Below, piece after piece: positions 1-56,571 of a DNA stretch of 56,571 nt. Position numbers and translations under genes: made by a program. The stretch spans positions 1-56,571 of the IMG/VR virus record IMGVR_UViG_3300018877_000056; one strand, 5' to 3'. This DNA comes from a virus. The notes under the pieces are model-generated. The model worked only from the letters and a program-made list of their open reading frames with translations. It ran no database searches and had not been told where the DNA came from. The stretch's first letter is position 1. The number at the start of each line of letters is the position of its first letter.

Positions 1-1062
1 TCATTTTACAGACTTCGTTCGCCTTTCCTTCCGTTCTCTCTTGCGCATTGCAGCCTCCGCGAGCTTCACATCGCGGCCCAGATAGTGCGTCTGCAGGATG
101 TCTTCCGCGTCCTTCAGCGAGTGCCCTGTAAGCGACGCGATCTCCGGGACGCTGGCGCCAGCAAGAGCCAGCCGCGTGACGGCGGACCCGCGGATGTCGT
201 GGAATGTCACATCGTCTATCCCGGCGCGCTCACACGCCTTGCCCCATGACGCCCGGAAACCATCGGACGTCCACGAGTTCCCCTCGGTGTTGGTCAGGAT
301 CGTAACGGCTCTCCTCTTCACCGCTGCGAGATGATCTCGCAGTGTAGGCCCAACCGGGATAACGACACGTCGCCCCGTTTTCGACTGCTTCAGCTTGATC
401 GTCTTGCCGTCATAGGCGGACCAGGGGAGGCGCAAGAGGTCGCCTTGCCGCTGTCCTGTCCAGAGCGCCAGCACGAGCGCCAATTGCAGCTCCTCAGAGG
501 CGGTGTCCATAAATCGTGAGATATGATCCGCGGTCCATAGCTTCTCCGCCCGCTCGGCTTTGTAGAGCCTGCCGCCGCGCTCGCAGGGATTGACGGTAAT
601 CCTGCCGCGGTCTTTCGCTACGGAGAGAACGCGCGCAAGAACCGTCCAGGCGTAGTCGGCCTTACGCGGCGTATCCGCCATGCCATCGCGCCACGCTTTG
701 AAATCCCCGCGGATCTCCGGGGCCGTCAGCGCCTCAAGCGGCAAGTCTCCGAACTCTTCATCAATCAGGTTCAAATAGGTCTGGTAGGCTCTCTTGGAGC
801 TATCGGACAGCGACTTGTATTCGCTGCTGCCGCGGAACTCCGTCACGAGCTGGTGCAGGGTGCCATCGGAAGCGGCCTTCCGGCCCCTGTGGGCTTCCTG
901 ATAGCTCTCAATGAACTCCGGGCTCCCCGGCTCTCCGCGGAGCCGTGGGCCGCCTCTCCAGGCATAGTAGTAGATTGACCGGGTGCCATCCGCGAGCCGC
1001 CGCGGCACCCGATGCACTCCCTTAAGCATGACGCGCATTCCGATTGGCCCTCCACCGCTCAT
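1..1062 (-). CDS. Tyrosine-type phage integrase (prophage)
   Basis: Site-specific recombinase that would integrate and excise the prophage. The 353-residue protein has an N-terminal arm/core-binding region and a C-terminal catalytic domain. In the C-terminal half I see the first active-site Arg in TGQRQGDLL, an H-x-x-R motif in HDIRGSA, a conserved TGH, and the nucleophile Tyr in QTHYLG near the end. It overlaps the AlpA-like gene upstream by 41 nt, so the internal ATG at 1038 (MRVMLKG) may be the true start. It is the last gene of the leftward operon. The phage attachment site should lie just outside the window beyond position 1, so it cannot be described. Confidence 0.95.
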   Translation of the reverse strand: MSGGGPIGMRVMLKGVHRVPRRLADGTRSIYYYAWRGGPRLRGEPGSPEFIESYQEAHRGRKAASDGTLHQLVTEFRGSSEYKSLSDSSKRAYQTYLNLIDEEFGDLPLEALTAPEIRGDFKAWRDGMADTPRKADYAWTVLARVLSVAKDRGRITVNPCERGGRLYKAERAEKLWTADHISRFMDTASEELQLALVLALWTGQRQGDLLRLPWSAYDGKTIKLKQSKTGRRVVIPVGPTLRDHLAAVKRRAVTILTNTEGNSWTSDGFRASWGKACERAGIDDVTFHDIRGSAVTRLALAGASVPEIASLTGHSLKDAEDILQTHYLGRDVKLAEAAMRKRERKERRTKSVK

Positions 1063-1270
1063 AGGCGCTTTGTCCTGCCTCAGAGTCGGATAAGCCGGAA
1101 AGCCTGTCTAGGGCTCGGTCGATAGCCCTTACGTCCCACCGCCGAGTGCCAGGCAGGGGCTTGGGAAGCCTCCCTTGGGCTACCCATCGGGAGAACCCGG
1201 AGGGGCTTAGATGGCAATGCGCCGCGGCTTCCTCACGGGTCAGCAATCGTGCGTGCTGCACCTGTCCCAT
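1022..1270 (-). CDS. AlpA/Xis-like HTH protein
   Basis: Small protein (82 aa) with a winged-helix signature of the MerR/AlpA excisionase kind: LTREEAAAHCHLSPSGFSRW, followed by a wing-like GRLPKPLPGTRRWDVRAID and a basic C-terminus. Proteins like this bind DNA and usually act as recombination directionality factors or regulators of an adjacent integrase. It sits directly upstream of the integrase and overlaps it, which supports that role. Excisionase is inferred from motif and position; a transcription regulator is the alternative. Confidence 0.8.
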   Translation of the reverse strand: MGQVQHARLLTREEAAAHCHLSPSGFSRWVAQGRLPKPLPGTRRWDVRAIDRALDRLSGLSDSEAGQSAYERWRANRNARHA

Positions 1271-1274
1271 GTCC

Positions 1275-1640
1275 TTACCCCTGTTCCTGTTTGGGCAAAT
1301 CCAGGACCTCTTTCATAAGCCGGTAGGTCTTCGGGGCTCGATCGCCTTTCGACCAGTCGATACCGACCTCATCGGCCATTGACTGCGCGAGGTGACCCCA
1401 CTGACTTACGAGGGCCGCCCATTCTTTCGAGTGGGCCGCCATTTCGGGGAGGCGCGGCTTCCATTCCGGGATAAGCTCCAGGAGCCGCAGGCAGCGCCCA
1501 AGGTCGGCGGGATCAAGCGGGTAGAACCAGCCGGATCGCGGCTCGCCCGCATTCATCATGTGAGCCCATATCGCCTCGGACGATGCGCCTGTGTCGTGCC
1601 CGATAATCCACTTGTGCGCGCGTTCCATGATGGAGTTCAT
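1275..1640 (-). CDS. Hypothetical phage protein
   Basis: A 121-aa protein of unknown function. It begins MNSIMERAHKWIIGHDTGAS and contains GWFYPLDPADLGRCLRLLEL, a pattern I associate with small early proteins of alphaproteobacterial prophages. No membrane segment or catalytic motif is visible. It overlaps the next upstream gene by 4 nt (ATGA), so it is translated as part of the leftward early operon. Function not recognised. Confidence 0.75.
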   Translation of the reverse strand: MNSIMERAHKWIIGHDTGASSEAIWAHMMNAGEPRSGWFYPLDPADLGRCLRLLELIPEWKPRLPEMAAHSKEWAALVSQWGHLAQSMADEVGIDWSKGDRAPKTYRLMKEVLDLPKQEQG

Positions 1641-2200
1641 CTCGTCTCTCCTTTTGCCGGTGGGGTGACGGGCGTCTCCGCTTCGCGGATCGCGCTGGCA
1701 GGCTTCGCCCCGAGCCCAAGGTCTCGGCCCGATGGGTGCTCATCGCTGACGCGCGGGGCGTTGATGATGGCAAGGTTTGCCTTATGTCCATTCTCCAGGG
1801 CGAGCAGAGCGTCGTGCAGAAGCTGCGCATCGCGGAGTTCCTTGAAAACGATCTGAACGCGCGGGTTCTCACCTCCGCCTGAAATGCATGTCATGAACCC
1901 AGCGGCGACTCTTTTACCGACGACATCTTCCCGCGCTCGCATGCCGGCAAGTTCGTCCAACAGATCATCAAGGTCAGGCGGCGCGACCTGTTGACTGGCC
2001 TCCGACAGCCCTTGCTCTTTCCCGAGGACCGAAGGGACGGAGGGCACCCCATCCTCCTTGACGGAGGACAGAAGGGGGAGGAGGGCGTCTGCTAGATCGT
2101 CCAGCGACTTGTCTTTCGGCAGAACCCATTCGCCGTAATCATTTACGTACATGGGACCGGAAAGTGCGTTGGCGATCTCCTCTCTCATCTTATCGCTCAT
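1637..2200 (-). CDS. Hypothetical phage protein
   Basis: About 187 aa when started at MSDKMREEIANAL; a longer in-frame start lies 23 codons upstream but would overlap the next gene by 80 nt. The N-terminal part (ANALSGPMYVNDYGEWVLPKD) is followed by a Ser/Pro-rich stretch, a central helical part (DDLLDELAGMRAREDVVGKR) and a low-complexity Pro/Ala/Glu C-terminus. The C-terminal linker (AETPVTPPAKGETR) resembles AETPLSPPPAETSR in the product of the 2429-3937 gene, suggesting shared or duplicated linker sequence. Function unknown. Confidence 0.7.
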   Translation of the reverse strand: MSDKMREEIANALSGPMYVNDYGEWVLPKDKSLDDLADALLPLLSSVKEDGVPSVPSVLGKEQGLSEASQQVAPPDLDDLLDELAGMRAREDVVGKRVAAGFMTCISGGGENPRVQIVFKELRDAQLLHDALLALENGHKANLAIINAPRVSDEHPSGRDLGLGAKPASAIREAETPVTPPAKGETR

Positions 2201-2432
2201 GATGCTCTGATCCTTTGGAGAGAAGGGCGGTGGCCGCATCATACTTGCGGAGCCACTTCTGTTGCTCACGCTTGCAAATCTTGATGATCTGCTGTCGCGG
2301 CCCCTCTATGTCGCTACCGTTCCCGTACAGAGTGCCGCCTTCAAGAATAGAGACGATAGATCCATAAACGGTAAGGTTGGTGAGGGCTTCGGCCGCAAGA
2401 CGGCTTTGCTTCAGGGATTGAAGATCAGTCAC
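2190..2432 (-). CDS. Hypothetical small phage protein
   Basis: An 80-aa protein (MTDLQSLKQSRLAAEALTNL...) without recognisable motif; mostly helical and charged at the C-terminus. It overlaps its upstream neighbour by 4 nt and the start of its downstream neighbour by about 11 nt, as expected of a real member of this tightly packed operon. Function unknown. Confidence 0.65.
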   Translation of the reverse strand: MTDLQSLKQSRLAAEALTNLTVYGSIVSILEGGTLYGNGSDIEGPRQQIIKICKREQQKWLRKYDAATALLSKGSEHHER

Positions 2433-3937
2433 TGTCCCATCTCCTCTTCAGCGGCGGGCTTCTTTGAAAGGGCGGCGCGATCTTCAGATTGGATCAATTC
2501 AAGAGGCCCTGCCTCCACCATCTCGACACGTAGTTGCAAGTCTCGTGGATCGCCTGCCAGAGCCTTCTTTGCGGCTGCAACCCAATACTTCTTGCTGGTC
2601 TGTAACTGACGGGTACGAAGATTAAGAAGATGCTCTGCCCGCTCCACCTCACCCCTGAGCCTTTCGGCTTCTGCTTGGGAGGCGGTGATGGCGGCTTCGG
2701 CGGCGAGAGCGCGGCCTTTCCAACCCTGTTCACTTTCGACTGTCTCCCACATTCCCTCTGTGCATAGGCTCTTGAGCCTGTCCCGCTCCTCCTCCAGTTC
2801 CTTGTTCTTCTGCCGGAGGGTGGCGATTTCGATGGCTTCCGATGCAGAAGGCTCCCATGCCTCGCGTAGCAGTGGATTCTCCTGCTGGAGGGTGCGGAGG
2901 GCTTGGGCGGTATCTCGCAATTTGGTTGCCCGCTTCGCATAATACTCAGCAAAGCCTCGTGTCTCTGTCGGGCGGGCATGTTTCTCTTCGACCTCCGCTT
3001 CGTGCTCTAGCCACTCGATCAGCCCCGCATAGTCCTCCGTGACGGTGGGGTGGGGCCGCATCGGGTGTTGCCCTGCTCCTCCGCAATCCGAACAGGGCAC
3101 GGGCTCAAAGTGGTCCTCGTCTATCTGCTCGTATCCACCAGAGCCCGTCCCTTTGCATTGCTCGCATTGAACCAACTCCATGACAGTGGGGAGGGGGTGC
3201 GTGTAGAGGGCAATGATCTCATCAGCACGCTCCAGGCTCCATTCTCGGTCGCGGCGCGTGCGTCCGTTGTCATAACCCTTTGCGTCATAGTCAGACCACG
3301 CTCCGGGCGCGATGATACGGGCGATCTGCTCCCGTTTCGCCTCCCCTCTGCTTGTCTCTGCTGGAGGGGGAGAGAGGGGCGTCTCGGCTTCGCCGCCGCG
3401 CTGGCCCCCTTCGGGCTCAGCCGCTACCGCGTCTTCGTGCTTCGCAGGCTCATCGCTGACGCTGGGGTGCGCGGCGAACGGCCCATCCTGCTCAAAGCGG
3501 TTTGAGTACGAGTAGAACTCTGACCCTTCCTCGCTTAGGGACGTTCGGCGCAATCGAGCGTCAAGAGCATTCACCGCTTCGGTGAGATAGTGACCGCGTT
3601 CCTCGTCTAAGAACTCGCCATCCCCGTCAGGCTCAGCTTCGTAAACAGTTTCTCCGCCACAGTCGGGATAGTCTGCACGGAAGTAGCCATGGCGCAGCCG
3701 GAGATATCCAACTTGCTCGCCATCTTTGAGAACGTCGTATTGCTCGGGGCAGGCACCACATGTCAGTAACAACTCATAGCCGTTGATCATGCGTTTTGAT
3801 TGCTGCTCCATAGGCGGCGCAACGTAGCGACTGGGTGAAACAGCCATTGAGCTTTCCTGAGGAGAAGCGTCAGCTTCGACGGAAGGCAACATCATATTCT
3901 CTCCCCCGCTCTCAGGGGCTTTGTGTGGGTTAGACAT
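2429..3937 (-). CDS. Large hypothetical protein with DnaJ-like zinc motif
   Basis: A 502-aa protein, the largest of the leftward operon. It has a Cys pair near the N-terminus (LLTCGACPEQYDV), then an acidic region, a low-complexity Pro/Glu linker, and around residue 265 two CxxCxGxG-type elements (CEQCKGTGSG and CSDCGGAGQ) like the zinc-binding repeats of DnaJ. The C-terminal third is a long predicted coiled coil (ATLRQKNKELEEERDRL). It looks like an accretion of several small phage domains joined by linkers. A GAGG Shine-Dalgarno precedes the ATG. Function unknown; zinc binding is inferred. Confidence 0.7.
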   Translation of the reverse strand: MSNPHKAPESGGENMMLPSVEADASPQESSMAVSPSRYVAPPMEQQSKRMINGYELLLTCGACPEQYDVLKDGEQVGYLRLRHGYFRADYPDCGGETVYEAEPDGDGEFLDEERGHYLTEAVNALDARLRRTSLSEEGSEFYSYSNRFEQDGPFAAHPSVSDEPAKHEDAVAAEPEGGQRGGEAETPLSPPPAETSRGEAKREQIARIIAPGAWSDYDAKGYDNGRTRRDREWSLERADEIIALYTHPLPTVMELVQCEQCKGTGSGGYEQIDEDHFEPVPCSDCGGAGQHPMRPHPTVTEDYAGLIEWLEHEAEVEEKHARPTETRGFAEYYAKRATKLRDTAQALRTLQQENPLLREAWEPSASEAIEIATLRQKNKELEEERDRLKSLCTEGMWETVESEQGWKGRALAAEAAITASQAEAERLRGEVERAEHLLNLRTRQLQTSKKYWVAAAKKALAGDPRDLQLRVEMVEAGPLELIQSEDRAALSKKPAAEEEMGQ

Positions 3938-3944
3938 GGGAGCC

Positions 3945-4412
3945 TCAATATGCTGGATAGGTTTCTGCCTCGCCGCGAGCGACGGCTTTCCCGAGTAGGG
4001 TAAGCTCGTACATCACTGCGTCGGGCTGACCGGCTCTGCGCTTGTCGACGCGATAGCGATTGAACAGCCCGTGGTAGTAGGCAGCCCTCATTACATGGTC
4101 GCCGTCGCTGGTGTAGAAGTGATCACGGTAGCCGGCCTTAAGGCCGGTGCCGCCATAGGCGTGAACGACGCAGTGCAGGATCTCTGCATTGATCTGACTC
4201 GCCAGCGGATGTCGTTCCGGTAGAATAACGTCACGCTCGGGGGCGCGGTAACAGCTCGCGATCTGCAAGAAGTCCCTGAAAGTGATATCCCATGCATCGC
4301 TGAGACTACGGAACGCCGACGCCATGGCTTTCCCCTTCGTTGGCGCGTACACGGTTTCTGACCCGCCATCCCTGACGTGGACTCTCCAAGCCTTTCGCAC
4401 GCGCTTACCCAT
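3945..4412 (-). CDS. Hypothetical phage protein
   Basis: A 155-aa protein starting MGKRVRKAWRVHVRDGGSET. The N-terminus (VYAPTKGKAMASAFRSLSDAW) is of a type seen in small phage early proteins; the C-terminal part looks like a winged-helix fold (AAYYHGLFNRYRVDKRRAG... YELTLLGKAVA). I see no catalytic motif. It overlaps the upstream gene by 8 nt. DNA binding is only a guess. Confidence 0.7.
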   Translation of the reverse strand: MGKRVRKAWRVHVRDGGSETVYAPTKGKAMASAFRSLSDAWDITFRDFLQIASCYRAPERDVILPERHPLASQINAEILHCVVHAYGGTGLKAGYRDHFYTSDGDHVMRAAYYHGLFNRYRVDKRRAGQPDAVMYELTLLGKAVARGEAETYPAY

Positions 4413-5115
4413 GCTCGTTCTCCTTGGAGAGAGGAGAAGCGGGGAGAGGCATCCAATGGGTAGGATTTAGCTCTGTGAGTTCCTCGTAAGCGAACGAGGC
4501 AACGGTGCCGTCCGTCCATGCGCCGCGATAGTCGGACTCGCCCTTCTCATCGTTATACTCATAAGCGAACTGGGCATCGTACCAGACGACAGACTTGAAG
4601 CCCCCCGGCATGACGGCAAGAACCTTCGTCCCATCCTTCGGAGCCGTCTCGATAGGCTTCCACTCTCCCCCTGGAGTCGATAGGGCGGCGATGATCGTGT
4701 TGATCTCAGTCCTGATGGCCAGAAGCTCGTTCAGCGCATCACAGATCGTCTTGCCGTCGCGCCATTCACCGTCGCCGGGTGCGCTTTCGGGATGTTGTTC
4801 TGCGACCGCATAGTGTGACCCGCCACGCGTTGCCATGATCCGCCAAGGATGGTTGTTATCCAACCAAAATTCCGACGCGCTGAGGGCTCTTGCCTTCTCT
4901 CTCAACTCAATCAGTCGTTTCACGAGCTCTGTCATGTTCTGTCCTAGGAGGCTTGGCGATAGAGGGGGCGGGGAAACGGTGACTGTTCTCAGAGCAGCTC
5001 GCATGGCGTCACGGCGGGCGTCGTGGAAGTTCTTGACCGTGATGTCAGGGCGCTTCCGCCAGGTATCGTCAAAGGCAGCAATGGCTCGCTCGACTTGCTC
5101 ATCGGTGGGGGTCAC
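4405..5115 (-). CDS. Hypothetical protein with DUF551-like C-terminus
   Basis: A 236-aa protein of two parts. The N-terminal ~45 residues (TPTDEQVERAIAAFDDTW...ARRDAMRAALR) are a short helical module common at the start of phage early proteins. The C-terminal ~90 residues contain WKPIETAPKDGTKVLAVMPG and end in THWMPLPASP, the hallmark of DUF551-type proteins (W-x-P-I-x-x-A-P-x-D-G ... H-W-M-P-L-P). DUF551 has no established function. It overlaps the HNH gene upstream by 4 nt. Confidence 0.75.
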   Translation of the reverse strand: MTPTDEQVERAIAAFDDTWRKRPDITVKNFHDARRDAMRAALRTVTVSPPPLSPSLLGQNMTELVKRLIELREKARALSASEFWLDNNHPWRIMATRGGSHYAVAEQHPESAPGDGEWRDGKTICDALNELLAIRTEINTIIAALSTPGGEWKPIETAPKDGTKVLAVMPGGFKSVVWYDAQFAYEYNDEKGESDYRGAWTDGTVASFAYEELTELNPTHWMPLPASPLSKENEHG

Positions 5116-5471
5116 TTGTCCCTCCGCACGACGGTCCCATCCATCCGCTTCTTGAATGGCGAGTTACGGCCAAAGGGCAGGGGCGTCTTGGAACGATGGA
5201 CCCCCGTATGTCGGTCCTGCCGGCGCACTGCTCGAGCAAGATTGCCCTTGTCCTTGGCAGTCTTTTGCTTGTGGCAGTCCACGTGCGCAGGCTTCATGTT
5301 GTCGTCAGTGTCTGCCAGCTTCCCCAGCATGGAACGCGGGATGACATGCTCGACCTCCCAGCGTTCGCGGGTGCCGTCGATCTTCATGCCGCATAGGTGG
5401 CAGACGCCTCCGTGCATGAGGAACAGTTCACGGCGCTTCTTGTCGGATAGGCGGGGGCGATCGTCGGTCAT
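5112..5471 (-). CDS. HNH endonuclease-like protein
   Basis: A 119-aa protein with a zinc-coordinated HNH fold: CHLCGMKID supplies the first Cys pair, WEVEHVIPRSMLG the catalytic His and second-shell residues, and NMKPAHVDCHKQK the closing Asn/His/Cys. Such proteins nick or cleave double-stranded DNA; in an early operon this one could assist recombination or be a free-standing nuclease. It sits between two genes with 4-nt overlaps. The basic C-terminal tail (FKKRMDGTVVRRDK) may bind DNA. Confidence 0.85.
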   Translation of the reverse strand: MTDDRPRLSDKKRRELFLMHGGVCHLCGMKIDGTRERWEVEHVIPRSMLGKLADTDDNMKPAHVDCHKQKTAKDKGNLARAVRRQDRHTGVHRSKTPLPFGRNSPFKKRMDGTVVRRDK

Positions 5472-5983
5472 GCTGCCTTCCCGACATTCCGCGTCAGCGC
5501 CTCAGGCTGAACGCCGATCATGTTGGAGACAATCTCAAGAACGGCCTGCTTGCTCTGCTGAAACTCCTCCTTGCCCATGGCGCGGCGGGACTGGCTCTTA
5601 GGCTTGCGCACGACCACGATAGGGCCTCGCACGACGACCACAGAGTATTCATCCATGCTGGCGATGAAGTTGGCGATCCGCAGCGCGGCGGCATGGCTTC
5701 CGGCATCGACTTCCTGCTGGTTGAAGTATCCAGCTTCGATGAGGGCCCGTTTACGCAGGTGCTCCGGCGTCCTGAACTGTTCTGTCAGGTGCTCAGGTAG
5801 TTGAGCCCAAGCCTCAGCTACGAAGGCGAACTCATGGTTATGGCTGGCGATAGAGCGATCCTCATGGACGACGAGGCGGTACTTCTCGCCAACCACAAAG
5901 GAGCGGTCGCAGTCTGCCTTGAAGCGCGGGAGCGGGACCATCGCATCGCCGTCCCACGTGTAGAGGATCGGAGCCGTGGACAT
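5468..5983 (-). CDS. Hypothetical protein overlapping exonuclease gene
   Basis: A 171-aa protein (MSTAPILYTWDGDAMVPLPR...) of a type commonly found next to phage recombination genes. The N-terminal ~55 residues look like a small beta domain (VVGEKYRLVVHEDRSIASHNHEF), followed by a helical region (QLPEHLTEQFRTPEHLRKRAL) typical of a 'DUF1367/replication-adjacent' protein, though I cannot name the family firmly. Its start lies 166 nt inside the exonuclease open frame, because that frame lacks a stop at the usual place. The strong protein-like sequence from the first codon shows this frame is the real one in the overlap. Confidence 0.75.
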   Translation of the reverse strand: MSTAPILYTWDGDAMVPLPRFKADCDRSFVVGEKYRLVVHEDRSIASHNHEFAFVAEAWAQLPEHLTEQFRTPEHLRKRALIEAGYFNQQEVDAGSHAAALRIANFIASMDEYSVVVVRGPIVVVRKPKSQSRRAMGKEEFQQSKQAVLEIVSNMIGVQPEALTRNVGKAA

Positions 5984-6618
5984 GCCGCAGCCTTCCGGTC
6001 GTAAAGGGCGGTGAGCTCTGAGACCTTGCCATCCAGCTCGGCCAGGAATTCGCTCACGTCCTGTTCAAGTTCGGCAATTCGAGCGTCATCCCGGTGAACC
6101 CGCTTCACGAACAGGCGCATGTGCTCGGGCATGCGCGGATCGAAGGAAACGAAGTCGCACCACTGGCGGCCCGTGCAGGCCATCTGCCAGAGCATCTGTG
6201 TGACATACTTGCCGGGCACGGTCTGACTGATGAGAGTGTCGATGTGGGTTGCCGTGTTGGGGCACTTGATCTCGACCAGCCCATCATCACCGACCAAGCC
6301 GTCAGGGCTTGCTCCAGTCATGGCGATCGTCGGATGAGGAATGAACCCGACCTGCACGACCTCGGCATCCATTCGGAATTCGTAAGCAATCCGGGCGTCG
6401 GGCTCGTTCTCCGTTCCCCACTTCATGGCGGTATTCGTGAACTTCTCGGCGGGCTCGCCGGTCAGGCGTTCCGCAATCAGTTCGGCCATGTAGTTCGCGC
6501 GGGATGCGCCCCAGCCGGTCTTGGTACGAGCAATCACGTCAGCCACGCGGGACGCCGTGACCTTGCCGACCCGGATGGCCAGCCATTCCTCAGAGCCTTG
6601 AACGATCTCGGTCATCAC
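5818..6618 (-). CDS. YqaJ-type phage recombination exonuclease
   Basis: Lambda-exonuclease-like 5'-3' double-strand exonuclease that would produce single-stranded ends for the adjacent annealing protein. Visible motifs: GSEEWLAIRVGKVTASR near the N-terminus, then SPDGLVGDDGLVEIKCP, which carries the metal-binding Asp and the E-x-K catalytic pair. The family is normally 200-220 residues; here the frame runs to 266 aa, and after residue ~212 (ALYDRKAAA) the sequence turns into Arg/Ser-rich shadow of the overlapping gene. The ancestral stop was probably TGA at the ATG of that gene (see findings). It overlaps the ERF gene by 4 nt. Confidence 0.92.
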   Translation of the reverse strand: MMTEIVQGSEEWLAIRVGKVTASRVADVIARTKTGWGASRANYMAELIAERLTGEPAEKFTNTAMKWGTENEPDARIAYEFRMDAEVVQVGFIPHPTIAMTGASPDGLVGDDGLVEIKCPNTATHIDTLISQTVPGKYVTQMLWQMACTGRQWCDFVSFDPRMPEHMRLFVKRVHRDDARIAELEQDVSEFLAELDGKVSELTALYDRKAAACPRLRSSTRGTAMRWSRSRASRQTATAPLWLARSTASSSMRIALSPAITMSSPS

Positions 6619-7373
6619 TTGACCCTCTTTGCATTGAGGGCATCGACGGCACGCTGGTACTGATTGGCCGGCAGAGCTGCGAGGTTATCGACCTTCAGGT
6701 ATGCGAGGAACTTCTTCGGATCGGCGCCGACCTCAATAATGAGATCCTGCAGGGCCTCAACTTGCTCTTCCGAGATGGTTGCCGCGCCCCCGGCCGCCTT
6801 GCCGTCGTCGTCCTCGCCGCGGCTGGTGATGTTCAGCAGGGCCCCGGCCGTGTACCGCTTCCCGTAGGAGATGGATGAGCCGACCGCCTGGACGGAGTTC
6901 TTGCTGCCGCTGGTATCAATCGGCAGGTGCATGGTCGTCTCTTCGCTATGACCCTCGCGGTGGGACAGGACACCCGTGACCGTGATGCGACCCTCTTCCT
7001 GTCCGGTGCGGAAGCTCAGGGCGAACCCATGCTTGGCGAGGACCGGCTTGATGGCCTCGTTGATGTCTTCCCAAAGAGCGTAAGTGCTCTGGATATTGCC
7101 GCTGCGATCCTTGATCCCGCCGCGCTCGGCAATGACGGGGAGTTCCGGCTGCATCCGGGCAAGATCAGCCGCATAGGCAGCCCGTGCGTTGCGCTCCATG
7201 ATGCGCTCCTGCATCTCGAGCAAGCGTTCCATCTTGTCGATGTCGACGGCGGGGTTCATTGCCGCACGTTCGATCACCTGGATGATCGCGGCGCTTTCGG
7301 AGACCACAGGCGCAGGCACGTTATCAATGATCTCTGACCCGGAGACTGCTACGGCGGTGTTCTTGTTGCTCAT
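6615..7373 (-). CDS. ERF-family single-strand annealing protein
   Basis: Partner of the YqaJ exonuclease: binds single-stranded DNA and anneals homologous strands during phage recombination or genome circularisation. Start chosen at MSNKNTAVAVSG (252 aa), which gives a 4-nt overlap with the upstream gene; the longer open frame has no protein-like sequence. ERF features: ALWEDINEAIKPVLAKHGFALSF, then a beta region ending GITVTGVLSHREGHSEET, then SYGKRYTAGALLNI. The acidic linker GEDDDGK is followed by a short helical C-terminal domain, as in P22 Erf-like proteins. Confidence 0.92.
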   Translation of the reverse strand: MSNKNTAVAVSGSEIIDNVPAPVVSESAAIIQVIERAAMNPAVDIDKMERLLEMQERIMERNARAAYAADLARMQPELPVIAERGGIKDRSGNIQSTYALWEDINEAIKPVLAKHGFALSFRTGQEEGRITVTGVLSHREGHSEETTMHLPIDTSGSKNSVQAVGSSISYGKRYTAGALLNITSRGEDDDGKAAGGAATISEEQVEALQDLIIEVGADPKKFLAYLKVDNLAALPANQYQRAVDALNAKRVK

Positions 7374-7516
7374 TGATGCTTGTCCTTCGGGAGTTTCAGG
7401 AGCGGCTTCTTCCAGCCGCAGTGCTTGGAGAGTTCCGCGATCTTGTTGACGCGGAGCTTTTCCGTGTAGCGGGTGACTGGCCCACGAGGGCGGGGAGTGA
7501 TGACGACCTGCTTCAT
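7370..7516 (-). CDS. Small basic phage protein
   Basis: A 48-aa protein starting MKQVVITPRPRGPVTRYTEKL, very basic (many Lys/Arg), with ELSKHCGWKKPLLKLPKDK at the C-terminus. Start and stop both overlap neighbours by 4 nt, which marks it as a real operon member rather than chance. A nucleic-acid-binding role is plausible from charge only. Confidence 0.65.
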   Translation of the reverse strand: MKQVVITPRPRGPVTRYTEKLRVNKIAELSKHCGWKKPLLKLPKDKHQ

Positions 7517-7644
7517 GGACGCAGAACCCAGATGGAATGAAGCAGGACGCCAAGAGCAGCGAGGGTCACGGCTGCCACGAAGAACAGCGCGAGGTTTTGG
7601 GCCTTGCGAGAGAAGGCGCGGCAGTCCGGGCTTTTGAAGGTCAT
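7513..7644 (-). CDS. Single-pass membrane microprotein
   Basis: A 43-aa protein, MTFKSPDCRAFSRKAQNLAL followed by a hydrophobic helix (FFVAAVTLAALGVLLHSIWV) and a short tail. The basic N-terminus and single helix suggest an inner-membrane microprotein. Both ends overlap neighbouring genes by 4 nt (ATGA). Function unknown; small membrane proteins in early operons sometimes affect superinfection. Confidence 0.6.
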   Translation of the reverse strand: MTFKSPDCRAFSRKAQNLALFFVAAVTLAALGVLLHSIWVLRP

Positions 7645-7811
7645 GCCTTCCTCCCGTGGCTGTCCCGCCAGTGACGGCGGGCGGCATCCTCGGTCCCGAA
7701 GTACCGCTCACAGTCGCAGCACCTGAATGGTTTGCGAGAGTGGAGATTGCGCAGCTTGCGGTTCTTGGGCTGCCAGGCGGTAATGCGCTCGGGTTGAACG
7801 GTCTGCTCCAT
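7641..7811 (-). CDS. C2H2 zinc-finger microprotein
   Basis: A 56-aa protein with a basic N-terminal half (WQPKNRKLRNLHSRKP) and a classical C-X2-C-X12-H-X4-H finger: Cys31 and Cys34 in FRCCDCERYF, then His47 and His52 in RRHWRDSH. This spacing is the textbook eukaryote-like C2H2 finger and differs from the Ros/MucR spacing familiar in alphaproteobacteria. Zinc and DNA or RNA binding are inferred. Start and stop overlap both neighbours. Confidence 0.65.
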   Translation of the reverse strand: MEQTVQPERITAWQPKNRKLRNLHSRKPFRCCDCERYFGTEDAARRHWRDSHGRKA

Positions 7812-7930
7812 CACCGCGCCTCCCGATCAGCCTTCATAGGCCACATGCAGACGACGAGAGCGTAAGCGGCAGAGCCGAGCAGGATCACAGCGAAGACGCT
7901 GCCCATGATGGTGTTGTAGGTGCCCATCAT
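7811..7930 (-). CDS. Single-pass membrane microprotein
   Basis: A 39-aa protein with one hydrophobic helix (IMGSVFAVILLGSAAYALVV) and a charged tail (PMKADREAR). Two adjacent in-frame ATGs are present; the first overlaps the upstream stop by 4 nt. It forms, with its neighbours, a run of very short genes between the recombination genes and the leftward promoter. Function unknown. Confidence 0.55.
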   Translation of the reverse strand: MMGTYNTIMGSVFAVILLGSAAYALVVCMWPMKADREAR

Positions 7931-8163
7931 GCAGCTCCGTCGAAGTCAGGTATTTCGATCCGGTCTTCATCCGTGCCGCCGCAAGGGCAGGGGACTACTG
8001 ACAGACCGTAGGTGTCTTGCGTGAAGATCCAGCCGCGACCCGTGCAATGCGGGCATCTACGCTCGCCCATCGTGACATTCAGGATGTCGCGGATGTCGAT
8101 TTGCTGGATTGTGATTGGCTGGGCCGCGCGACTGCGCGGACGGAAGGGGATGACCTCGCCCAT
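7927..8163 (-). CDS. Zinc-ribbon-like hypothetical protein
   Basis: A 78-aa protein (start MGEVIPFRPRSRAA) with two Cys clusters: CPHCTGRGW and, 23 residues on, CPCGGTDE. This DnaJ-like CxxCxGxG plus CxCGG pairing suggests one zinc ribbon. The GEVIPF-type N-terminus is typical of small Hyphomicrobiales proteins. The start was chosen because it lies 1 nt after the upstream stop codon. Confidence 0.65.
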   Translation of the reverse strand: MGEVIPFRPRSRAAQPITIQQIDIRDILNVTMGERRCPHCTGRGWIFTQDTYGLSVVPCPCGGTDEDRIEIPDFDGAA

Positions 8164-8164
8164 C

Positions 8165-8275
8165 TCAGTAGCCCCCGCCGAGAGCCACACAGCTGAGAGC
8201 GACAACGCCGATCAGGAACACGACGGCAAAGCCATCGCGGAGAGCTTCAAGAGTGAAGGTGGGGAGGGTCTGCAT
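8165..8275 (-). CDS. First gene of leftward operon, membrane microprotein
   Basis: A 36-aa protein, MQTLPTFTLEALRDGF followed by one hydrophobic helix (AVVFLIGVVALSCVALGG). It is the promoter-proximal gene of the leftward operon: a GGAG Shine-Dalgarno lies 8 nt before the ATG and the predicted operator-controlled promoter 30-60 nt upstream. Expressed immediately on derepression if that reading is right. Function unknown. Confidence 0.55.
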   Translation of the reverse strand: MQTLPTFTLEALRDGFAVVFLIGVVALSCVALGGGY

Positions 8276-8304
8276 GGGCTCATCTCCGGTGAGGTGATGA
8301 GCTA

Positions 8305-8358
8305 ATGATTTCGGAAAATCAGAAAGTGGTCAAGCGGCAAAATTCAGAAAATCAGAAA
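8305..8358 (-). promoter_or_regulatory. Predicted leftward early promoter PL with two repressor operators
   Basis: Read on the minus strand, TTGACC (8333-8328) is followed after exactly 17 nt by AATCAT (8310-8305). A 17-bp inverted repeat, TTTCGGA-AAA-TCAGAAA (8309-8325), fills the spacer, and a second, ATTCAGA-AAA-TCAGAAA (8342-8358), lies upstream of the -35. The centres are 33 bp apart. The same half-site and the same 33-bp spacing recur next to the repressor gene, so these are its likely operators. Confidence 0.75.
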
Positions 8359-8448
8359 TTGTTTTGCGCCTCTTATCCACAACGTGACGGGGGTCCTGTG
8401 GAAATGGAAGGCCGATCTGGACTCTTCATTAACCTCACGCCACCATGA

Positions 8449-8463
8449 GAACATAAGCAGAAC
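8449..8463 (+). promoter_or_regulatory. LexA (SOS) box, alphaproteobacterial type
   Basis: GAAC-ATAAGCA-GAAC, i.e. GTTC-N7-GTTC on the other strand, the published LexA consensus for alphaproteobacteria. It is flanked by ATGA and ATGAG, extending the symmetry. It lies 12 nt before the start of the zinc-ribbon gene, so LexA bound here would block that gene until DNA damage. Confidence 0.75.
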
Positions 8464-8474
8464 ATGAGATTGCA

Positions 8475-8726
8475 ATGGACGCAAAGCATTATGTCAGTGA
8501 GCTACGGCAGGCGAGGGCGCTGGATATCGTCTGTGAGGATTGCGGGCGGACAAGGCGCTTCCAGCGGCGTGACCTGCTTGAGCTGGATCTGGAGGGCTTT
8601 AGGAGCTTCCATCAGCTCGGGAGCAAGCTTGTCTGCAAGCATTGCCGGTCAAGGCAAGGGGCAGGGCGGAACATTTCCCTCAAGCCGCGGTGGTTCTCAC
8701 ATTTGCGGGCAACGAGGCAGCATTAG
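8475..8726 (+). CDS. SOS-controlled small zinc-ribbon protein, antirepressor candidate
   Basis: An 83-aa protein starting MDAKHYVSELRQARALD. Two CxxC pairs (VCEDCGRTRRF and VCKHCRSRQG, about 35 residues apart) frame a zinc-ribbon-like core, and the C-terminus is basic. It is the only plus-strand gene in the left half of the immunity region and starts right after a LexA box, with no strong Shine-Dalgarno. Genes in this position in other phages (e.g. tum of phage 186) are SOS-induced antirepressors; that role here is an inference from position. The alternative is a small DNA-binding regulator. Confidence 0.65.
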   Translation: MDAKHYVSELRQARALDIVCEDCGRTRRFQRRDLLELDLEGFRSFHQLGSKLVCKHCRSRQGAGRNISLKPRWFSHLRATRQH

Positions 8727-8733
8727 GCGCGAA

Positions 8734-8770
8734 GCCTCCCCATCTACCCGGCGACGGCGGATGGGGAGGC
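8734..8770 (+). terminator. Strong hairpin after zinc-ribbon gene
   Basis: GCCTCCCCATC (8734-8744) pairs perfectly with GATGGGGAGGC (8760-8770) around a 15-nt loop, starting 8 nt after the stop codon. There is no T-run, so it may act as a barrier or a processing or regulatory hairpin rather than a classical intrinsic terminator. Confidence 0.45.
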
Positions 8771-8880
8771 CTCCTGGTCTGAAGACCGGTAGGTGAAGCG
8801 GCCTTCGGAGAACTAACCCTAAAGGGGTAGGGAGCGTTTCAGCTTGGCCACAGAGCCGGGTATATTTCCAGCCTAGCAGC

Positions 8881-9108
8881 CTAGTCGTATTCCACATCGA
8901 ACTTCACCGTGCAGACGGTTGCCCCGGTCTCGTCGGTGACCCAGAGGCGCAGCTGAGTGCCCTGCCAACCCAGGCACCCGGCTCCCTTCAGAAGCTCGCC
9001 TGCTACGATGACAGCGTGGTTTCTGGCATCTTGGCTGTTCGCGAAAACAGCACCTTCTTTGTCGATGAATTCAGTCTTGTTCTGAGAGTGAAAAAAGTAA
9101 CGAGGCAT
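8881..9108 (-). CDS. DUF6894-family small protein
   Basis: A 75-aa protein with the signature N-terminus MPRYFFHSQNKTEFIDKEGA, then NSQDARNHAVIVAGELL and a closing beta strand (LRLWVTDETGATVCTVKFDV). This layout matches DUF6894, a family very common in Methylobacteriaceae and related Hyphomicrobiales, often in many copies. No function is established. The start at MPRYFF is chosen from the family; an upstream ATG exists. A second DUF6894 protein is at 54902-55129. Confidence 0.85.
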   Translation of the reverse strand: MPRYFFHSQNKTEFIDKEGAVFANSQDARNHAVIVAGELLKGAGCLGWQGTQLRLWVTDETGATVCTVKFDVEYD

Positions 9109-9188
9109 GTGCGAATAGGCAGCACAGGTAACAAATCCCGGCGCCACATATCGTAGCGCCGTCGAGGTTTCAACTCGTGCAAAGAAAA

Positions 9189-9210
9189 ACCCCGGCTTGG
9201 AAGCCGGGGT
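9189..9210 (-). terminator. Rho-independent terminator for DUF1828 operon
   Basis: ACCCCGGCTT (9189-9198) pairs with AAGCCGGGGT (9201-9210). On the minus strand the hairpin directly follows the stop codon of the DUF1828 gene and is followed by TTTTTC. A T-rich flank on the other side makes it potentially bidirectional. Confidence 0.85.
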
Positions 9211-10008
9211 TTAAGCTACGAGCTTCAGGGTTCTGCCTATTCGGTTCATTGCCGCGTTTTCATCCCCTCGGAAGATAGGCATTGTCAGATCGCGGTTCTG
9301 GGCACGCTGAAACTTGCGACGGCTTATCAACTTCATATCCGGCTCTTCTATGAGCGCAATAACAGCGAAGTCCTCGCGCTTCATCATCTGGGCTTCAGTC
9401 TGAAGTAGCAGAGCCTCATTGAGTTTGTCGTTACCATTTACAAGGTATATTGCACCTGGAATGGCCACGCCGGATTCCTTAGGACGCAAGACGAGATCGG
9501 CCGGGAACTCCGCAAAATCGTCAGAGACGATAGCCCCTTCGTCTATATTGGCGACCCTACCAAAGTGGCTTTCAAGTGCGCTGATCGCGTCCTCTCGGAA
9601 GGTCGAGCGAACAACGTCCCTTGTAAAGAGTTCTAGGTCTCGAACTCTAATCAACGAGGATAGGAAGTCCACGGTGCGCGCTGAAAGATCCTCTGCCGGG
9701 AACGGGGCCGACTTTATCTCGTAGGTCTCGCGGTCCCAGTAAGCATCTGCTTGTCTCAGGATTGCATCGAGGAGGTTCCCCCGTTGCCCCTGATCTATTG
9801 GGATATCTTTCGAAATTAAGTGGGCCAGATAGTCTCCGTCGTCTTCGATGCGGAAGCCGTCCAGCGTCTCTGTTACATAAAAGCTGATAGGATCCCCAGA
9901 ACTGTCCTTGAACGCCGAACTCACGGCAAAGCCGCTCGGCACGGGGCGAACGTCAATTGCCCCGCAGAAAGCGGCTGTCAGGTGCCGTTTAAGTTCCTCA
10001 GGCGCCAT
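9211..10008 (-). CDS. DUF1828-domain protein
   Basis: A 265-aa protein started at MAPEELKRHLTAAFCG, giving an 11-nt overlap with its partner gene. The N-terminal ~80 residues match the DUF1828 pattern: SGFAVSSAFKDSSGDPISFYV, then DGFRIEDDGDYLAHL. The C-terminal part (ADLVLRPKESGVAIPGAIYL...LLLQTEAQMM) looks like a second domain with a possible nuclease-like or sensor beta core; no catalytic triad is obvious. Bases look AT-richer than the early operons, suggesting separate acquisition. It forms a two-gene unit ended by a terminator, placed beside the repressor where lysogenic-conversion and superinfection genes often sit. Confidence 0.8.
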   Translation of the reverse strand: MAPEELKRHLTAAFCGAIDVRPVPSGFAVSSAFKDSSGDPISFYVTETLDGFRIEDDGDYLAHLISKDIPIDQGQRGNLLDAILRQADAYWDRETYEIKSAPFPAEDLSARTVDFLSSLIRVRDLELFTRDVVRSTFREDAISALESHFGRVANIDEGAIVSDDFAEFPADLVLRPKESGVAIPGAIYLVNGNDKLNEALLLQTEAQMMKREDFAVIALIEEPDMKLISRRKFQRAQNRDLTMPIFRGDENAAMNRIGRTLKLVA

Positions 10009-10507
10009 GGTTGAATAACGGTCCGTTGTCGTCTTCGATCCTAAAAAATCGCTTCGCTGCCGTCCAGAAGGTTCCCTCTGTCCAAGCATTTACGCGACGG
10101 TGAAACTGCCCGGCAGGCGGAACCCTGACTAAGTTATCTAGGCCCGATCCACCAATTTCGATCCCACATCGCTCGCAATGAGTATGAATGTGAATTCCTG
10201 GATGGCTCCCATGGTACTCAAAGCGGCCCACTACAGAGGGTCCATCAGCTGTTTCCACGATCAGGAAGGCTTTCCAGTTGTCGCGACTAGGATTGCATAT
10301 AGCAGTTAGAATATAACTCCTCACCGGTTCTTCGAGAATATGGTTATCAGCTACTCCCTCGGCACGTGCACTTCGCCACTTCCAGCCGGCTCGGATGGGT
10401 CGCGTCTTGGCAAAGATGGGGGCATGCCTAGGCGGAAGGTCGTTAATCGACCACCCGGTATCGTACCTTTCGATCTTCCGCTCGCTAACCAAATGCCGGA
10501 CGCGCAT
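9998..10507 (-). CDS. Hypothetical protein paired with DUF1828 gene
   Basis: A 169-aa protein beginning MRVRHLVSERKIERYDTGWS. A central beta region (RSYILTAICNPSRDNWKAFLIVETADG) leads to GRFEYHGSHPGIHIHTHCERCGIEIGG, with closely spaced His and Cys residues that could bind metal, and then RVNAWTEGTFWTAAKRFFRI. The F-x-x-H-G...H-x-H pattern and the partner remind me of two-gene pairs in which a ~150-aa protein (the DUF6978 kind) precedes a DUF1828 protein, but I cannot confirm this. It overlaps the DUF1828 gene by 11 nt and so is co-translated with it. Confidence 0.7.
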   Translation of the reverse strand: MRVRHLVSERKIERYDTGWSINDLPPRHAPIFAKTRPIRAGWKWRSARAEGVADNHILEEPVRSYILTAICNPSRDNWKAFLIVETADGPSVVGRFEYHGSHPGIHIHTHCERCGIEIGGSGLDNLVRVPPAGQFHRRVNAWTEGTFWTAAKRFFRIEDDNGPLFNHGA

Positions 10508-10659
10508 CTCTTGCTCAGCCTAACCACAAAGTGATGATTATTGTCTTAGCCTTGGAGCGTTCAGAGTTCCAGCGGGTCGACGTATAGAGCGCGCTCATCA
10601 CGTGTTCGCGCCTGACGCCTAAACCGGCAGCGCCTGATTATCGAGCACGGTCTCCGTTA

Positions 10660-11400
10660 TCAGACTCCCAAAAGCTCGTCTGTTGGGATCACCCGCAATA
10701 CCCTCTTAACCTGAGCCATTTCGAATTCCAGGTCTTTAGGCGGGTTGAACTGCGAGACCACAAGGCGGGTAGGGGTCTGCTTCACCAGGCGCTTGATATA
10801 GCCCTTGCCGGGTTCCCCCTCGCTCTCTCCGTGAAGCTCTACCACGACATATTCGCCTTGGCGTGGCTTCCGGTGCGGGTCTACGTAGAGCCGTTCTCCT
10901 GGCTCGAACTTGGGGAACATGCTGTCGTTCTCGACATAGAGGCAGAACACGTCTTTTCGATTAGCAATGCCAGGCGGCCGAGGCGCCATGTCGATCTGCT
11001 CACCGTTGAACCTAAAGTCGCCGTCCTCGTCTCCTCCACCTACTGCCGTGCCATAGACCGGGACATCCCGAGGGCCACCGAATCGTTGGTTGGCTGGGAC
11101 GGGCTCCGCTTTCGACAGGTCCACATTAGGTTCTTCGAGATCATCCCCGCGGGCACGAGCAGGGGCCTCATCAGGATTCTTCGACCGGAACACCGAGTAG
11201 ACAGCTTCCGAGATTAACTCTTTAGGGGCCTTAACCTCTAGATATTGCTCGATTTTTGGGATCTCTCGGGCCTTTAGCACCCTCTCGCCTTTTAGAAGGG
11301 CAGAGACAGCTGACGGCGCTCGCCCAAGGGCTTGCGCTAAGCCGGACTTGGTCTTCCCCGGCTTCTTAAGGCCTTCGCGTATCCACTCGATCTCATCCAT
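10660..11400 (-). CDS. S24-type phage repressor (CI/LexA-like)
   Basis: Master repressor of lysogeny. From MDEIEWIREG it is 246 aa. The N-terminal HTH (about residues 17-42) contains KSGLAQALGRAPSAVSALLKG. The C-terminal S24/LexA-like domain has the nucleophile Ser160 in YVENDSMFPKFEPGE and the general-base Lys203 in KGYIKRLV. The expected Ala-Gly self-cleavage bond is not evident: the linker has YGTAVGGGDED, so Ala-Val rather than Ala-Gly. The longer open frame upstream covers the operators and is not protein-like. It probably binds the TTTCNGA-N3-TCNGAAA operators on both sides. Confidence 0.93.
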   Translation of the reverse strand: MDEIEWIREGLKKPGKTKSGLAQALGRAPSAVSALLKGERVLKAREIPKIEQYLEVKAPKELISEAVYSVFRSKNPDEAPARARGDDLEEPNVDLSKAEPVPANQRFGGPRDVPVYGTAVGGGDEDGDFRFNGEQIDMAPRPPGIANRKDVFCLYVENDSMFPKFEPGERLYVDPHRKPRQGEYVVVELHGESEGEPGKGYIKRLVKQTPTRLVVSQFNPPKDLEFEMAQVKRVLRVIPTDELLGV

Positions 11401-11408
11401 CCCGCTAT

Positions 11409-11485
11409 TTTCTGCAAACCGGAAAGATTGTCTTTTATGAAAATCCGAAATTTCGCTTGACCCGAATTTCGGAAAATCAGAATAT
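11409..11485 (+). promoter_or_regulatory. Predicted rightward promoter PR and operator cluster
   Basis: Three inverted repeats of the TTTCNGA-N3-TCNGAAA type: 11467-11483 (one mismatch), 11434-11450 (one mismatch) and 11409-11425 (two symmetrical mismatches). The first two have centres 33 bp apart, as at PL. A -35 TTGACC (11457-11462) and a weak -10 GAATAT (11480-11485) with a 17-nt spacer point rightwards. The third site adjoins the repressor start codon and could mediate autorepression, as lambda OR3 does. Confidence 0.75.
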
Positions 11486-11491
11486 GCGGGC

Positions 11492-11722
11492 ATGGAACCA
11501 GCCTGCAGCATCATCAAACTCCTAGGTGGCGAGGCTGTGGTCAGTGAGATCACAGGCACCTCTTACACAGCTCCGTATCGCTGGCAGCACCCAAGGGCTC
11601 GCGGCGGTACTGGGGGCCTCATTCCTCAGCGGCATCATCCGAAGCTCTTGGCCTATGCCAAAAAACACGGGCTCAAGCTCACAGCGGAAGACTTCCTCCC
11701 ACCTTTTTCGGAGGCCGCGTGA
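11492..11722 (+). CDS. Cro-position HTH protein (carph-isopro/YdaS-like)
   Basis: First gene of the rightward early operon, 76 aa, divergent from the repressor. It carries a short HTH: IIKLLGGEAVVSEITGTSYT, then YRWQHPRARGGTGGLIPQRH and PKLLAYAKKHGL. This is the layout of Cro/YdaS-like or 'carph-isopro' regulators. The ATG is 7 nt after the predicted -10 box, so the transcript would be almost leaderless, and there is no Shine-Dalgarno. Probably the Cro counterpart that lets the lytic cycle proceed. Confidence 0.8.
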   Translation: MEPACSIIKLLGGEAVVSEITGTSYTAPYRWQHPRARGGTGGLIPQRHHPKLLAYAKKHGLKLTAEDFLPPFSEAA

Positions 11723-12012
11723 TGGTTCCTCATCTCCATGCCTCCATCAGCTCTTCCTCCCTGGCTGATGGCACCTGCGCGGGCGACCTCGTGCAACCGT
11801 CTTTGGTCGCCCGCGCCTTTCTTCTTCTCTCCACTCTTCGGCAACAGCTGCTTCAGCACGCTGCGAATGTGAGCGCGAACCTGTCTGTCGCTGGCTCCCT
11901 TCGCCTTGCTGTCTTTGCTGTCACCCATCGCTTCAGCCCCCTCGCTACGGCTGCTGTTTTCGCATCCCTCCTGTCCATCGTCATCGCAATTAATCCTGAG
12001 AACGTGGCATGA
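11719..12012 (+). CDS. Doubtful hypothetical gene in rightward operon
   Basis: A 97-aa frame whose start overlaps the Cro-position stop by 4 nt and whose stop overlaps the next start by 4 nt, exactly as an operon gene should. Its sequence (Ser/Ala/Leu-rich, with LLLSTLRQQLLQHAANVSANL and AVFASLLSIVIAI) is not clearly protein-like. An antisense frame at 11653-11928 gives a more natural charged protein (MGDSKDSKAKGASDRQVRAH). I favour the plus strand on spacing only. Confidence 0.4.
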   Translation: MMVPHLHASISSSSLADGTCAGDLVQPSLVARAFLLLSTLRQQLLQHAANVSANLSVAGSLRLAVFAVTHRFSPLATAAVFASLLSIVIAINPENVA

Positions 12013-12512
12013 ACTCTCGTTATCTCGCCCGCATCGATTACGACCGCCTGAAGAAGGCGCAAGACGAGCTGATCAGGCATCCTGAGGTCGGCGGTCCGAA
12101 GGCGGCTGCTGAAGTCACCCGCGTGGATCCAGCCCGCCTGTCCCGCTATGGGAGCCCGCACGAAACGACTAACGCGCCGGTCGACGTGATTGCGGATCTG
12201 GAAGCAAAGGCGAATGCACCCATCGTCACCCGCATTCTGGCTGACCTGCATGATTGCGACCTCGTTCCTCGTGATCGCTCCCTCAAGCAAGAAGCGGATT
12301 ACGACGAGCACGCCACCGATCTGACCCGCGCTGCATGCGCTCTGATGGTGAAGCTACAGGAAGCCCGCAGGGACGGCATTGATGCCGTGGAGCTGGTGCA
12401 GCTGGAGTCTCTCGCCGCGCAGCTGCAGATCGAGATTGCCGAGTTCAGGCGGGATGCAAAGCGCGACCTCAGCGCTCCGGTGCCAATGCGCCGGAATGGA
12501 GGTGCAGCATGA
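12009..12512 (+). CDS. CII-like phage regulator (CP76 type)
   Basis: A 167-aa protein. The N-terminal ~75 residues look like the CP76/phage CII regulator fold: LIRHPEVGGPKAAAEVTRVD, then PARLSRYGSPHETTNAPVDV and APIVTRILADLHDCDL. The remainder is helical (AALMVKLQEARRDGIDAVEL). It lies third in the rightward operon, where lambda cII lies. Probably a DNA-binding regulator that influences the lysis-lysogeny choice; the family call is from memory of the pattern. Confidence 0.7.
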   Translation: MNSRYLARIDYDRLKKAQDELIRHPEVGGPKAAAEVTRVDPARLSRYGSPHETTNAPVDVIADLEAKANAPIVTRILADLHDCDLVPRDRSLKQEADYDEHATDLTRAACALMVKLQEARRDGIDAVELVQLESLAAQLQIEIAEFRRDAKRDLSAPVPMRRNGGAA

Positions 12513-12811
12513 GCCGCCGTCTTCCTGACGAGACCATTGCCACCATCAAAACTCTTCGCGCCAAAGGCCACAGCATCAGCGAAATCCAGGCTCTCGCGAA
12601 GGTGAAGGGCAGGGGATCTGTCTACGAGCGCACGAAGGGCATTCAGCTCCCCTTCGGCCCTCTCAAGCGCGGGCCTCGGAAGAAGATCGCCTTCAACGTC
12701 TGCAAGGCGCTTCAGGACCAGGGCCTCAACTATCGCCAGATCGCCGCGCGTCTCGGCTGCGCCCATTCCGCGGTCTACCGCACCCTCAAGACCGGAAAGG
12801 CTGCAGCATGA
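12509..12811 (+). CDS. Double-HTH protein
   Basis: A 100-aa basic protein with two helix-turn-helix segments: ETIATIKTLRAKGHSISEIQ near the N-terminus and QGLNYRQIAARLGCAHSAVY at the C-terminus, the latter resolvase/sigma-like. It overlaps both neighbours by 4 nt. Likely a DNA-binding regulator or recombination accessory factor; exact role unknown. Confidence 0.75.
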   Translation: MSRRLPDETIATIKTLRAKGHSISEIQALAKVKGRGSVYERTKGIQLPFGPLKRGPRKKIAFNVCKALQDQGLNYRQIAARLGCAHSAVYRTLKTGKAAA

Positions 12812-13086
12812 GCGACGGATCGAACGTTGAGCCGGTCGCCTCCTTCATGGACCGCATCCTGCGCCTGAAGTCCGAAGAGGACCAGATTAAGGAAGACATC
12901 AAGAGCGTCTATGCCGAGGCCAAGGCTACGGGCTTCGACAAGACTGCCTTGGGCGATGCCATCGCACGCATCCGCAAGATGCAGAAGGATCCCGAGAAGC
13001 TCTCCGAACGTGAGACGATCCGTGACCTGTACCTGCAGGCCTACGAGGACGCCTCGCGTACGCATGCGCATGCGCGTGAGGACTGA
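12808..13086 (+). CDS. GapR-like DUF2312 protein
   Basis: A 92-aa protein with the DUF2312 signature: FMDRILRLKSEEDQIKEDIK, then SVYAEAKATGFDKTALGDAI and ETIRDLYLQAYED. Host members include GapR, an alphaproteobacterial nucleoid protein that encircles overtwisted DNA ahead of replication and transcription forks. It lies in the replication gene cluster, so a role in handling supercoiling during phage replication, or in competing with host GapR, is plausible. Length is close to the family's usual ~90 residues. Confidence 0.88.
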   Translation: MSDGSNVEPVASFMDRILRLKSEEDQIKEDIKSVYAEAKATGFDKTALGDAIARIRKMQKDPEKLSERETIRDLYLQAYEDASRTHAHARED

Positions 13087-13088
13087 GC

Positions 13089-13574
13089 ATGAGCGATATC
13101 TGCATCCTCGGTGTCGACCCCGGTTCATCCGGCGCAATCGCCCTCTACTGGCCGTCCGCTCCTCACATGATCATTGCCGAGGACGTGCCGACCGTTGACG
13201 GGTCGATCAATCCGGCTGCTCTGGCGCGCCGGCTGGAGGAGGCGAGACCGGCTCTTGCGATGATCGAACTGGTTGGCGCTATGCCGAAGCAGGGCGTCTC
13301 ATCCACGTTCAAGTTCGGTGTCGCGTATGGCCTGGTCCGCGGCGTCATCGGTGCCGCCTTCATCCCCATGCACCTTGTTACCCCCGGCAAGTGGAAGAAG
13401 CACTTCCGCCTGTCGTCTGACAAGGAAGAGGCGAGGGCGCTTGCAACCCGTCTCTGGCCGGCAGCGACATGCTTCTCCCGCAAGAAGGACCACGGCAGGG
13501 CCGAGGCCGCTCTCATCGCCCGCTATGCCGCTGAGACGATGTTCCGCGACTTCCAGTTCACGGAGGTGCGGTGA
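13089..13574 (+). CDS. RuvC-like Holliday junction endonuclease
   Basis: A 161-aa RNase-H-fold nuclease. The N-terminal ILGVDPGSSGAIAL supplies the first catalytic Asp, AMIELVGAMP the Glu, and KKDHGRAEAALIARYA the C-terminal acidic residues. TPGKWKKHF and DKEEARALA are typical of phage RuvC-like resolvases. It would resolve branched DNA before packaging. It overlaps the methyltransferase start by one base. Confidence 0.9.
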   Translation: MSDICILGVDPGSSGAIALYWPSAPHMIIAEDVPTVDGSINPAALARRLEEARPALAMIELVGAMPKQGVSSTFKFGVAYGLVRGVIGAAFIPMHLVTPGKWKKHFRLSSDKEEARALATRLWPAATCFSRKKDHGRAEAALIARYAAETMFRDFQFTEVR

Positions 13575-14143
13575 TGGATTGGCCCTTTGATCAGCTCCGC
13601 CCGTTTTCATACGACCTTATCATGGCTGATCCGCCGTGGCGCTTCGATACATGGAGCCTCGCGGGCAAGAAGCACAAGAGCCCGGAGTCCCACTACTCCA
13701 CGATGACGCTGGAAGAGATCAAGGCTCTGCCAGTTGGGCATCTGGCCGGCCGCGATTGCCTGCTCTGGCTGTGGGCCACGCACCCTATGCTGCCGCAGCA
13801 GCTTGAGGTGATTGCGGCGTGGGGATTCCGCTTCGTCACGTCTGGCGTGTGGGTGAAGCGCACTGTCAACGGTGGCCTCGCCTTCGGGACAGGTTACCGC
13901 CTCCGCTGTGCCTCGGAGCCCTTCCTGCTGGCAACCAATGGGGACCCGGAGACGGCTCGCAATGTCCGCACTGTCATTGAAGGGCCGCTTCGTGAGCACT
14001 CGCGTAAGCCAGATGAGGCGTTCGCAGCTGCGGAGGCGCTGATGCCCAACGCTCGCCGCCTGGAGTTGTTCAGCCGTCAATCGCGTCCTGGCTGGGATGT
14101 GTGGGGCAATGAGACCACCAAGTTCGATGAGGTGGCGGCATGA
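13574..14143 (+). CDS. MT-A70 family adenine methyltransferase
   Basis: A 189-aa DNA N6-adenine methyltransferase. The catalytic DPPW motif is in DLIMADPPWRFDTW near the N-terminus, followed by KSPESHYSTMTLEEIKALP and LLWLWATHPMLP, the conserved MT-A70 core; KPDEAFAAAEALMP and RRLELFSRQSRPGWDVWGNE close the domain. ATG at 13574 is preferred over the GTG one codon earlier. It probably modifies phage DNA against host restriction or affects host regulation. No partner restriction gene is nearby. Confidence 0.93.
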   Translation: MDWPFDQLRPFSYDLIMADPPWRFDTWSLAGKKHKSPESHYSTMTLEEIKALPVGHLAGRDCLLWLWATHPMLPQQLEVIAAWGFRFVTSGVWVKRTVNGGLAFGTGYRLRCASEPFLLATNGDPETARNVRTVIEGPLREHSRKPDEAFAAAEALMPNARRLELFSRQSRPGWDVWGNETTKFDEVAA

Positions 14144-14403
14144 GCGAACGCCCCTCTCTTGACGCACAGATTGATGCCGTCGCTTGCGACATGCTTTCCC
14201 GCCGTGGCTTCTTGGAAGCATCAGAGCGCCGCCTTCAGAGCGACCGCCTGAAGGACAGCGAGCGCCAGACGATCGAACTGGACCGCCTCAACACCCTCCG
14301 GTCTCAGCCGGCGCTTGAGGCTGCCGTCGAAACCCTCCGCTGGCTCAAGGCCAACGAAGAAGAGGTTCGCGCCTTCATCGCCAGCAAGCGAGGTGCGGCA
14401 TGA
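14140..14403 (+). CDS. Hypothetical helical phage protein
   Basis: An 87-aa, mostly helical protein (MSERPSLDAQIDAVACDMLS ... ETLRWLKANEEEVRAFIASK). It has 4-nt overlaps on both sides. No recognisable motif; function unknown. Confidence 0.7.
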   Translation: MSERPSLDAQIDAVACDMLSRRGFLEASERRLQSDRLKDSERQTIELDRLNTLRSQPALEAAVETLRWLKANEEEVRAFIASKRGAA

Positions 14404-14726
14404 GCGGGCTGTCACCAGAGATGATCGATGCCATGCTCGCCGCTGGTCTCACTGCTGAGCAGATGGGAGCAGTGATCAAGGCTCACCTTGCGGCTCATCT
14501 GCCGCAAGGGCCGCGCTGCGTCCCTTCCGAGATGCGGGAGGCTGTCCTGATCCGCGACAACTACACCTGTGCCTACTGCGGGTCTCGCCTGGCCCCACTT
14601 CATTGCGACCACGTGATCCCATACAGCCGCGGCGGTCGGACCGTCATGGAGAACCTTGTGACCGCGTGCCAGTCGTGCAACTGCGCCAAGCGTGATCGCA
14701 CTCCTGACGAATGGAGGCGGTCATGA
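14400..14726 (+). CDS. HNH endonuclease
   Basis: A 108-aa protein. After a helical N-terminus (SPEMIDAMLAAGLTAEQMGAV) comes a complete HNH domain: YTCAYCGSRLAPLHCDHVIP, SRGGRTVMENLVTACQSCN and AKRDRTP, with both zinc Cys pairs (CAYC, CQSC) and the HNH residues present. In the replication cluster it may be a nicking enzyme; it is the second of three HNH genes in the helper phage. Confidence 0.88.
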   Translation: MSGLSPEMIDAMLAAGLTAEQMGAVIKAHLAAHLPQGPRCVPSEMREAVLIRDNYTCAYCGSRLAPLHCDHVIPYSRGGRTVMENLVTACQSCNCAKRDRTPDEWRRS

Positions 14727-15484
14727 GCATCGTTGAATTGATGCGCCGCATGCGCGAACTCGGCGCCCCTCCAGAAGCCATTGAGCTTGCTGTCGAGGCT
14801 ATCGAGGCCGAGCAGAAGAAGGACGCTGAGCGACGTGCGAAGCGTGCTGCTCAGAAGGCAAAGGAGCGGGCTGCGAAGTCTGAGAAGGGTAGCGACAGTC
14901 GCGCGACAGTCGCGCGACATGGTGGCGACAGTCGCAACGACCTCCCCTCCGATGGTTCCCCCCAAGAGAATATAACTCAACCCCCCTCCTTACCTCCCCA
15001 CAGTTCCGATGCTGACGCATCGGCGCAGCCTGCCGGCCGCGCTTCGGATGTTTCGATCAACGATCAGATCTGGAACTCGAAAGCGGCCCTGGCGGACCTG
15101 TCGGGGAAATCCGAGGAGGCGGTTGGCCGCTGGATCGGCAAGGCGCTGAAAGACCACCCGCCCGATGTCGTGAAGCAGGGCATCGACGCAGCCCTGCTCG
15201 CCGGAACCCGCGACCCCTTCAGCTACGCCCGCAGCGTGATGCTCAATTCCCGAGGAGCCAAGAATGCCCAGCAATCAACTCGCAACGGTCGAACCTATCC
15301 CGCCGCTCGACCCGAAGGCACCGCGGCTCGAGTCGCTGCCCTCATGGGCTATGAGCCTGAACCAGAAGTGCATGGATCTGAGGAAGAACGACGCCTACCG
15401 GATCGGGACGCATGGCCGAAAGGTCGTCACGCTTCCGGCTTCCTCGATGCCGAGCCCGACGCAGCGGGCGTTTATCGAGCGTAG
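14723..15484 (+). CDS. Putative replication initiator with internal iterons (lambda O-like position)
   Basis: Starts at MSIVELMRRMRELGA, overlapping the HNH stop by 4 nt. A helical N-terminus passes into a Lys/Arg/Ala coiled stretch (DAERRAKRAAQKAKERAAK), a low-complexity linker, and a C-terminal domain (INDQIWNSKAALADLSGKSE ... DPFSYARSVML). The linker is encoded by four 11-bp repeats, the same architecture as lambda O with its ori iterons. Beyond residue ~180 (SRGAKNAQ) the frame runs 221 nt into the next gene and looks like shadow, so the functional protein may end earlier. Initiator function is inferred from layout. Confidence 0.65.
   Translation: MSIVELMRRMRELGAPPEAIELAVEAIEAEQKKDAERRAKRAAQKAKERAAKSEKGSDSRATVARHGGDSRNDLPSDGSPQENITQPPSLPPHSSDADASAQPAGRASDVSINDQIWNSKAALADLSGKSEEAVGRWIGKALKDHPPDVVKQGIDAALLAGTRDPFSYARSVMLNSRGAKNAQQSTRNGRTYPAARPEGTAARVAALMGYEPEPEVHGSEEERRLPDRDAWPKGRHASGFLDAEPDAAGVYRA
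14892..14935 (+). repeat. Four 11-bp iterons, putative phage replication origin
   Basis: GCGACAGTCGC begins at 14892, 14903 and 14925, with a degenerate unit GCGACATGGTG at 14914, giving an exact 11-bp period, about one helical turn. Each perfect unit is itself palindromic (GCGAC-A-GTCGC). A locally AT-rich patch (AGAGAATATAACT) follows about 35 bp downstream. This resembles lambda ori: iterons plus an AT-rich region inside the initiator gene. Confidence 0.65.
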
Positions 15485-16046
15485 GATCGCAGAGCTTGAG
15501 CTGCTGGAGCAGCCAGGGCCTGCCAAGGACATCGACGCAACCATCGGCGCCATCATCGTCCGCTATGCCACTGCTCGCCAGGATGATGACATGATGCGGG
15601 CTCGCATGGAGGGCTACCGGATCGTGCTGCGCGACTTTCCAGCCTGGGCCGTCCGCGAGGCTTACGCCCGCTGGCTCAAGGGCGAGATCGGCCGCGAATA
15701 CGATGCTTCGTTCCCCCCGCCTGAGAGGGTGCTGCACGATTGCGCGAAGAGCCTGACGCTTGCCGCCATTGGGCAGAAGGTCGGCTTGCAGCTCGTGCTC
15801 GATGCCGAGGGCTATGAGCCACTTACCGAGGAGGAGATGGCCGAGCGCCGCGCCCGTCTGGACGCGCTCATGCACAACATCGCAACGACGGCGAGCCCCG
15901 AAGATCGCGGCCCCGGTAAGCCGAAACGCCAGCCTGAAACACCCGAAGAGCAGGCCCGCAAGGAGCGGATCCTGAAGAGCCCAGGCAAGGGCATCCTCGT
16001 CGGGCTGCGCGAACTGCAGGAGGCTGAAAATGCAGCAGCCGAATGA
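15264..16046 (+). CDS. Hypothetical replication-cluster protein (lambda P position)
   Basis: A 260-aa protein whose first 74 codons overlap the putative initiator frame; the N-terminus (VEPIPPLDPKAPRLESLPSW) is protein-like, so this start is probably correct, with GAGGAG upstream as Shine-Dalgarno. It has a helical middle (DIDATIGAIIVRYATARQDD and MEGYRIVLRDFPAWAVREAY) and a charged C-terminal tail (KRQPETPEEQARKERILKSP). It follows the iteron-bearing gene as lambda P follows O, so a helicase-loader role is possible, but no ATPase motif is visible. Confidence 0.75.
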   Translation: MPSNQLATVEPIPPLDPKAPRLESLPSWAMSLNQKCMDLRKNDAYRIGTHGRKVVTLPASSMPSPTQRAFIERRIAELELLEQPGPAKDIDATIGAIIVRYATARQDDDMMRARMEGYRIVLRDFPAWAVREAYARWLKGEIGREYDASFPPPERVLHDCAKSLTLAAIGQKVGLQLVLDAEGYEPLTEEEMAERRARLDALMHNIATTASPEDRGPGKPKRQPETPEEQARKERILKSPGKGILVGLRELQEAENAAAE

Positions 16047-16254
16047 TCAGGCGACACCCGAGCAGCGAGCCCGCGCAGTCCGGTTTTGGGAAGAGGTTGT
16101 GAGGCCAGAGATGAACACCAAGGAAGCTGCAAAGCCCAAAGAGACGCCATTCGAGACGCTGGAACGCTTGAAGGCAGAGGCCAGCAAGCCGGTCGTGATT
16201 GGGCCCGAGCTCGCCAAGATCCTCACCGGCATGAAGTCGAGGGCTGCGGCATGA
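16030..16254 (+). CDS. Hypothetical small phage protein
   Basis: A 74-aa hydrophilic protein (TPEQRARAVRFWEEVVRPEM ... PFETLERLKAEASKP). It overlaps the previous gene by 17 nt and the next by 4 nt. No motif recognised. Confidence 0.65.
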   Translation: MQQPNDQATPEQRARAVRFWEEVVRPEMNTKEAAKPKETPFETLERLKAEASKPVVIGPELAKILTGMKSRAAA

Positions 16255-16598
16255 AGAGGTTTCCGGAAGCTCTTCCTCGTGACGTCGTTCGAAAGATCCG
16301 AAAGGCGAAATGGAATGGAGCCTCGCTGTTCGACATCGCTTGCGAGTTCGACATCTGCAAGTCGACCGTTTCCCGCTACACCGACGACATTCCAGTGAAG
16401 GCGAGAGCAGGGCGACCAGCTGAGCACGACCATGCCAAGGTGATCCGGCTCCTTGAACAGGGGCTCTCCGCCACCGTCATCAAGGAGCGGCTCGGCGTCT
16501 CTCGTGCCCATGTCTACCGCATTTGTAAGCGGCATAGCGGAATGACGCCCTCTGAGCTCCTCGCCCATACACGCCACAACGAACGGACGGCAGCATGA
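16251..16598 (+). CDS. HTH regulator with two DNA-binding segments
   Basis: From MKRFPEALPRDVVRKIRKAK it is 115 aa. Two HTH segments are visible: WNGASLFDIACEFDICKSTV and QGLSATVIKERLGVSRAHVY, both resolvase-like. It lies just before the NusG-like gene at the end of the early operon, a position suited to a late regulator. The longer open frame upstream is rejected because it overlaps the preceding gene entirely. Confidence 0.75.
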   Translation: MKRFPEALPRDVVRKIRKAKWNGASLFDIACEFDICKSTVSRYTDDIPVKARAGRPAEHDHAKVIRLLEQGLSATVIKERLGVSRAHVYRICKRHSGMTPSELLAHTRHNERTAA

Positions 16599-17248
16599 CG
16601 AACCTCCCCCGCTTCGCCCTGTCTGCTGACGTTGGACAGGTTCACTACTTCCGATCACCCATCATCGACCATACGCCTCCGGAGACGTTCGAAGGCTTCA
16701 CCTGGTTCGTGGTCGTCTGTAATCCCAAGTGCGAGAGGAGGGCGCAGCTCGGCCTCCGTCGTGCCGGATACCAGACCTATCTCCCCCAGACGAAGCGTTG
16801 GGTCGTGCACGCCAGGAAGAAGGAGACCAAGGAATACCCGCTGTTCCCGCGCTACCTGTTCATCGGCATCCGCCCCGATCAGGACTTCTTCAAAATGCGA
16901 GGCGTGGACGGCGTTGAAGGTCTTGTCCGCGATGGCTACGGCTCGCCGGCCCGGATTCCCGCTCCTGAGCCACGAGACGGGCAGGAAGCGCCCTTCCATC
17001 CACTGGCGAGGCTGCTTGAGCGGGAGATGGCCGGAGAGTTCGACTTCACGCGCCTGCCAGATCTCGGGCCGCAGTATCAGCCAGGAGAGGTCGTGCGGCT
17101 CACGGTCGGAGCCTTCGCAGACCTTCAGGCGCAAGTCGTCTCCATGCTCTCAAAGGGCAGGGTGGAGGTGCTGCTCGATATCATGGGCCGAGGGACGAAG
17201 GTGCAGATGAAGGCGACGGAACTGCAGCGTCTGGAGGCGGCGGAGTAA
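16595..17248 (+). CDS. NusG-like transcription elongation factor, putative antiterminator
   Basis: A 217-aa NusG paralogue. An N-terminal NGN domain starts near residue 35: FTWFVVVCNPKCERRAQLGL, then GYQTYLPQTKRWVVHARKKE and YPLFPRYLFIGI, which match the RfaH/NusG pattern. The C-terminal KOW domain begins PGEVVRLTVGAFADLQAQVV and ends MGRGTKVQMKATELQRLE. It is the last gene of the early operon and the late genes begin about 2 kb on, so a Q-like antiterminator for the late operon is a reasonable inference. It could also serve as a specialised processivity factor. Confidence 0.88.
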   Translation: MTNLPRFALSADVGQVHYFRSPIIDHTPPETFEGFTWFVVVCNPKCERRAQLGLRRAGYQTYLPQTKRWVVHARKKETKEYPLFPRYLFIGIRPDQDFFKMRGVDGVEGLVRDGYGSPARIPAPEPRDGQEAPFHPLARLLEREMAGEFDFTRLPDLGPQYQPGEVVRLTVGAFADLQAQVVSMLSKGRVEVLLDIMGRGTKVQMKATELQRLEAAE

Positions 17249-17315
17249 GACAGACGGCTTATTCCCCTATGTCACAGGCATGATAGACTCAGGGCCTCAA
17301 AATTGGGGGCTCAAT

Positions 17316-17621
17316 ATGCGTATTCTCACCGTTGCGGCCGTTGCCGCTTTCACCGCTTCCGCGCCAGCATGGGCGGCACCGCTTTCTAAGAGCGAGTGCC
17401 GCTACCTTGACACCCACTTGCGTAAAATGATCGAGGGCGTAAGTGCGATGGCAGAAGCAGCTGAATCTCTCGACACTGGACCAATTGAGCAGCGGACGAG
17501 TGGCGCCCTGCTTGCCTCGATCCGAGAGATGGATGCGAAGCGCGCACAAATGGTGCCGGTAATACGTGATTTCATTGAGGCTTCGGAGGATATGTCGCGC
17601 CAGCTTCGGCGGTGTCCATAA
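17316..17621 (+). CDS. Secreted hypothetical protein
   Basis: A 101-aa protein with a Sec signal peptide: MRILTVAAVAAFTASAPAWA with an AWA|A cleavage site. The mature part is helical (YLDTHLRKMIEGVSAMAEAA) and has two Cys, one near each end (SECRY and RRCP), which could form a disulfide. GGGGG lies 7 nt upstream as ribosome site. It follows the early operon; function unknown. Confidence 0.75.
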   Translation: MRILTVAAVAAFTASAPAWAAPLSKSECRYLDTHLRKMIEGVSAMAEAAESLDTGPIEQRTSGALLASIREMDAKRAQMVPVIRDFIEASEDMSRQLRRCP

Positions 17622-17720
17622 GTCGCATTTAACTCTTGCAACGCTTGAACCACTGCGCTAGAAATAAGTTCTCAAAGCACTCTCGGTGATTTTCACCCGG
17701 AGTGCGTTAGCTTTAGGCAG

Positions 17721-17753
17721 GTGCCCCGGCGAGATGATCGCACGGGGCTTTTC
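17721..17753 (+). terminator. Rho-independent terminator ending rightward early region
   Basis: GCCCCG (17723-17728) pairs with CGGGGC (17743-17748), followed by TTTTCTT. It stands between the early genes and the stop codon of the antitoxin gene, which is read from the opposite strand. A NusG-like antiterminator encoded just upstream might allow readthrough. Confidence 0.75.
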
Positions 17754-18038
17754 TTATACAGGAACTGCAGAGAGCCTGAGCCCGAGCGACTTCATAACCT
17801 TGACGACGGTTGCAAGCTCAGGATTGCCCTCTGCACTGAGAGACCGATAGAGGCTCTCACGGGAAAGCCCGGTCTCTCTGGCAAGCTGGCTCATGCCCTT
17901 TGCCCTGGCGATATCGCCAAGGGCGGCAGAGATGAGGGCAGGGTCTCCATCCTCAAGAGCGGCATCGAGATAGGCCGCCATGGCTTCTTCGCTGTCGAGG
18001 TGCTCGGCAGCATCCCAAGGCTTGGTTTCGAGGGGCAT
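17754..18038 (-). CDS. HigA-type antitoxin
   Basis: A 94-aa protein starting MPLETKPWDAAEHLDSEEAM. The C-terminal HTH is typical of RelE-linked antidotes: GDIARAKGMSQLARETGLSR followed by ESLYRSLSAEGNPELATVVK. It lies 4 nt downstream of the toxin, in the toxin-first order usual for HigBA. It should neutralise the toxin and repress the operon through the palindrome upstream. Confidence 0.9.
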   Translation of the reverse strand: MPLETKPWDAAEHLDSEEAMAAYLDAALEDGDPALISAALGDIARAKGMSQLARETGLSRESLYRSLSAEGNPELATVVKVMKSLGLRLSAVPV

Positions 18039-18042
18039 AGGC

Positions 18043-18339
18043 TCACTCCTTCCATTCTTTGGCGAGGGCTTTCGCCTTTTCGATGTCCCGGCTCTGGCTG
18101 CTCTTGTCGCCACCACAGAGCAGAAGAGCCACAACCTGACCACGCTGAACGAAGTAGATCCGATAGCCGGGGCCGTAATCGACCCGCATCTCACTGACGC
18201 CTTCACCCACCGGCTTCACATCGCCGGGGTTGCCAAGGGAGAGACGGCGGATGCGGACGTTGATCCTGGCCTTGGCGTTCACATCCCGAAGGGTGTCGAA
18301 CCACTTGGCATACTCGGCTGTCTGGCGAACTTCGATCAT
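18043..18339 (-). CDS. RelE/HigB-type toxin
   Basis: A 98-aa RelE/ParE-superfamily toxin of the 'addiction module killer protein' group. Motifs: TAEYAKWFDTLRDVNAKARI, RIRRLSLGNPGDVKPVGEGV, EMRVDYGPGYRIYFVQRGQV and LLLCGGDKSSQSRDIEKAKA, with the conserved YRIYF strand and C-terminal Asp/Lys helix. Such toxins are ribosome-dependent mRNA nucleases. In a prophage it may stabilise the element or act in abortive infection. Confidence 0.92.
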   Translation of the reverse strand: MIEVRQTAEYAKWFDTLRDVNAKARINVRIRRLSLGNPGDVKPVGEGVSEMRVDYGPGYRIYFVQRGQVVALLLCGGDKSSQSRDIEKAKALAKEWKE

Positions 18340-18343
18340 GCTT

Positions 18344-18373
18344 ACTTGTAGCTTATAGGCTACAAATTGTCAA
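18344..18373 (-). promoter_or_regulatory. Toxin-antitoxin promoter and operator
   Basis: On the minus strand TTGACA (18373-18368) is followed after 17 nt by TACAAG (18350-18345). A perfect 7-bp inverted repeat, TTGTAGC-N6-GCTACAA (18346-18365), fills the spacer and overlaps the -10, a standard autorepression layout. The predicted transcript start falls at or within a base or two of the toxin ATG. Confidence 0.7.
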
Positions 18374-18378
18374 GCGAT

Positions 18379-18501
18379 ATGTCCACCAAACCCCGCAACA
18401 CCTACATCCGCTCCGATGATGGAGCGACCATGGTAGAGATCGCTCCTCACCAGTATGTGGAAGAGAGCGTCGCGGAGAGGCTGGGGCTGTTCAGGAGTTA
18501 G
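18379..18501 (+). CDS. Small hypothetical protein divergent from toxin
   Basis: A 40-aa frame (MSTKPRNTYIRSDDGATMVE ... EESVAERLGLFRS) with a protein-like, charged sequence and GC-rich third positions. It is divergent from the toxin and could be co-regulated by the same palindrome. Too short for a family call. Confidence 0.45.
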   Translation: MSTKPRNTYIRSDDGATMVEIAPHQYVEESVAERLGLFRS

Positions 18502-18709
18502 ATGCTGGGATGAGCGCTACCTTCCGATCCCGCTCCCAGATTTCCACGGCATGATCATTGGCAAGACGACGGGCCTGCTCAATCGCATCCTCGTCATCCC
18601 GGCAGAAGAGCTCAATCACGTTCATAAAGCGACCCTGCTCATTGAGCAGGTAGGCACGATAAGCGTGCAACGAGACCGAATGGTCGATTGAAGGAAGTTT
18701 CTGGATCAT
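18491..18709 (-). CDS. Small Hyphomicrobiales-type hypothetical protein
   Basis: About 72 aa from MIQKLPSIDHSVSLHAYRAY. The segment HAYRAYLLNEQGRFMNVIEL, then DDEDAIEQARRLANDHAVEI and WERDRKVALI match a very common small alphaproteobacterial protein with a beta-alpha-beta fold of unknown function. A TTG start 17 codons earlier is also possible. The 3' end overlaps the small gene on the other strand by 11 nt. Confidence 0.65.
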   Translation of the reverse strand: MIQKLPSIDHSVSLHAYRAYLLNEQGRFMNVIELFCRDDEDAIEQARRLANDHAVEIWERDRKVALIPASNS

Positions 18710-18834
18710 GAACTTGCCCGACTCCGCCAGTGCCTTACCCCTTTCGGACAAGCTGGACAATATCCAGCAGGGTCGCGGGGAACCAGCACTCGATGGAGCC
18801 GAGCCAGCCTCCTTATGCGTAATAACGTAGCCCT

Positions 18835-18954
18835 ATGGGCATTCTCTACCGCTTCCTCACCCTGACACTCAGGGAAAACCAGACGGAATTGCAGCTATCC
18901 GAGATGCTGAGGGATCAGCTTCGGATCATCGCCGCTTCAATCCATCTCGCTTAG
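18835..18954 (+). CDS. Possible 39-aa protein
   Basis: A short frame (MGILYRFLTLTLRENQTELQ ... DQLRIIAASIHLA) with amphipathic helical character. Its 3' end overlaps the antisense YwqK-like gene by 29 nt and there is no clear ribosome site. Listed as a possibility only. Confidence 0.25.
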   Translation: MGILYRFLTLTLRENQTELQLSEMLRDQLRIIAASIHLA

Positions 18955-19180
18955 GCATAATCTTCGTGACTTTGTAGACCTCGCCATTCTTATCGTATGT
19001 GGTCCATTCTCCAACCTGCTCGCCGTTCTCGAAGTAGCCAGAGCGCAGCTTGGTCCCATCGATCCTGAACCACTCCCAATAGCCTGTTGCAACGCCGTCA
19101 ATCGTCTGCCCCTTGGCCCAGAGGCTACCATCCTTGTGCCTCTGGATATGCTCTTTGATGCGAGTGTCTTCGGTTGTCAT
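18926..19180 (-). CDS. YwqK/MORN-repeat-like protein
   Basis: An 84-aa protein built of short beta repeats of the MORN kind: HKDGSLWAKGQTIDGVATGY, WEWFRIDGTKLRSGYFENGE and QVGEWTTYDKNGEVYKVTKI. This matches the YwqK-type 'antitoxin component' family. Whether it acts as an antitoxin here is unknown, as no partner toxin is adjacent. It belongs to the accessory block between early and late genes. Confidence 0.8.
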   Translation of the reverse strand: MTTEDTRIKEHIQRHKDGSLWAKGQTIDGVATGYWEWFRIDGTKLRSGYFENGEQVGEWTTYDKNGEVYKVTKIMPKRDGLKRR

Positions 19181-19227
19181 GGCGGACCCTTCTGCAAAGT
19201 CCGCTCATCTTGCCAGAGCACGCCTGA

Positions 19228-19554
19228 ATGCCCAAACCCCTAGACCACAGAGCCCGCAACAGGGAATACGACCAGCGCAGAGGTTCGGCTCGGGAGCGGG
19301 GCTACAACTCACGCTGGGAGAAAGCCCGCAAGACCTACCTGATGCGCAATCCGCTCTGCGTCATGTGCAAGCGGGAAGGGCGAGTGACCCCGGCCACGGT
19401 GGTTGACCACGTCATCGCGCATAAGGGCGACACAGCGTTGTTCTGGGATACAGATAACTGGCAGGCCTTGTGCAAGCCCCACCACGATAGGGACAAACAG
19501 CGAGAGGAGCGAGGACGCTTCCAGGCTGTAGGAGAAGATGGGTGGCCTCTCTAA
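19228..19554 (+). CDS. HNH endonuclease of the packaging module
   Basis: A 108-aa HNH nuclease: the basic N-terminus REYDQRRGSARERGYNSRWE is followed by RNPLCVMCKREGRVTPATVV and DHVIAHKGDTALFWDTDNWQ, then ALCKPHHDRDKQ. HNH proteins in this position next to the terminase stimulate cos cleavage by the large terminase in HK97-like phages. The candidate cos-like repeat lies about 280 bp downstream, just before the small terminase gene. Confidence 0.9.
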   Translation: MPKPLDHRARNREYDQRRGSARERGYNSRWEKARKTYLMRNPLCVMCKREGRVTPATVVDHVIAHKGDTALFWDTDNWQALCKPHHDRDKQREERGRFQAVGEDGWPL

Positions 19555-19778
19555 TCTGCGAATGTGACGTTCCCCTGCCCAGCCGCAGCGATCCTGATGA
19601 TGTCATCAGTTGGGCGCAATGCAAGATTTCTGAAGACTAGTTTCGCCCCACTCCGCACGGACGCAGCAGCTATCCGCACCAGGTCTGCGGTGGGTCTCAC
19701 AGCCGCGTCTATGGTGAAGCCGCCCCCAGATGAGGCAATCCTCACCAACTCATCAGTCGTGCGCAGTTCGAACATCAA
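19551..19778 (-). CDS. Triple-repeat small protein
   Basis: A 75-aa protein made of three imperfect repeats of about 25 residues: RTTDELVRIASSGGGFTIDA, RPTADLVRIAAASVRSGAKL and RPTDDIIRIAAAGQGNVTFA. Each unit looks like a helix followed by a strand. It is convergent with the HNH gene (4-nt overlap of stops) and stands alone on the minus strand inside the late region. I recall similar repeat proteins near phage genes but no function. Confidence 0.65.
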   Translation of the reverse strand: MMFELRTTDELVRIASSGGGFTIDAAVRPTADLVRIAAASVRSGAKLVFRNLALRPTDDIIRIAAAGQGNVTFAD

Positions 19779-19831
19779 AGCCCCCCATATGCGCGGTCAA
19801 GCATCATAGAGCGGGCGCGCTTGGTCAAGCC

Positions 19832-19920
19832 GGGGGGAGGTCAAAAGTCCAGAGCCTTCCCACCATGGACCGGCGCCCTCAGTCAAATGCGAAATGCCGC
19901 AAGTTTTCAGAAAAAGTTCC
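19832..19920 (+). repeat. Repeat copy A, cos-like site of the helper phage
   Basis: A G-run (19832-19837) is followed 35 bp later by a ~40-bp sequence starting GGACCGGCGCCCTCAGTCAA (19867) and ending GCCGCAAGTTT. Near-identical copies occur at 24619 and 26917 inside the inserted element, also preceded by G-runs at 36-37 bp. Position between the HNH nuclease and small terminase is where cos/pac sites usually lie. Copies A and C also share AAAAAGTTCC after the core. Confidence 0.7.
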
Positions 19921-19921
19921 A

Positions 19922-20410
19922 ATGGGTAAGCGAGGGCCAAAGCCGAAGCTGGCGAGCATCCGTAAAATCGAGGGCAACCCTTCAAAGCGGCCGATTGTCG
20001 ATCTCGGGATCGAGGCCACCGGGGAGGTCTTCGCCCCCGAGCATCTGCATGATGACGCGCAGGCCTGCATTGAGATGATCCGGCGCTCGATGCCGCCGAA
20101 GACCTACGCGGCCGTAGACACATTCGCCCTCTCAGCTTTCGCCACGGCATGGGCCTGGCACAAGAGGGCCACTCACGAGATGAACGCCCCTGATTTCGAG
20201 CCTGTCGTAGACGGGAGCAAGGGGCAGAAACAACCAAACCCATGGTTTCGCATACTGAAGGCCATGTCCGAGGAAATGAGATCGTGGGGCGACCGCCTCG
20301 GGCTGGATCCAAAGGCAAGGGCCGCTCTGCAACTTCCCGAAAGCAAGCCAAGGAGCAAGTTCGACGGCCTGATCGGGCAGCCCGAGTCATTGCCTTCATC
20401 GAGGCATTGA
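19922..20410 (+). CDS. Terminase small subunit (P27 family)
   Basis: A 162-aa DNA-recognition subunit of the packaging motor. It has the family's start MGKRGPKPKLASIRKIEGNP and SKRPIVDLG, the helical core AFATAWAWHKRATHEMNAPD and the typical end ESKPRSKFDGLIG. An in-frame ATG at 19865 would add 19 residues encoded by repeat copy A. The end overlaps the large-subunit frame extensively, so either the small subunit has a non-native tail after GLIG or the large-subunit start is later. Confidence 0.92.
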   Translation: MGKRGPKPKLASIRKIEGNPSKRPIVDLGIEATGEVFAPEHLHDDAQACIEMIRRSMPPKTYAAVDTFALSAFATAWAWHKRATHEMNAPDFEPVVDGSKGQKQPNPWFRILKAMSEEMRSWGDRLGLDPKARAALQLPESKPRSKFDGLIGQPESLPSSRH

Positions 20411-21930
20411 CGGTTCCGAGCGGCGAGGGGGCAGGCGGCCCGTTCGTCCTCCGGGAATGGCAGAAACAGTTCATCCGGGACATCTACGAGCCGCACGCTC
20501 TCACCAAGGGGCAGTATCGGCGCCAGGTTAGACGGGCCATCCTCTCGATTGCCCGTAAGAACGGCAAGACGGCTCTGATTGCGGCTCTCGTGCTGGTCCA
20601 TCTGGTCGGGCCGGAAGCCATCCAGAACGGGGAGATCTACTCCGCGGCGAACGACCGGGAGCAGGCAGGACAGGTCTACAAGGTCGCCTCGCAGATCGTG
20701 AAGGCAGACCCGGAGCTTTCAACCATGCTCCGCTGCGTTGACTCAACGAAAACGATTGCCTGCTATAGCAATGGGTCATTCTACAAAGCCATTTCAGCAG
20801 AGGCGGGCACGAAACATGGCCTCAACCCGAGTTTCGTCATCTTTGACGAGCTGGCTCAAGCGAAAGATCGCGAACTTTACGACGTTCTTGATACTTCGAT
20901 GGGTGCTCGTGCGGAGCCGCTCTTTGTAACCATCTCGACGCAGAGCAACGACCCCGAGCACATCCTGTCGAAGCTCATTGACGACGGGCTGGGGGCGAAA
21001 GACCCGACTATCGTCTGCCATCTCTACGCTGTTCCTGAGGAGCAGGAGGACATCTTCGACCCGAAGTGCTGGAAGCTGGCGAACCCGGCTCTAGGCGACT
21101 TCCGCGACTTCGATGACCTGAAGGCTATTGCCGACAAGGCACGGCGAATGCCAGCCGAGGAGCCGAAGTTCCGCAACCTCTACCTCAACCAGCGCGTGGC
21201 GCCGGTCGCATCCCTCATCTCCCGAGCCGAATGGATGGCCTGCAAGGGCGAGGTTGAATTCGAAGATGGCGAGGAAGTCTATCTCGGCTTGGACCTGTCC
21301 TCGATCAACGATCTGACGGCCCTTGTGATGGTCAGCGCGAGCGACCCGAGCCGAGTACAACCCTTTCTCTGGAAGCCGAAAGACTTCCTCAAGGAGCATT
21401 CAAACCGGGACTTTGGCCGAGGCAACCACCGCTTTGTCGAGTGGCACAAGCAGGGGTACCTTCTGGCGACCCCAGGCCGCTCGATCGACAAGGAAGTGAT
21501 CGCCCGCCACATCGCAGACCTTTGCGGCCGCTACCGCGTCCTCGGCATGGCCTATGACCGCTGGCGGATTGACGACTTGATCAAGGAATTCGACCGCATC
21601 GACTTCGCCTCTCATAAAGATGGCGAGAAGGGCGATGGGTTGCGGATCATCCCCTGGGGCCAGGGCTTCAAGGACATGACGCCGGCCATTGACGCGATGG
21701 AACTGGCGGTGATCGACCGGAAGCTGGTCCACGACAACAACCCTGTCCTCAACTGGAACATGGCGAACGCCGTCGCGGTCACGGATCCGGCAGGCGGACG
21801 CAAGATCGACAAGAATAAGGCCCGGTTCCGCATTGACGGCGCGGTGGCGCTCACGATGGCGCTTGGGCTGAAGTCTCGTGACCGCAAGGACGAGCGAAAG
21901 CCCGACTACCAGATGTTCGTGCTGGGCTGA
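20242..21930 (+). CDS. Terminase large subunit
   Basis: DNA-packaging ATPase and nuclease, 562 aa from the first ATG; a GTG at about 20284 would shorten the overlap with the small subunit. Conserved core starts near RVIAFIEALTVPSG and FVLREWQKQFIRDIY. The ATPase P-loop variant is in ILSIARKNGKTALIAAL, Walker B in PSFVIFDELAQAKD, and the coupling motif near FVTISTQSNDP. The C-terminal nuclease has metal-binding acids in YLGLDLSSINDLTALV and near the end RIDGAVALTMALG. It would also have to package the nested element, which has no terminase. Confidence 0.95.
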   Translation: MVSHTEGHVRGNEIVGRPPRAGSKGKGRSATSRKQAKEQVRRPDRAARVIAFIEALTVPSGEGAGGPFVLREWQKQFIRDIYEPHALTKGQYRRQVRRAILSIARKNGKTALIAALVLVHLVGPEAIQNGEIYSAANDREQAGQVYKVASQIVKADPELSTMLRCVDSTKTIACYSNGSFYKAISAEAGTKHGLNPSFVIFDELAQAKDRELYDVLDTSMGARAEPLFVTISTQSNDPEHILSKLIDDGLGAKDPTIVCHLYAVPEEQEDIFDPKCWKLANPALGDFRDFDDLKAIADKARRMPAEEPKFRNLYLNQRVAPVASLISRAEWMACKGEVEFEDGEEVYLGLDLSSINDLTALVMVSASDPSRVQPFLWKPKDFLKEHSNRDFGRGNHRFVEWHKQGYLLATPGRSIDKEVIARHIADLCGRYRVLGMAYDRWRIDDLIKEFDRIDFASHKDGEKGDGLRIIPWGQGFKDMTPAIDAMELAVIDRKLVHDNNPVLNWNMANAVAVTDPAGGRKIDKNKARFRIDGAVALTMALGLKSRDRKDERKPDYQMFVLG

Positions 21931-22504
21931 GAAGGATCACAGAATGAACCGGATGTATTCGGTCCTCCACGTTAAGGCTGTGGAGGAGGAGCAGCGCATT
22001 ATCCGCGGCGTGGCCACGACACCCAATCCCGACCGGGTCGGGGACATCGTGGAGCCCTTGGGCGTCCAGTTCAAGAACCCGATGCCACTGCTGCACCAGC
22101 ACGACCACAATCGTCCTGTCGGCACTGTCACCTTTGACAGACCCACCAAGGACGGCATCACCTTCAAGGCGCGCCTCCCGAAGATCGAGGAACCTGGCCC
22201 ACTGCGTGACCGCGTGGAAACGGCTTGGGGCGAGATCAAGGCCGGTCTGGTCCGTGCCGTCTCCATCGGCTTCCGCGCTCTCGAATACGCCTTCCTGGAT
22301 GAAGGCGGGATCCGCTTCACCAAAAGCGAGGTCCTTGAACTCTCTCTCGTCTCCGTGCCGGCCAATGCCGACGCGGTGATCTCCACCATCAAGTCGATCG
22401 ACGCCCCCTTGCTCGCCGCGACCGGCAAAGAGCCCAAGGCGGATGATCGGCCTGTCCGCCCGGGCGCTGCCGGGAAAACCGTCAAATCCGTCAACTTGCG
22501 CCCG

Positions 22505-22522
22505 AAGGAGGGCACGAACATG
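22505..22522 (+). promoter_or_regulatory. Internal ribosome site for separate capsid translation
   Basis: AAGGAGG at 22505-22511 sits 8 nt before an in-frame ATG (22520-22522), at the junction of protease and capsid domains. The sequence after this ATG (MKTIAEQIAALEASRQAKSA) is a typical capsid delta-domain start. This would give both a protease-capsid fusion and a free capsid, about 464 aa in the intact gene. Confidence 0.65.
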
Positions 22523-23032
22523 AAGACCATTGCAGAACAGATTGCGGCGCTTGAGGCCTCTCGTCAGGCCAAGTCCGCGCGCATGGCCGAGGTCATGCAG
22601 AAGTCCATCGATGAGGGCCGTTCGACCGATCCGGCCGAGCAGGAGGAGTTCGACACCCTCGAGGGCGAGGTGGTCGCCATCGACGGCGACCTGAAGCGGC
22701 TCCGGGCCCTGGAGAAGGCCCAGGCCGCCTCTGCCAAGCCGGTTTCCGGCCAGAAGTCCGACGAAGGCACGGCTGCCCGCTCCCGCATTCAGGTCCAGCC
22801 CGTCGAGAAACTCGACAAGGGCATCGGCTTCGCCCGCCTGGCCAAGGTCAAGGCGATCGCGAAGCTGGATGGCGAGAGCGTCCGCACCGTGGCGAAGGAA
22901 CTGTATGGCGAGAACTCGTCCATCTACGGCCTGTTCGTCAAGGCCCCGGTCCCGGCCGGCACCACGCAGGACGGCAACTGGGCGGCTCCCCTCGTCGGCG
23001 AAGGCACCGATGTGATCGCCGACTTCGTGGAG

Positions 23033-23043
23033 TTCCTGCGGCC
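23033..23043 (+). other. Left attachment site core (attL)
   Basis: TTCCTGCGGCC, encoding F-L-R-P of the capsid. Identical to 33528-33538. Beyond the core the left end reads AAGAACA where the capsid has CCGCACC, so P-R-T is encoded on both sides with different codons. Confidence 0.85.
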
Positions 23044-23096
23044 AAGAACAGACATGCGCCTTGCGGCGTGAAATAAATCTAGAACATCAAAGACTT

Positions 23097-23119
23097 AGCC
23101 GCTCCCGAGCGGCTTTTTT
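23097..23119 (+). terminator. Rho-independent terminator at left end of inserted element
   Basis: AGCCGCT (23097-23103) and AGCGGCT (23108-23114) form a perfect 7-bp stem with a 4-nt loop, followed by six Ts. It lies 26 nt after the stop codon of the truncated capsid fusion, so transcription arriving from the terminase-protease genes should end here in the integrated state. Confidence 0.92.
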
Positions 23120-23129
23120 CATGTCTGCC

Positions 23130-23145
23130 GCTCGTTACAACGAGC
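23130..23145 (+). promoter_or_regulatory. Palindrome upstream of element's first gene
   Basis: GCTCGTT-AC-AACGAGC, a perfect 7-bp inverted repeat between the left terminator and the xis-like gene. A likely operator or recombination-factor binding site; no T-run follows. Confidence 0.5.
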
Positions 23146-23197
23146 ACCAACAGAATCAATGACTTAACAAGACGGCCCAACGCAATCCGGCACGTCC

Positions 23198-23206
23198 ACG
23201 CGACAA
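23198..23206 (+). repeat. Candidate integrase arm site, left
   Basis: ACGCGACAA, about 155 bp inside the left core. The same 9-mer occurs twice near the right core at 33473 and 33484, which suggests arm-type binding sites for the element's integrase. Confidence 0.4.
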
Positions 23207-23250
23207 CGACGCAACAACAAACTGAGAAAGCATGCGACATGGAGAGATAC

Positions 23251-23460
23251 ATGGAGACCCCTCTTAACAGCACCGATCTGCTGCATGGGATGGAGGCCAT
23301 CGCGGCCTTCCTCGGCATCAAGAAAAGGCAGGCACAGCACTGGGCTGACACGACCGACATGCCGACATTCAAGATCGGCCGGACCGTGTGCGCTCGCCGG
23401 TCGAGCCTCAAGGAATGGCTTGCCAAGCGTGAACGCGGGGAGGCAGCCAATGACCGATGA
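23251..23460 (+). CDS. AlpA/Xis-like protein of the inserted element
   Basis: About 69 aa from METPLNSTDLLHGMEAIAAF; an ATG 12 nt earlier is an alternative, but it forms part of the GGAGAG ribosome site. MerR/AlpA-type winged helix: MEAIAAFLGIKKRQAQHWAD, then MPTFKIGRTVCARRSSLKEW. First gene inside the left end, opposite the integrase at the right end. Likely excisionase and/or master regulator of the element. Confidence 0.8.
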   Translation: METPLNSTDLLHGMEAIAAFLGIKKRQAQHWADTTDMPTFKIGRTVCARRSSLKEWLAKRERGEAANDR

Positions 23461-23701
23461 CATCCTTGTCGCCACCATTCGCAAGAATTCCCGCGAGGAG
23501 ATCCGGGTCAGCCTGGGGGAGTATCAGGGCCATACCGTCGCGCACGCCCGTGTCTGGTTCAAGGCTGCCGATGGGACGATGCGTCCCTCTAGGTCGGGTC
23601 TCGCCTTCCGGGTGGACCTCCTGCCTGAGATTGCCCGCGCTCTGAGCGAGGCGAACGACCACGCTGAAAGTCTCGGCCTTGTCGCTCCCGCTCCCCGGTA
23701 A
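23450..23701 (+). CDS. PC4/p15-like ssDNA-binding protein
   Basis: An 83-aa protein overlapping the xis-like gene by 11 nt. The core EEIRVSLGEYQGHTVAHARV, then WFKAADGTMRPSRSGLAFRV and DLLPEIARALSEAND matches the transcriptional coactivator p15/PC4 fold (E-I-R-x-S-x-x-x-Y-x-G ... K/R-G-x-x). PC4-like proteins bind single-stranded or melted DNA; here it could aid replication or transcription of the element. Confidence 0.75.
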   Translation: MTDDILVATIRKNSREEIRVSLGEYQGHTVAHARVWFKAADGTMRPSRSGLAFRVDLLPEIARALSEANDHAESLGLVAPAPR

Positions 23702-23724
23702 GCCAGCGGCACCGGAGGCGCGGA

Positions 23725-24243
23725 ATGAGCGCAAAGAAACGACGCAACAGCATCGGGCAACAATTCATCGCCCATCGCCGCGATATGAGAGAGGCCCCGG
23801 CCTGGAGGCACCTGCCGGACAATGCCCGGCGCATCCTCGACCGGCTGGAGCTCGAACACATGAGGCATGGCAGCGCTGAGAATGGCCGGCTGCCCTGCAC
23901 CTATGCCGACTTCGAAAAGGCAGGCATCCGGCGCAAGTCGATTGCCCTGGCCATCCGGCAGTGTGTGGGTTTGGGCTTCCTTGAAGTCACAAGACAGGGT
24001 CGCCGATCCGTGGCCGAGTTCAGAACGCCCTCTCTCTACAGGCTTACTTATGTGCACGGGACCGGCCGCAGCCAGGCCCCGACCGACGAGTGGCAGAGGA
24101 TCAGCACGGATGAGCATGCGCTTGCTGTGCTGGAGGCTCTAAAGGCTGTACCCTCCCGAGATCTAGAAAGTAGGGGCAATAGCGCCCCTAGGACTGTAGG
24201 GGCGAAAACGACCCCGGCACATGGTCTCCATAAGGGGCGATAG
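23725..24243 (+). CDS. Replication-type winged-helix protein of the element
   Basis: A 172-aa protein: GQQFIAHRRDMREAPAWRHL, PDNARRILDRLELEHMRHGS, NGRLPCTYADFEKAGIRRKS and AIRQCVGLGFLEVTRQGRRS. The C-terminus has a charged tail. This pattern is common in Hyphomicrobiales mobile elements and has the look of a plasmid/phage RepA-like winged-helix initiator. A cluster of palindromes overlaps its last 24 codons, as origins often overlap initiator genes. Initiator function is inferred. Confidence 0.75.
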   Translation: MSAKKRRNSIGQQFIAHRRDMREAPAWRHLPDNARRILDRLELEHMRHGSAENGRLPCTYADFEKAGIRRKSIALAIRQCVGLGFLEVTRQGRRSVAEFRTPSLYRLTYVHGTGRSQAPTDEWQRISTDEHALAVLEALKAVPSRDLESRGNSAPRTVGAKTTPAHGLHKGR

Positions 24244-24282
24244 CGCCCCCGGATAAGGGGCGAAAACGCCCCCGGCTTTTTA
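24171..24282 (+). repeat. Palindrome cluster, putative element origin, ending in a terminator
   Basis: Two ~60-bp tandem units, each holding a GGGGC-RATAGC-GCCCC palindrome and a GGGGCG-AAAA-CG(A)CCCC palindrome. The last one (GGGGCG 24257-24262, CGCCCC 24267-24272) is followed by CCGGC and TTTTTT, so it can act as an intrinsic terminator. The first overlaps the 3' end of the replication-type gene. Origin iterons and/or terminator array are the two readings. Confidence 0.6.
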
Positions 24283-24300
24283 ATTTCAGCAGGTATCGAG

Positions 24301-24582
24301 ATGACACAGCAACGAGGCTCACGCCGCGAGGGCATCGCGCATGCCAAGCCGACGAGGCAATACGCATGGCAGATGCGAAACCCTGAGAAGCGCCGAGCCC
24401 ATCTTGCGGTTCAGCAGGCGTTGAGACGGGGCCAACTCGTGCGCCAACCATGCGCTGTTTGCGGGACCACTCAGAACGTGGATGCCCATCACGAAGATTA
24501 TCGAGCGGCGCTTGAGGTGAAATGGTTGTGCCGACGCCATCACAAGCAGAGGCACCGACAGATGAGGTGCGAGGGTGGGTGA
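24301..24582 (+). CDS. HNH-like zinc protein of the element
   Basis: A 93-aa protein with a treble-clef HNH-like core: QPCAVCGTTQNVDAHHEDYR, then VKWLCRRHHKQRH. The Cys pairs (CAVC and C..HH) and His residues are present; the N-terminus (YAWQMRNPEKRRAHLAVQQA) is basic. Like the helper's HNH gene it stands directly before a copy of the cos-like repeat, so it may act at that site. Confidence 0.8.
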   Translation: MTQQRGSRREGIAHAKPTRQYAWQMRNPEKRRAHLAVQQALRRGQLVRQPCAVCGTTQNVDAHHEDYRAALEVKWLCRRHHKQRHRQMRCEGG

Positions 24583-24660
24583 GGGGCGGTGTCTCTCTGC
24601 TCCCACTCCTGAGGTCCCGGACCGGCGCCCTCAGTCAAACGCGAAATGCCGCAAGTTTCC
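24583..24660 (+). repeat. Repeat copy B, cos-like
   Basis: A short G-run (24583-24586), then 36 bp later GGACCGGCGCCCTCAGTCAA (24619) to GCCGCAAGTTTCC. The core differs from copy A by a single base over 40 (AAT to AAC). After the core a second G-run (GGGGGG) follows. The 24661-24854 stretch has no convincing gene; it holds the perfect palindrome GGACCG-G-CGGTCC at 24802-24814. Confidence 0.7.
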
Positions 24661-24854
24661 ATAGGGGGGAGCCTCCAGGCTCAAAGACCCTTAGGCCGGA
24701 ACCGGTGATCGGCCCAAACTTCTCGTTTTTGCAGATTGATGTACTGCGACGTGAATTCTGCAACGAGGGGGGCACGGTCGAAATCTCGGCCGCCCAATCC
24801 CGGACCGGCGGTCCAAGCTTTCCTTTCCAAAACCTGTAGAAAAAAGATTTCAGG

Positions 24855-25220
24855 ATGGATGAAACGAACACCCTCCTGCGAGCCTTGATTGCTGAGGTGA
24901 AGGGGCTCCGAGCCGATCTGGCACGGCAGACAGGGGCAGAAGACCCAGCCTCAACCCTCGGGGATCTGGTGGAGGCTATCGCCTTCACCGTAGGGGATCG
25001 CGTGTTTACTGCTCCAGAACTCGCAAAGTTTGCAGAGGCAGCACCTCCCGAAAAGCTGCAGATCGCACTCCATGCAGCGGGCGGCACGAACCCTCGCAAA
25101 GTCGGGAAACTATTGCGCCGCATGGAAAAGCAGGAGTGCGGCGGCTGGCGTGTAGTTCAAATCGGCAGCGACCGCGACGGGCTGCTCTGGAAAGTACAGC
25201 CTGCAAGTTTGGCCCGCTGA
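24855..25220 (+). CDS. Hypothetical regulator-like protein of the element
   Basis: A 121-aa protein: helical N-terminus MDETNTLLRALIAEVKGLRA, then TLGDLVEAIAFTVGDRVFTA, PELAKFAEAAPPEKLQIALH, NPRKVGKLLRRMEKQECGGW and VVQIGSDRDGLLWKV. The second half looks like a winged-helix domain (AAGGTNPRKVGKLLRRME) as in small proteins found in Hyphomicrobiales elements. It lies between copy B and the capsid gene and may regulate the structural genes. Confidence 0.7.
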   Translation: MDETNTLLRALIAEVKGLRADLARQTGAEDPASTLGDLVEAIAFTVGDRVFTAPELAKFAEAAPPEKLQIALHAAGGTNPRKVGKLLRRMEKQECGGWRVVQIGSDRDGLLWKVQPASLAR

Positions 25221-25300
25221 AACTCGCAAACTCGCACAGTCGATTGAGACGGCGAAAGTACACCCTCAATATACCCTCAGAAATCCACGACCAAAGGAAC

Positions 25301-26368
25301 ATGACCTTGGACCGTCTCGCCAGTCTTACCAGCCAATACGAGTCCCATTCGAAGGCGATGGCCTTCATTCAGTTCGCCATTACCAAGGCGATAGCACGAG
25401 ACCAGAGTGTAGACCCGCTGGAATTGTTTCAGGCGCGGTATCCGCATTCCAAGCATCTCGCCGCGATCCAGAAGGCCGCTGTCTCAGCCGGATCGACGGA
25501 CAACTGGGGCGCTCCTCTTGTCCCCCTGCCGGGCTATGCCTCAGAGTTCTTGGAGCTGGTAAGGCCTGCGAGTGTCGTAGGCCGGATGCGCGGTTTCCGC
25601 CGCGTCCCATTCCGGGTGAAGTTCACCAGGCAGACCTCCGGAGCGACGGCGGGCTGGGTTGGCGAGTTCAAGCCCATCCCGGTCGGCAAGCTCGATATGA
25701 GCACGGAGACTTTCGAGCATTCGAAGGTTGCTGGCATCATCGTCATTTCCAAGGAATTGGCCCGCTCCGCCGATCCGGCTGCCGAGCCCCTGATCCAGCG
25801 GGATATCGTGGCGGCCGTCGCCAAGTTCACGGACGAGCAATTCCTTGACCCTGCGGTGGCAGAGACGGGCGTACACCCGGCCTCCGTCACCCACGGTGCA
25901 ACGGAGGTGGTATCCAGCGGCAACGGCGCCGATGCAATTGCCGCCGATCTTAAGGCACTTGTGGCTGCTGTTGTCGGATCAGGTGCGCTGCTCACCGCAC
26001 CGTATTTCGTCATGAAGCCCTCGACGGCTCTTCACCTTGCGACCCTTGAGGGGACGAACGGTAAGGTTTTCCCGAACGTCAATGTCATGGGCGGTGACAT
26101 CTGGGGCATTCCGGTCCTCGTCTCTGGTAATGCGGGCGATCAGATCACGCTAGTTGACGCAGCCGAGCTGATGCTTGCCGACGGCGATGTTCAGTTGGAC
26201 ACGGCCGAGGAAGCAGCCCTCCAAATGGACGATGCGCCAGCCGATGGCGCGGTTCAGTTGGTCAGTCTGTTCCAGACCAACAGCATTGCCATCCGGGCCA
26301 TCCGCACAATCCGGTGGCGCATGCGCAACCCCGGCGCCGTCGCCTACCTCTCTGGCGTGACCTACTGA
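25301..26368 (+). CDS. HK97-fold major capsid protein of the element
   Basis: A 355-aa capsid protein without protease or long delta domain, started at MTLDRLASLTSQ with AAAGGA upstream. Core: NWGAPLVPLPGYASEFLELV (the same 'N-W-x-A-P-L' entry as the helper), VVGRMRGFRRVPFRVKFTRQ, GWVGEFKPIPVGKLDMSTET, VIVISKELARS-like strand, then GDIWGIPVLVSGN and VQLVSLFQTNSIAIRAIRTI. It aligns by eye along its length with the helper's capsid (GYWVGEGKAKPLTRF; TSLVSMFQTNSVAFRVERFI) but is clearly diverged. It could build its own shell, co-assemble with, or interfere with the helper's capsid. Confidence 0.92.
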   Translation: MTLDRLASLTSQYESHSKAMAFIQFAITKAIARDQSVDPLELFQARYPHSKHLAAIQKAAVSAGSTDNWGAPLVPLPGYASEFLELVRPASVVGRMRGFRRVPFRVKFTRQTSGATAGWVGEFKPIPVGKLDMSTETFEHSKVAGIIVISKELARSADPAAEPLIQRDIVAAVAKFTDEQFLDPAVAETGVHPASVTHGATEVVSSGNGADAIAADLKALVAAVVGSGALLTAPYFVMKPSTALHLATLEGTNGKVFPNVNVMGGDIWGIPVLVSGNAGDQITLVDAAELMLADGDVQLDTAEEAALQMDDAPADGAVQLVSLFQTNSIAIRAIRTIRWRMRNPGAVAYLSGVTY

Positions 26369-26378
26369 GGGCCCCGCC

Positions 26379-26591
26379 ATGGATGACGAGGCCTGGAACA
26401 AGAAGCTCGTTGAAGCCGCCGATGGCGCGATGGACGGTGGCGGCAAGAGCCTGGGCGAACGCTTCGGCGCGATGCTTGCCGCATGCGTCAGAACCGTTCG
26501 GGACGAGATGCGGGAGAAGCACCGCAAGACAGACGAGCGCCTCACCGCCATCGAGGAGCATCTGACAGCCATACGAGAGGGCAGGGAATGA
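26379..26591 (+). CDS. Small coiled-coil protein
   Basis: A 70-aa charged protein (SLGERFGAMLAACVRTVRDE ... KTDERLTAIEEHLTAIREGR) with a C-terminal coiled coil. It follows the capsid gene closely and overlaps the next gene by 4 nt. Possibly a scaffold or size-determination factor given its place, but nothing specific is visible. Confidence 0.6.
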   Translation: MDDEAWNKKLVEAADGAMDGGGKSLGERFGAMLAACVRTVRDEMREKHRKTDERLTAIEEHLTAIREGRE

Positions 26592-26815
26592 CCACGTTCA
26601 AGATCAAGTCCTTTGCTGACCTCGAGGCCTGCTTCGATGAGATCGCAGAAGGGAAGCTGCAGGACACGGCACGACTCCTCTCCCGCAAGGGCGCGACTGA
26701 TGAGGAGATCGAGGCCGAGCTAGCCCATCAGCGAGCGGCGATGGCAGCATCCAGGGCTCAGTTCATGGAACAGGCCAAGGGCTTTATCCAGCGCGGTGGA
26801 GAGAGCCTCCAGTGA
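26588..26815 (+). CDS. Small hypothetical structural-module protein
   Basis: A 75-aa protein starting MTTFKIKSFADLEACFDEIA, with GATDEEIEAELAHQRAAMAA. Helical and acidic. Forms a pair with the preceding gene (4-nt overlap) immediately downstream of capsid. Function unknown. Confidence 0.6.
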   Translation: MTTFKIKSFADLEACFDEIAEGKLQDTARLLSRKGATDEEIEAELAHQRAAMAASRAQFMEQAKGFIQRGGESLQ

Positions 26816-26879
26816 GATTGCTGTGCCCTCCCTTCGCAGCAAGCGGTCGGCTCCTGAAGCGCCAGGGCCGACCGCACCC

Positions 26880-26970
26880 GGGGGGGTATTTGCCAGCTTT
26901 GGAAAGAACGGATCGTGGACCGGCGCCCTCAATCAAACGCGCGATGCCGCAAATTTCAGTAAAAAGTTCC
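26880..26970 (+). repeat. Repeat copy C, cos-like
   Basis: A G-run (26880-26886) and 37 bp later GGACCGGCGCCCTCAATCAA (26917) to GCCGCAAATTT. Like copy A, the core is followed by AAAAAGTTCC. With copy B it flanks a 2.3-kb segment carrying the capsid gene. Confidence 0.7.
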
Positions 26971-26980
26971 GATCAACCCC

Positions 26981-27229
26981 ATGGATGAAACCCAAACTCG
27001 CCAATGTGGCGCAAGAACCCGCTCAGGAGAGCCGTGCAGGCGATCTCCGGCCCCCGGCAAGCGCAGATGCCGGCTCCATGGTGGCGCTCCTGGCAGCGGG
27101 GCTCCTACAGGCGAGCGCAACGGTGCATGGAAGGGCGGACGATACAGCAGGGCGATCACGCCCGAACAGAGACACCTGGCCTGGAAGGAATATTGGGCCG
27201 AGAAGAGGGCTAAGAGACATGGCAACTGA
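26981..27229 (+). CDS. Small basic HGG-motif protein
   Basis: An 82-aa basic protein: TRQCGARTRSGEPCRRSPAP, GKRRCRLHGGAPGSGAPTGE, RNGAWKGGRYSRAITPEQRH. The C-x-A-x-T-R-x-G-x-P-C...C-x-x-H-G-G signature is a widespread phage/mobile-element motif ('HGGxxGSGAP') that probably binds zinc. It is placed right after repeat copy C. Function unknown. Confidence 0.8.
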   Translation: MDETQTRQCGARTRSGEPCRRSPAPGKRRCRLHGGAPGSGAPTGERNGAWKGGRYSRAITPEQRHLAWKEYWAEKRAKRHGN

Positions 27230-27452
27230 AGTGATCGAGGCAGACCCCCACGACGTGGTGGCACAATATGCCCTTGAACGGCTCATGGAGATGGTGAGCG
27301 ACACGCCTATCCCGTCCCGTGCTTTGGCAATCGCCATGATTGCCAACGGTGGCGGCGCTATTGCCGCCCTCGATGGTCGTGAGGCGGCTGCGCAACTCCT
27401 TCGGGACGCTGCAGACCGGATCGAGAACCCCGAACTAGCCGGGAGAGCATGA
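27219..27452 (+). CDS. Small hypothetical protein
   Basis: A 77-aa protein (MATEVIEADPHDVVAQYALE ... AAAQLLRDAADRIENPELAG), helical, overlapping the previous gene by 11 nt and the next by 4 nt. No motif recognised. Confidence 0.65.
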   Translation: MATEVIEADPHDVVAQYALERLMEMVSDTPIPSRALAIAMIANGGGAIAALDGREAAAQLLRDAADRIENPELAGRA

Positions 27453-27826
27453 CGATGAGCAGGAAACTCCATTACGTGATGTCAACATTCGGTGGCGAGC
27501 CAGCAATGTTCTGCCTCACCCGCCGCAGGCTCGAAATCTTCGAAGTAGGCCTTGAGGCCGGAAGCGCATTCGAGTTCCTCCGTAGGCTCCTGAACGGCAC
27601 CTGGGCAACGAGGGATCTCGTCAGCCTCCTTCAGGACGCTTACCGCGAACACGACGGGAACGTGAACCTCAAGGCGCATTCCCACGTGCGAGCCGTGATC
27701 GAGAAGAACGGTCCCGGGCACTATGTCGGCTTGGCCGCCAAAATCATCGAAGCCGCTCTCTTCGGAATACCAGAGAAGGATGCAGTCTTTGATGAGGCCA
27801 AGCAGCTCACAGGAGAGGCAGGTTGA
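27449..27826 (+). CDS. GTA-like tail assembly chaperone of the element
   Basis: A 125-aa protein resembling the 'gene transfer agent family' tail chaperone: MFCLTRRRLEIFEVGLEAGS, AFEFLRRLLNGTWATRDLVS and LLQDAYREH, then VGLAAKIIEAALFGI. It corresponds in pattern and position to the helper's 39694-40095 protein (FRLAIGQLRELQEKTG, DGSWMVDDAREVMRLGLI). Such chaperones coat the tape measure during tail assembly. It lies two genes upstream of the element's own tape measure. Confidence 0.7.
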   Translation: MTMSRKLHYVMSTFGGEPAMFCLTRRRLEIFEVGLEAGSAFEFLRRLLNGTWATRDLVSLLQDAYREHDGNVNLKAHSHVRAVIEKNGPGHYVGLAAKIIEAALFGIPEKDAVFDEAKQLTGEAG

Positions 27827-28269
27827 GCCAGGGCCTGAAGCGCTGGGAGCAGAGGCTAAAGAACATACCGAAGACGGTACGGGCGCGAGTGCGTGAAGCC
27901 ATTCACCAGGGAGCGGCTGAAATCGTTTCGGCTCAGAAGCGCTTGGCGCCAGTCAGGACCGGCAAACTGCGAGACAGTATCACGGCCACCATTGGCGGGC
28001 AGGCTCCAAAATACTCCCAGTTCGGCCGCATGGGCGGCAAGGGTGACGCCGATCTCACAGCAGTCATCACGGTCGGCAACTCCGAGGTTCGATATGCGCA
28101 CCTCGTGGAGTTCGGTTCCGCTCCGCATATCGCAGGCGGTAGGTTCAAGGGGGCGGACCATCCCGGCACGACCGCACAGCCCTTTTTCTATCCCGGCTAT
28201 CGCATGGTGCGGCGACGGGTGAAGAGCCGCATTACCCGCGCCGTCAACAAGGGCATCAAGGAGGCCTGA
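27823..28269 (+). CDS. HK97 gp10-like head-tail joining protein of the element
   Basis: A 148-aa protein with a TTG start overlapping the previous stop (TTGA). HK97-gp10 features: AAEIVSAQKRLAPVRTGKLR, DSITATIGGQAP, YAHLVEFGSAPHIAGGRFKG and a C-terminus HPGTTAQPFFYPGYRMVRRR. That ending is nearly the same as the helper's (HPGATPQPFFFPGWRATRKR), so the two probably dock to the same partner. It would connect head completion proteins to the tail. Confidence 0.88.
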   Translation: MSQGLKRWEQRLKNIPKTVRARVREAIHQGAAEIVSAQKRLAPVRTGKLRDSITATIGGQAPKYSQFGRMGGKGDADLTAVITVGNSEVRYAHLVEFGSAPHIAGGRFKGADHPGTTAQPFFYPGYRMVRRRVKSRITRAVNKGIKEA

Positions 28270-28272
28270 GCC

Positions 28273-30300
28273 ATGGCAGTTGAACGCGATGCAATGATCG
28301 TCTCGGTTGAGGCGCGCATCAACAATATCGAGCGTCAAATGGCGAAGGCCTCAGCCACATCGCGGAAGCATTTCACGCGGATCGAGTCCGATGCAAAGAC
28401 CATGGCGAGCCGGGTAAATGCCACTATGGGCAAAGTCGGGGAGGGGCTGAAAACAGCCTTCGTAGGGTTCGCCGGTGGTCTTGTTGGGGGGCTTGCTGCC
28501 GGAGGTGTTCTAGGAGTCCTCGGAAGCGTCCAGGGAGCCATGTCTGAATTGGCGAACGTGGCGGCTGAGGCCAAGCGGGCGGGTCTAGGCGGAGAAGCCT
28601 TCCAGGAATTGAGTTATGCCGCCATGCAGAGCCGGGTGAGCATTGACGCTCTGACGGACGGCCTCAAGGAGATGCAGCTCCGGGCGGATGAATTCATCGT
28701 CACGGGCAAGGGCAGCGGCGAGGAAGCCTTTAAGCGCCTCGGCTACTCGGCAACCGAACTGAATGAGAAGCTGAAGGACCCGCCAAAGCTGTTCGAAGAG
28801 ATCATCGACAAGCTAGGGCAACTCGATAAGTCGTCACAGATCCGCATTGCCGATGAGATCTTCGGCGGTGAGGGTGGCGAGCAGTTTGTGCGCTTTCTGG
28901 ACAAGGGGGCGGGTGCAATCGCCCGGGCGCGCCAGGAGGCAAGGGACACCGGCAATGTCCTTAGTGAGGATATGCTGAAGAAGGCCGTCGAGATCGATCA
29001 GCAGTTCGAGACCATAGCCCGCACCATCGGAACCAATGTCAAGGGCGCAATTGTCAGCGTGGTGTCCGCTCTAAAGGAGTTCGTGGGCGAGGCGAGCATG
29101 CTCAACAGCAGGAGCATTGAGGCAGTCTCCGACAGGATCAGCAAGATCAAGACAGAAATGGAAAGCCTGCAGAAGATCGAGGCTGATGCACGGCGAATGT
29201 TCCCGAACGCTCTCGAAAGCGCCTTCGCAGGCAATGCAGACAAACTGAAAGCCTACCGCGACGAGCTGGGCAAGCTCGAGGAACACCTGGGGCGACTCAA
29301 GACGAGCGCCCCGACCTCTCCGGGAGAGGCCCCGCCGACAACGCCGGCAGGCGGCAAGGGAGATCTGAGCCAAATCGACGTTGCCGGTAGCAAAAAGAAG
29401 GCACTGGAGGGCTATGCCGCGCTCGAACAAGCGGCCCTAGCTCGCATCAATACTCTGCGGGTGGAGCAGCAGGCTCTCGGCCTCACGACGGGAGAGGCTG
29501 AAAAGCTCCGGTTTGAGCAACAACTCCTGGCTGAAGCAACGCGAGACGGGACGATACTTACCCAGACACAAAAGGATCGTATCTCGGAGCTCGCGGGGCA
29601 GTACGGAGCACTTACGGCAGCAATTGAGCAAACTGAGAAGGCACAGCAGGAAGCTAATCAGGCTGCGGAATATTTCGGGGATGTGGCCGTTGATGCTATA
29701 TCCGATCTGGCCTTAGAGGGGCGCAATCTCGATGACGTGCTGCAGAACATCGCGAAGAGCCTCGCCCAGGCAGCAATTCAAGCCGCCATCCTCGGCCAAG
29801 GGCCTCTTGCCGGTCTCCTCGGGACGAGTGGCGTGAATGGTGCGCCTGGGGGCATCATTGGCGCATTGCTAAAATCATTCTCTCCGGTCAAAGCGGCTAC
29901 AGGCGGTTACATTAGAGGGAGAGGCACAGGAACGAGCGACAGCATTCCGGCCCGTCTCAGCAATGGCGAATATGTCGTGAATGCCAGAGCGACAGCTGCC
30001 AATCGAAAGCTGCTGGACGCAATCAACTATGGGCGTGTGCCGCGCTTCGCTGAGGGGGGATTTGTGGGCGTGCCGACCGTGCCGACACCTATTGCGCGCG
30101 GAAGTGGCGGCGGGATGAAAACAGAGGTCCACATCCACGAAGCCCAGGGAGTGAAGACCACCGTTAAAGAGACGCGTGGACCTAGTGGTGTGCGGTTCGA
30201 TGTGTATGCCCGTCAACTCGTTGAGGGCATGGTGGCAGACGGTAGCCTAGATCGGGTTGCAAAAGGCCGCTGGGGGGTGAATCCCATGCGGGGACGTTAG
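28273..30300 (+). CDS. Tail tape measure protein of the element
   Basis: A 675-aa tape-measure-like protein: charged coiled-coil N-terminus (VEARINNIERQMAKASATSR), a Gly-rich hydrophobic hairpin at about residues 60-85 (FVGFAGGLVGGLAAGGVLGV), long helical middle, then LGQGPLAGLLGTSGVNGAPG and a C-terminal domain ending MVADGSLDRVAKGRWGVNPM. The helper's tape measure is 670 aa and ends MIADGSLDKHLKGRFGVSPM, so length and C-terminus match while the first two thirds differ. Expected tails would be the same length as the helper's. Confidence 0.9.
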   Translation: MAVERDAMIVSVEARINNIERQMAKASATSRKHFTRIESDAKTMASRVNATMGKVGEGLKTAFVGFAGGLVGGLAAGGVLGVLGSVQGAMSELANVAAEAKRAGLGGEAFQELSYAAMQSRVSIDALTDGLKEMQLRADEFIVTGKGSGEEAFKRLGYSATELNEKLKDPPKLFEEIIDKLGQLDKSSQIRIADEIFGGEGGEQFVRFLDKGAGAIARARQEARDTGNVLSEDMLKKAVEIDQQFETIARTIGTNVKGAIVSVVSALKEFVGEASMLNSRSIEAVSDRISKIKTEMESLQKIEADARRMFPNALESAFAGNADKLKAYRDELGKLEEHLGRLKTSAPTSPGEAPPTTPAGGKGDLSQIDVAGSKKKALEGYAALEQAALARINTLRVEQQALGLTTGEAEKLRFEQQLLAEATRDGTILTQTQKDRISELAGQYGALTAAIEQTEKAQQEANQAAEYFGDVAVDAISDLALEGRNLDDVLQNIAKSLAQAAIQAAILGQGPLAGLLGTSGVNGAPGGIIGALLKSFSPVKAATGGYIRGRGTGTSDSIPARLSNGEYVVNARATAANRKLLDAINYGRVPRFAEGGFVGVPTVPTPIARGSGGGMKTEVHIHEAQGVKTTVKETRGPSGVRFDVYARQLVEGMVADGSLDRVAKGRWGVNPMRGR

Positions 30301-30304
30301 GACC

Positions 30305-30619
30305 TTACCGTGTTGTCTCTGGCGTCCCGGCGAGATCATCCAGAAACGAGCTATAGGGGAGACGTGCCAGGATAGTGCCCCTTGATGCCACCATCGCCGC
30401 AGTTGTGCCGCGGCAAAGCAGAGTCACATTGCCGGTGGTTCGCTTGCAGAAGGCGTCAGGGCTGTCGATGAAGTTCAAGCCAGACGGCCCCATAACAATG
30501 GCGGTTACGCCGTCCGGGATTGCACCGATCGGTTTGATGACGAACACCCGTAGCCCCGCAAGGTAGGCAATGAAAACTAGGGCGGCCAACCCGAACGAAA
30601 CTAGGAATAAAGCTCTCAT
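30305..30619 (-). CDS. Membrane-anchored cargo protein
   Basis: A 104-aa protein from MRALFLVSFGLAALVFIAYL: an N-terminal hydrophobic anchor or signal, then a soluble part (VFVIKPIGAIPDGVTAIVMG, FIDSPDAFCKRTTGNVTLLC) with two Cys that could pair outside the membrane. Reversed relative to the element's structural genes, so probably expressed in the lysogen. Function unknown; a superinfection-exclusion role would fit. Confidence 0.65.
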   Translation of the reverse strand: MRALFLVSFGLAALVFIAYLAGLRVFVIKPIGAIPDGVTAIVMGPSGLNFIDSPDAFCKRTTGNVTLLCRGTTAAMVASRGTILARLPYSSFLDDLAGTPETTR

Positions 30620-30668
30620 CAACTCACGATGGCACAGGCTGGGCGCAGTTCGCAAGGCTAGTAAATTC

Positions 30669-31262
30669 TTAAGCGGCCCACCAAGATAGCAAAGCGAGAG
30701 CGCCCCTGACGCCCCAGTAAACCAGCGTAAACACCCCAACCAGCATACTCAATCCGATAATGATATTGATCGAGCGCGGGAAGATGCGATTGGGGGCAAC
30801 ACGAATATGCTTGCCCTGTGCTCCATCGAAACGAACGTTTACCAAGTGGGGCATATCATTGTTCAGATGGAGCAAATAGAGATTGAAGCTTTCTTTTGGG
30901 TTTAACCGTTCGACCTCAATAATTAATCGCTCATCAGGATTGTCTCTGATGACAAAGGGGAGTGGAGGAGAGAGCTCCAAATGGTAGGGCCGGAAGTTGA
31001 ATATAATCTCTACATTATTGGCTGTTTGCCTACCTGCGTTGGTAAAAAAGAGCGTTTGTGTTCTAACGGGAGAGTATTTTCCTTCTCCGTCTTTGGGTAG
31101 GAGGTATGCCGACTGTAATTCTGAGTAATGTAGTTTGGGTTTGGCCGCAAAGAACCCAAGGATCAGCGATCCTAAGCCCGTCAAAAGTGTCGTAATGATA
31201 CCAGCTGTTATTTCTTTATTATTATTTGCGAACTCTAATACTGCGGCAAACATTGCTTCCAC
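30669..31262 (-). CDS. Two-helix membrane protein, cargo gene
   Basis: A 197-aa protein with one hydrophobic helix near the N-terminus (ITAGIITTLLTGLGSLILGF), a central beta-rich domain (TQTLFFTNAGRQTANNVEII, LPFVIRDNPDERLIIEVERL) and a second helix at the C-terminus (INIIIGLSMLVGVFTLVYWG). The bases are visibly AT-richer than the flanking genes, a sign of recent acquisition. Reversed orientation and position between tape measure and integrase mark it as a moron/defence candidate. Confidence 0.75.
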   Translation of the reverse strand: MEAMFAAVLEFANNNKEITAGIITTLLTGLGSLILGFFAAKPKLHYSELQSAYLLPKDGEGKYSPVRTQTLFFTNAGRQTANNVEIIFNFRPYHLELSPPLPFVIRDNPDERLIIEVERLNPKESFNLYLLHLNNDMPHLVNVRFDGAQGKHIRVAPNRIFPRSINIIIGLSMLVGVFTLVYWGVRGALALLSWWAA

Positions 31263-31357
31263 GAAGTCCAGCTAAGCTACTTTAAGCAATGAGTGGACTT
31301 GATCGTAGCTGAAGAGTCAATGCTGTTGGGACGTGTCAGCGCGCGCGAAAACCCCTT

Positions 31358-31690
31358 CCGCCTTGCCGGGCGGTGGGTTCGCGTGTCATATTTGTAATTG
31401 GAGCGTAGCAACTCCCGAAGCGGGCCCTTGCCGGGGCTGGCGCTTCAGTCACAGAGCGGTGGCGATCCCTTGCCGGGGATAGGCCATCGAAAGCAAACGC
31501 GCTTCACCTAGTGAAGCGTGACCGGCTCACTATGCCGGGAGTCCATCCGTTATACAAGACCCTTTCGAGGGGAAGACGGTTGGGCGTGCTCTCTGTGGCG
31601 CGTTGCTACCCTCCCGGTGCCAGTGACGACCGCTGGCAACTGGAGACAAACCCGTAGCAAGGCGAGTCTCCCCGGCCGTAGCAAGCCGGT
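31358..31690 (+). ncRNA. Candidate structured RNA region with TTGCCG-loop hairpins
   Basis: Three hairpins share the loop TTGCCG but have different, compensating stems: CCGCC/GGCGG (31358-31373), GCCC/GGGC (31424-31437) and ATCCC/GGGAT (31465-31480). The second is enclosed by GAAGCG/CGCTTC (31417-31422, 31441-31446), the third by TGGC/GCCA. A perfect GCTTCAC-CTA-GTGAAGC hairpin follows (31501-31517). GTAGCAA occurs at 31405, 31654 and 31678, and its complement TTGCTAC at 31603. No convincing protein is encoded here (31263-31707). Family unknown. Confidence 0.55.
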
Positions 31691-31707
31691 TCTCCACAGA
31701 GTAACCC

Positions 31708-32154
31708 ATGACTTCACAATTCTACGCCCGCAGTGGGCCAATAGCGTCTCCGGCTATCGATCCGGAGCGCACGCGTCTCCGCGCCTTGAGAGCTGAGATT
31801 GAGCGAGAGTTAGAGCGGATGATTGATCTGCTCGACGCCATCGACGGCGACCCGGACTTTGAACCTTCCTTTGGCTCGGTTGCCCCGGGACACGTTGACG
31901 AGGCTGAACCCGACGCAGACCTTGAACCTTCCCTCGGCTGGACGAGCACCTATGCCCATGGCTCCGATCAGGACCTTGAGGAGGAGCATGACGGTCGGGA
32001 GCCCGATGAGGATTTCGAGGGCAACACCGATGACAACGGCATAGGCGACCGTGGCGGGCTTGATGAGCAGTACGGCATTGATGCGACTGTGACCCGCTTC
32101 CCGCTCTACGGAACGATTGACGGCACCGCTCACATCATCCCTGAAACGTACTGA
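31708..32154 (+). CDS. Acidic hypothetical protein
   Basis: A 148-aa, strongly acidic protein. The N-terminus has a helix (RLRALRAEIERELERMIDLL) leading into AIDGDPDFEPSFGS and a Glu/Asp-rich low-complexity region (LEEEHDGREPDEDFEGNTDD). The D-G-D-P-D-x-E-P-S-F/L-G-S motif, repeated as LEPSLGW, is common in Hyphomicrobiales hypothetical proteins. It follows the structured non-coding region, which may be its leader. Function unknown; the charge would suit a DNA mimic. Confidence 0.75.
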   Translation: MTSQFYARSGPIASPAIDPERTRLRALRAEIERELERMIDLLDAIDGDPDFEPSFGSVAPGHVDEAEPDADLEPSLGWTSTYAHGSDQDLEEEHDGREPDEDFEGNTDDNGIGDRGGLDEQYGIDATVTRFPLYGTIDGTAHIIPETY

Positions 32155-32161
32155 TCCAAAC

Positions 32162-32192
32162 GGCCCGGCTGCATTCCGTGGCCGGGCCTCTT
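32162..32192 (+). terminator. Rho-independent terminator before integrase
   Basis: GGCCCGGC (32162-32169) pairs with GCCGGGCC (32181-32188), followed by TCTTTT. It separates the acidic-protein gene from the integrase gene of the element. Confidence 0.8.
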
Positions 32193-32211
32193 TTCATGAA
32201 AGGAGAGCAAC

Positions 32212-33519
32212 GTGGCAAGCGTGAACAAAAGAGAGTGGACCTATAAGGGCGAGACAAAAACCGCCTGGGTGGTTCGGTATACGGACCAAGGCGGCAAGCG
32301 TCGAATGAAGACTTTCGAGAAGAAGAAGGAGGCGGATGCTTTCCGGGTTCAAGTAGAAAGCGAGATCACGCAGGGAGTGCATACCGCCTACAACGAGAGC
32401 GTGACCTTCGACAAGGCGGTCGATGAGTTTATAAAGGACTGCTATCGGCGGGAGAAGCTAGGGGACATAACGCTAAGTGGCGTGAAGGGCTACGAGTATC
32501 GGCTTGAACATTACACAGTCCCCAAGTTCGCTAAGCGTCGTGTCTCCACGATCACGGCGGCAGAAATCCAAACCTATGTAGAGGAACTGCGCGAGAAGCT
32601 GTCCCCCCATACCATCCATGGGATCTATGGCTCGCTGCATGTGCTGCTGACCTTTGCCGTGTCCAAGAAGTGGGTTCGCCGGAATGTGCTGCGAGACGAG
32701 CCCTGCAAGCTGCCGACCAAGCCGAAGCGCAAGTCGATCCCGACCAAGGACGACATAAGGGCGCTCCTAGAGGCTGCTTCTCGCCTCGACAAGGGAGAGA
32801 ACCTCCTGACGTTCGTAAACCGCTCTGTGGTCATTGCCTGCGGCGTCTTCTGCGGTTTCCGTCCAGGGGAGACCTTTGGCCTGCATTGGGAGGACATCGA
32901 CTGGGAAAGGGGAGTGATCCATGTTCGCCGTGCGCACTCGAAGGTGAACGGGCTGAAAACGCCCAAGACCGAGGCGGGCTTCCGTGACGTGCCGCTCACC
33001 GAGCCTGTGCGCCGTGCTCTCTATCAGGCCGCGCGCTATTGGATCATCAGGAGGATGGCGACGGAGACAGGCGGAAGACGAGGCTCTATGAACCCGAAGG
33101 CTATTTTCAGCCGCATCGCCCGCATGTGGGAAACAGAGGTGGTTCACGTCGATCCGACGCAACTTAAGGGCTTCGTGATCCTGACGAAGGTGGGCAAACC
33201 CATGTCGGCAACAGCCAGCGCGACGACGTTCTGGAAGCGCCTTATGGATGCGGCCGGACTGTACGATCACGAGGCCAAGAGAAACAAGTTCACGCCTCAC
33301 GCCCTGCGGCATGTGGCAGCCAGTCTGCTAATCGAAGCGGGGCTCGATGACATGAACCTAAAGCGCTTCATCGGGCATGCCTCGATCCAGACAACCAAGG
33401 ACATCTACGGTCATCTTTTCCCGACCGATCAGCGCATGGTTGCGACAACAGAGGCCGTTGCGGCGAGCCTAGACGCGACAAGAACGCGACAAATCGCTGT
33501 AAGGCATTCATTCAACTAA
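32212..33519 (+). CDS. Tyrosine integrase of the inserted element
   Basis: A 435-aa tyrosine recombinase with a GTG start preceded by AAAGGAGAG (32199-32207). N-terminal arm-binding part (YKGETKTAWVVRYTDQGGKR), core-binding domain (DKAVDEFIKDCYRREKLGDI) and catalytic domain with Arg in VFCGFRPGETFGLHW, H-x-x-R in FTPHALRHVAASL, then FIGHASIQTT and the nucleophile Tyr in KDIYGHLFP. It ends 8 nt before the right core site, the standard place for an integrase next to its att site. It is unrelated in detail to the prophage integrase at the left of the window. Confidence 0.95.
   Translation: MASVNKREWTYKGETKTAWVVRYTDQGGKRRMKTFEKKKEADAFRVQVESEITQGVHTAYNESVTFDKAVDEFIKDCYRREKLGDITLSGVKGYEYRLEHYTVPKFAKRRVSTITAAEIQTYVEELREKLSPHTIHGIYGSLHVLLTFAVSKKWVRRNVLRDEPCKLPTKPKRKSIPTKDDIRALLEAASRLDKGENLLTFVNRSVVIACGVFCGFRPGETFGLHWEDIDWERGVIHVRRAHSKVNGLKTPKTEAGFRDVPLTEPVRRALYQAARYWIIRRMATETGGRRGSMNPKAIFSRIARMWETEVVHVDPTQLKGFVILTKVGKPMSATASATTFWKRLMDAAGLYDHEAKRNKFTPHALRHVAASLLIEAGLDDMNLKRFIGHASIQTTKDIYGHLFPTDQRMVATTEAVAASLDATRTRQIAVRHSFN
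33473..33492 (+). repeat. Candidate integrase arm sites, right
   Basis: ACGCGACAA at 33473-33481 and 33484-33492, start-to-start spacing 11 bp, inside the 3' end of the integrase gene. The same 9-mer lies near the left end at 23198. Confidence 0.4.
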
Positions 33520-33527
33520 CAAAAATA

Positions 33528-33538
33528 TTCCTGCGGCC
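33528..33538 (+). other. Right attachment site core (attR)
   Basis: TTCCTGCGGCC, identical to the left core and in the same capsid reading frame. From here rightward the capsid gene continues unbroken. Confidence 0.85.
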
Positions 33539-34409
33539 CCGCACCATCCTCGGCCGGTTCGGCCAGAACGGCATCCCGTCCCTCCGGAACGTGCCCTTCA
33601 ATGTGCCGCTGGTCGGCCAGACCGAAGGCGGCGAGGGCTACTGGGTGGGTGAAGGCAAGGCGAAGCCGCTGACCCGGTTCGGCTATGAGCGCAACATCCT
33701 TGAGATCTTCAAGGTGGCGAACATTGCTGTGGTCACGGAAGAGCTTCTGCGTCGGTCCAACCCGGCCGCCGAGGCGCTGCTCCGCGACAACCTGGCTGCG
33801 GCAATCGCTGCGCGCCTCGACATCGACTTCATCAACCCGGCCAAGGCTCTGGTCGCCGGCGTCTCGCCTGCCTCGATCACCAACGGCTTGACCCCGGTCA
33901 CGTCGTCCGGTGGCGATGCCGACGCGATCCGCGCCGACATCCGCGCCCTGATGGCGACCTTCATCGCGGCGAACAACGCCCCGACGAACGGCGTCTGGAT
34001 CATGGGCTCGGCGACTGCTCTCGCTCTGTCGATGATGGTCAACCCGCTCGGCCAGGCCGAATTCCCGGGCATCACGATGAATGGCGGCACCTTCGCAGGC
34101 CTGCCGGTGATCGTGTCCGACTACATCCCCGCGGGGACGGTCGTCCTGGCCAACGCCAGCGACATCTATCTGGCCGACGAAGGCGGCGTTCAGGTGGATA
34201 TGTCCCGCGAGGCCTCGCTGGAGATGGCGGACAACCCGGCGCATGACTCAAGCACACCGACCGGCGCCACGTCGCTCGTGTCGATGTTCCAGACCAACTC
34301 GGTAGCGTTCCGCGTCGAGCGGTTCATCAACTGGGCTCGTCGCCGTCCGTCGGCTGTCGCGATCCTGACCGGCGCGACCTGGGGCGCTCCTGCTGCCGAG
34401 ACTCCCTAA
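33528..34409 (+). pseudogene. Major capsid protein, 3' part separated by insertion
   Basis: A 293-codon open frame starting within the att core (FLRPRTILGRFGQNGIPSLR) with no native start. It supplies the bulk of the HK97 capsid core: GYWVGEGKAKPLTRFGYERN, IAVVTEELLRRSNPAAEALL, NGGTFAGLPVIVSDYIPAGT and a C-terminal strand TSLVSMFQTNSVAFRVERFI. An internal ATG at 33591 would give only a fragment. Joined to the 5' part after excision it completes the 656-aa fusion. The sequence is intact, which argues for recent or reversible insertion. Confidence 0.92.
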
Positions 34410-34429
34410 TCGGTAGCCTGAACCTCACG

Positions 34430-34460
34430 CCCGGCCGCGATCCGTTGCGGCCGGGTTTTT
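34430..34460 (+). terminator. Rho-independent terminator after capsid gene
   Basis: CCCGGCCGC (34430-34438) pairs with GCGGCCGGG (34447-34455), 8-nt loop, then TTTTT. It would attenuate late transcription after the highly expressed capsid and is another point where antitermination would matter. Confidence 0.9.
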
Positions 34461-34474
34461 CATAGGAGGCCAAT

Positions 34475-34708
34475 ATGCGTTCCCTCAGCTATATGGACCG
34501 CGCTCTTCGCGCTCAGGATCCTCGTTATGCCCGCATTCTCGGCAAGCTGGGATATGGCCGCCGCGACATGCAGGCCCGCCAGGCTCCCGATCCGGAAGAG
34601 GAACTGAAAGCCCTGCGCGAGGAATACCAGGATGTCGTCGGCAAGAGGCCTTATCATGGCTGGGATGCCGAGACCCTGAAAGCCAAAATCGCTGAAGCGA
34701 AGGGCTGA
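34475..34708 (+). CDS. Small head-module protein
   Basis: A 77-aa charged protein (SYMDRALRAQDPRYARILGK, EEELKALREEYQDVVGKRPY) preceded by AGGAGG. It lies between capsid and portal; the end GKRPYHGWDAETLKAKIAEA resembles the 'P-y-x-G-w' motif of short phage proteins that follow capsid genes. Function unknown. Confidence 0.7.
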   Translation: MRSLSYMDRALRAQDPRYARILGKLGYGRRDMQARQAPDPEEELKALREEYQDVVGKRPYHGWDAETLKAKIAEAKG

Positions 34709-34711
34709 TCC

Positions 34712-36085
34712 ATGCGCCTTTTCGGCATCAACATTTCCCGCGCTCAGGCGACGGAGGAGAAGGCGCTCGCGCCTGTCGCCCAAGGGCGCGGCGGATGGTG
34801 GCGCATCTTCGAGTCATATGCCGGCGCTTGGCAGCAGAATGTCGAGGTCAAGTATGACTCCGTTCTGTCCAATCATGCCGATTTTGCCTGCCGGACGCTG
34901 ATCGCATCCGACATCGCGAAGCTTCGTATCAAGCTGGTCCAGAAGGATGCGGACGGCATCTGGGCCGAGACGACCAATCCGGCCTATTCGCCGGTTCTGC
35001 GCAAGCCGAACCATTTCCAGAACCGGATGCAGTTCATAGAGAGTTGGGTTCTCTCCAAGCTCCAGCGCGGGAATACAGTCGCTCTCAAGCAGCGGGACGG
35101 ACGCGGCGTCGTTAAGGCGCTCTATGTGCTGGATTGGACCCTCGTCACGCCGCTCGTGGCAGATGACGGCAGCGTGTTCTATGACCTCAAGACAGATCAC
35201 CTGGCGGGGCTGCCTGCCAGTGTCACGGTGCCGGCCCGGGAGGTCATCCACGACCGTTTCAACTGCTTCTTTCACCCGCTGATCGGCCTCTCGCCCATCT
35301 TCGCGGGCGGTCTGGCGGCAACGCAAGGGCTCGCAATCCAGAACGACAGCACCCTGTTCTTTCAGAACGGGGCACAGCCTGGCGGCATCCTGACAGCCCC
35401 GGGCGCGATCAGCGACGAGACAGCCAAGCGCCTCAAGGAGCATTGGGACACAAATTTCGCGGGCAAGAACTCGGGCAAGGTGGCCGTCCTAGGCGATGGC
35501 CTGAAATACGAGGCCATGAAGGCGAAGGCCGTCGACTCGCAGCTCATTGAACAGCTGAAGTGGTCTGCCGAGGTCGTCTGCTCGACCTATCACGTCCCAC
35601 CCTACAAGATCGGCGTGGGGCAGATGCCGACCTACAACAACATCCAGAGCCTGAACGTCGAGTATTATGCCCAGTGCCTGCAAGTTCTCATCGAGGCTAT
35701 TGAGCTCTGTCTCGATGAAGGTCTCGGCATGGGCGAGAACATCGGCACCGAGTTCGACACGGACAACCTTCTGCGCATGGACAGCGTGACGCAGATGGAC
35801 GTGCTGGAGAAGGCCAAGAGCGTCATGACGCTCGATGAGCGCCGCAAGAGGCTGGAACTCAAGAAGGTTCCGGGCGGCAATACGATCTACCTGCAGCAGC
35901 AGGACCACTCGATCGAGGCCATTGCAGCCCGCGATGCTCAGTTGATCGCCCAGGCCGAGGCGCAAAGGAACGCACCTGTGCCCGCCCCGGAGGGTCGTGA
36001 GGAAGATGCCGCGCGGCAGCAAGCCGAAGAGCGGGCATTCTTCGCAGAGGCAGCTCTGGCATTTCAGAAGAGGCTTGCGGCATGA
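34712..36085 (+). CDS. HK97-type portal protein
   Basis: A 457-aa portal forming the dodecameric DNA channel of the head. Typical features: NHADFACRTLIASDIAKLRI, YSPVLRKPNHFQNRMQFIES, GNTVALKQRDGRGVVKALYV, the QNDSTLFFQNGAQPGGILTA stretch and YHVPPYKIGVGQMPTYNNIQ. The C-terminus is an acidic/Gln helical tail. The gene follows capsid, the reverse of the usual portal-protease-capsid order in HK97-like phages. Confidence 0.93.
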   Translation: MRLFGINISRAQATEEKALAPVAQGRGGWWRIFESYAGAWQQNVEVKYDSVLSNHADFACRTLIASDIAKLRIKLVQKDADGIWAETTNPAYSPVLRKPNHFQNRMQFIESWVLSKLQRGNTVALKQRDGRGVVKALYVLDWTLVTPLVADDGSVFYDLKTDHLAGLPASVTVPAREVIHDRFNCFFHPLIGLSPIFAGGLAATQGLAIQNDSTLFFQNGAQPGGILTAPGAISDETAKRLKEHWDTNFAGKNSGKVAVLGDGLKYEAMKAKAVDSQLIEQLKWSAEVVCSTYHVPPYKIGVGQMPTYNNIQSLNVEYYAQCLQVLIEAIELCLDEGLGMGENIGTEFDTDNLLRMDSVTQMDVLEKAKSVMTLDERRKRLELKKVPGGNTIYLQQQDHSIEAIAARDAQLIAQAEAQRNAPVPAPEGREEDAARQQAEERAFFAEAALAFQKRLAA

Positions 36086-36939
36086 TCGACGCTAAGACTT
36101 TCGGCCAGGAGCTTGCCGAAATCGTTAAGGGGCAGTTGGCCCCAATCCTGAACCGGATGGAGGCACTGGAGAAGCGCTTCGACGCTCTGCCGACGCCTCG
36201 TGACGGCAAGGATGCAGACCTCGGTGAGGTTCGCCAGATCATCGCGGAAGAGGTCTCCGGACTGAGGACGGCCATTGAGACGATTGAACTGCCAGCACTG
36301 CCCGATATCCCGGCTATCGTGTCGGAAGAGGTCCAGAAAGCGGTTGCCGCCATCCCAGCGCCGCAGGATGGCAAGAGCGTCACGGCCGAGGACGTTGCCC
36401 CCCTCATCGCCTCCGAAGTCGAGAAGCGCATCAAGGAATTGCCCGTGCCCAAAGATGGCGAACCGGGCAAAGATGGGGTCGGTCTCGCGGGCGCAATCAT
36501 CGACCGTGCCGGCGAGCTCGTCGTCACGCTGACTAACGGCGAAACCCGAAACCTCGGGCCCGTGGTCGGGAGGGACGGCGCTCCTGGCAAGGATGGGGCT
36601 GACGGCTTCGGCTTCGATGATCTGGAAGCCACCTATGACGGTGAGAAGACCGTCACCCTGAAATTCGCCCAAGGCGATCGCGTCAAGGAATTCCCCTTTA
36701 CGCTGCCGGTAGTGATCGATCGCGGCATCTTCAGCGAGGGCAAGAATTACGCGGCTGGCGATGGCGTGACCTGGGGCGGCTCGTTTTGGATTGCCCAGAA
36801 GGACACCGCAACCAAGCCAGGCGAGGGCGGTGATTGGCGCCTCGCCGTGAAGAAGGGCAGGGACGGCCGAGACGGTGTGATGAAGGAGGCCAAGCCGAAA
36901 GAGCCAGTGCGCATCGGCGTTCCGGTTAAGGGGGCATGA
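36082..36939 (+). CDS. Collagen-like repeat and carbohydrate-binding-like protein
   Basis: A 285-aa protein. The N-terminal half is helical with interspersed PTPRDGKDADLG and PAPQDGK segments; short collagen-type triplets follow (PKDGEPGKDGVG, GRDGAPGKDGADG, GRDGRDG). Near residue 240, KNYAAGDGVTWGGSFWIAQK then KPGEGGDWRLAV resembles a chitin-binding (CBM5/12-like) module with conserved aromatics. It overlaps the portal gene by 4 nt. Likely a surface fibre or decoration on the head or neck that binds sugars. Confidence 0.75.
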   Translation: MIDAKTFGQELAEIVKGQLAPILNRMEALEKRFDALPTPRDGKDADLGEVRQIIAEEVSGLRTAIETIELPALPDIPAIVSEEVQKAVAAIPAPQDGKSVTAEDVAPLIASEVEKRIKELPVPKDGEPGKDGVGLAGAIIDRAGELVVTLTNGETRNLGPVVGRDGAPGKDGADGFGFDDLEATYDGEKTVTLKFAQGDRVKEFPFTLPVVIDRGIFSEGKNYAAGDGVTWGGSFWIAQKDTATKPGEGGDWRLAVKKGRDGRDGVMKEAKPKEPVRIGVPVKGA

Positions 36940-36940
36940 A

Positions 36941-37240
36941 ATGGCGGCACTAATCACCAAGGATCAGGCCAAGCAGCAGCTGCGCATCGATTTCGATGAT
37001 CAGGATGCCGATCTTGAGATGAAAATAGAACAGGCCAGCGAGATCGTGATCGACTATCTGAAACGGCCTGATCACGGTTGGACCGAAACAACGGTCCCGA
37101 AGCCTGTCCAGGCCGCAATCCTATTGGTGCTGACGGCACTTTGGGACGACCGCGACGGTCATGGTGATGGGGACTACCTGGCTCCTGATGGCCCTGTGGC
37201 TCGTCTTCTCACGCGGTTTAGGGATCCGGCTCTCGCATAG
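36941..37240 (+). CDS. Head-tail connector (HK97 gp6-like)
   Basis: A 99-aa connector: ITKDQAKQQLRIDFDDQDAD, LEMKIEQASEIVIDYLKRPD and PKPVQAAILLVLTALWDDRD, the standard pattern of HK97 gp6-type adaptor proteins that bind beneath the portal. Length matches the family. Confidence 0.88.
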   Translation: MAALITKDQAKQQLRIDFDDQDADLEMKIEQASEIVIDYLKRPDHGWTETTVPKPVQAAILLVLTALWDDRDGHGDGDYLAPDGPVARLLTRFRDPALA

Positions 37241-37257
37241 AGCAGAGAGCTGATTGG

Positions 37258-37285
37258 AGTGAGGGTTGCTAAAGCAGCCCTCACT
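37258..37285. terminator. Hairpin between connector gene and reversed small gene
   Basis: AGTGAGGG (37258-37265) pairs with CCCTCACT (37278-37285), with an inner TGCT/AGCA stem. It overlaps the stop codon of the minus-strand gene. No T-run on either side, so its strength is uncertain. Confidence 0.45.
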
Positions 37286-37472
37286 AGCAACGGCTTTTAT
37301 CGATGCCGATGTCACGCAGCATGTGTGCGCTCAGCGTATTTCGCAGCGCTTTTTCTAATTCGGCGGTGACGATTGGCGGTTTGGGATCGTTCGCGGGCTT
37401 CCGAGGTACCCGGATGAACTCAAAGCGGAATGCGAACCCTACAAAGGGCAGGGGAAAGACGGTCGATTTCAT
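37284..37472 (-). CDS. Small protein with DUF1127-like end
   Basis: A 62-aa protein (MKSTVFPLPFVGFAFRFEFI) whose C-terminus KALRNTLSAHMLRDIGIDKS ends in the L-R-D-I-G-I/L motif characteristic of DUF1127 proteins, small alphaproteobacterial factors linked to RNA turnover and phosphate/stress responses. It stands reversed in the late operon, so it is probably expressed from its own promoter in the lysogen. Confidence 0.6.
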   Translation of the reverse strand: MKSTVFPLPFVGFAFRFEFIRVPRKPANDPKPPIVTAELEKALRNTLSAHMLRDIGIDKSRC

Positions 37473-37620
37473 GGCAGCCTACAGCAGCAAAAGCATTGAC
37501 GAAGAAGGGGCGTTGGGTTGCGTAAAGTCGCATGGACATGAAACGCCTCCTCTTGCTGTGGCTGTGAAACGAGCGGGTCTTCCCGCGGGGCAGCGTTGAT
37601 AGCTGATTCTTGGCTTTAAG

Positions 37621-37760
37621 ACTAGCGCCTGAAAGGCGCCCCAACCGAGGGGTCTCTGAAAGACCTCCGGCTTGGGAGCGCGAAAAGCCCTGACTGATGG
37701 AATCGGGTGAATCCCCAGTCCAGGCGAATGCAGCCCAAGGGGGCCGAGGGCTGCACGAGC
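37621..37760 (+). ncRNA. Candidate structured RNA between connector and adaptor genes
   Basis: The 37473-37789 gap encodes no convincing protein but has consecutive hairpins: GCGCC-TGAAA-GGCGC (37625-37639); a long stem starting CCCAA (37640-37644) and closing TTGGG (37672-37676) around GGTCT-CTGAA-AGACC; GACTG (37692-37696) with CAGTC (37716-37720); and GCAGCCC (37730-37736) with GGGCTGC (37748-37754). It may be a regulatory RNA, a leader of the adaptor gene, or a remnant of an RNA element. Not matched to a known family. Confidence 0.45.
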
Positions 37761-37789
37761 AACCTTAGCCGTTGAATCGTGGCCATATT

Positions 37790-38152
37790 ATGGACGCCTG
37801 TATGCCCACAGCCGGACAACTCAAAGATCGTCTTACGTTTCAGCGCCGTGGTTCCGCTCAGGATGAATATGGGAATGAGCAGACAGGTGCCTGGGAGAAT
37901 GTGTTCACGGTCTCCGCTCGTGTGACTGCTTCGCCAGGCCGCGAGACTGTCACCGCTCAGCGACTGCAGGGCGTGAACCCCGTCGATGTGTGGGTCAGGT
38001 GGTCGGCGCAGACGGCGACCATCAAGACAGAATGGCGGGCCGTGGATGCGCGTGACCCGTCCCGCGTCTTCGCCATCCTGTCCGTCACGGACCCGGAAGA
38101 ATATCGGAGGCAGTTCCGCCTCCTGTCCTGCACCCTTGGAGGAGCAAGCTGA
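37790..38152 (+). CDS. Phage head closure/adaptor protein
   Basis: About 120 aa. PTAGQLKDRLTFQRRGSAQD, EYGNEQTGAWENVFTVSARV and VNPVDVWVRWSAQTATIKTE, then RVFAILSVTDPEEYRRQFRL match the SPP1-gp16/HK97-type head closure family. Start is uncertain: ATG at 37790 or 37802, neither with a clear ribosome site. One-base overlap with the next gene. Confidence 0.85.
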   Translation: MDACMPTAGQLKDRLTFQRRGSAQDEYGNEQTGAWENVFTVSARVTASPGRETVTAQRLQGVNPVDVWVRWSAQTATIKTEWRAVDARDPSRVFAILSVTDPEEYRRQFRLLSCTLGGAS

Positions 38153-38451
38153 TGCCCCGCGTCTCCTTTACCCGCGACTTCGATTTCCAGGCAGCCCCTG
38201 GCGTGGTTCTCGCCAACAAGGCTGGTCAGAAAAACGTGCTGATCACAACGGCCCACGCGAAAGCGGCCGTCGACGCAGGAGCGGCAACCTATGACGAAGG
38301 TTCGGAACCGCGAGAGAGCGCTCAAGCGGCTGTCGGCAATCCAGGGGGCACCACGACAGGCAATCCGCGACGCACTAAAACAAGGCGCCGAGGAAGTGAC
38401 GGCAATGCAGAAGCGCCTCGCTCCGCACAAAAACGGGGATCTGCAGAATAG
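38152..38451 (+). CDS. Small hypothetical head-tail protein
   Basis: The first ~46 residues (MPRVSFTRDFDFQAAPGVVL, KAGQKNVLITTAHAKAAVDA) are protein-like and match a small conserved phage protein often found before gp10. The frame then continues 161 nt through the start of the gp10-like gene as Gly/Arg-rich shadow, suggesting the original stop has been lost or the true product has an unusual tail. Confidence 0.65.
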   Translation: MPRVSFTRDFDFQAAPGVVLANKAGQKNVLITTAHAKAAVDAGAATYDEGSEPRESAQAAVGNPGGTTTGNPRRTKTRRRGSDGNAEAPRSAQKRGSAE

Positions 38452-38797
38452 CATTGGCTACACGTTCGGCTCTTACCGCCCGGAGAACTCCAACGTTCGA
38501 GGGATGACGGCAAGTAGCGGCGGCGGGGATCCTGATCTGACCGTGACCATCCACGCAGGCGATGCCAAGGCGTTCTATGCGGCCTTCGTGGAGTTTGGCA
38601 CTTCAGCCCACGAGATTAAGCCGAAACGTCCTGGTGGGCTGTTGAACGTTTATGGGCGCTTGCTCACCACCGTGAGCCATCCCGGTGCAACTCCACAACC
38701 CTTCTTTTTCCCAGGCTGGCGGGCGACTCGCAAGCGCGTGAAGTCCCGTATCAGCCGAGCGACCACGAAATCGGTTAGGAAAGCAGCCGGTCGATGA
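38291..38797 (+). CDS. HK97 gp10-like protein (helper phage)
   Basis: A 168-aa protein: RDALKQGAEEVTAMQKRLAP, NSIGYTFGSYRPENSNVRGM, YAAFVEFGTSAHEIKPKRPG and the C-terminal HPGATPQPFFFPGWRATRKR. It is the counterpart of the element's 27823-28269 protein, with the C-terminal region most alike. Head-tail joining component. Confidence 0.9.
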   Translation: MTKVRNRERALKRLSAIQGAPRQAIRDALKQGAEEVTAMQKRLAPHKNGDLQNSIGYTFGSYRPENSNVRGMTASSGGGDPDLTVTIHAGDAKAFYAAFVEFGTSAHEIKPKRPGGLLNVYGRLLTTVSHPGATPQPFFFPGWRATRKRVKSRISRATTKSVRKAAGR

Positions 38798-39189
38798 GCG
38801 ATCCTTCCTTGCCTCTGCAGGGCGCGTATGTGGCGCGGCTCAAGTCGCAGGTCTCCGAGGCCGGAGGGCGCGTCTATGACAGCATCCCGGCAGCTGCCGT
38901 CTTTCCCTACTTCAACATCGGAGACATTCAGACGGTTTCGGACGGAGCCGATTGCCTCGACTCCACAGAGGTCTTCGTCACGCTGCACATCTGGTCCCGT
39001 GCCGTTGGTCAGGTGGAGGTTCGCAGGCTCGCGGCAGCGGCCCGTACGGCTTTGCATGGCTGGCTACCGTCGCTCCAGGGCTTCCGCGTCGTGGAACATG
39101 AGCATCAGGACACCCGCACGTTGGACGATCCGGACGGCATTACAAGCCATGCCGTTCTCACCTTTCGGGCGTTGATCGACCCGGCTTAA
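38794..39189 (+). CDS. DUF3168 tail terminator-like protein
   Basis: A 131-aa protein with the DUF3168 pattern: LPLQGAYVARLKSQVSEAGG, RVYDSIPAAAVFPYFNIGDI, TEVFVTLHIWSRAVGQVEVR and VVEHEHQDTRTLDDPDGITS. Tail completion protein of the GTA/lambda gpU class. 4-nt overlap with the gp10-like gene. Confidence 0.88.
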   Translation: MSDPSLPLQGAYVARLKSQVSEAGGRVYDSIPAAAVFPYFNIGDIQTVSDGADCLDSTEVFVTLHIWSRAVGQVEVRRLAAAARTALHGWLPSLQGFRVVEHEHQDTRTLDDPDGITSHAVLTFRALIDPA

Positions 39190-39232
39190 CCCGCGCTTCC
39201 CGGTCGGAAGCAATTCAAGAGAGGGCGACAAA

Positions 39233-39694
39233 ATGGCTGCTCCCACTACGCTCCGCTTTGGCGCGGGCGCTTTCTACATTGGCGACGGGGCAACCCCGAC
39301 CGAAGTCTTTGCGAAGGTCTGCGGCTTCACTGAGATGGAGCTCACCATCGACAAGGAAACGAACGATACCACGGTGCCGGATTGTGACGATCCCGACGCG
39401 GCCGCTTGGACCGAGCGCGATGTCGTGGCGTTGGCCTGGTCGATGACCTTCTCTGGCGTGCTCGCCAAGGAGGCTCTGCCGCTGCTTGAGGATGCCACGT
39501 TCTCGTCGGCCCCGACGAACGTCCGTCTCGATCTGGCCGGCGCAGGCGAAGGATCGGGCACGCCGAATAAGCGCTATGCTGGCCGGGCGCATATCAATCA
39601 CTCCATCACCGGCGCCCGTGGCGAGAAGTGGCAGGTGAGTGTCACTGTGACAGGTGACGGCGAGCTCGTCCGCTCCGACGTTGCGGCCGCCTAA
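39233..39694 (+). CDS. Major tail (tube) protein
   Basis: A 153-aa tail tube subunit: AGAFYIGDGATPTEVFAKVC, GFTEMELTIDKETNDTTVPD, ERDVVALAWSMTFSGVLAKE and GARGEKWQVSVTVTGDGELV. The D-T-T-x-P-D-C-D-D-P motif is common in GTA-like tail tube proteins. The element has no equivalent, so it would borrow this one. Confidence 0.9.
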   Translation: MAAPTTLRFGAGAFYIGDGATPTEVFAKVCGFTEMELTIDKETNDTTVPDCDDPDAAAWTERDVVALAWSMTFSGVLAKEALPLLEDATFSSAPTNVRLDLAGAGEGSGTPNKRYAGRAHINHSITGARGEKWQVSVTVTGDGELVRSDVAAA

Positions 39695-40095
39695 TGTCGC
39701 GGGACGCTTCTATCTCCTTCGATTGGGCGGATGGGCACCACACCTTCCGCCTAGCCATCGGCCAGTTGCGTGAGCTGCAGGAAAAGACCGGCGTCGGTCC
39801 CCTGCGGCTCCTGCATCGGCTCATGGACGGTTCATGGATGGTCGATGATGCCCGCGAAGTCATGCGCCTTGGCCTGATTGGCGGCGGCATGGAGCCCGCG
39901 CAGGCTTTGCGCCTGGTCCAGCGCTATGTCGACGCTCGCCCTCTGATGGAGGCTCAGGCACCGGCCATGCTGGTGCTGGGCGCTGCGCTCCACGGAACCG
40001 ACCAGGAGGGCCAGCCGGGAAAAGGGGAAGCGCCCGACGCGGCGACGAGCGCACCCTCATCCAGTTCGCCGCCCTCTACGGAACAGGAGCCGTAA
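39694..40095 (+). CDS. GTA-like tail assembly chaperone (helper)
   Basis: A 133-aa protein: HHTFRLAIGQLRELQEKTGV, GPLRLLHRLMDGSWMVDDAR, EVMRLGLIGGGMEPAQALRL and MLVLGAALHG, followed by a Ser/Pro-rich tail. This is the 'gene transfer agent family' pattern. It coats the tape measure with its partner encoded directly after. One-base overlap with the tail tube gene. Confidence 0.88.
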   Translation: MSRDASISFDWADGHHTFRLAIGQLRELQEKTGVGPLRLLHRLMDGSWMVDDAREVMRLGLIGGGMEPAQALRLVQRYVDARPLMEAQAPAMLVLGAALHGTDQEGQPGKGEAPDAATSAPSSSSPPSTEQEP

Positions 40096-40262
40096 TGGGT
40101 TTCCCACCCCGTGAGGTGGATGCAATGAGCTTGTGGCAGTTCTTTGCCTGCCTCGATGGCTGGAATGCAGCACACGGGGGCGACCAGACCAAGGAAATGA
40201 CCGACGCGGAGTTCGACGCCGCGAGCCGGGCCTACGATGCGTTCCCCGATCAGACGACCTGA
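40095..40262 (+). CDS. Second tail assembly chaperone (GTA-type, short)
   Basis: A 55-aa protein: MGFPPREVDAMSLWQFFACL, DGWNAAHGGDQTKEMTDAEF. The E-V-x-x-M-S-L-W-Q-F-x-A-C-x-D-G-W-N motif is that of short tail chaperones in GTA-like modules. Its start overlaps the previous stop by one base (TAATG). The element lacks a counterpart. Confidence 0.8.
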   Translation: MGFPPREVDAMSLWQFFACLDGWNAAHGGDQTKEMTDAEFDAASRAYDAFPDQTT

Positions 40263-40664
40263 TTAGCCCATTCGATCAATATCAGCCTTGAAATCATCAA
40301 GACTTTTCCACGACCGGCGTTCCCCCAAAACAATGGCTTTAACCCCACTCCCGAGGTGGTGGGCGTACGGTATTCCTCGATAGTTGCCTGTAGGGCGGAA
40401 AAGCTCTGCAGCGGTGACCTTGGGGGCTTCTACCTCAGGGGGCTGTGTGGAGGCTGGTTGGGGCGGGGCCGTATTCCGGGAAATGGTTTCTAACAGTTCA
40501 AGGGCATAGGCAAAGCCGAGGAGTGGCGCCCCCGCGAGGAGCATTCCAACGCCCCAAGCCGCGACCGTGAAGACCAGCGGCCCCGTTAGGATGCTGAAAC
40601 CCAAAGCACCGAAACCGGCCAATACGCTGATAAAGCCGAAAAAGCGCAACAGACCTATTGCCAT
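40263..40664 (-). CDS. Membrane protein, moron
   Basis: A 133-aa protein from MAIGLLRFFGFISVLAGFGA with two hydrophobic helices (to about residue 60), then a Pro-rich linker and a soluble domain (RPTGNYRGIPYAHHLGSGVK, ERRSWKSLDDFKADI). Reversed between the tail chaperones and tape measure, so expressed independently of the late operon. A lysogenic-conversion gene; role unknown. Confidence 0.75.
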   Translation of the reverse strand: MAIGLLRFFGFISVLAGFGALGFSILTGPLVFTVAAWGVGMLLAGAPLLGFAYALELLETISRNTAPPQPASTQPPEVEAPKVTAAELFRPTGNYRGIPYAHHLGSGVKAIVLGERRSWKSLDDFKADIDRMG

Positions 40665-40705
40665 ACTGCCCCCCATTCTGGGGCATATTACCCCGCGAGA
40701 CCCTC

Positions 40706-42718
40706 ATGGCAACCGACATCGAACGCCTCACCGTCGTCCTTGAGGCGAACATCAAGAAATACGAACGCGAGATGGCGCGGACCCGCTCTGTGATGGATCG
40801 GTCTATGCGCGATGTGGAGCGGCGCGCCCAAAGCTCTATGAAGCGGCTCGATGCCATCATTGGCGGGATCGGGAACAGCGTGAAGGGGGCTTTTGCGGGT
40901 ATACTTACCGGGTTCTCCGTTCAGCAGGTGACGCAGTTCGCGGACAGTTTCACCCGTATCCAGAACGCTTTGCGAGTAACGGGCCTAGAAGGAGAAAAAC
41001 TCCAGAACACCTATCGCGAGATCTTTGCGATAGCGCAGCGTCAGAATGCGCCGCTTGAGGCTACGGCACAACTTTACGGGCGCATCAGTCAAGCCCAGCG
41101 AGGATTGAACGCTACGGGTGCGGAGATGATGCGTGTGACTGAGGGCGTCACTATGGCACTCAAGATACAAGGCACCGGCACTGACCAAGCTGCCGGGGCG
41201 CTGCTCCAGTTCGGCCAAGCGTTGAGCAATGGTAAGGTCCAGGCAGAAGAATACAACAGCCTTCTGGATGGAGCCTACCCTGTGCTGCAAGCTGTTGCGA
41301 CCGGTCTCCGTGAGGCGGGCAGCGATGTCGGGAAGCTGACGCAGCTCGTAAAAGACGGGAAAGTCTCCTCGGAGGCATTCTTCCGCGCGTTCCTTGCAGG
41401 CATGCCACTTTTGGAGCAGAAGGCCGCGAGCGCCGCTTCGACGACAAGCCAAGCCTGGGAGAACGTCCGAACCTCAATGACAAACCTTGTTGGGGAGCTC
41501 GACAAGGTTGTGAACTATTCCGGCACGACGGCCTCATCCCTTGGGAAGATTGCTGAAGTCATCGACGGTATCTCCGCAGCGGTACTGAACGTCGCCAAGG
41601 CGAACAAGGCCTACCGTGAGAGCCTCCCAGGGGGAGGAAGCGGCCCCGCGATCGATCCGGCACAGTTCGGACGGACGCAACGCATCCAGCAGCTCCAGGG
41701 GCTCCTGTCGCGGAATCCGAACACCAGCGCAGCGAGGAGTTGGCGGCAGGAACTGGAAGAACTGACGGAACTCCAGCGTCAGGCTGCTCGCTTGGGTCAA
41801 CCAACCCCGCCATCCTCCTCAGGCCCGGCCCCAGCCTCTCTGGTCGGAGCCCCGCCGCCAAAGATCAACCCAGTCTCTCTGGCGAGTTTCCCTGCCGGCG
41901 GGGACGAGAAGGGCAAGAAGGAAAAGCTCAATGACTATCAACGTGAGATCAAGCTCATTCAGGAGCGCACCGCGGCGCTCCAGCAGGAAGCCACGACCGT
42001 TGGGCAGTCGGCCGCGCAGGTAGCCGCCGCAAAAGCTGAGTTTGAACTCCTCGCGGCTGCTAAAGAGGCCAACATTCAGATTTCGCCAGCGCTTGAAGCA
42101 GATATCAAAAATCTCGCAACGGCTTACGGCGAAGCGACCGCGAAGCTGGAGGAGGCGCGACAGGCACAAGAGAGCTTTGCCGAACTGCAGAACTTCATTG
42201 GCCAATCGATCAGTGGGTTCTTTTCGGACATCATTTCTGGTGGGGAGAACGCTGAGGAAGCCCTGATGAACCTCACCAAGAGGCTCGCGGATATGGCGCT
42301 GCAGGCCGCTCTCCTGGGACAGGGGCCTCTTGCTGGTCTCTTCGGAACGGCTGGAGCAAACGGCGCTGTGGGTGGTCTCATCGGGTCGCTCTTCAAGGGC
42401 CTCGGCTTTGGCACCGGAAAAGCGTCGGGCGGTGCCGTTTATCCGGGTCGCGCCTACACAGTGGGCGAGAGCGGGCGAGAGACGTTTGTCCCTACGACGC
42501 CGGGGCGCATCATCCCGAACGGGAAGGGCGGTGGCAATATGACTGTCCAGATCCTTCCACCGGCTGGCTATCAGGCAAAGCAGAGCCGAGTGAACGGCCC
42601 ACAGGGGCCGACCTTGAAGGTTCAATTTGAGCAGATAGTTGGTGGTATGATCGCGGATGGTAGCCTCGACAAGCACCTTAAGGGTCGCTTCGGCGTCTCC
42701 CCTATGGGAGGACGTTAG
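40706..42718 (+). CDS. Tail tape measure protein (helper)
   Basis: A 670-aa protein from MATDIERLTVVLEANIKKYE. It has the tape-measure N-terminal domain GLEGEKLQNTYREIFAIAQR, then LEATAQLYGRISQAQRGLNA and GALLQFGQALSNGKVQAEEY, NSLLDGAYPVLQAVATGLRE, then a Pro/Gly linker, coiled coil, LGQGPLAGLFGTAGANGAVG and a conserved C-terminus. It sets tail length. The end is shared with the element's tape measure, the middle is not. Confidence 0.93.
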   Translation: MATDIERLTVVLEANIKKYEREMARTRSVMDRSMRDVERRAQSSMKRLDAIIGGIGNSVKGAFAGILTGFSVQQVTQFADSFTRIQNALRVTGLEGEKLQNTYREIFAIAQRQNAPLEATAQLYGRISQAQRGLNATGAEMMRVTEGVTMALKIQGTGTDQAAGALLQFGQALSNGKVQAEEYNSLLDGAYPVLQAVATGLREAGSDVGKLTQLVKDGKVSSEAFFRAFLAGMPLLEQKAASAASTTSQAWENVRTSMTNLVGELDKVVNYSGTTASSLGKIAEVIDGISAAVLNVAKANKAYRESLPGGGSGPAIDPAQFGRTQRIQQLQGLLSRNPNTSAARSWRQELEELTELQRQAARLGQPTPPSSSGPAPASLVGAPPPKINPVSLASFPAGGDEKGKKEKLNDYQREIKLIQERTAALQQEATTVGQSAAQVAAAKAEFELLAAAKEANIQISPALEADIKNLATAYGEATAKLEEARQAQESFAELQNFIGQSISGFFSDIISGGENAEEALMNLTKRLADMALQAALLGQGPLAGLFGTAGANGAVGGLIGSLFKGLGFGTGKASGGAVYPGRAYTVGESGRETFVPTTPGRIIPNGKGGGNMTVQILPPAGYQAKQSRVNGPQGPTLKVQFEQIVGGMIADGSLDKHLKGRFGVSPMGGR

Positions 42719-43029
42719 TCATCCTTACCACCCCGGATTACTTGAAACGTTGGGCGAAGCTCGCTCTCATCAACTATCAAGTCGTTCACGTCAGCTCGGA
42801 ATTGCGCTGCTTGTGTGGTGGAAAGGCCTAGTTGCTCAACATTCTTCGCCAGCTCACGAAAGACATTGTTAAAGGTCTCTCTATCGATAGTGTCAGTCTG
42901 GATCAGGTATGTCCGCAGAACCGAGATGAGTGTTCGGTGGCTGACAATTTTGTCTTCAAGAACTGCGACTCTCCGGGAGATGTTCTCCAACGCCTTATCC
43001 AGCGGCATCGAGACTACTTCGTGTGTCAT
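42715..43029 (-). CDS. Small coiled-coil protein, moron
   Basis: A 104-aa protein (MTHEVVSMPLDKALENISRR, LIQTDTIDRETFNNVFRELA), helical, reversed within the tail module and overlapping the tape-measure stop by 4 nt. Base composition is AT-richer than its neighbours. Probably a lysogen-expressed accessory gene; function unknown. Confidence 0.7.
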   Translation of the reverse strand: MTHEVVSMPLDKALENISRRVAVLEDKIVSHRTLISVLRTYLIQTDTIDRETFNNVFRELAKNVEQLGLSTTQAAQFRADVNDLIVDESELRPTFQVIRGGKDD

Positions 43030-43085
43030 TGCATAGGCCTTTCCCTCGGAACGCAAAGCATAAATAAATCTGGAATGGATACAAC

Positions 43086-43454
43086 ATGCCTATTCCTGTC
43101 TGGCCGGCAACCGTGCCTCATGCGCCTCTTGCGCCTTCGGGCATTTCGGAGCCTCATCGCGGCGTTCTCGAAAGTGAAATGCAGTCGGGGGCGACCCGCT
43201 CGCGGCGCCAGTTCACGGCTGTCGTCGGCGTGGTCGACATGACCATCCGCATGACAACCGAGCAGTTCCTCACCTTCAAGGCCTTCGTTCGGGACACGCT
43301 TTCGCATGGGGCGGCTGAGTTCACCATGCCGGTCTTCGATCTGACCGGCTGCACGGACAGGCGCGTGCGCCTCCGCAACGGAGGGAAGTATACCGCAACC
43401 CGTGCCGGATCGCGCATCAACGTCTCCTTTTCTCTCGACGTTTGGGATCTCTAA
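43086..43454 (+). CDS. Minor tail protein
   Basis: A 122-aa protein: MPIPVWPATVPHAPLAPSGI, MQSGATRSRRQFTAVVGVVD, TEQFLTFKAFVRDTLSHGAA and RINVSFSLDVWDL. This is the pattern of a small distal-tail-like protein found between tape measure and DUF1833 gene in GTA-like phages. Exact role unknown. Confidence 0.75.
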   Translation: MPIPVWPATVPHAPLAPSGISEPHRGVLESEMQSGATRSRRQFTAVVGVVDMTIRMTTEQFLTFKAFVRDTLSHGAAEFTMPVFDLTGCTDRRVRLRNGGKYTATRAGSRINVSFSLDVWDL

Positions 43455-43991
43455 GTGCCGATTTCAGCAACCCAAGCCTGGGCCGAGGCAGCCGCTTCCG
43501 CGCCCAAGGATGAGGTCATGCTCATCACCATTGAGCTGATCCATCCGGTCTTTGTCGAGAACGGCCAACCCGCCCCGATCCGAGCCGTCCGCAACACAGT
43601 CGACATGAACTTCAAGCTGGAAGCGGGGGCTCCTGTGGGCGGGGGGCAGACAGTGCTCTTCAAGGCCATTCCCTTCGAGATCGACTATCCCCGCATCGGC
43701 AACCTTGGGGCAGAGGCCACCATCCGGCTCGACAACGTGAACCGGGAGGCCTCCCGCTATCTCGAGGAAGCCGTGAAACTCAATACGCCTATTCAGGCGA
43801 TCTTCCGTGGCTATCTGGCCTCCGATCCGAACACGGTCGGGCAGGGGCCTTACAAGCTGATCCTGCGCAACGTGAAGCGCACGGCGCGGCAGCTTGAAGG
43901 GCAACTCGCCATCGCCCGCCCGCAGAACATGCGCGTCATGCGCGAGGTCTATGACATGGTTCGTTTCCCGAGCCTCTTGGCGGTGTCGTGA
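43455..43991 (+). CDS. DUF1833 minor tail protein
   Basis: A 178-aa protein with a GTG start, directly after the previous stop. VMLITIELIHPVFVENGQPA, AIPFEIDYPRIGNLGAEATI, RLDNVNREASRYLEEAVKLN and ILRNVKRTARQLEGQLAIAR fit DUF1833, a tail-tip component of lambda-gpL-like placement. Confidence 0.85.
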   Translation: MPISATQAWAEAAASAPKDEVMLITIELIHPVFVENGQPAPIRAVRNTVDMNFKLEAGAPVGGGQTVLFKAIPFEIDYPRIGNLGAEATIRLDNVNREASRYLEEAVKLNTPIQAIFRGYLASDPNTVGQGPYKLILRNVKRTARQLEGQLAIARPQNMRVMREVYDMVRFPSLLAVS

Positions 43992-44071
43992 TGAAGCCCC
44001 TGATGTTCCTGTTTGGCCTTGGCGTCCTTGCTGGGCTTCTCGATTGGTTGCTGCAAATTTCCTATGAATAG
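43991..44071 (+). CDS. Hydrophobic microprotein
   Basis: A 26-aa peptide (MKPLMFLFGLGVLAGLLDWL) with one hydrophobic helix. Start overlaps the DUF1833 stop by one base and the end overlaps the Tat-signal gene. A small membrane peptide in this place is plausible but unproven. Confidence 0.45.
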   Translation: MKPLMFLFGLGVLAGLLDWLLQISYE

Positions 44072-44270
44072 ACACATGCTCTCACGTCGAAAGCTTTTCG
44101 GGTTCTTGGCTGCGGCTCCTGTGGCAGGTGCAGCGGCAGCGAAGGCTCTTGCGAAAGAGCCAGAGGCACCGGTGCGCGCAGTCAAGCACGCTGAGCAGAC
44201 GGCCTTTCGGATCAGAAACGACAAATTCCTGATCAACCTGAAGGAAGGGCGCATTGAGATCGATGACTGA
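44064..44270 (+). CDS. Small protein with twin-arginine signal
   Basis: A 68-aa protein; the S-R-R-K-L-F motif in MLSRRKLFGFLAAAPVAGAA followed by an Ala-rich hydrophobic stretch is a Tat export signal. The mature part (AFRIRNDKFLINLKEGRIEI) is a short beta segment. An ATG at 44076 is an alternative start. A Tat-exported protein amid tail genes is unusual. Confidence 0.65.
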   Translation: MNRHMLSRRKLFGFLAAAPVAGAAAAKALAKEPEAPVRAVKHAEQTAFRIRNDKFLINLKEGRIEIDD

Positions 44271-44685
44271 ACGCCTCGCCTTCTATGAGAGCCTGATCGG
44301 AAAGCCCTACAGGATCGGGGCACGAGGCCCTCATGAGTTCGATTGCTATGGCTTGGCCCGTCATATTCAGAACGAGCTTGCCGGGATCGAGATGCCGGAT
44401 GTGCCCTTTGCCGAGCCGACGACCCGGGCCCAGGCCGAGGCCATGCTCTCGCATCCCGAGCGGAAGGCTTGGGAAGAGGTGACAGAAGCCGAGGCTCGTG
44501 AACTCGATCTCGTTCTGATGGGTAACGTCGCCAAGCGGGACTTCCATCTCGGCACCTACATCGTGCCTGCCACAACGGGCGCAGTGATCCACATCGACAA
44601 GGCTGCCGGCGTGGTCGTGGACGATCTCCCGGCGCTCCGAGCCTCCGGGTTCAATTTCCTCCGCTTCTTCAGGCGCAAATCCTAA
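44263..44685 (+). CDS. NlpC/P60-type tail peptidase
   Basis: A 140-aa protein: ESLIGKPYRIGARGPHEFDC, YGLARHIQNELAGIEMPDVP and AKRDFHLGTYIVPATTGAVI. The catalytic Cys is in FDCYGLA and the His in DFHLGTYI. Tail-associated NlpC/P60 peptidases (lambda gpK-like) cut peptidoglycan during DNA entry. It overlaps the Tat-signal gene by 8 nt. Confidence 0.9.
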   Translation: MTERLAFYESLIGKPYRIGARGPHEFDCYGLARHIQNELAGIEMPDVPFAEPTTRAQAEAMLSHPERKAWEEVTEAEARELDLVLMGNVAKRDFHLGTYIVPATTGAVIHIDKAAGVVVDDLPALRASGFNFLRFFRRKS

Positions 44686-44688
44686 TCC

Positions 44689-47600
44689 ATGAAGCTCGCT
44701 GTCAAGCATAACCTCCTGGTCTTCGACCCGGACCGCGACGACGTTCGCCAGATCGAGAGCGGCCTCGTGATCCCCATTGCCGAGCACAAGACCCGCAAGC
44801 GCAAGCCGACCATCGAGCAGGTTCTTGCGGAGACAGGCTGGCGGTTCGACCTGCCGACCGTCTGCAAGGTCAACGGCGTCTATTATGGCCGCACTGAATG
44901 GGCGACCCATAAGCTCACCGCCAATGATAACGTCGAGTTCATCAGCCGTCCGCTCGGCGGCAACAGCGGCGGGGGAAACTCCACGGCCAAGAGCATCGGC
45001 GCCATCGTCGCCATGGTCGCGCTCACAGCTCTCGCACCCTACGCCATGGCTGCCATCGGCCTCACGGGCATCGCTGCCTCTATCGGCTCTTCGCTGCTTA
45101 TCGCAGGCGGCGCGATGGCGATCAGCCATTTCCTGAAGCCTAAGGCTGGCGGCAAGACCGAGGCGAAGGAGGAGCTATATTCCTTCGGGTTCGGCGGCAA
45201 CCAGGCCCGTCCGCTGCAGCCGATCCCGGTCCTGTATGGACGCACGCTTTCCTTCCCCGACTTCGCCGCTCCGAAATATTCCGAGTTCGACGGCGACAAC
45301 ATGACGGAATATGCCCTGCTGTGCCTGGGCTGCGGCAGCTATGACATCGAAGAGCTGCGTATTGCCGACACTCGCATCTGGACCAAGAGCGGCGGCTATA
45401 ACCCGTCCTTCCCCGGCATCAGGATCCAGATCTGCGACCCTGGCGAGAAGGTCACGCTCTTCCCGGTCAATGTGGTCTCGGCCAGCGAAGTCTCCGGGAT
45501 CGAACTGTCCACGACCTATACACCGGGCTACACCGCCAATGCTGCCGGCACGAAGGCAACCCAGCTGCTGTTCGACTTCGTGTTTCCTGGTGGCCTTGCC
45601 GACACCTACAAGGGCGAGCTCCACCCCAACGCCGTTCACGTCGTGGCGCAGGCTCGGCTTGTCAACGATGCGGGAGCCCCGGTCGGGAGTTGGGAAACGG
45701 TTTTCGACAAGACCTATACCTACGCCAAGACTAGCCAGATCCGGATCACGGAGCGCGTCACGGTTCCTCCCGGGCGCTACGAGGTGCGCGTCCGCCGCAC
45801 TGACCCAAAAATGGAGGGCACCACCAGCAACAACGGCAAGGTGACGACGGTCGACAACATTGTCTGGTCTGCCTTGCGGGCTCAGATCGACGGGCCAAAC
45901 GCCTTTCCGCGTGTGACGACCATTGCCGTGCGCGCCCGCGCCGGTGAGGGGCTTCAGGGCATCACGAACGGCCAGATCGGGGTGATTGCCACGCGCAAGA
46001 TCCCGGTCTGGAACGGCTCAGGCTTCGTCACGCAGCCTTCGCGGTCGATTGCCTGGGCCGCGCTCGATATCTGGCGCAATGCAGATTATGGGGCTGGGCT
46101 GTCGATCGATCAGGTCGACTTCCAGAGCTTCTACGCCTACGACCAGCTTTGGACATCCCTCGGGCACACCTTCGATCACGTCTTCAAGGAGCCGCAGACG
46201 CTCGATGATGCGCTCGAGACCATCCTGAAGGCAGGCCGAGCCATGCCGGCGCCTGTGGGCGACCGCCTGACTATCGTCCGCGACGAGCCCCGCGGCATCC
46301 CGCGCATGATGTTCACGGATTACGACATCGTGAAGGACTCGCTCACCATCGACTACACGCTGGCGGACGACGATATCGCTGACGGCATTGTGGGCGAGTA
46401 TCTCGATGAGACGACCTTCCGGTTGGCCGAGGTATCGAGCGCGCCGGCGGGAACGACGCTCGCCAAGCCCGCCCGAGTGCAGCTGCAGGGTGTCCAGAAG
46501 CGCTCGCAAGCGGCTGGGCTCGTCCGGTTCATGGCGGCCGAAAATGCCCTCCGGCGTGTCACCGTGTCGTGGACGGCGCGGGCAGAGGGCCGACTGCTCA
46601 AGCGCGGCGATCTGGTCGTGCTCTCGTGCGAGGAGCCTGAGACGTGGGGCCAATCCGCCGAGGTCGTGGCTTACAACGACGCCACGCGAGCGCTCACCTT
46701 CGACCATGATCTCGAATGGGAGGAGACCGGCAACCACTATGTGGAGGTCCGGCGCCGGGACGGACAGCCCTGGGGGCCTGTGCGTGTCACGCGCGGCGCG
46801 TCCGATCGGATTGCCATCGTCAACGCGGGCGATATGGCGGCAGAGGCAACCCGGCAGGGCATGACCCTGGCCGATGCGATTGCCCGTTCCGACCTGGCCG
46901 ACCGCCCGACTGCTGCCTTCTCGCCCGGCCAGCCGCGCACCTTCCGGGTGCTGATCACCGAAGGAACGCCTGACACGGACGGCGAGCACATCGCTCTGAC
47001 CGGCGTGGTGGACGATCCCGCCGTCTATGATGTGACCGAAACCGGCTTTGAGCCGCTTCCGGACGTGCCGGATGTATTCTCGCCGTCGATCCCGGTGGTG
47101 ACGACACTTGCCGCCAATGTCTACCAACGTGGAACCAATCTGATCCTGCAAGCGGGCTGGCGACCGGCCAAGGGCGCCATCAGCTACATCGCGGATGTGT
47201 CCTATGATGGCGGCGAGACATGGGTTCGGGCGTATAGCGGCGACAAGACAACCTTTGAGGCTATCGTTGCTCCAGCCCAGACCATCCGGCTACGAGTGGC
47301 CGGCGTTACCGCATCGAACGTGATCGGCGGTTTCAGCATCGTGGAGAGGAATGCACCGCCTCTGGTGCTGAGCGGCGACCACCTGATCATGAAGGTGCAG
47401 CCGGATGACCTGATCCCGGCTCTCGCCCGGCGCATGGACAGCCTCGATATCCTGCTGCAGACGGCGGACCTCGTGGGCGAAGCCCGCGTCGTTGCCGAGG
47501 AAGCGGATGAGAGGGGCAGGGCGGCCATCACCCAGGTCGCACAGGTCAAGGTCACTGCCGACAAGGCGCTGGCCATCTTCGGCACTGATGTCACGGCAGA

Positions 47601-48036
47601 ATTCGAGCAGACCGGCGTCACCGTGGGCGAGCGCTTCACCGCCGTTGCCGATGTCACCGGGCAGCTCATCGGTGCCTGGAAAGTCACGCTCGACTCCAAC
47701 GGCTTCTTTGGCGGGTTGCAGCTCGTTGGCACCAACGGGCCGGGTGGGCTTCAGAGTGAGCTCAAGATCGCGGTCGACAAGTTCCTCGTCGGCGCTCCTG
47801 GCTCAGGGTTTGGCGAGGAAGCGGTGTTCGCCATCAGCACCCGCAACGGCGTGGCCCGTGTGACCATGCGCGGCGACTTCATCGCGGATGGCTCGATTAA
47901 CGCCACACAGATCAACGTTGGGTCGCTCGGGGCCATCTCGGCCGTCATCGGAACGGTCTCCTCGTCCAGCGATGTGACAACCGTGGGAGGGTTCCGGCTC
48001 GATGGTCCGAACCGTCGTATTGAGGTCTGGGACTAG
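44689..48036 (+). CDS. Host-specificity tail tip protein (TipJ/gpJ-like)
   Basis: A 1115-aa tail-tip protein. The N-terminus (AVKHNLLVFDPDRDDVRQIE) is followed by an Ala/Gly hydrophobic region (IGAIVAMVALTALAPYAMAA) as in lambda gpI/gpJ, then the core (GFGGNQARPLQPIPVLYGRT, GLSIDQVDFQSFYAYDQLWT, LDDALETILKAGRAMPAPVG), fibronectin-like domains (VPDVFSPSIPVVTTLAANVY) and a C-terminal receptor-binding portion. It ends with a beta-rich tail (GGFRLDGPNRRIEVWD). Determines adsorption; the element has no equivalent. Confidence 0.92.
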   Translation: MKLAVKHNLLVFDPDRDDVRQIESGLVIPIAEHKTRKRKPTIEQVLAETGWRFDLPTVCKVNGVYYGRTEWATHKLTANDNVEFISRPLGGNSGGGNSTAKSIGAIVAMVALTALAPYAMAAIGLTGIAASIGSSLLIAGGAMAISHFLKPKAGGKTEAKEELYSFGFGGNQARPLQPIPVLYGRTLSFPDFAAPKYSEFDGDNMTEYALLCLGCGSYDIEELRIADTRIWTKSGGYNPSFPGIRIQICDPGEKVTLFPVNVVSASEVSGIELSTTYTPGYTANAAGTKATQLLFDFVFPGGLADTYKGELHPNAVHVVAQARLVNDAGAPVGSWETVFDKTYTYAKTSQIRITERVTVPPGRYEVRVRRTDPKMEGTTSNNGKVTTVDNIVWSALRAQIDGPNAFPRVTTIAVRARAGEGLQGITNGQIGVIATRKIPVWNGSGFVTQPSRSIAWAALDIWRNADYGAGLSIDQVDFQSFYAYDQLWTSLGHTFDHVFKEPQTLDDALETILKAGRAMPAPVGDRLTIVRDEPRGIPRMMFTDYDIVKDSLTIDYTLADDDIADGIVGEYLDETTFRLAEVSSAPAGTTLAKPARVQLQGVQKRSQAAGLVRFMAAENALRRVTVSWTARAEGRLLKRGDLVVLSCEEPETWGQSAEVVAYNDATRALTFDHDLEWEETGNHYVEVRRRDGQPWGPVRVTRGASDRIAIVNAGDMAAEATRQGMTLADAIARSDLADRPTAAFSPGQPRTFRVLITEGTPDTDGEHIALTGVVDDPAVYDVTETGFEPLPDVPDVFSPSIPVVTTLAANVYQRGTNLILQAGWRPAKGAISYIADVSYDGGETWVRAYSGDKTTFEAIVAPAQTIRLRVAGVTASNVIGGFSIVERNAPPLVLSGDHLIMKVQPDDLIPALARRMDSLDILLQTADLVGEARVVAEEADERGRAAITQVAQVKVTADKALAIFGTDVTAEFEQTGVTVGERFTAVADVTGQLIGAWKVTLDSNGFFGGLQLVGTNGPGGLQSELKIAVDKFLVGAPGSGFGEEAVFAISTRNGVARVTMRGDFIADGSINATQINVGSLGAISAVIGTVSSSSDVTTVGGFRLDGPNRRIEVWD

Positions 48037-48039
48037 GCT

Positions 48040-48465
48040 ATGACCCGACGCATCGTGATGGGGAAGATCGGCACGGCCTATGACCTTCGCATCTCAAGGC
48101 AGGGGTTTGACGCCGCCACAGGCGACATCAACAACAACCGCGTCATCTCGTTCTCGGCTCTAAGGGATGCCAATGCGAAGGCCGTGTCCGTAGGCCAGAT
48201 CACGAGTTTGTTCCAATGGGTCAGCTTGGGGGCATCCTACACCCTGCCACCGCCATGCATCTTCTCCCTCAAACGCAACGGGAACATGGTAATCGATCAG
48301 ATCGAAAGGCAATACTTCACAGGCGACTTCGATTTCGGGTGGTGGGACGGCACGCCTTACGCCCTTATCGTTTCAACAACGGCCGTCATGGTCGGCGTCC
48401 CGTTCCCCAAGCAATCGCCGATTTCTTCGGGAGACAAATTCATCTTCATGACGGTGCGGCCATGA
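48040..48465 (+). CDS. Tail-tip paralogue 1 (RRI-x-x-G family)
   Basis: A 141-aa protein starting MTRRIVMGKIGTAYDLRISR, with QGFDAATGDINNNRVISFSA. It shares its N-terminal ~30 residues with the two following proteins. The rest is beta-rich with aromatics (FDFGWWDGTPYALIVSTTAV). Probably a receptor-binding or decoration subunit attached through the shared N-terminus. Confidence 0.75.
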   Translation: MTRRIVMGKIGTAYDLRISRQGFDAATGDINNNRVISFSALRDANAKAVSVGQITSLFQWVSLGASYTLPPPCIFSLKRNGNMVIDQIERQYFTGDFDFGWWDGTPYALIVSTTAVMVGVPFPKQSPISSGDKFIFMTVRP

Positions 48466-48845
48466 CACGGCGGATCATCCTCGGACGGCGCGGGTCGCAG
48501 TATGGCTTATGGGTCTCTCCGGCTGGGGTGGATGCCGAGACGGTCAGCGATGCCGCCGCTCTGTTTTCGATGAGCACGAAGCATCTCATGGCCCTTGCCT
48601 CCGGGAGTTTCGTCTGCCCTGCCGGGGGCGGTTCCATCAGGGTGAGCTTCGGAAAGACTTTCCCTGTGGTGCCATTCCTGTTCTGTGGCCGCTTGGTCGA
48701 GTTCCCCACATTCTCCACCGTCTATAGCGATGTCGATCAATCCGGGTTTTACGCCAGGGCCGGGGAGTCGGTCGAAAACCCCGGAACCTATCCGGCGGCA
48801 GGGAAAACCATTCGCTGGTTTGCCTTCATGAAGAACCAGGGGTAG
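48462..48845 (+). CDS. Tail-tip paralogue 2
   Basis: A 127-aa protein, MTRRIILGRRGSQYGLWVSP then AGVDAETVSDAAALFSMSTK. Same N-terminal module as its neighbours, different beta-rich body (FVCPAGGGSIRVSFGKTFPV). 4-nt overlap with the previous gene. Function as for paralogue 1. Confidence 0.75.
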   Translation: MTRRIILGRRGSQYGLWVSPAGVDAETVSDAAALFSMSTKHLMALASGSFVCPAGGGSIRVSFGKTFPVVPFLFCGRLVEFPTFSTVYSDVDQSGFYARAGESVENPGTYPAAGKTIRWFAFMKNQG

Positions 48846-48849
48846 GCCT

Positions 48850-49380
48850 ATGGCGCGGCGCATTGTTCTCGGGGATGTCGGCTCAAACTATGTGTTCCGG
48901 GTCTCCCGCGCGGGCTATGACGCGGCAACAGCCGATCTCGATGGGCTGCTCTTCGATGCCGACCATATTCCGGCACGCTGGGAGAATGAGGGAACGGTCA
49001 CATGCCCCGGCGGGCGCGGGCCTGTCAGCGGCGAAGTGGATCTCTGGTATCCGGGCACGGTTACGGTCTCTCATGGCTCAACCCCGTCCGTCATCATGGG
49101 GCTGGCCTATCCTTTGTCATCCAACAACCGATGGTACACTGTCCACGCGACGGTTGACCATGTTTCGGGCACGGGCAACACCCATTATCACACGTATGAG
49201 TTCAGCCATATGGACGACAATTACTGTTCTCCGCATTGGCTGACATCGGATTACGACAATGGGGACAGTTTGCAGCAGTTGCGGGGCGGCTGGAAGCTGG
49301 AGTGGAACAGTTCCACCATCACCATCACGAACAATTCGCCCTATCCCATCCGCGTGCGCTGGCTCGCGATCAAAATCTGA
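48850..49380 (+). CDS. Tail-tip paralogue 3
   Basis: A 176-aa protein, MARRIVLGDVGSNYVFRVSR then AGYDAATADLDGLLFDADHI. Third member of the tandem set, with the longest body (VTVSHGSTPSVIMGLAYPLS, YHTYEFSHMDDNYCSPHWLT). Aromatic and His-rich surface segments suit ligand binding. Confidence 0.75.
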   Translation: MARRIVLGDVGSNYVFRVSRAGYDAATADLDGLLFDADHIPARWENEGTVTCPGGRGPVSGEVDLWYPGTVTVSHGSTPSVIMGLAYPLSSNNRWYTVHATVDHVSGTGNTHYHTYEFSHMDDNYCSPHWLTSDYDNGDSLQQLRGGWKLEWNSSTITITNNSPYPIRVRWLAIKI

Positions 49381-49402
49381 AATCACATCGGAGCAATAAC
49401 TC

Positions 49403-49819
49403 ATGATCGTTCAATACGATGCTGAGGGGCGGTACATCGCGCATCTCGAGGACGGCTATCCGGCCAGGCCTGAGGTTCTCGAAAAGGTAACGCAGGACAC
49501 CAACCTTGGGGCTGTCGATGTCCCGCCGTTCTCGCATGAATGGTGGTATTTCCCGGATGGCGTTCCGACCATCCGCCCGCGCCTCGACTACACGATCAGC
49601 GAGCGCCAGGAGGGGGATGACAAGGTGACTGTCATCAGCGGTATCCCGGCCGGGACGAAGGTCAATGTTCAGGGCCCCGACTACGGGCAGTCGATCGAGT
49701 CGGATGGTGACGATCTTGAGCTCGTCCTGCGCATCCCGGGCGACTACATGATCGCCTTCGATGCGTTCCCCTATCAGCCTGTCTCGATCTTCCTCCAGGT
49801 TACGGCGGCGGAGGCCTGA
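49403..49819 (+). CDS. Tail fibre-associated hypothetical protein
   Basis: A 138-aa protein: MIVQYDAEGRYIAHLEDGYP, SHEWWYFPDGVPTIRPRLDY and VISGIPAGTKVNVQGPDYGQ, then IPGDYMIAFDAFPYQPVSIF. The W-W-Y-F-P-D-G motif is seen in small tail-fibre-cluster proteins. Beta-rich, Ig-like second half. GGAG lies upstream of the ATG. Confidence 0.75.
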   Translation: MIVQYDAEGRYIAHLEDGYPARPEVLEKVTQDTNLGAVDVPPFSHEWWYFPDGVPTIRPRLDYTISERQEGDDKVTVISGIPAGTKVNVQGPDYGQSIESDGDDLELVLRIPGDYMIAFDAFPYQPVSIFLQVTAAEA

Positions 49820-49820
49820 C

Positions 49821-50168
49821 ATGGCGCGCCTCGAAATTGGCCCCGATCTGGAGCAGCTCCGCTCGTTGGCCGAGAAGGCTATCGACAAGCACTTCGAACC
49901 GGCACGGCAGCGCATGGCGCTCTATAACCGCAAGGTCACGGAAGCGCGTCGTCATCTTGCCGGGCATCCGTCCGACATGCTCAACCGCGAAGCCCAGATC
50001 CGGCATATCAAAGCTGATGAGATCGCCCGCCAGGTGATTGCGCTCGCGGAAGCCGATGAGGCGACGGAGCCGCAGCGTGTGGCACTCAAGGCGAAAGTGC
50101 GCAAGGCCCTGACGCCCCAAAAGATCCGCAAGATCCTTGCCGACAACGGCATTCGCCTGACCCGCTAA
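49821..50168 (+). CDS. Hypothetical helical tail-region protein
   Basis: A 115-aa helical protein (LEQLRSLAEKAIDKHFEPAR, REAQIRHIKADEIARQVIAL, RKALTPQKIRKILADNGIRL). One base after the preceding stop. Possibly a fibre chaperone or tail-tip accessory; not recognised. Confidence 0.7.
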   Translation: MARLEIGPDLEQLRSLAEKAIDKHFEPARQRMALYNRKVTEARRHLAGHPSDMLNREAQIRHIKADEIARQVIALAEADEATEPQRVALKAKVRKALTPQKIRKILADNGIRLTR

Positions 50169-50229
50169 TCCTCCCCCAAAATTCAAGCCCCCGCCATCGG
50201 CCAAGCCCCATTTGGCCGGGAGATTTTGC

Positions 50230-51792
50230 ATGGCTCTCGACCCCTCATACTTCTTCTACAGCGACGGCACGATCACGCTGACCAATGGCTCGGACATCGC
50301 GACCGGCACCATGGTGGCATGGGATCCGGCTGTGTTGCCGTTCGACTTCGTGTTCCCGCAGAACGGCACCGCGGGCATGGCGGTGATCGCGGAAGTGCTG
50401 GCGGTCAACCAGATCCGGCTTGCCATGCCGTGGACAGGTCCGACCCTGACGGACGTGCCTTACTACATGGTGCGCTGGGCCAACCACATTGACCCGCGCT
50501 TCTATGCGATCAGGGTGTCGGAGTACCTGACCCGTATTCGCGACATGCCAGCGACAGGCCCGAACGGCTGGGCTCCTGTTCCGGTGCCGGTGGATGACGG
50601 GGAGCGGAGCGTCCTGCAGATTGCGGATTGGATCGGCGGCTATGGCACCAAGCCCGCGACAGGCGGATATCTCGGCCCAACCGGGATCGTCAGCGACATC
50701 TCCCAGGCGACCGACATTCGCGGCCCTCAGGGAGAGGACAGCACTGTGCCCGGGCCTCCGGGAGACAAGGGCTGGTCTCCGGTCTATGCCATCGTCGCTG
50801 ACGGGGCTCGCCGCGTGAAGCAGCTTGTCGATTATGTCGGCGGTGAAGGCACCAAGCCCACAGTCCCGGCGAACACCTACGTCGGGCCGACCGGCTACAC
50901 GACGGACATTTCGCAGGCGACGGACGAACGAGGGCCAGAGGGACCGGCAGTGGGTGCGAACAGCGTCGACAACACGCTGCTCGCGGACATGCCGGCGAAT
51001 ACCCTGAAGGGGAACAATACGGGTGCGTCGAGCGACCCGAAAGACCTGACTGTGGCGCAGGTCAAGGCGATGCTCGGCCTCGGCATATCCATGGCGAAAG
51101 CCCCGCCTGAAATCGTCTATGTCAACGCCACCACAATTACGGTCAAGGCGGGCAAATGCCGGGATGAGGACGACACGACCGACCTTATCAACCCCGCCAA
51201 TTTCAACATTACGCTGGCCGGCGCTCCGGTCTCAGCGCACCGTCATGTGCTGTTCGGCTATGATGGGAGCGGCAATCCAGCGGCGACGTTCTCGACAACG
51301 ATCGCTCTTCCCGCGGGGTGGCAGGCATATCGCCGTATCGGCTCGATCCGCACGGATGCGAGTGGGCAGATCCGGTCGTTCATCCAACTTGGCGACCGGT
51401 TCGATTTTCTGTCTCCGGTCAAGGACGTTTCGGACAGTGCGCAATCGACAGCGGGCACGCTACGCACACTGTCCGTGCCGCTGGATGTTCAGGTCGAGGC
51501 CATCCTCAATGTCCGCGCAGTCAAGGTGAACAGCCAAGTCGCCGTACACGTATACCCGTCGAGTTTATCTGACCCGACTCTCACTCTGGCTGGCGCCGCA
51601 GCCGGTACAGGCGGCGTCGACCCGTCTGTAAGCGGCTTCGCAGGAACGTCCGGTACGACTTCGGCGGGGGCAACCCAGCTCCGTGTTCCAACCAATACGC
51701 TCGGGCAGGTGAAATCAATATCGAGTGTTGCCACCACGATCCTCGAAATCACGACCATGGGATGGATCGATAGGCGCGGGAGGGACAAGTAA
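50230..51792 (+). CDS. Tail fibre protein with collagen-like segments
   Basis: A 520-aa fibre. It starts MALDPSYFFYSDGTITLTNG after a GGGAG site. The N-terminal ~100 residues form an attachment domain; two similar ~60-residue repeats follow (VPVDDGERSVLQIADWIGGY and IVADGARRVKQLVDYVGGEG, each leading to GPTGIVSDISQATD or GPTGYTTDISQATD and a GPQGE-type collagen-like segment). The C-terminal ~200 residues are beta-rich (AGTGGVDPSVSGFAGTSGTT) and probably bind receptor. Confidence 0.85.
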   Translation: MALDPSYFFYSDGTITLTNGSDIATGTMVAWDPAVLPFDFVFPQNGTAGMAVIAEVLAVNQIRLAMPWTGPTLTDVPYYMVRWANHIDPRFYAIRVSEYLTRIRDMPATGPNGWAPVPVPVDDGERSVLQIADWIGGYGTKPATGGYLGPTGIVSDISQATDIRGPQGEDSTVPGPPGDKGWSPVYAIVADGARRVKQLVDYVGGEGTKPTVPANTYVGPTGYTTDISQATDERGPEGPAVGANSVDNTLLADMPANTLKGNNTGASSDPKDLTVAQVKAMLGLGISMAKAPPEIVYVNATTITVKAGKCRDEDDTTDLINPANFNITLAGAPVSAHRHVLFGYDGSGNPAATFSTTIALPAGWQAYRRIGSIRTDASGQIRSFIQLGDRFDFLSPVKDVSDSAQSTAGTLRTLSVPLDVQVEAILNVRAVKVNSQVAVHVYPSSLSDPTLTLAGAAAGTGGVDPSVSGFAGTSGTTSAGATQLRVPTNTLGQVKSISSVATTILEITTMGWIDRRGRDK

Positions 51793-52172
51793 TGCCTTAT
51801 GTCCAGCGTGATGAGAACGGCCAGATCGTCGGCGCCTATGCGGTTGCGCAGCCGGGCTATGCTGAGGAATGGATCGAGGAAGCCGATCTGTCCATGCCGG
51901 TCCCGCAATCACACCGCTCGGTCGCCATGTGGCGGGCGCGCACGATCATGAAGGTGACACCATGGGGCGGAGGAACGCTGTTCGATGCAGTGCAGCAGGC
52001 CATCGCAGGGCTCACCGATCCACTTCAAAAGGCAGCAGCTGAAGAGGCCCTCGAACGCGGCGACGTGTTCGATCGCGACGGCATGTTTGTTCCCATGTTT
52101 TCCAAAGCTCTCGGCATCAGCGATGAGCAACTCGACACTCTGATGCGGCAAGCCGCCGAACTGCCGGCCTAA
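51792..52172 (+). CDS. Tail fibre-linked hypothetical protein
   Basis: A 126-aa protein: MPYVQRDENGQIVGAYAVAQ, GYAEEWIEEADLSMPVPQSH, RSVAMWRARTIMKVTPWGGG. The N-terminal 'Y-V-x-R-D-E-x-G-x-I-x-G' is typical of short proteins after phage fibres (tail fibre assembly/chaperone class). One-base overlap with the fibre gene. Confidence 0.75.
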   Translation: MPYVQRDENGQIVGAYAVAQPGYAEEWIEEADLSMPVPQSHRSVAMWRARTIMKVTPWGGGTLFDAVQQAIAGLTDPLQKAAAEEALERGDVFDRDGMFVPMFSKALGISDEQLDTLMRQAAELPA

Positions 52173-52197
52173 TCACCCCGAACACCACGAGGACACC

Positions 52198-52854
52198 ATG
52201 ACCACCGAGACATTCGGGCGGGCGCTTTCGCTCGTCCTAAAACATGAAGGCGGCTACGTTGATCACCCAAAGGATCCAGGCGGGGCGACGAACCGAGGGA
52301 TTACGCTCGCGACTCTTAGCACCTGGCGCGGACGGCCAGTGACGAAGGCCGAAGTCAAAGCACTCACTGAAACAGAAGCAGCGGCCATCTATCGGGCCAA
52401 CTACTGGAATGTCGTCAAAGGGGATGACCTGCCGAGAGGTGTTGATCTTGCGGTCTTCGACTTTGCTGTCAATTCCGGGCCTGCTCGGGCAGCGAAACAC
52501 CTTCAGTCACTCGTCGGCGTCGATGTGGACGGCGTGATCGGCCCAGAGACTTTAGCCGCCATCCGCTCCACGAAGCCGGCTGATCTTATCCGAAGACTGA
52601 CCAGATCGCGCCTCGCCTTCCTCTCTGGGCTTCCGACATGGCCGACCTTTGGCAAGGGCTGGCGGGCTCGCGTGCTTGGCGTTGAAAAGGAGGCTCTTGC
52701 TATGGCGGGAGATGCTTCCGGACCAATCCTGACACCGCCACCTCCTGACATTGAACCGCCACCGGTTCCCGTCTCCCAGCCCGCCTCATCAGGCGGGTTT
52801 TTCTATGCCGCTCTCAAGAACGCTCTTGAGGTTCTCTTCGGAAGGAAAGCGTGA
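52198..52854 (+). CDS. Endolysin, glycosyl hydrolase 108 family
   Basis: A 218-aa muramidase that cuts peptidoglycan at lysis. The catalytic Glu is in LKHEGGYVDHPKDPGGATNR, followed by GITLATLSTWRGRPVTKAEV, the YWNVVKGDDLPRGVDLAVFD core and GVDVDGVIGPETLAAI, a peptidoglycan-binding-like element. The C-terminal ~40 residues are Pro-rich (PPPPDIEPPPVPVSQPASSG) and end in a short hydrophobic/basic helix. No signal peptide, so release needs the holin. Confidence 0.93.
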   Translation: MTTETFGRALSLVLKHEGGYVDHPKDPGGATNRGITLATLSTWRGRPVTKAEVKALTETEAAAIYRANYWNVVKGDDLPRGVDLAVFDFAVNSGPARAAKHLQSLVGVDVDGVIGPETLAAIRSTKPADLIRRLTRSRLAFLSGLPTWPTFGKGWRARVLGVEKEALAMAGDASGPILTPPPPDIEPPPVPVSQPASSGGFFYAALKNALEVLFGRKA

Positions 52855-53405
52855 TGCCTCCTATCATTGGACTGCTCTTGCAATATGCCCCGGACCTTAT
52901 CGGGCTCTTCGCCGGCGCGAAGGCAGGCACGGCAGCGGGGAAGGTGGCCGATGCTGCCAAGGTCGTGTTCGGGACGGACGACCCGCAGAAGGCGCAGGCT
53001 CAGATCAACGCCAACCCGGCGCTGGCTCAGGCCTTCGTTGAACAGGCCAAGATCCAGCTGGAAGAGGCGCGGCTCGCCGTCGAGGACGTGCAGAGCGCCC
53101 GAGCCCAGACCCTTGAGCTCGCCAAGCAGGGCTCGGCCATCTCCTGGGGCGCCCCAGTGGTGTCCGTCATTGTGATCGTCGGGTTCTTCATCGTCATGGG
53201 CCTGCTCTTCCTCCAGCCGGTCGATCTCCCCCCGTCACAGGCTCAACTCCTGAATGTGCTCTTTGGTGCGCTCATCCCGGCCTTCGGGACGGTCGTTCAG
53301 TACTGGCTCGGCTCGTCGGCCGGTTCCAAGCGCAGCGGGGACTCCGTGCGTGCCATTGCCGAGACGCTCCTGCCGCAGGCCATCAATCGGAAAACGGGGG
53401 TCTGA
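52854..53405 (+). CDS. Holin-like membrane protein
   Basis: A 183-aa protein with an N-terminal amphipathic segment (PPIIGLLLQYAPDLIGLFAG), a central coiled stretch (AQAFVEQAKIQLEEARLAVE) and two hydrophobic helices (VVSVIVIVGFFIVMGLLFLQ and LLNVLFGALIPAFGTVVQYW). This is the '3TM holin' pattern of alphaproteobacterial phages. ATG overlaps the endolysin stop by one base. Confidence 0.8.
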   Translation: MPPIIGLLLQYAPDLIGLFAGAKAGTAAGKVADAAKVVFGTDDPQKAQAQINANPALAQAFVEQAKIQLEEARLAVEDVQSARAQTLELAKQGSAISWGAPVVSVIVIVGFFIVMGLLFLQPVDLPPSQAQLLNVLFGALIPAFGTVVQYWLGSSAGSKRSGDSVRAIAETLLPQAINRKTGV

Positions 53406-53408
53406 CCC

Positions 53409-53879
53409 ATGCCGCACCGGATCGTGCTCCGCATAGGGCAGGGGATTGCTGAGCACTTCCCTGTCCGCGTGTCCGAATGGATCATGCTCGTTCCGCTTCT
53501 GGGGTGGGCTAACACCCTCGCCCTGGACCCTCTCACCTTCGACAAATCCACCTCATTCATAGAGATGTCTCGCTGGGCGGATGAGGTCACATGGGGGTGG
53601 ATCTGCTTTGCCGCGGCATTCCTTCGGCTATCCGCCCTTATCGTCAACGGCACCTTCAAATCCAGCTTCCCTTACTCACCTCACTTCCGGGGCTTCGCCT
53701 CCCTCGTGATCTGCATCTTCTGGGGGCAGATCACTCTCGGGATCCTTGTTTCCGTGGTGAGCAACGGAGGCGTCTTTACCGGCTTCTGGGCCTATCTCGG
53801 GTTCATGCTTCTCGAGATGTGGAACCTGTTCAGGGCATGGGTCGATGTCGGGGCTCTCAAGGCAGCGCGTTCAGCATGA
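53409..53879 (+). CDS. Multi-pass membrane protein of the lysis cassette
   Basis: A 156-aa protein with about four hydrophobic helices (SEWIMLVPLLGWANTLALDP, WGWICFAAAFLRLSALIVNG, FASLVICIFWGQITLGILVS, FWAYLGFMLLEMWNLFRAWV). It lies between holin and a possible spanin. Possibly a second holin or antiholin; no firm family. Confidence 0.75.
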   Translation: MPHRIVLRIGQGIAEHFPVRVSEWIMLVPLLGWANTLALDPLTFDKSTSFIEMSRWADEVTWGWICFAAAFLRLSALIVNGTFKSSFPYSPHFRGFASLVICIFWGQITLGILVSVVSNGGVFTGFWAYLGFMLLEMWNLFRAWVDVGALKAARSA

Positions 53880-54202
53880 TCGATTTGACCTCACCGAACA
53901 CGGTCGCGTTCCTCCAGTTCCTCGGCCTTGGCCTCCTTGGCGTGCTGGCTGCCTTTGGGCAATGGTTCGGGAAGCGCAAGGAGAGCAGCCCGGCAGGCTC
54001 AAAGGATGTGGTTGTTCCATCGCTCGCCATTGCAGACAATGCCGCGATTACGCACCTGGCAGAAACCTTGCGAGAAGCAAACCGGGTCGCCCAAACCCAT
54101 CGTGAGCACGATACTGAGATGCTCTACGAACTGAAGGCGATCAAGGAGAGCCTGCATCGGCTTGAGAGCATGATGGGGCGGGGCCTAGATCTGGTGCGAT
54201 AA
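53876..54202 (+). CDS. Possible i-spanin-like protein
   Basis: A 108-aa protein with a single N-terminal hydrophobic helix (FLQFLGLGLLGVLAAFGQWF) and a charged helical coil (HLAETLREANRVAQTHREHD, LYELKAIKESLHRLESMMGR). Topology fits an inner-membrane spanin subunit; no outer-membrane lipoprotein partner was seen. 4-nt overlap with the previous gene; last gene of the late operon. Confidence 0.7.
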   Translation: MIDLTSPNTVAFLQFLGLGLLGVLAAFGQWFGKRKESSPAGSKDVVVPSLAIADNAAITHLAETLREANRVAQTHREHDTEMLYELKAIKESLHRLESMMGRGLDLVR

Positions 54203-54212
54203 GCTAAAAAGA

Positions 54213-54236
54213 AGCGCCCCCTTTTCGGCGGGCGCT
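54213..54236 (+). terminator. Hairpin ending the late operon
   Basis: AGCGCCC (54213-54219) pairs with GGGCGCT (54230-54236), 11 nt after the last late stop codon. No T-run follows; the second, T-tailed hairpin lies 195 bp downstream. Confidence 0.55.
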
Positions 54237-54429
54237 GAGTTGCCGATCCGCAGGGGCAAAAAGAGGATCGGGGCAGGTGAAAAGCATGCCCGGTCTAATG
54301 GTTCGGCTACAGCGGCCACTCTTTTGGGGGAGGAGGGCACTCTCCTTATCCTTCATGGACAGTGTGCCAGCACGCCTCCTGGTTCTATGTTGAGGATTGG
54401 GAGATGCGGCACATCGCCTGAACAACACG

Positions 54430-54461
54430 CCCCGTTTGGCCATTGGGTCGGCGGGGTTTTT
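54430..54461 (+). terminator. Rho-independent terminator after late region
   Basis: CCCCG (54430-54434) pairs with CGGGG (54452-54456), followed by five Ts. The 54237-54522 interval holds this terminator and a perfect CCGATCC/GGATCGG hairpin (54243-54249 with 54265-54271) but no convincing gene. Confidence 0.65.
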
Positions 54462-54522
54462 CTGTAACCCGGATTCCCCGCTATACACCGGCGGGAGAGT
54501 TTGACTCACCAGGGCAACTTAT

Positions 54523-54537
54523 GTTCTCAAAATGTTC
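54523..54537 (+). promoter_or_regulatory. LexA (SOS) box before cargo gene
   Basis: GTTC-TCAAAAT-GTTC, a perfect GTTC-N7-GTTC, within the longer direct repeat TGTTCTCA-AAA-TGTTCTCA. It lies 17 nt before the ATG of the next gene. A TTGACT at 54501 could be the -35. Confidence 0.8.
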
Positions 54538-54554
54538 TCATTTGGGAGCATCTC

Positions 54555-54782
54555 ATGAGTCGCCGCCGCTCACAGGAATTGCCGATTGATCTCTTCCGAA
54601 AGATCGAGGGTCCAGATCTTCTGAAGGCCCTTGGCGATGTCCGGCATAGGCTCACCCGATCCCGAATCCCCCTGGGCTCGCCCGACTACCACGTTGCTCA
54701 AGCCATCATCGACCGGATCGATGACATGGCCGAGCTTTTGACCGGGAGCCGTGAGCACTTTCATCTAAAAATGCACAGCTAG
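54555..54782 (+). CDS. SOS-controlled small hypothetical protein
   Basis: A 75-aa protein starting MSRRRSQELPIDLFRKIEGP with GGGAG as ribosome site 7 nt upstream. Helical: DLLKALGDVRHRLTRSRIPL and AQAIIDRIDDMAELLTGSRE. It resembles a short conserved protein of alphaproteobacteria found under LexA control; function is not known to me. Confidence 0.75.
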   Translation: MSRRRSQELPIDLFRKIEGPDLLKALGDVRHRLTRSRIPLGSPDYHVAQAIIDRIDDMAELLTGSREHFHLKMHS

Positions 54783-54901
54783 GCCTGTGAACTATGAGGA
54801 TATCGAGTGTAAGCCTCTTTATGCCTAGTCCCTGTGAAACTCGTCACACGAGGCTCTGTTTCCGTGTTCGTCGGGGGCGTAATGGGACATGGAGTTGGGC
54901 G

Positions 54902-55129
54902 ATGGGACGCCGCTACTTCTACCACCTGACCGATGGTACAAGCCTGATTATCGACCGCGAAGGACGGCGGTTTTCCTCAAGGCTACGAGCAAAAGTCGAG
55001 GCTCTCAGCTATGCCGAGCGGACGATGCAGGAGGCCCCGCCCGGTGTTGACTGGACGGGCTGGCAGGTGAGCGTCCACGACGCCCGTGGGCATGCCATTG
55101 CGAACCTCCCGTTCCCGCAGGCCCTATAA
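54902..55129 (+). CDS. DUF6894-family small protein
   Basis: A 75-aa protein: MGRRYFYHLTDGTSLIIDRE, then RAKVEALSYAERTMQEAPPG and WQVSVHDARGHAIANLPF. Family pattern as in the 8881-9108 protein, with which it shares the R-Y-F-x-H start, the central helix and the final beta strand. Start taken from the family; the upstream in-frame ATG gives no conserved sequence. Confidence 0.8.
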   Translation: MGRRYFYHLTDGTSLIIDREGRRFSSRLRAKVEALSYAERTMQEAPPGVDWTGWQVSVHDARGHAIANLPFPQAL

Positions 55130-55321
55130 ATTCCTACAGTGTCGGATGAAACAATATAGGCGTAGCGTCTCAATGCGCGGCCCGGATGACGAGTCCAGGG
55201 CGGGGTAGGGAGGTCGGCTGGCGTCATGAACCAGCCGTGAAAGCACCAGCTATTCTTCCCGTGCCGGGCGACCGGCCCGCGCGCCTTGCTCCCAAGCGGC
55301 AGGGTTTTGTATGTAGGTGGC

Positions 55322-55996
55322 ATGAAACGCCGCCTTGCCTGCCTCTGTCTTCTCCTCCTTTCGTCCGCCGCCGCCGCTGAAACGCTCTCTGGCCGTGCCG
55401 AGGTGGTCGATGGCGATACCCTTGCCATCCAAGGAGCATCCTCCCGCATTCGCCTCTATGGCGTCGATGCGCCTGAGAGCCAGCAACCCTGTGAGGATGC
55501 CTCGGGCAAGCGCTACCTCTGCGGCTCAAAGGCGGCGGATGCGCTCAGTGCCCTGATCGGCAGGAACGGCCGCGTGACCTGCAAGGAGGAGGATCGCGAC
55601 CGCTATGGCCGCATCGTCGCGGTCTGCTCGGCTAACGGGCAGGAGCTCAATGCGGAGCTGGTCCGCCAGGGATGGGCGCTCGAATACAAGCAATACTCCG
55701 ATGGCCGCTATGCTGACGAGGAGGCCGAGGCCCGTAGGGCAAAGCGCGGCCTGTGGGCCGGTAAGTTCGCCGCTCCGTGGGAATGGAGGCGGGGTGAGCG
55801 GTTGCCGTCCGAGGCATCAACAGGATCGGACCGGAAATGCCCGATCAAGGGGAATATCTCAAGCTCAGGCAAGATCTATCACCTGCCGGACAGCAAGGAT
55901 TACGCTAAGACAACCATCAACGAGGCCGATGGCGAACGTTGGTTCTGTACTGAAGAGGAAGCCAAGGCGGCCGGGTGGCGGGCGCCGAGGCAATAA
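55322..55996 (+). CDS. Secreted thermonuclease (SNase family)
   Basis: A 224-aa exported nuclease. Signal peptide MKRRLACLCLLLLSSAAAAE, then the SNase core: RAEVVDGDTLAIQGASSRIR, LYGVDAPESQQPCEDASGKR, DRYGRIVAVCSANGQELNAE, LVRQGWALEYKQYSDGRYAD and EAEARRAKRGLWAGKF. Catalytic Arg, Glu and Asp positions (RLYGVDAPE; RDRYGR) are present. The C-terminal ~60 residues (CPIKGNISSSGKIYHLPDSK) form a second small domain that ends GWRAP, commonly attached in alphaproteobacteria. Cleaves DNA outside the cytoplasm. Confidence 0.93.
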   Translation: MKRRLACLCLLLLSSAAAAETLSGRAEVVDGDTLAIQGASSRIRLYGVDAPESQQPCEDASGKRYLCGSKAADALSALIGRNGRVTCKEEDRDRYGRIVAVCSANGQELNAELVRQGWALEYKQYSDGRYADEEAEARRAKRGLWAGKFAAPWEWRRGERLPSEASTGSDRKCPIKGNISSSGKIYHLPDSKDYAKTTINEADGERWFCTEEEAKAAGWRAPRQ

Positions 55997-56015
55997 ACAT
56001 CGTGGGGGCACGGTA

Positions 56016-56303
56016 ATGCGTAAGATTTTGATGATGGCTGTGGCCGGGATGGTGCTTGCCGGGCCGGTGGGTGCTGTCGGCACACCTCCGGAGCAGCCGG
56101 CCAAGCCAAGCGTGGAGCGCGTGAATGAGTTCGTGCTTGCGCAACGCAGGAGCTGCAAGGCTGCAAGCACCTGCGAAGAGGCCGTTGAGATGTGGTGCGG
56201 GGGCTACAGCCGGGCCGATGCCGACGACGATGGTATCCCTTGTGAGAACGTCTGCCGTTCCAGGTCGCAGGTCGATGCCATCAAGCAGCGGATCGGCTGC
56301 TGA
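56016..56303 (+). CDS. Secreted excalibur-domain protein
   Basis: A 95-aa protein with a signal peptide (MRKILMMAVAGMVLAGPVGA) and an excalibur calcium-binding domain: CEEAVEMWCGGYSRADADDD followed by GIPCENVCRS, with the D-x-D-x-D-G-I-P-C loop. It follows the thermonuclease gene by 19 nt, a pairing seen elsewhere. Possibly supplies calcium binding or modulates the nuclease. Confidence 0.88.
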   Translation: MRKILMMAVAGMVLAGPVGAVGTPPEQPAKPSVERVNEFVLAQRRSCKAASTCEEAVEMWCGGYSRADADDDGIPCENVCRSRSQVDAIKQRIGC

Positions 56304-56304
56304 T

Positions 56305-56571
56305 TTAGCTTCGGCGGCTCCTGGCTTCCTGAAGCCTTTCCACCGTCGCCTTGATCTCCTCAGCGGCCTTCAGGCCCCGGATGCCAACGACCCCACGGTC
56401 GATGGTCTTCCCGTCCTGATCCTTCCGGCCGTTGAAGAAGGCGTCCCTCTGCTCCTTGGACATCTTCAGGATGGTCCGGGCTTCTGTCTCAATGCGCCAT
56501 TCCTCAGACCAGGTGCTGACAGGCTGGCCGGTGAGTTCTGAGAGGGCAGTGGTGTCGCGGGAGTAGATCAT
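56305..56571 (-). CDS. Hypothetical phage protein at window edge
   Basis: An 88-aa protein (MIYSRDTTALSELTGQPVST ... KMSKEQRDAFFNGRKDQDGK, GVVGIRGLKAAEEIKATVER). Its ATG coincides with the last base of the window, so a longer upstream start cannot be excluded. The E-A-R-x-I-L-K-M-S-K-E-Q-R-D-A-F motif is common in small phage proteins of this group. Convergent with the excalibur gene. Confidence 0.7.
   Translation of the reverse strand: MIYSRDTTALSELTGQPVSTWSEEWRIETEARTILKMSKEQRDAFFNGRKDQDGKTIDRGVVGIRGLKAAEEIKATVERLQEARSRRS

Follow-up and report, generated by a model that had tools for sequence, protein, structure and literature searches.

A putative satellite with its own capsid gene, embedded in the capsid gene of a helper prophage

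The window, the 56,571-nt stretch of viral DNA analysed here, carries a 10,495-bp element (positions 23044-33538) inside the protease-capsid gene of a phage. We read this element as a capsid-encoding satellite seated in the capsid gene of its helper prophage, which would leave through its own integrase and excisionase and be packaged by the helper's terminase; we give this reading a probability of about 0.85. The helper-embedding strategy is already known, and the elements described here (G and L numbers are our handles for relatives) are a separate family whose named hosts are Alphaproteobacteria. Judging by sequence matching, the newest feature is the presence in one element of three unrelated pre-terminase patches that match different phage groups.

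Removal of the element restores an intact capsid gene

The first-pass annotation had placed an 11-bp direct repeat at both ends of the element and the end of an integrase gene 8 nt before the right copy. Both observations were confirmed, the repeat TTCCTGCGGCC having two exact copies in the window. The capsid gene on the element, the cos-like patches and the family's other targets, all treated below, were no part of that finding. The features around the insertion are as follows.

23033-23043, plus strand: attL core TTCCTGCGGCC, one of the exact pair, in the capsid frame (F-L-R-P)
33528-33538, plus strand: attR core TTCCTGCGGCC, starting 8 nt past the integrase stop
21944-23043, plus strand: left part of the helper protease-capsid gene, with the whole protease region and the N-terminal capsid part (PHROG 617 profile 5-370; PHROG 80, head maturation protease)
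33539-34409, plus strand: right part of the helper capsid gene (Pfam Phage_capsid; PHROG 617 profile 385-626)

With one repeat and the interior deleted, a 656-aa frame is open from ATG 21944 and reads ...ADFVEFLRP/RTILGRFGQN... across the junction. PHROG 617 (protease-major head protein) matched this joined protein in one stretch, residues 2-648 to profile 10-626, with 585.8 bits, a higher score than the two halves reach in total when scored singly (279.9 and 263.7 bits). The open joined frame and the single-stretch match uphold the 656-aa fusion that had been predicted from precise removal. Uninterrupted capsid homologues were found in dozens of other phages, the nearest being 95% identical over residues 1-656. 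In these phages, the relatives without the element with which a comparison had been proposed, the same residues are unbroken at the insertion point and EFLRPRTILGRFG is uninterrupted in the DNA; the alternative that the 10.5 kb are ordinary late genes of related phages was not borne out. The att core occurs among the intact capsid genes in several alleles (TTCCTGCGGCC 7, TTCCTGCGTCC 8, TTCCTCCGCCC 5, TTCCTTCGCCC 2, TTCCTCCGGCC 1), and the core of every capsid-targeting element is an allele present among them. Integration into the element's own capsid gene was also considered and rejected: the equivalent place there reads TTCTTGGAGCTGGTAAGGCC, not the 11-bp core.

Because the left half keeps the whole protease region, only the capsid body is severed by the insertion. 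Both the stop codon of the severed left half and an intrinsic terminator (23097-23114) come from the element. In the integrated state the capsid body would thus be parted from the protease half and the late transcript ended by the element's terminator, so the helper probably could not make capsid while the element is integrated.

The element and the surrounding phage divide the structural genes

The terminase large subunit, portal, protease, major tail protein and tail tip were not found within 23044-33538, and all of them are in the surrounding phage, together with a CI-like repressor and an integrase of its own. Its main features are listed below; HK75 and HK542 are cos phages.

1-1062, minus strand: integrase of the helper itself, incomplete at the window end (PHROG 1)
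19866-19923, plus strand: helper cos-like patch abutting the TerS start (match to element patches; cos-like by place and matching)
19922-20410, plus strand: helper terminase small subunit (Pfam Terminase_4)
20242-21930, plus strand: helper terminase large subunit (Pfam TerL_ATPase and TerL_nuclease; 42% identical to HK75/HK542)
34712-36085, plus strand: helper portal (PHROG 2271)

From its position and the shared patches, we infer that the surrounding phage is the helper on which the element depends. The element itself contains the following genes.

23239-23460, plus strand: AlpA-like HTH_17 protein, probable excisionase or regulator (Pfam HTH_17 1.3e-5, just below cut-off; PHROG 66 excisionase 2.5e-4)
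23725-24243, plus strand: conserved 172-aa protein, which may be a replication initiator or a regulator (identity with G001 and G408 92-94%)
24855-25220, plus strand: small conserved gene that separates the cos-like patches from the capsid gene (identity with G001 72%)
25301-26368, plus strand: major capsid protein of the element, lacking a protease domain (Pfam Phage_capsid 4.6e-15; PHROG 617)
27449-27826, plus strand: GTA-gp10-like tail protein, Phage_TAC_11 (profile match)
27823-28269, plus strand: HK97 gp10-like neck/tail completion protein (profile matches)
28273-30300, plus strand: tape measure protein, 675 aa (PHROG 10574, 2.4e-119)
31708-32154, plus strand: conserved 148-aa protein preceding the integrase (identity with G408 99%, with G001 76%)
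32162-32188, plus strand: intrinsic terminator immediately 5' of the integrase (terminator prediction)
32212-33519, plus strand: tyrosine integrase (Pfam Phage_integrase 5.7e-23)

The sub-cut-off Pfam match of the AlpA-like protein is to HTH_17, not to Phage_AlpA. Profile searches of Pfam and PHROG gave no family match for the 172-aa protein and no primase or Bro match in the window's element; no replication protein or repressor was identified there with confidence, and an Rfam search of the window gave no match. One relative (G002) has an anti-repressor Ant. The terminator before the integrase was considered as a general family feature and rejected, being absent from some members.

Two Phage_capsid genes were present in six of the eight composite records inspected (G001, G002, G004, G006, G007 and G009), and a free circular relative, G005, has one. 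In the capsid tree, which three helper rows entered as shortened sequences, the MCP group of element capsids branches apart from the helper capsids, and recent copying from the present helper was rejected for this group; the element capsids of G009 and G006 pair with the capsid of their own helper. The structural genes on the element (capsid, neck, chaperone and tape measure) determine how head and tail are built. This would suit an exchange cassette supplied by the helper, which swaps the virion's capsid and tape measure as a morphology switch and is no independent satellite. Nevertheless, the element comes with an attP, an integrase and cos-like patches of its own, one of its relatives is a free circle, and the G001 and G002 elements have no detected tape measure. 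We therefore consider such a cassette very improbable, the least probable of the readings weighed here.

Patches upstream of terminase are shared with the helper and with other phages

The element has two copies of a 43-58-bp patch that precedes the TerS start of the helper (19866-19923), and two further patches stand beside the first of these copies.

24616-24661, plus strand: cos-like patch A (95% identical over 43 bp to 19867-19909 of its own helper)
26916-26973, plus strand: second copy of cos-like patch A, just 5' of ATG 26981 (match to helper patch)
24716-24765, plus strand: cos-like patch B (the type seen in Microvirga phage G001 and in L168 and L169)
24802-24857, plus strand: cos-like patch C (86-87% identical to patches in L150, L161)

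Patches A, B and C are mutually unrelated and match different phage groups, A being the type of the element's own helper. Each of the three types stands upstream of TerL in ordinary phages, at a distance of a few hundred bases. We call them cos-like from this place and from the matching; in some phages they overlap open frames. A pre-terminase patch is common to the element and its own helper in the window, G001, G002, G003 and G408. On cross-comparison, element patches scored 32-65 with their own helper, whereas no score with another helper exceeded 19, and a reversed control gave no matches at E 1e-4 against ordinary phages. The G001 element also carries a second patch, of the type of the G007 helper. 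At the thresholds used, G004 and G009 had no patch shared with their own helper; the shared patch of G007 was left out of the cos count because it lies within HNH-like coding sequence. A DNA search of public phage genomes with the cos-like array gave no match. Scans with exact cos patterns found type A in two other contigs; for type B they gave the Microvirga phage and nothing else.

Related elements share an att architecture and target several late genes

The ends of the element contain the following sites.

23097-23114, plus strand: intrinsic terminator just inside the left end (same position in 8/8 elements)
23154-23166, plus strand: IHF-like site AATCAATGACTTA (consensus match only)
23200-23217, plus strand: left doubled arm-type site GCGACAACGACGCAACAA (pattern scan)
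33475-33492, plus strand: right doubled arm-type site GCGACAAGAACGCGACAA (pattern scan)

The left end was mapped in eight elements, and every one of them has an intrinsic terminator that begins 42-54 nt in from the left crossover, compared with 10 of 420 random 140-mers. Of the eight, six have the doubled GCGACAA site (11-bp spacing) on their left side, at +144 to +156, and seven have it on their right side, at -49 to -58; the arm pattern occurs twice in the window against 0.04 expected, and an IHF consensus match stands at +100 to +110 in five of the eight. Several members have a common architecture: an HTH protein at the left end, an integrase at the right end, the left terminator and the arm sites.

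The claim that the element is integrated in its helper's capsid gene gained support from related elements at the same site in three other phages. The joined capsid genes are open and full length in G001, G002 and G004, and an integrase relative is followed by an in-frame capsid right half in L003/L044 (Microvirga lupini, 89%), L005 (67%) and L054 (70%). Other members sit in other late genes. TerL is interrupted at the Walker A motif in G003, where the joined gene is open, and in G006, on whose contig no left half was found; in G009 the insertion is at the TerL 3' end, which is restored. A GpA-type TerL is the target in L045 (Azospirillum), L047 (Methylobacterium soli) and L051, where only the right side was read, by eye from the frame. 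The targets of G007 and G408 are the N-terminus of tail-tip J and the portal, respectively. Late-gene targeting is not universal in the integrase clade, since L048 and L052 are at tRNA-like sites. Where a host is named, as it is for some relatives, the hosts are Alphaproteobacteria of soil and plants. Integrase matches in public phages were all below 60% identity, with the best rows at about 25%, and among 397 genomes searched from a single order there were two distant matches.

The repeated late-gene targeting, the architecture common to several members and the patches matched to the local helper all argue against the chance insertion of a remnant or defective prophage into another prophage. 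Such a remnant would account for the phage late genes of the window's element and for the fact that no replication or lysis module was identified there, but we judge it improbable.

A probable free circle and a sister element at another site

The contig L055/G005 is a 10,756-bp metagenome contig with ends that overlap by 56 exact bases. Its integrase frame is continuous across the join, and the integrase end leads to the left end through a single core, which is the predicted attP. This supports G005 as a closed circle; tandem copies could also give such an overlap. The circle with its predicted attP and the frequent intact capsid genes further back integration of the window's element.

G408 has nearly the same helper as the window, with 97% identity in TerL and mostly 94-100% in the tail genes; the head module is different. 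Its satellite is a sister of the window's (172-aa protein 94%, 148-aa protein 99%), and yet it sits in the portal gene, at core TTCTTCGGTGT, and its integrase is only 33% identical to the window's. Near-identical helpers with sister satellites that differ in integrase and target make this pair a natural experiment on attachment-site change.

The skin and SPbeta insertions in host genes raise the alternative of a regulatory excision switch domesticated by the phage, one that serves the helper's timing and not its own spread. The interrupted essential late gene, the att site without replacement sequence and the exact frame restoration on excision would all fit. We nevertheless hold it to be about as improbable as a remnant: most helper relatives lack the element, the family has many different target genes and a free circle, the element holds a capsid gene and cos-like patches, and the G408 sister is at another site in a near-identical helper.

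Under the satellite reading, induction and excision of the window's element, terminase recognition and particle assembly would run as follows. The satellite would have been inserted by its own tyrosine integrase into a helper with an HK97-type head and a cos-type terminase. On induction, the integrase and the AlpA-like excisionase would recombine the two 11-bp cores, after which the helper's capsid gene would be restored and the satellite circularised. The helper terminase would recognise the satellite's cos-like patch and package it. The particle would combine capsid, neck, chaperone and tape-measure proteins from the satellite with protease, portal, major tail protein and tail tip from the helper.

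Comparison with known satellites

It had been suggested that a satellite of this kind might be an undescribed form of parasitism. This did not hold: HE-PICIs are helper-embedded satellites of Enterobacteriaceae, some of them in capsid gene E with their own capsid gene, described by Tommasini, Mageeney and Williams in 2023 (PMC10111431). Their type element is Eco567.11capE of E. coli NRG857c, and their excision in E. coli was measured after mitomycin C (PMC10111431). By analogy with this embedding in the capsid gene, the window's element may work like an HE-PICI. Like 11capE, it is about 10-11 kb long, lies inside the capsid gene of a helper prophage without replacement sequence, and has its own capsid gene, a cos-region patch common with the helper and what may be an AlpA/HTH_17 protein; both integrase families target several late genes. 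Two features of HE-PICIs, late-gene embedding with the gene restored on removal and carriage of the helper's cos region (here patch A, 95% over 43 bp), are found in the window's element, as judged from its sequence.

The differences are also considerable. The 11capE integrase has Arm-DNA-bind_3 and groups with P4 (100/98), apart from the 16-row clade that holds the window's integrase, and its placement within that clade was rejected (AU test, p = 0.013). In 11capE, int is at the left end and reads inward, followed by AlpA, primase and SSB, whereas the window's element has the AlpA-like gene on the left, int on the right reading out to attR, and no primase found. The HE-PICI zone order of Integration (int, AlpA), Bro, Replication (primase) and Late is therefore not that of the window's element. 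The doubled attP motif of HE-PICIs, TGTATTGC, had no match in the window at up to 3 mismatches, and the GCGACAA pair is present instead. Helpers are HK97-type for the window's set and lambdoid for HE-PICIs; hosts are Alphaproteobacteria where named and Enterobacteriaceae, respectively. The literature searched, with incomplete coverage, held no other study of helper-embedded satellites and none for Alphaproteobacteria.

Together this suggests that embedding in the helper's late genes evolved more than once. A repeated origin would make it a recurrent strategy and not an enterobacterial peculiarity. We put at even odds the stronger claim that the window's set is a second, independently evolved helper-embedded lineage in Alphaproteobacteria that keeps side-by-side cos arrays from several phages. 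If this is true, one satellite could be packaged by more than one helper, and satellites could exchange their integrase and target gene and in this way track helper lineages. The cos-like arrays offer a direct, testable route to how satellites shift or widen their helper range.

P4-like satellites differ in their Sid/Psu/Delta and alpha primase, which were not found in the window's element, and in a distant integrase; they resemble it in size (about 10-11 kb), tyrosine integrase and doubled arm-type att sites, and may do so in the AlpA-like regulator. The cfPICIs encode a complete capsid and packaging set and take only helper tails. The window's element differs from them in being without TerL, portal and protease and in sitting inside its helper. 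It is like them in having its own capsid and in that it would take helper tails, and the related G007 element carries terminase, portal, protease and capsid genes.

Gene content of the related elements

In the 65,315-bp composite phage record G007, a 17-kb related element is inserted in tail-tip J, at about 27,594-44,785 (coordinates in the orientation of this report). This element itself encodes a portal, a protease, a capsid protein and TerL, and in this it resembles a capsid-forming PICI. It also encodes a relative of an Ant-like protein from the element of another composite record, G002:

31802-32959, G002 element: Ant-like anti-repressor (PHROG 63)
27890-29053, G007 element: relative of the G002 protein, 68% identical

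Such a protein could act on helper induction.

The helper distal tail region showed 82-84% identity to stretches in the G001 element (28616-28773 and 29398-29564) and the G002 element (36237-36757, within a tail-fibre-like gene). An acetyltransferase-like cargo gene (PHROG 1758) is common to the elements of G004 (13845-14387) and G009 (40912-41442).

Other features of the window

A strong terminator (32162-32188) lies just 24 nt upstream of the integrase start in the window's element, and some relatives also have a pre-integrase terminator. Integrase expression may require antitermination. Directly after the cos-like patch A2, an 82-aa protein (26981-27229) showed weak likeness to the terminase small subunit family PHROG 1889 (9e-4). 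The cargo region holds two frames without assigned function, neither of which had a Pfam match:

30305-30739, minus strand
30669-31262, minus strand

The helper part carries an 18-bp near-identical direct repeat, GGCGGTGTCCATAARTCG, at 499-516 and 17608-17625, with one copy inside the helper integrase gene.
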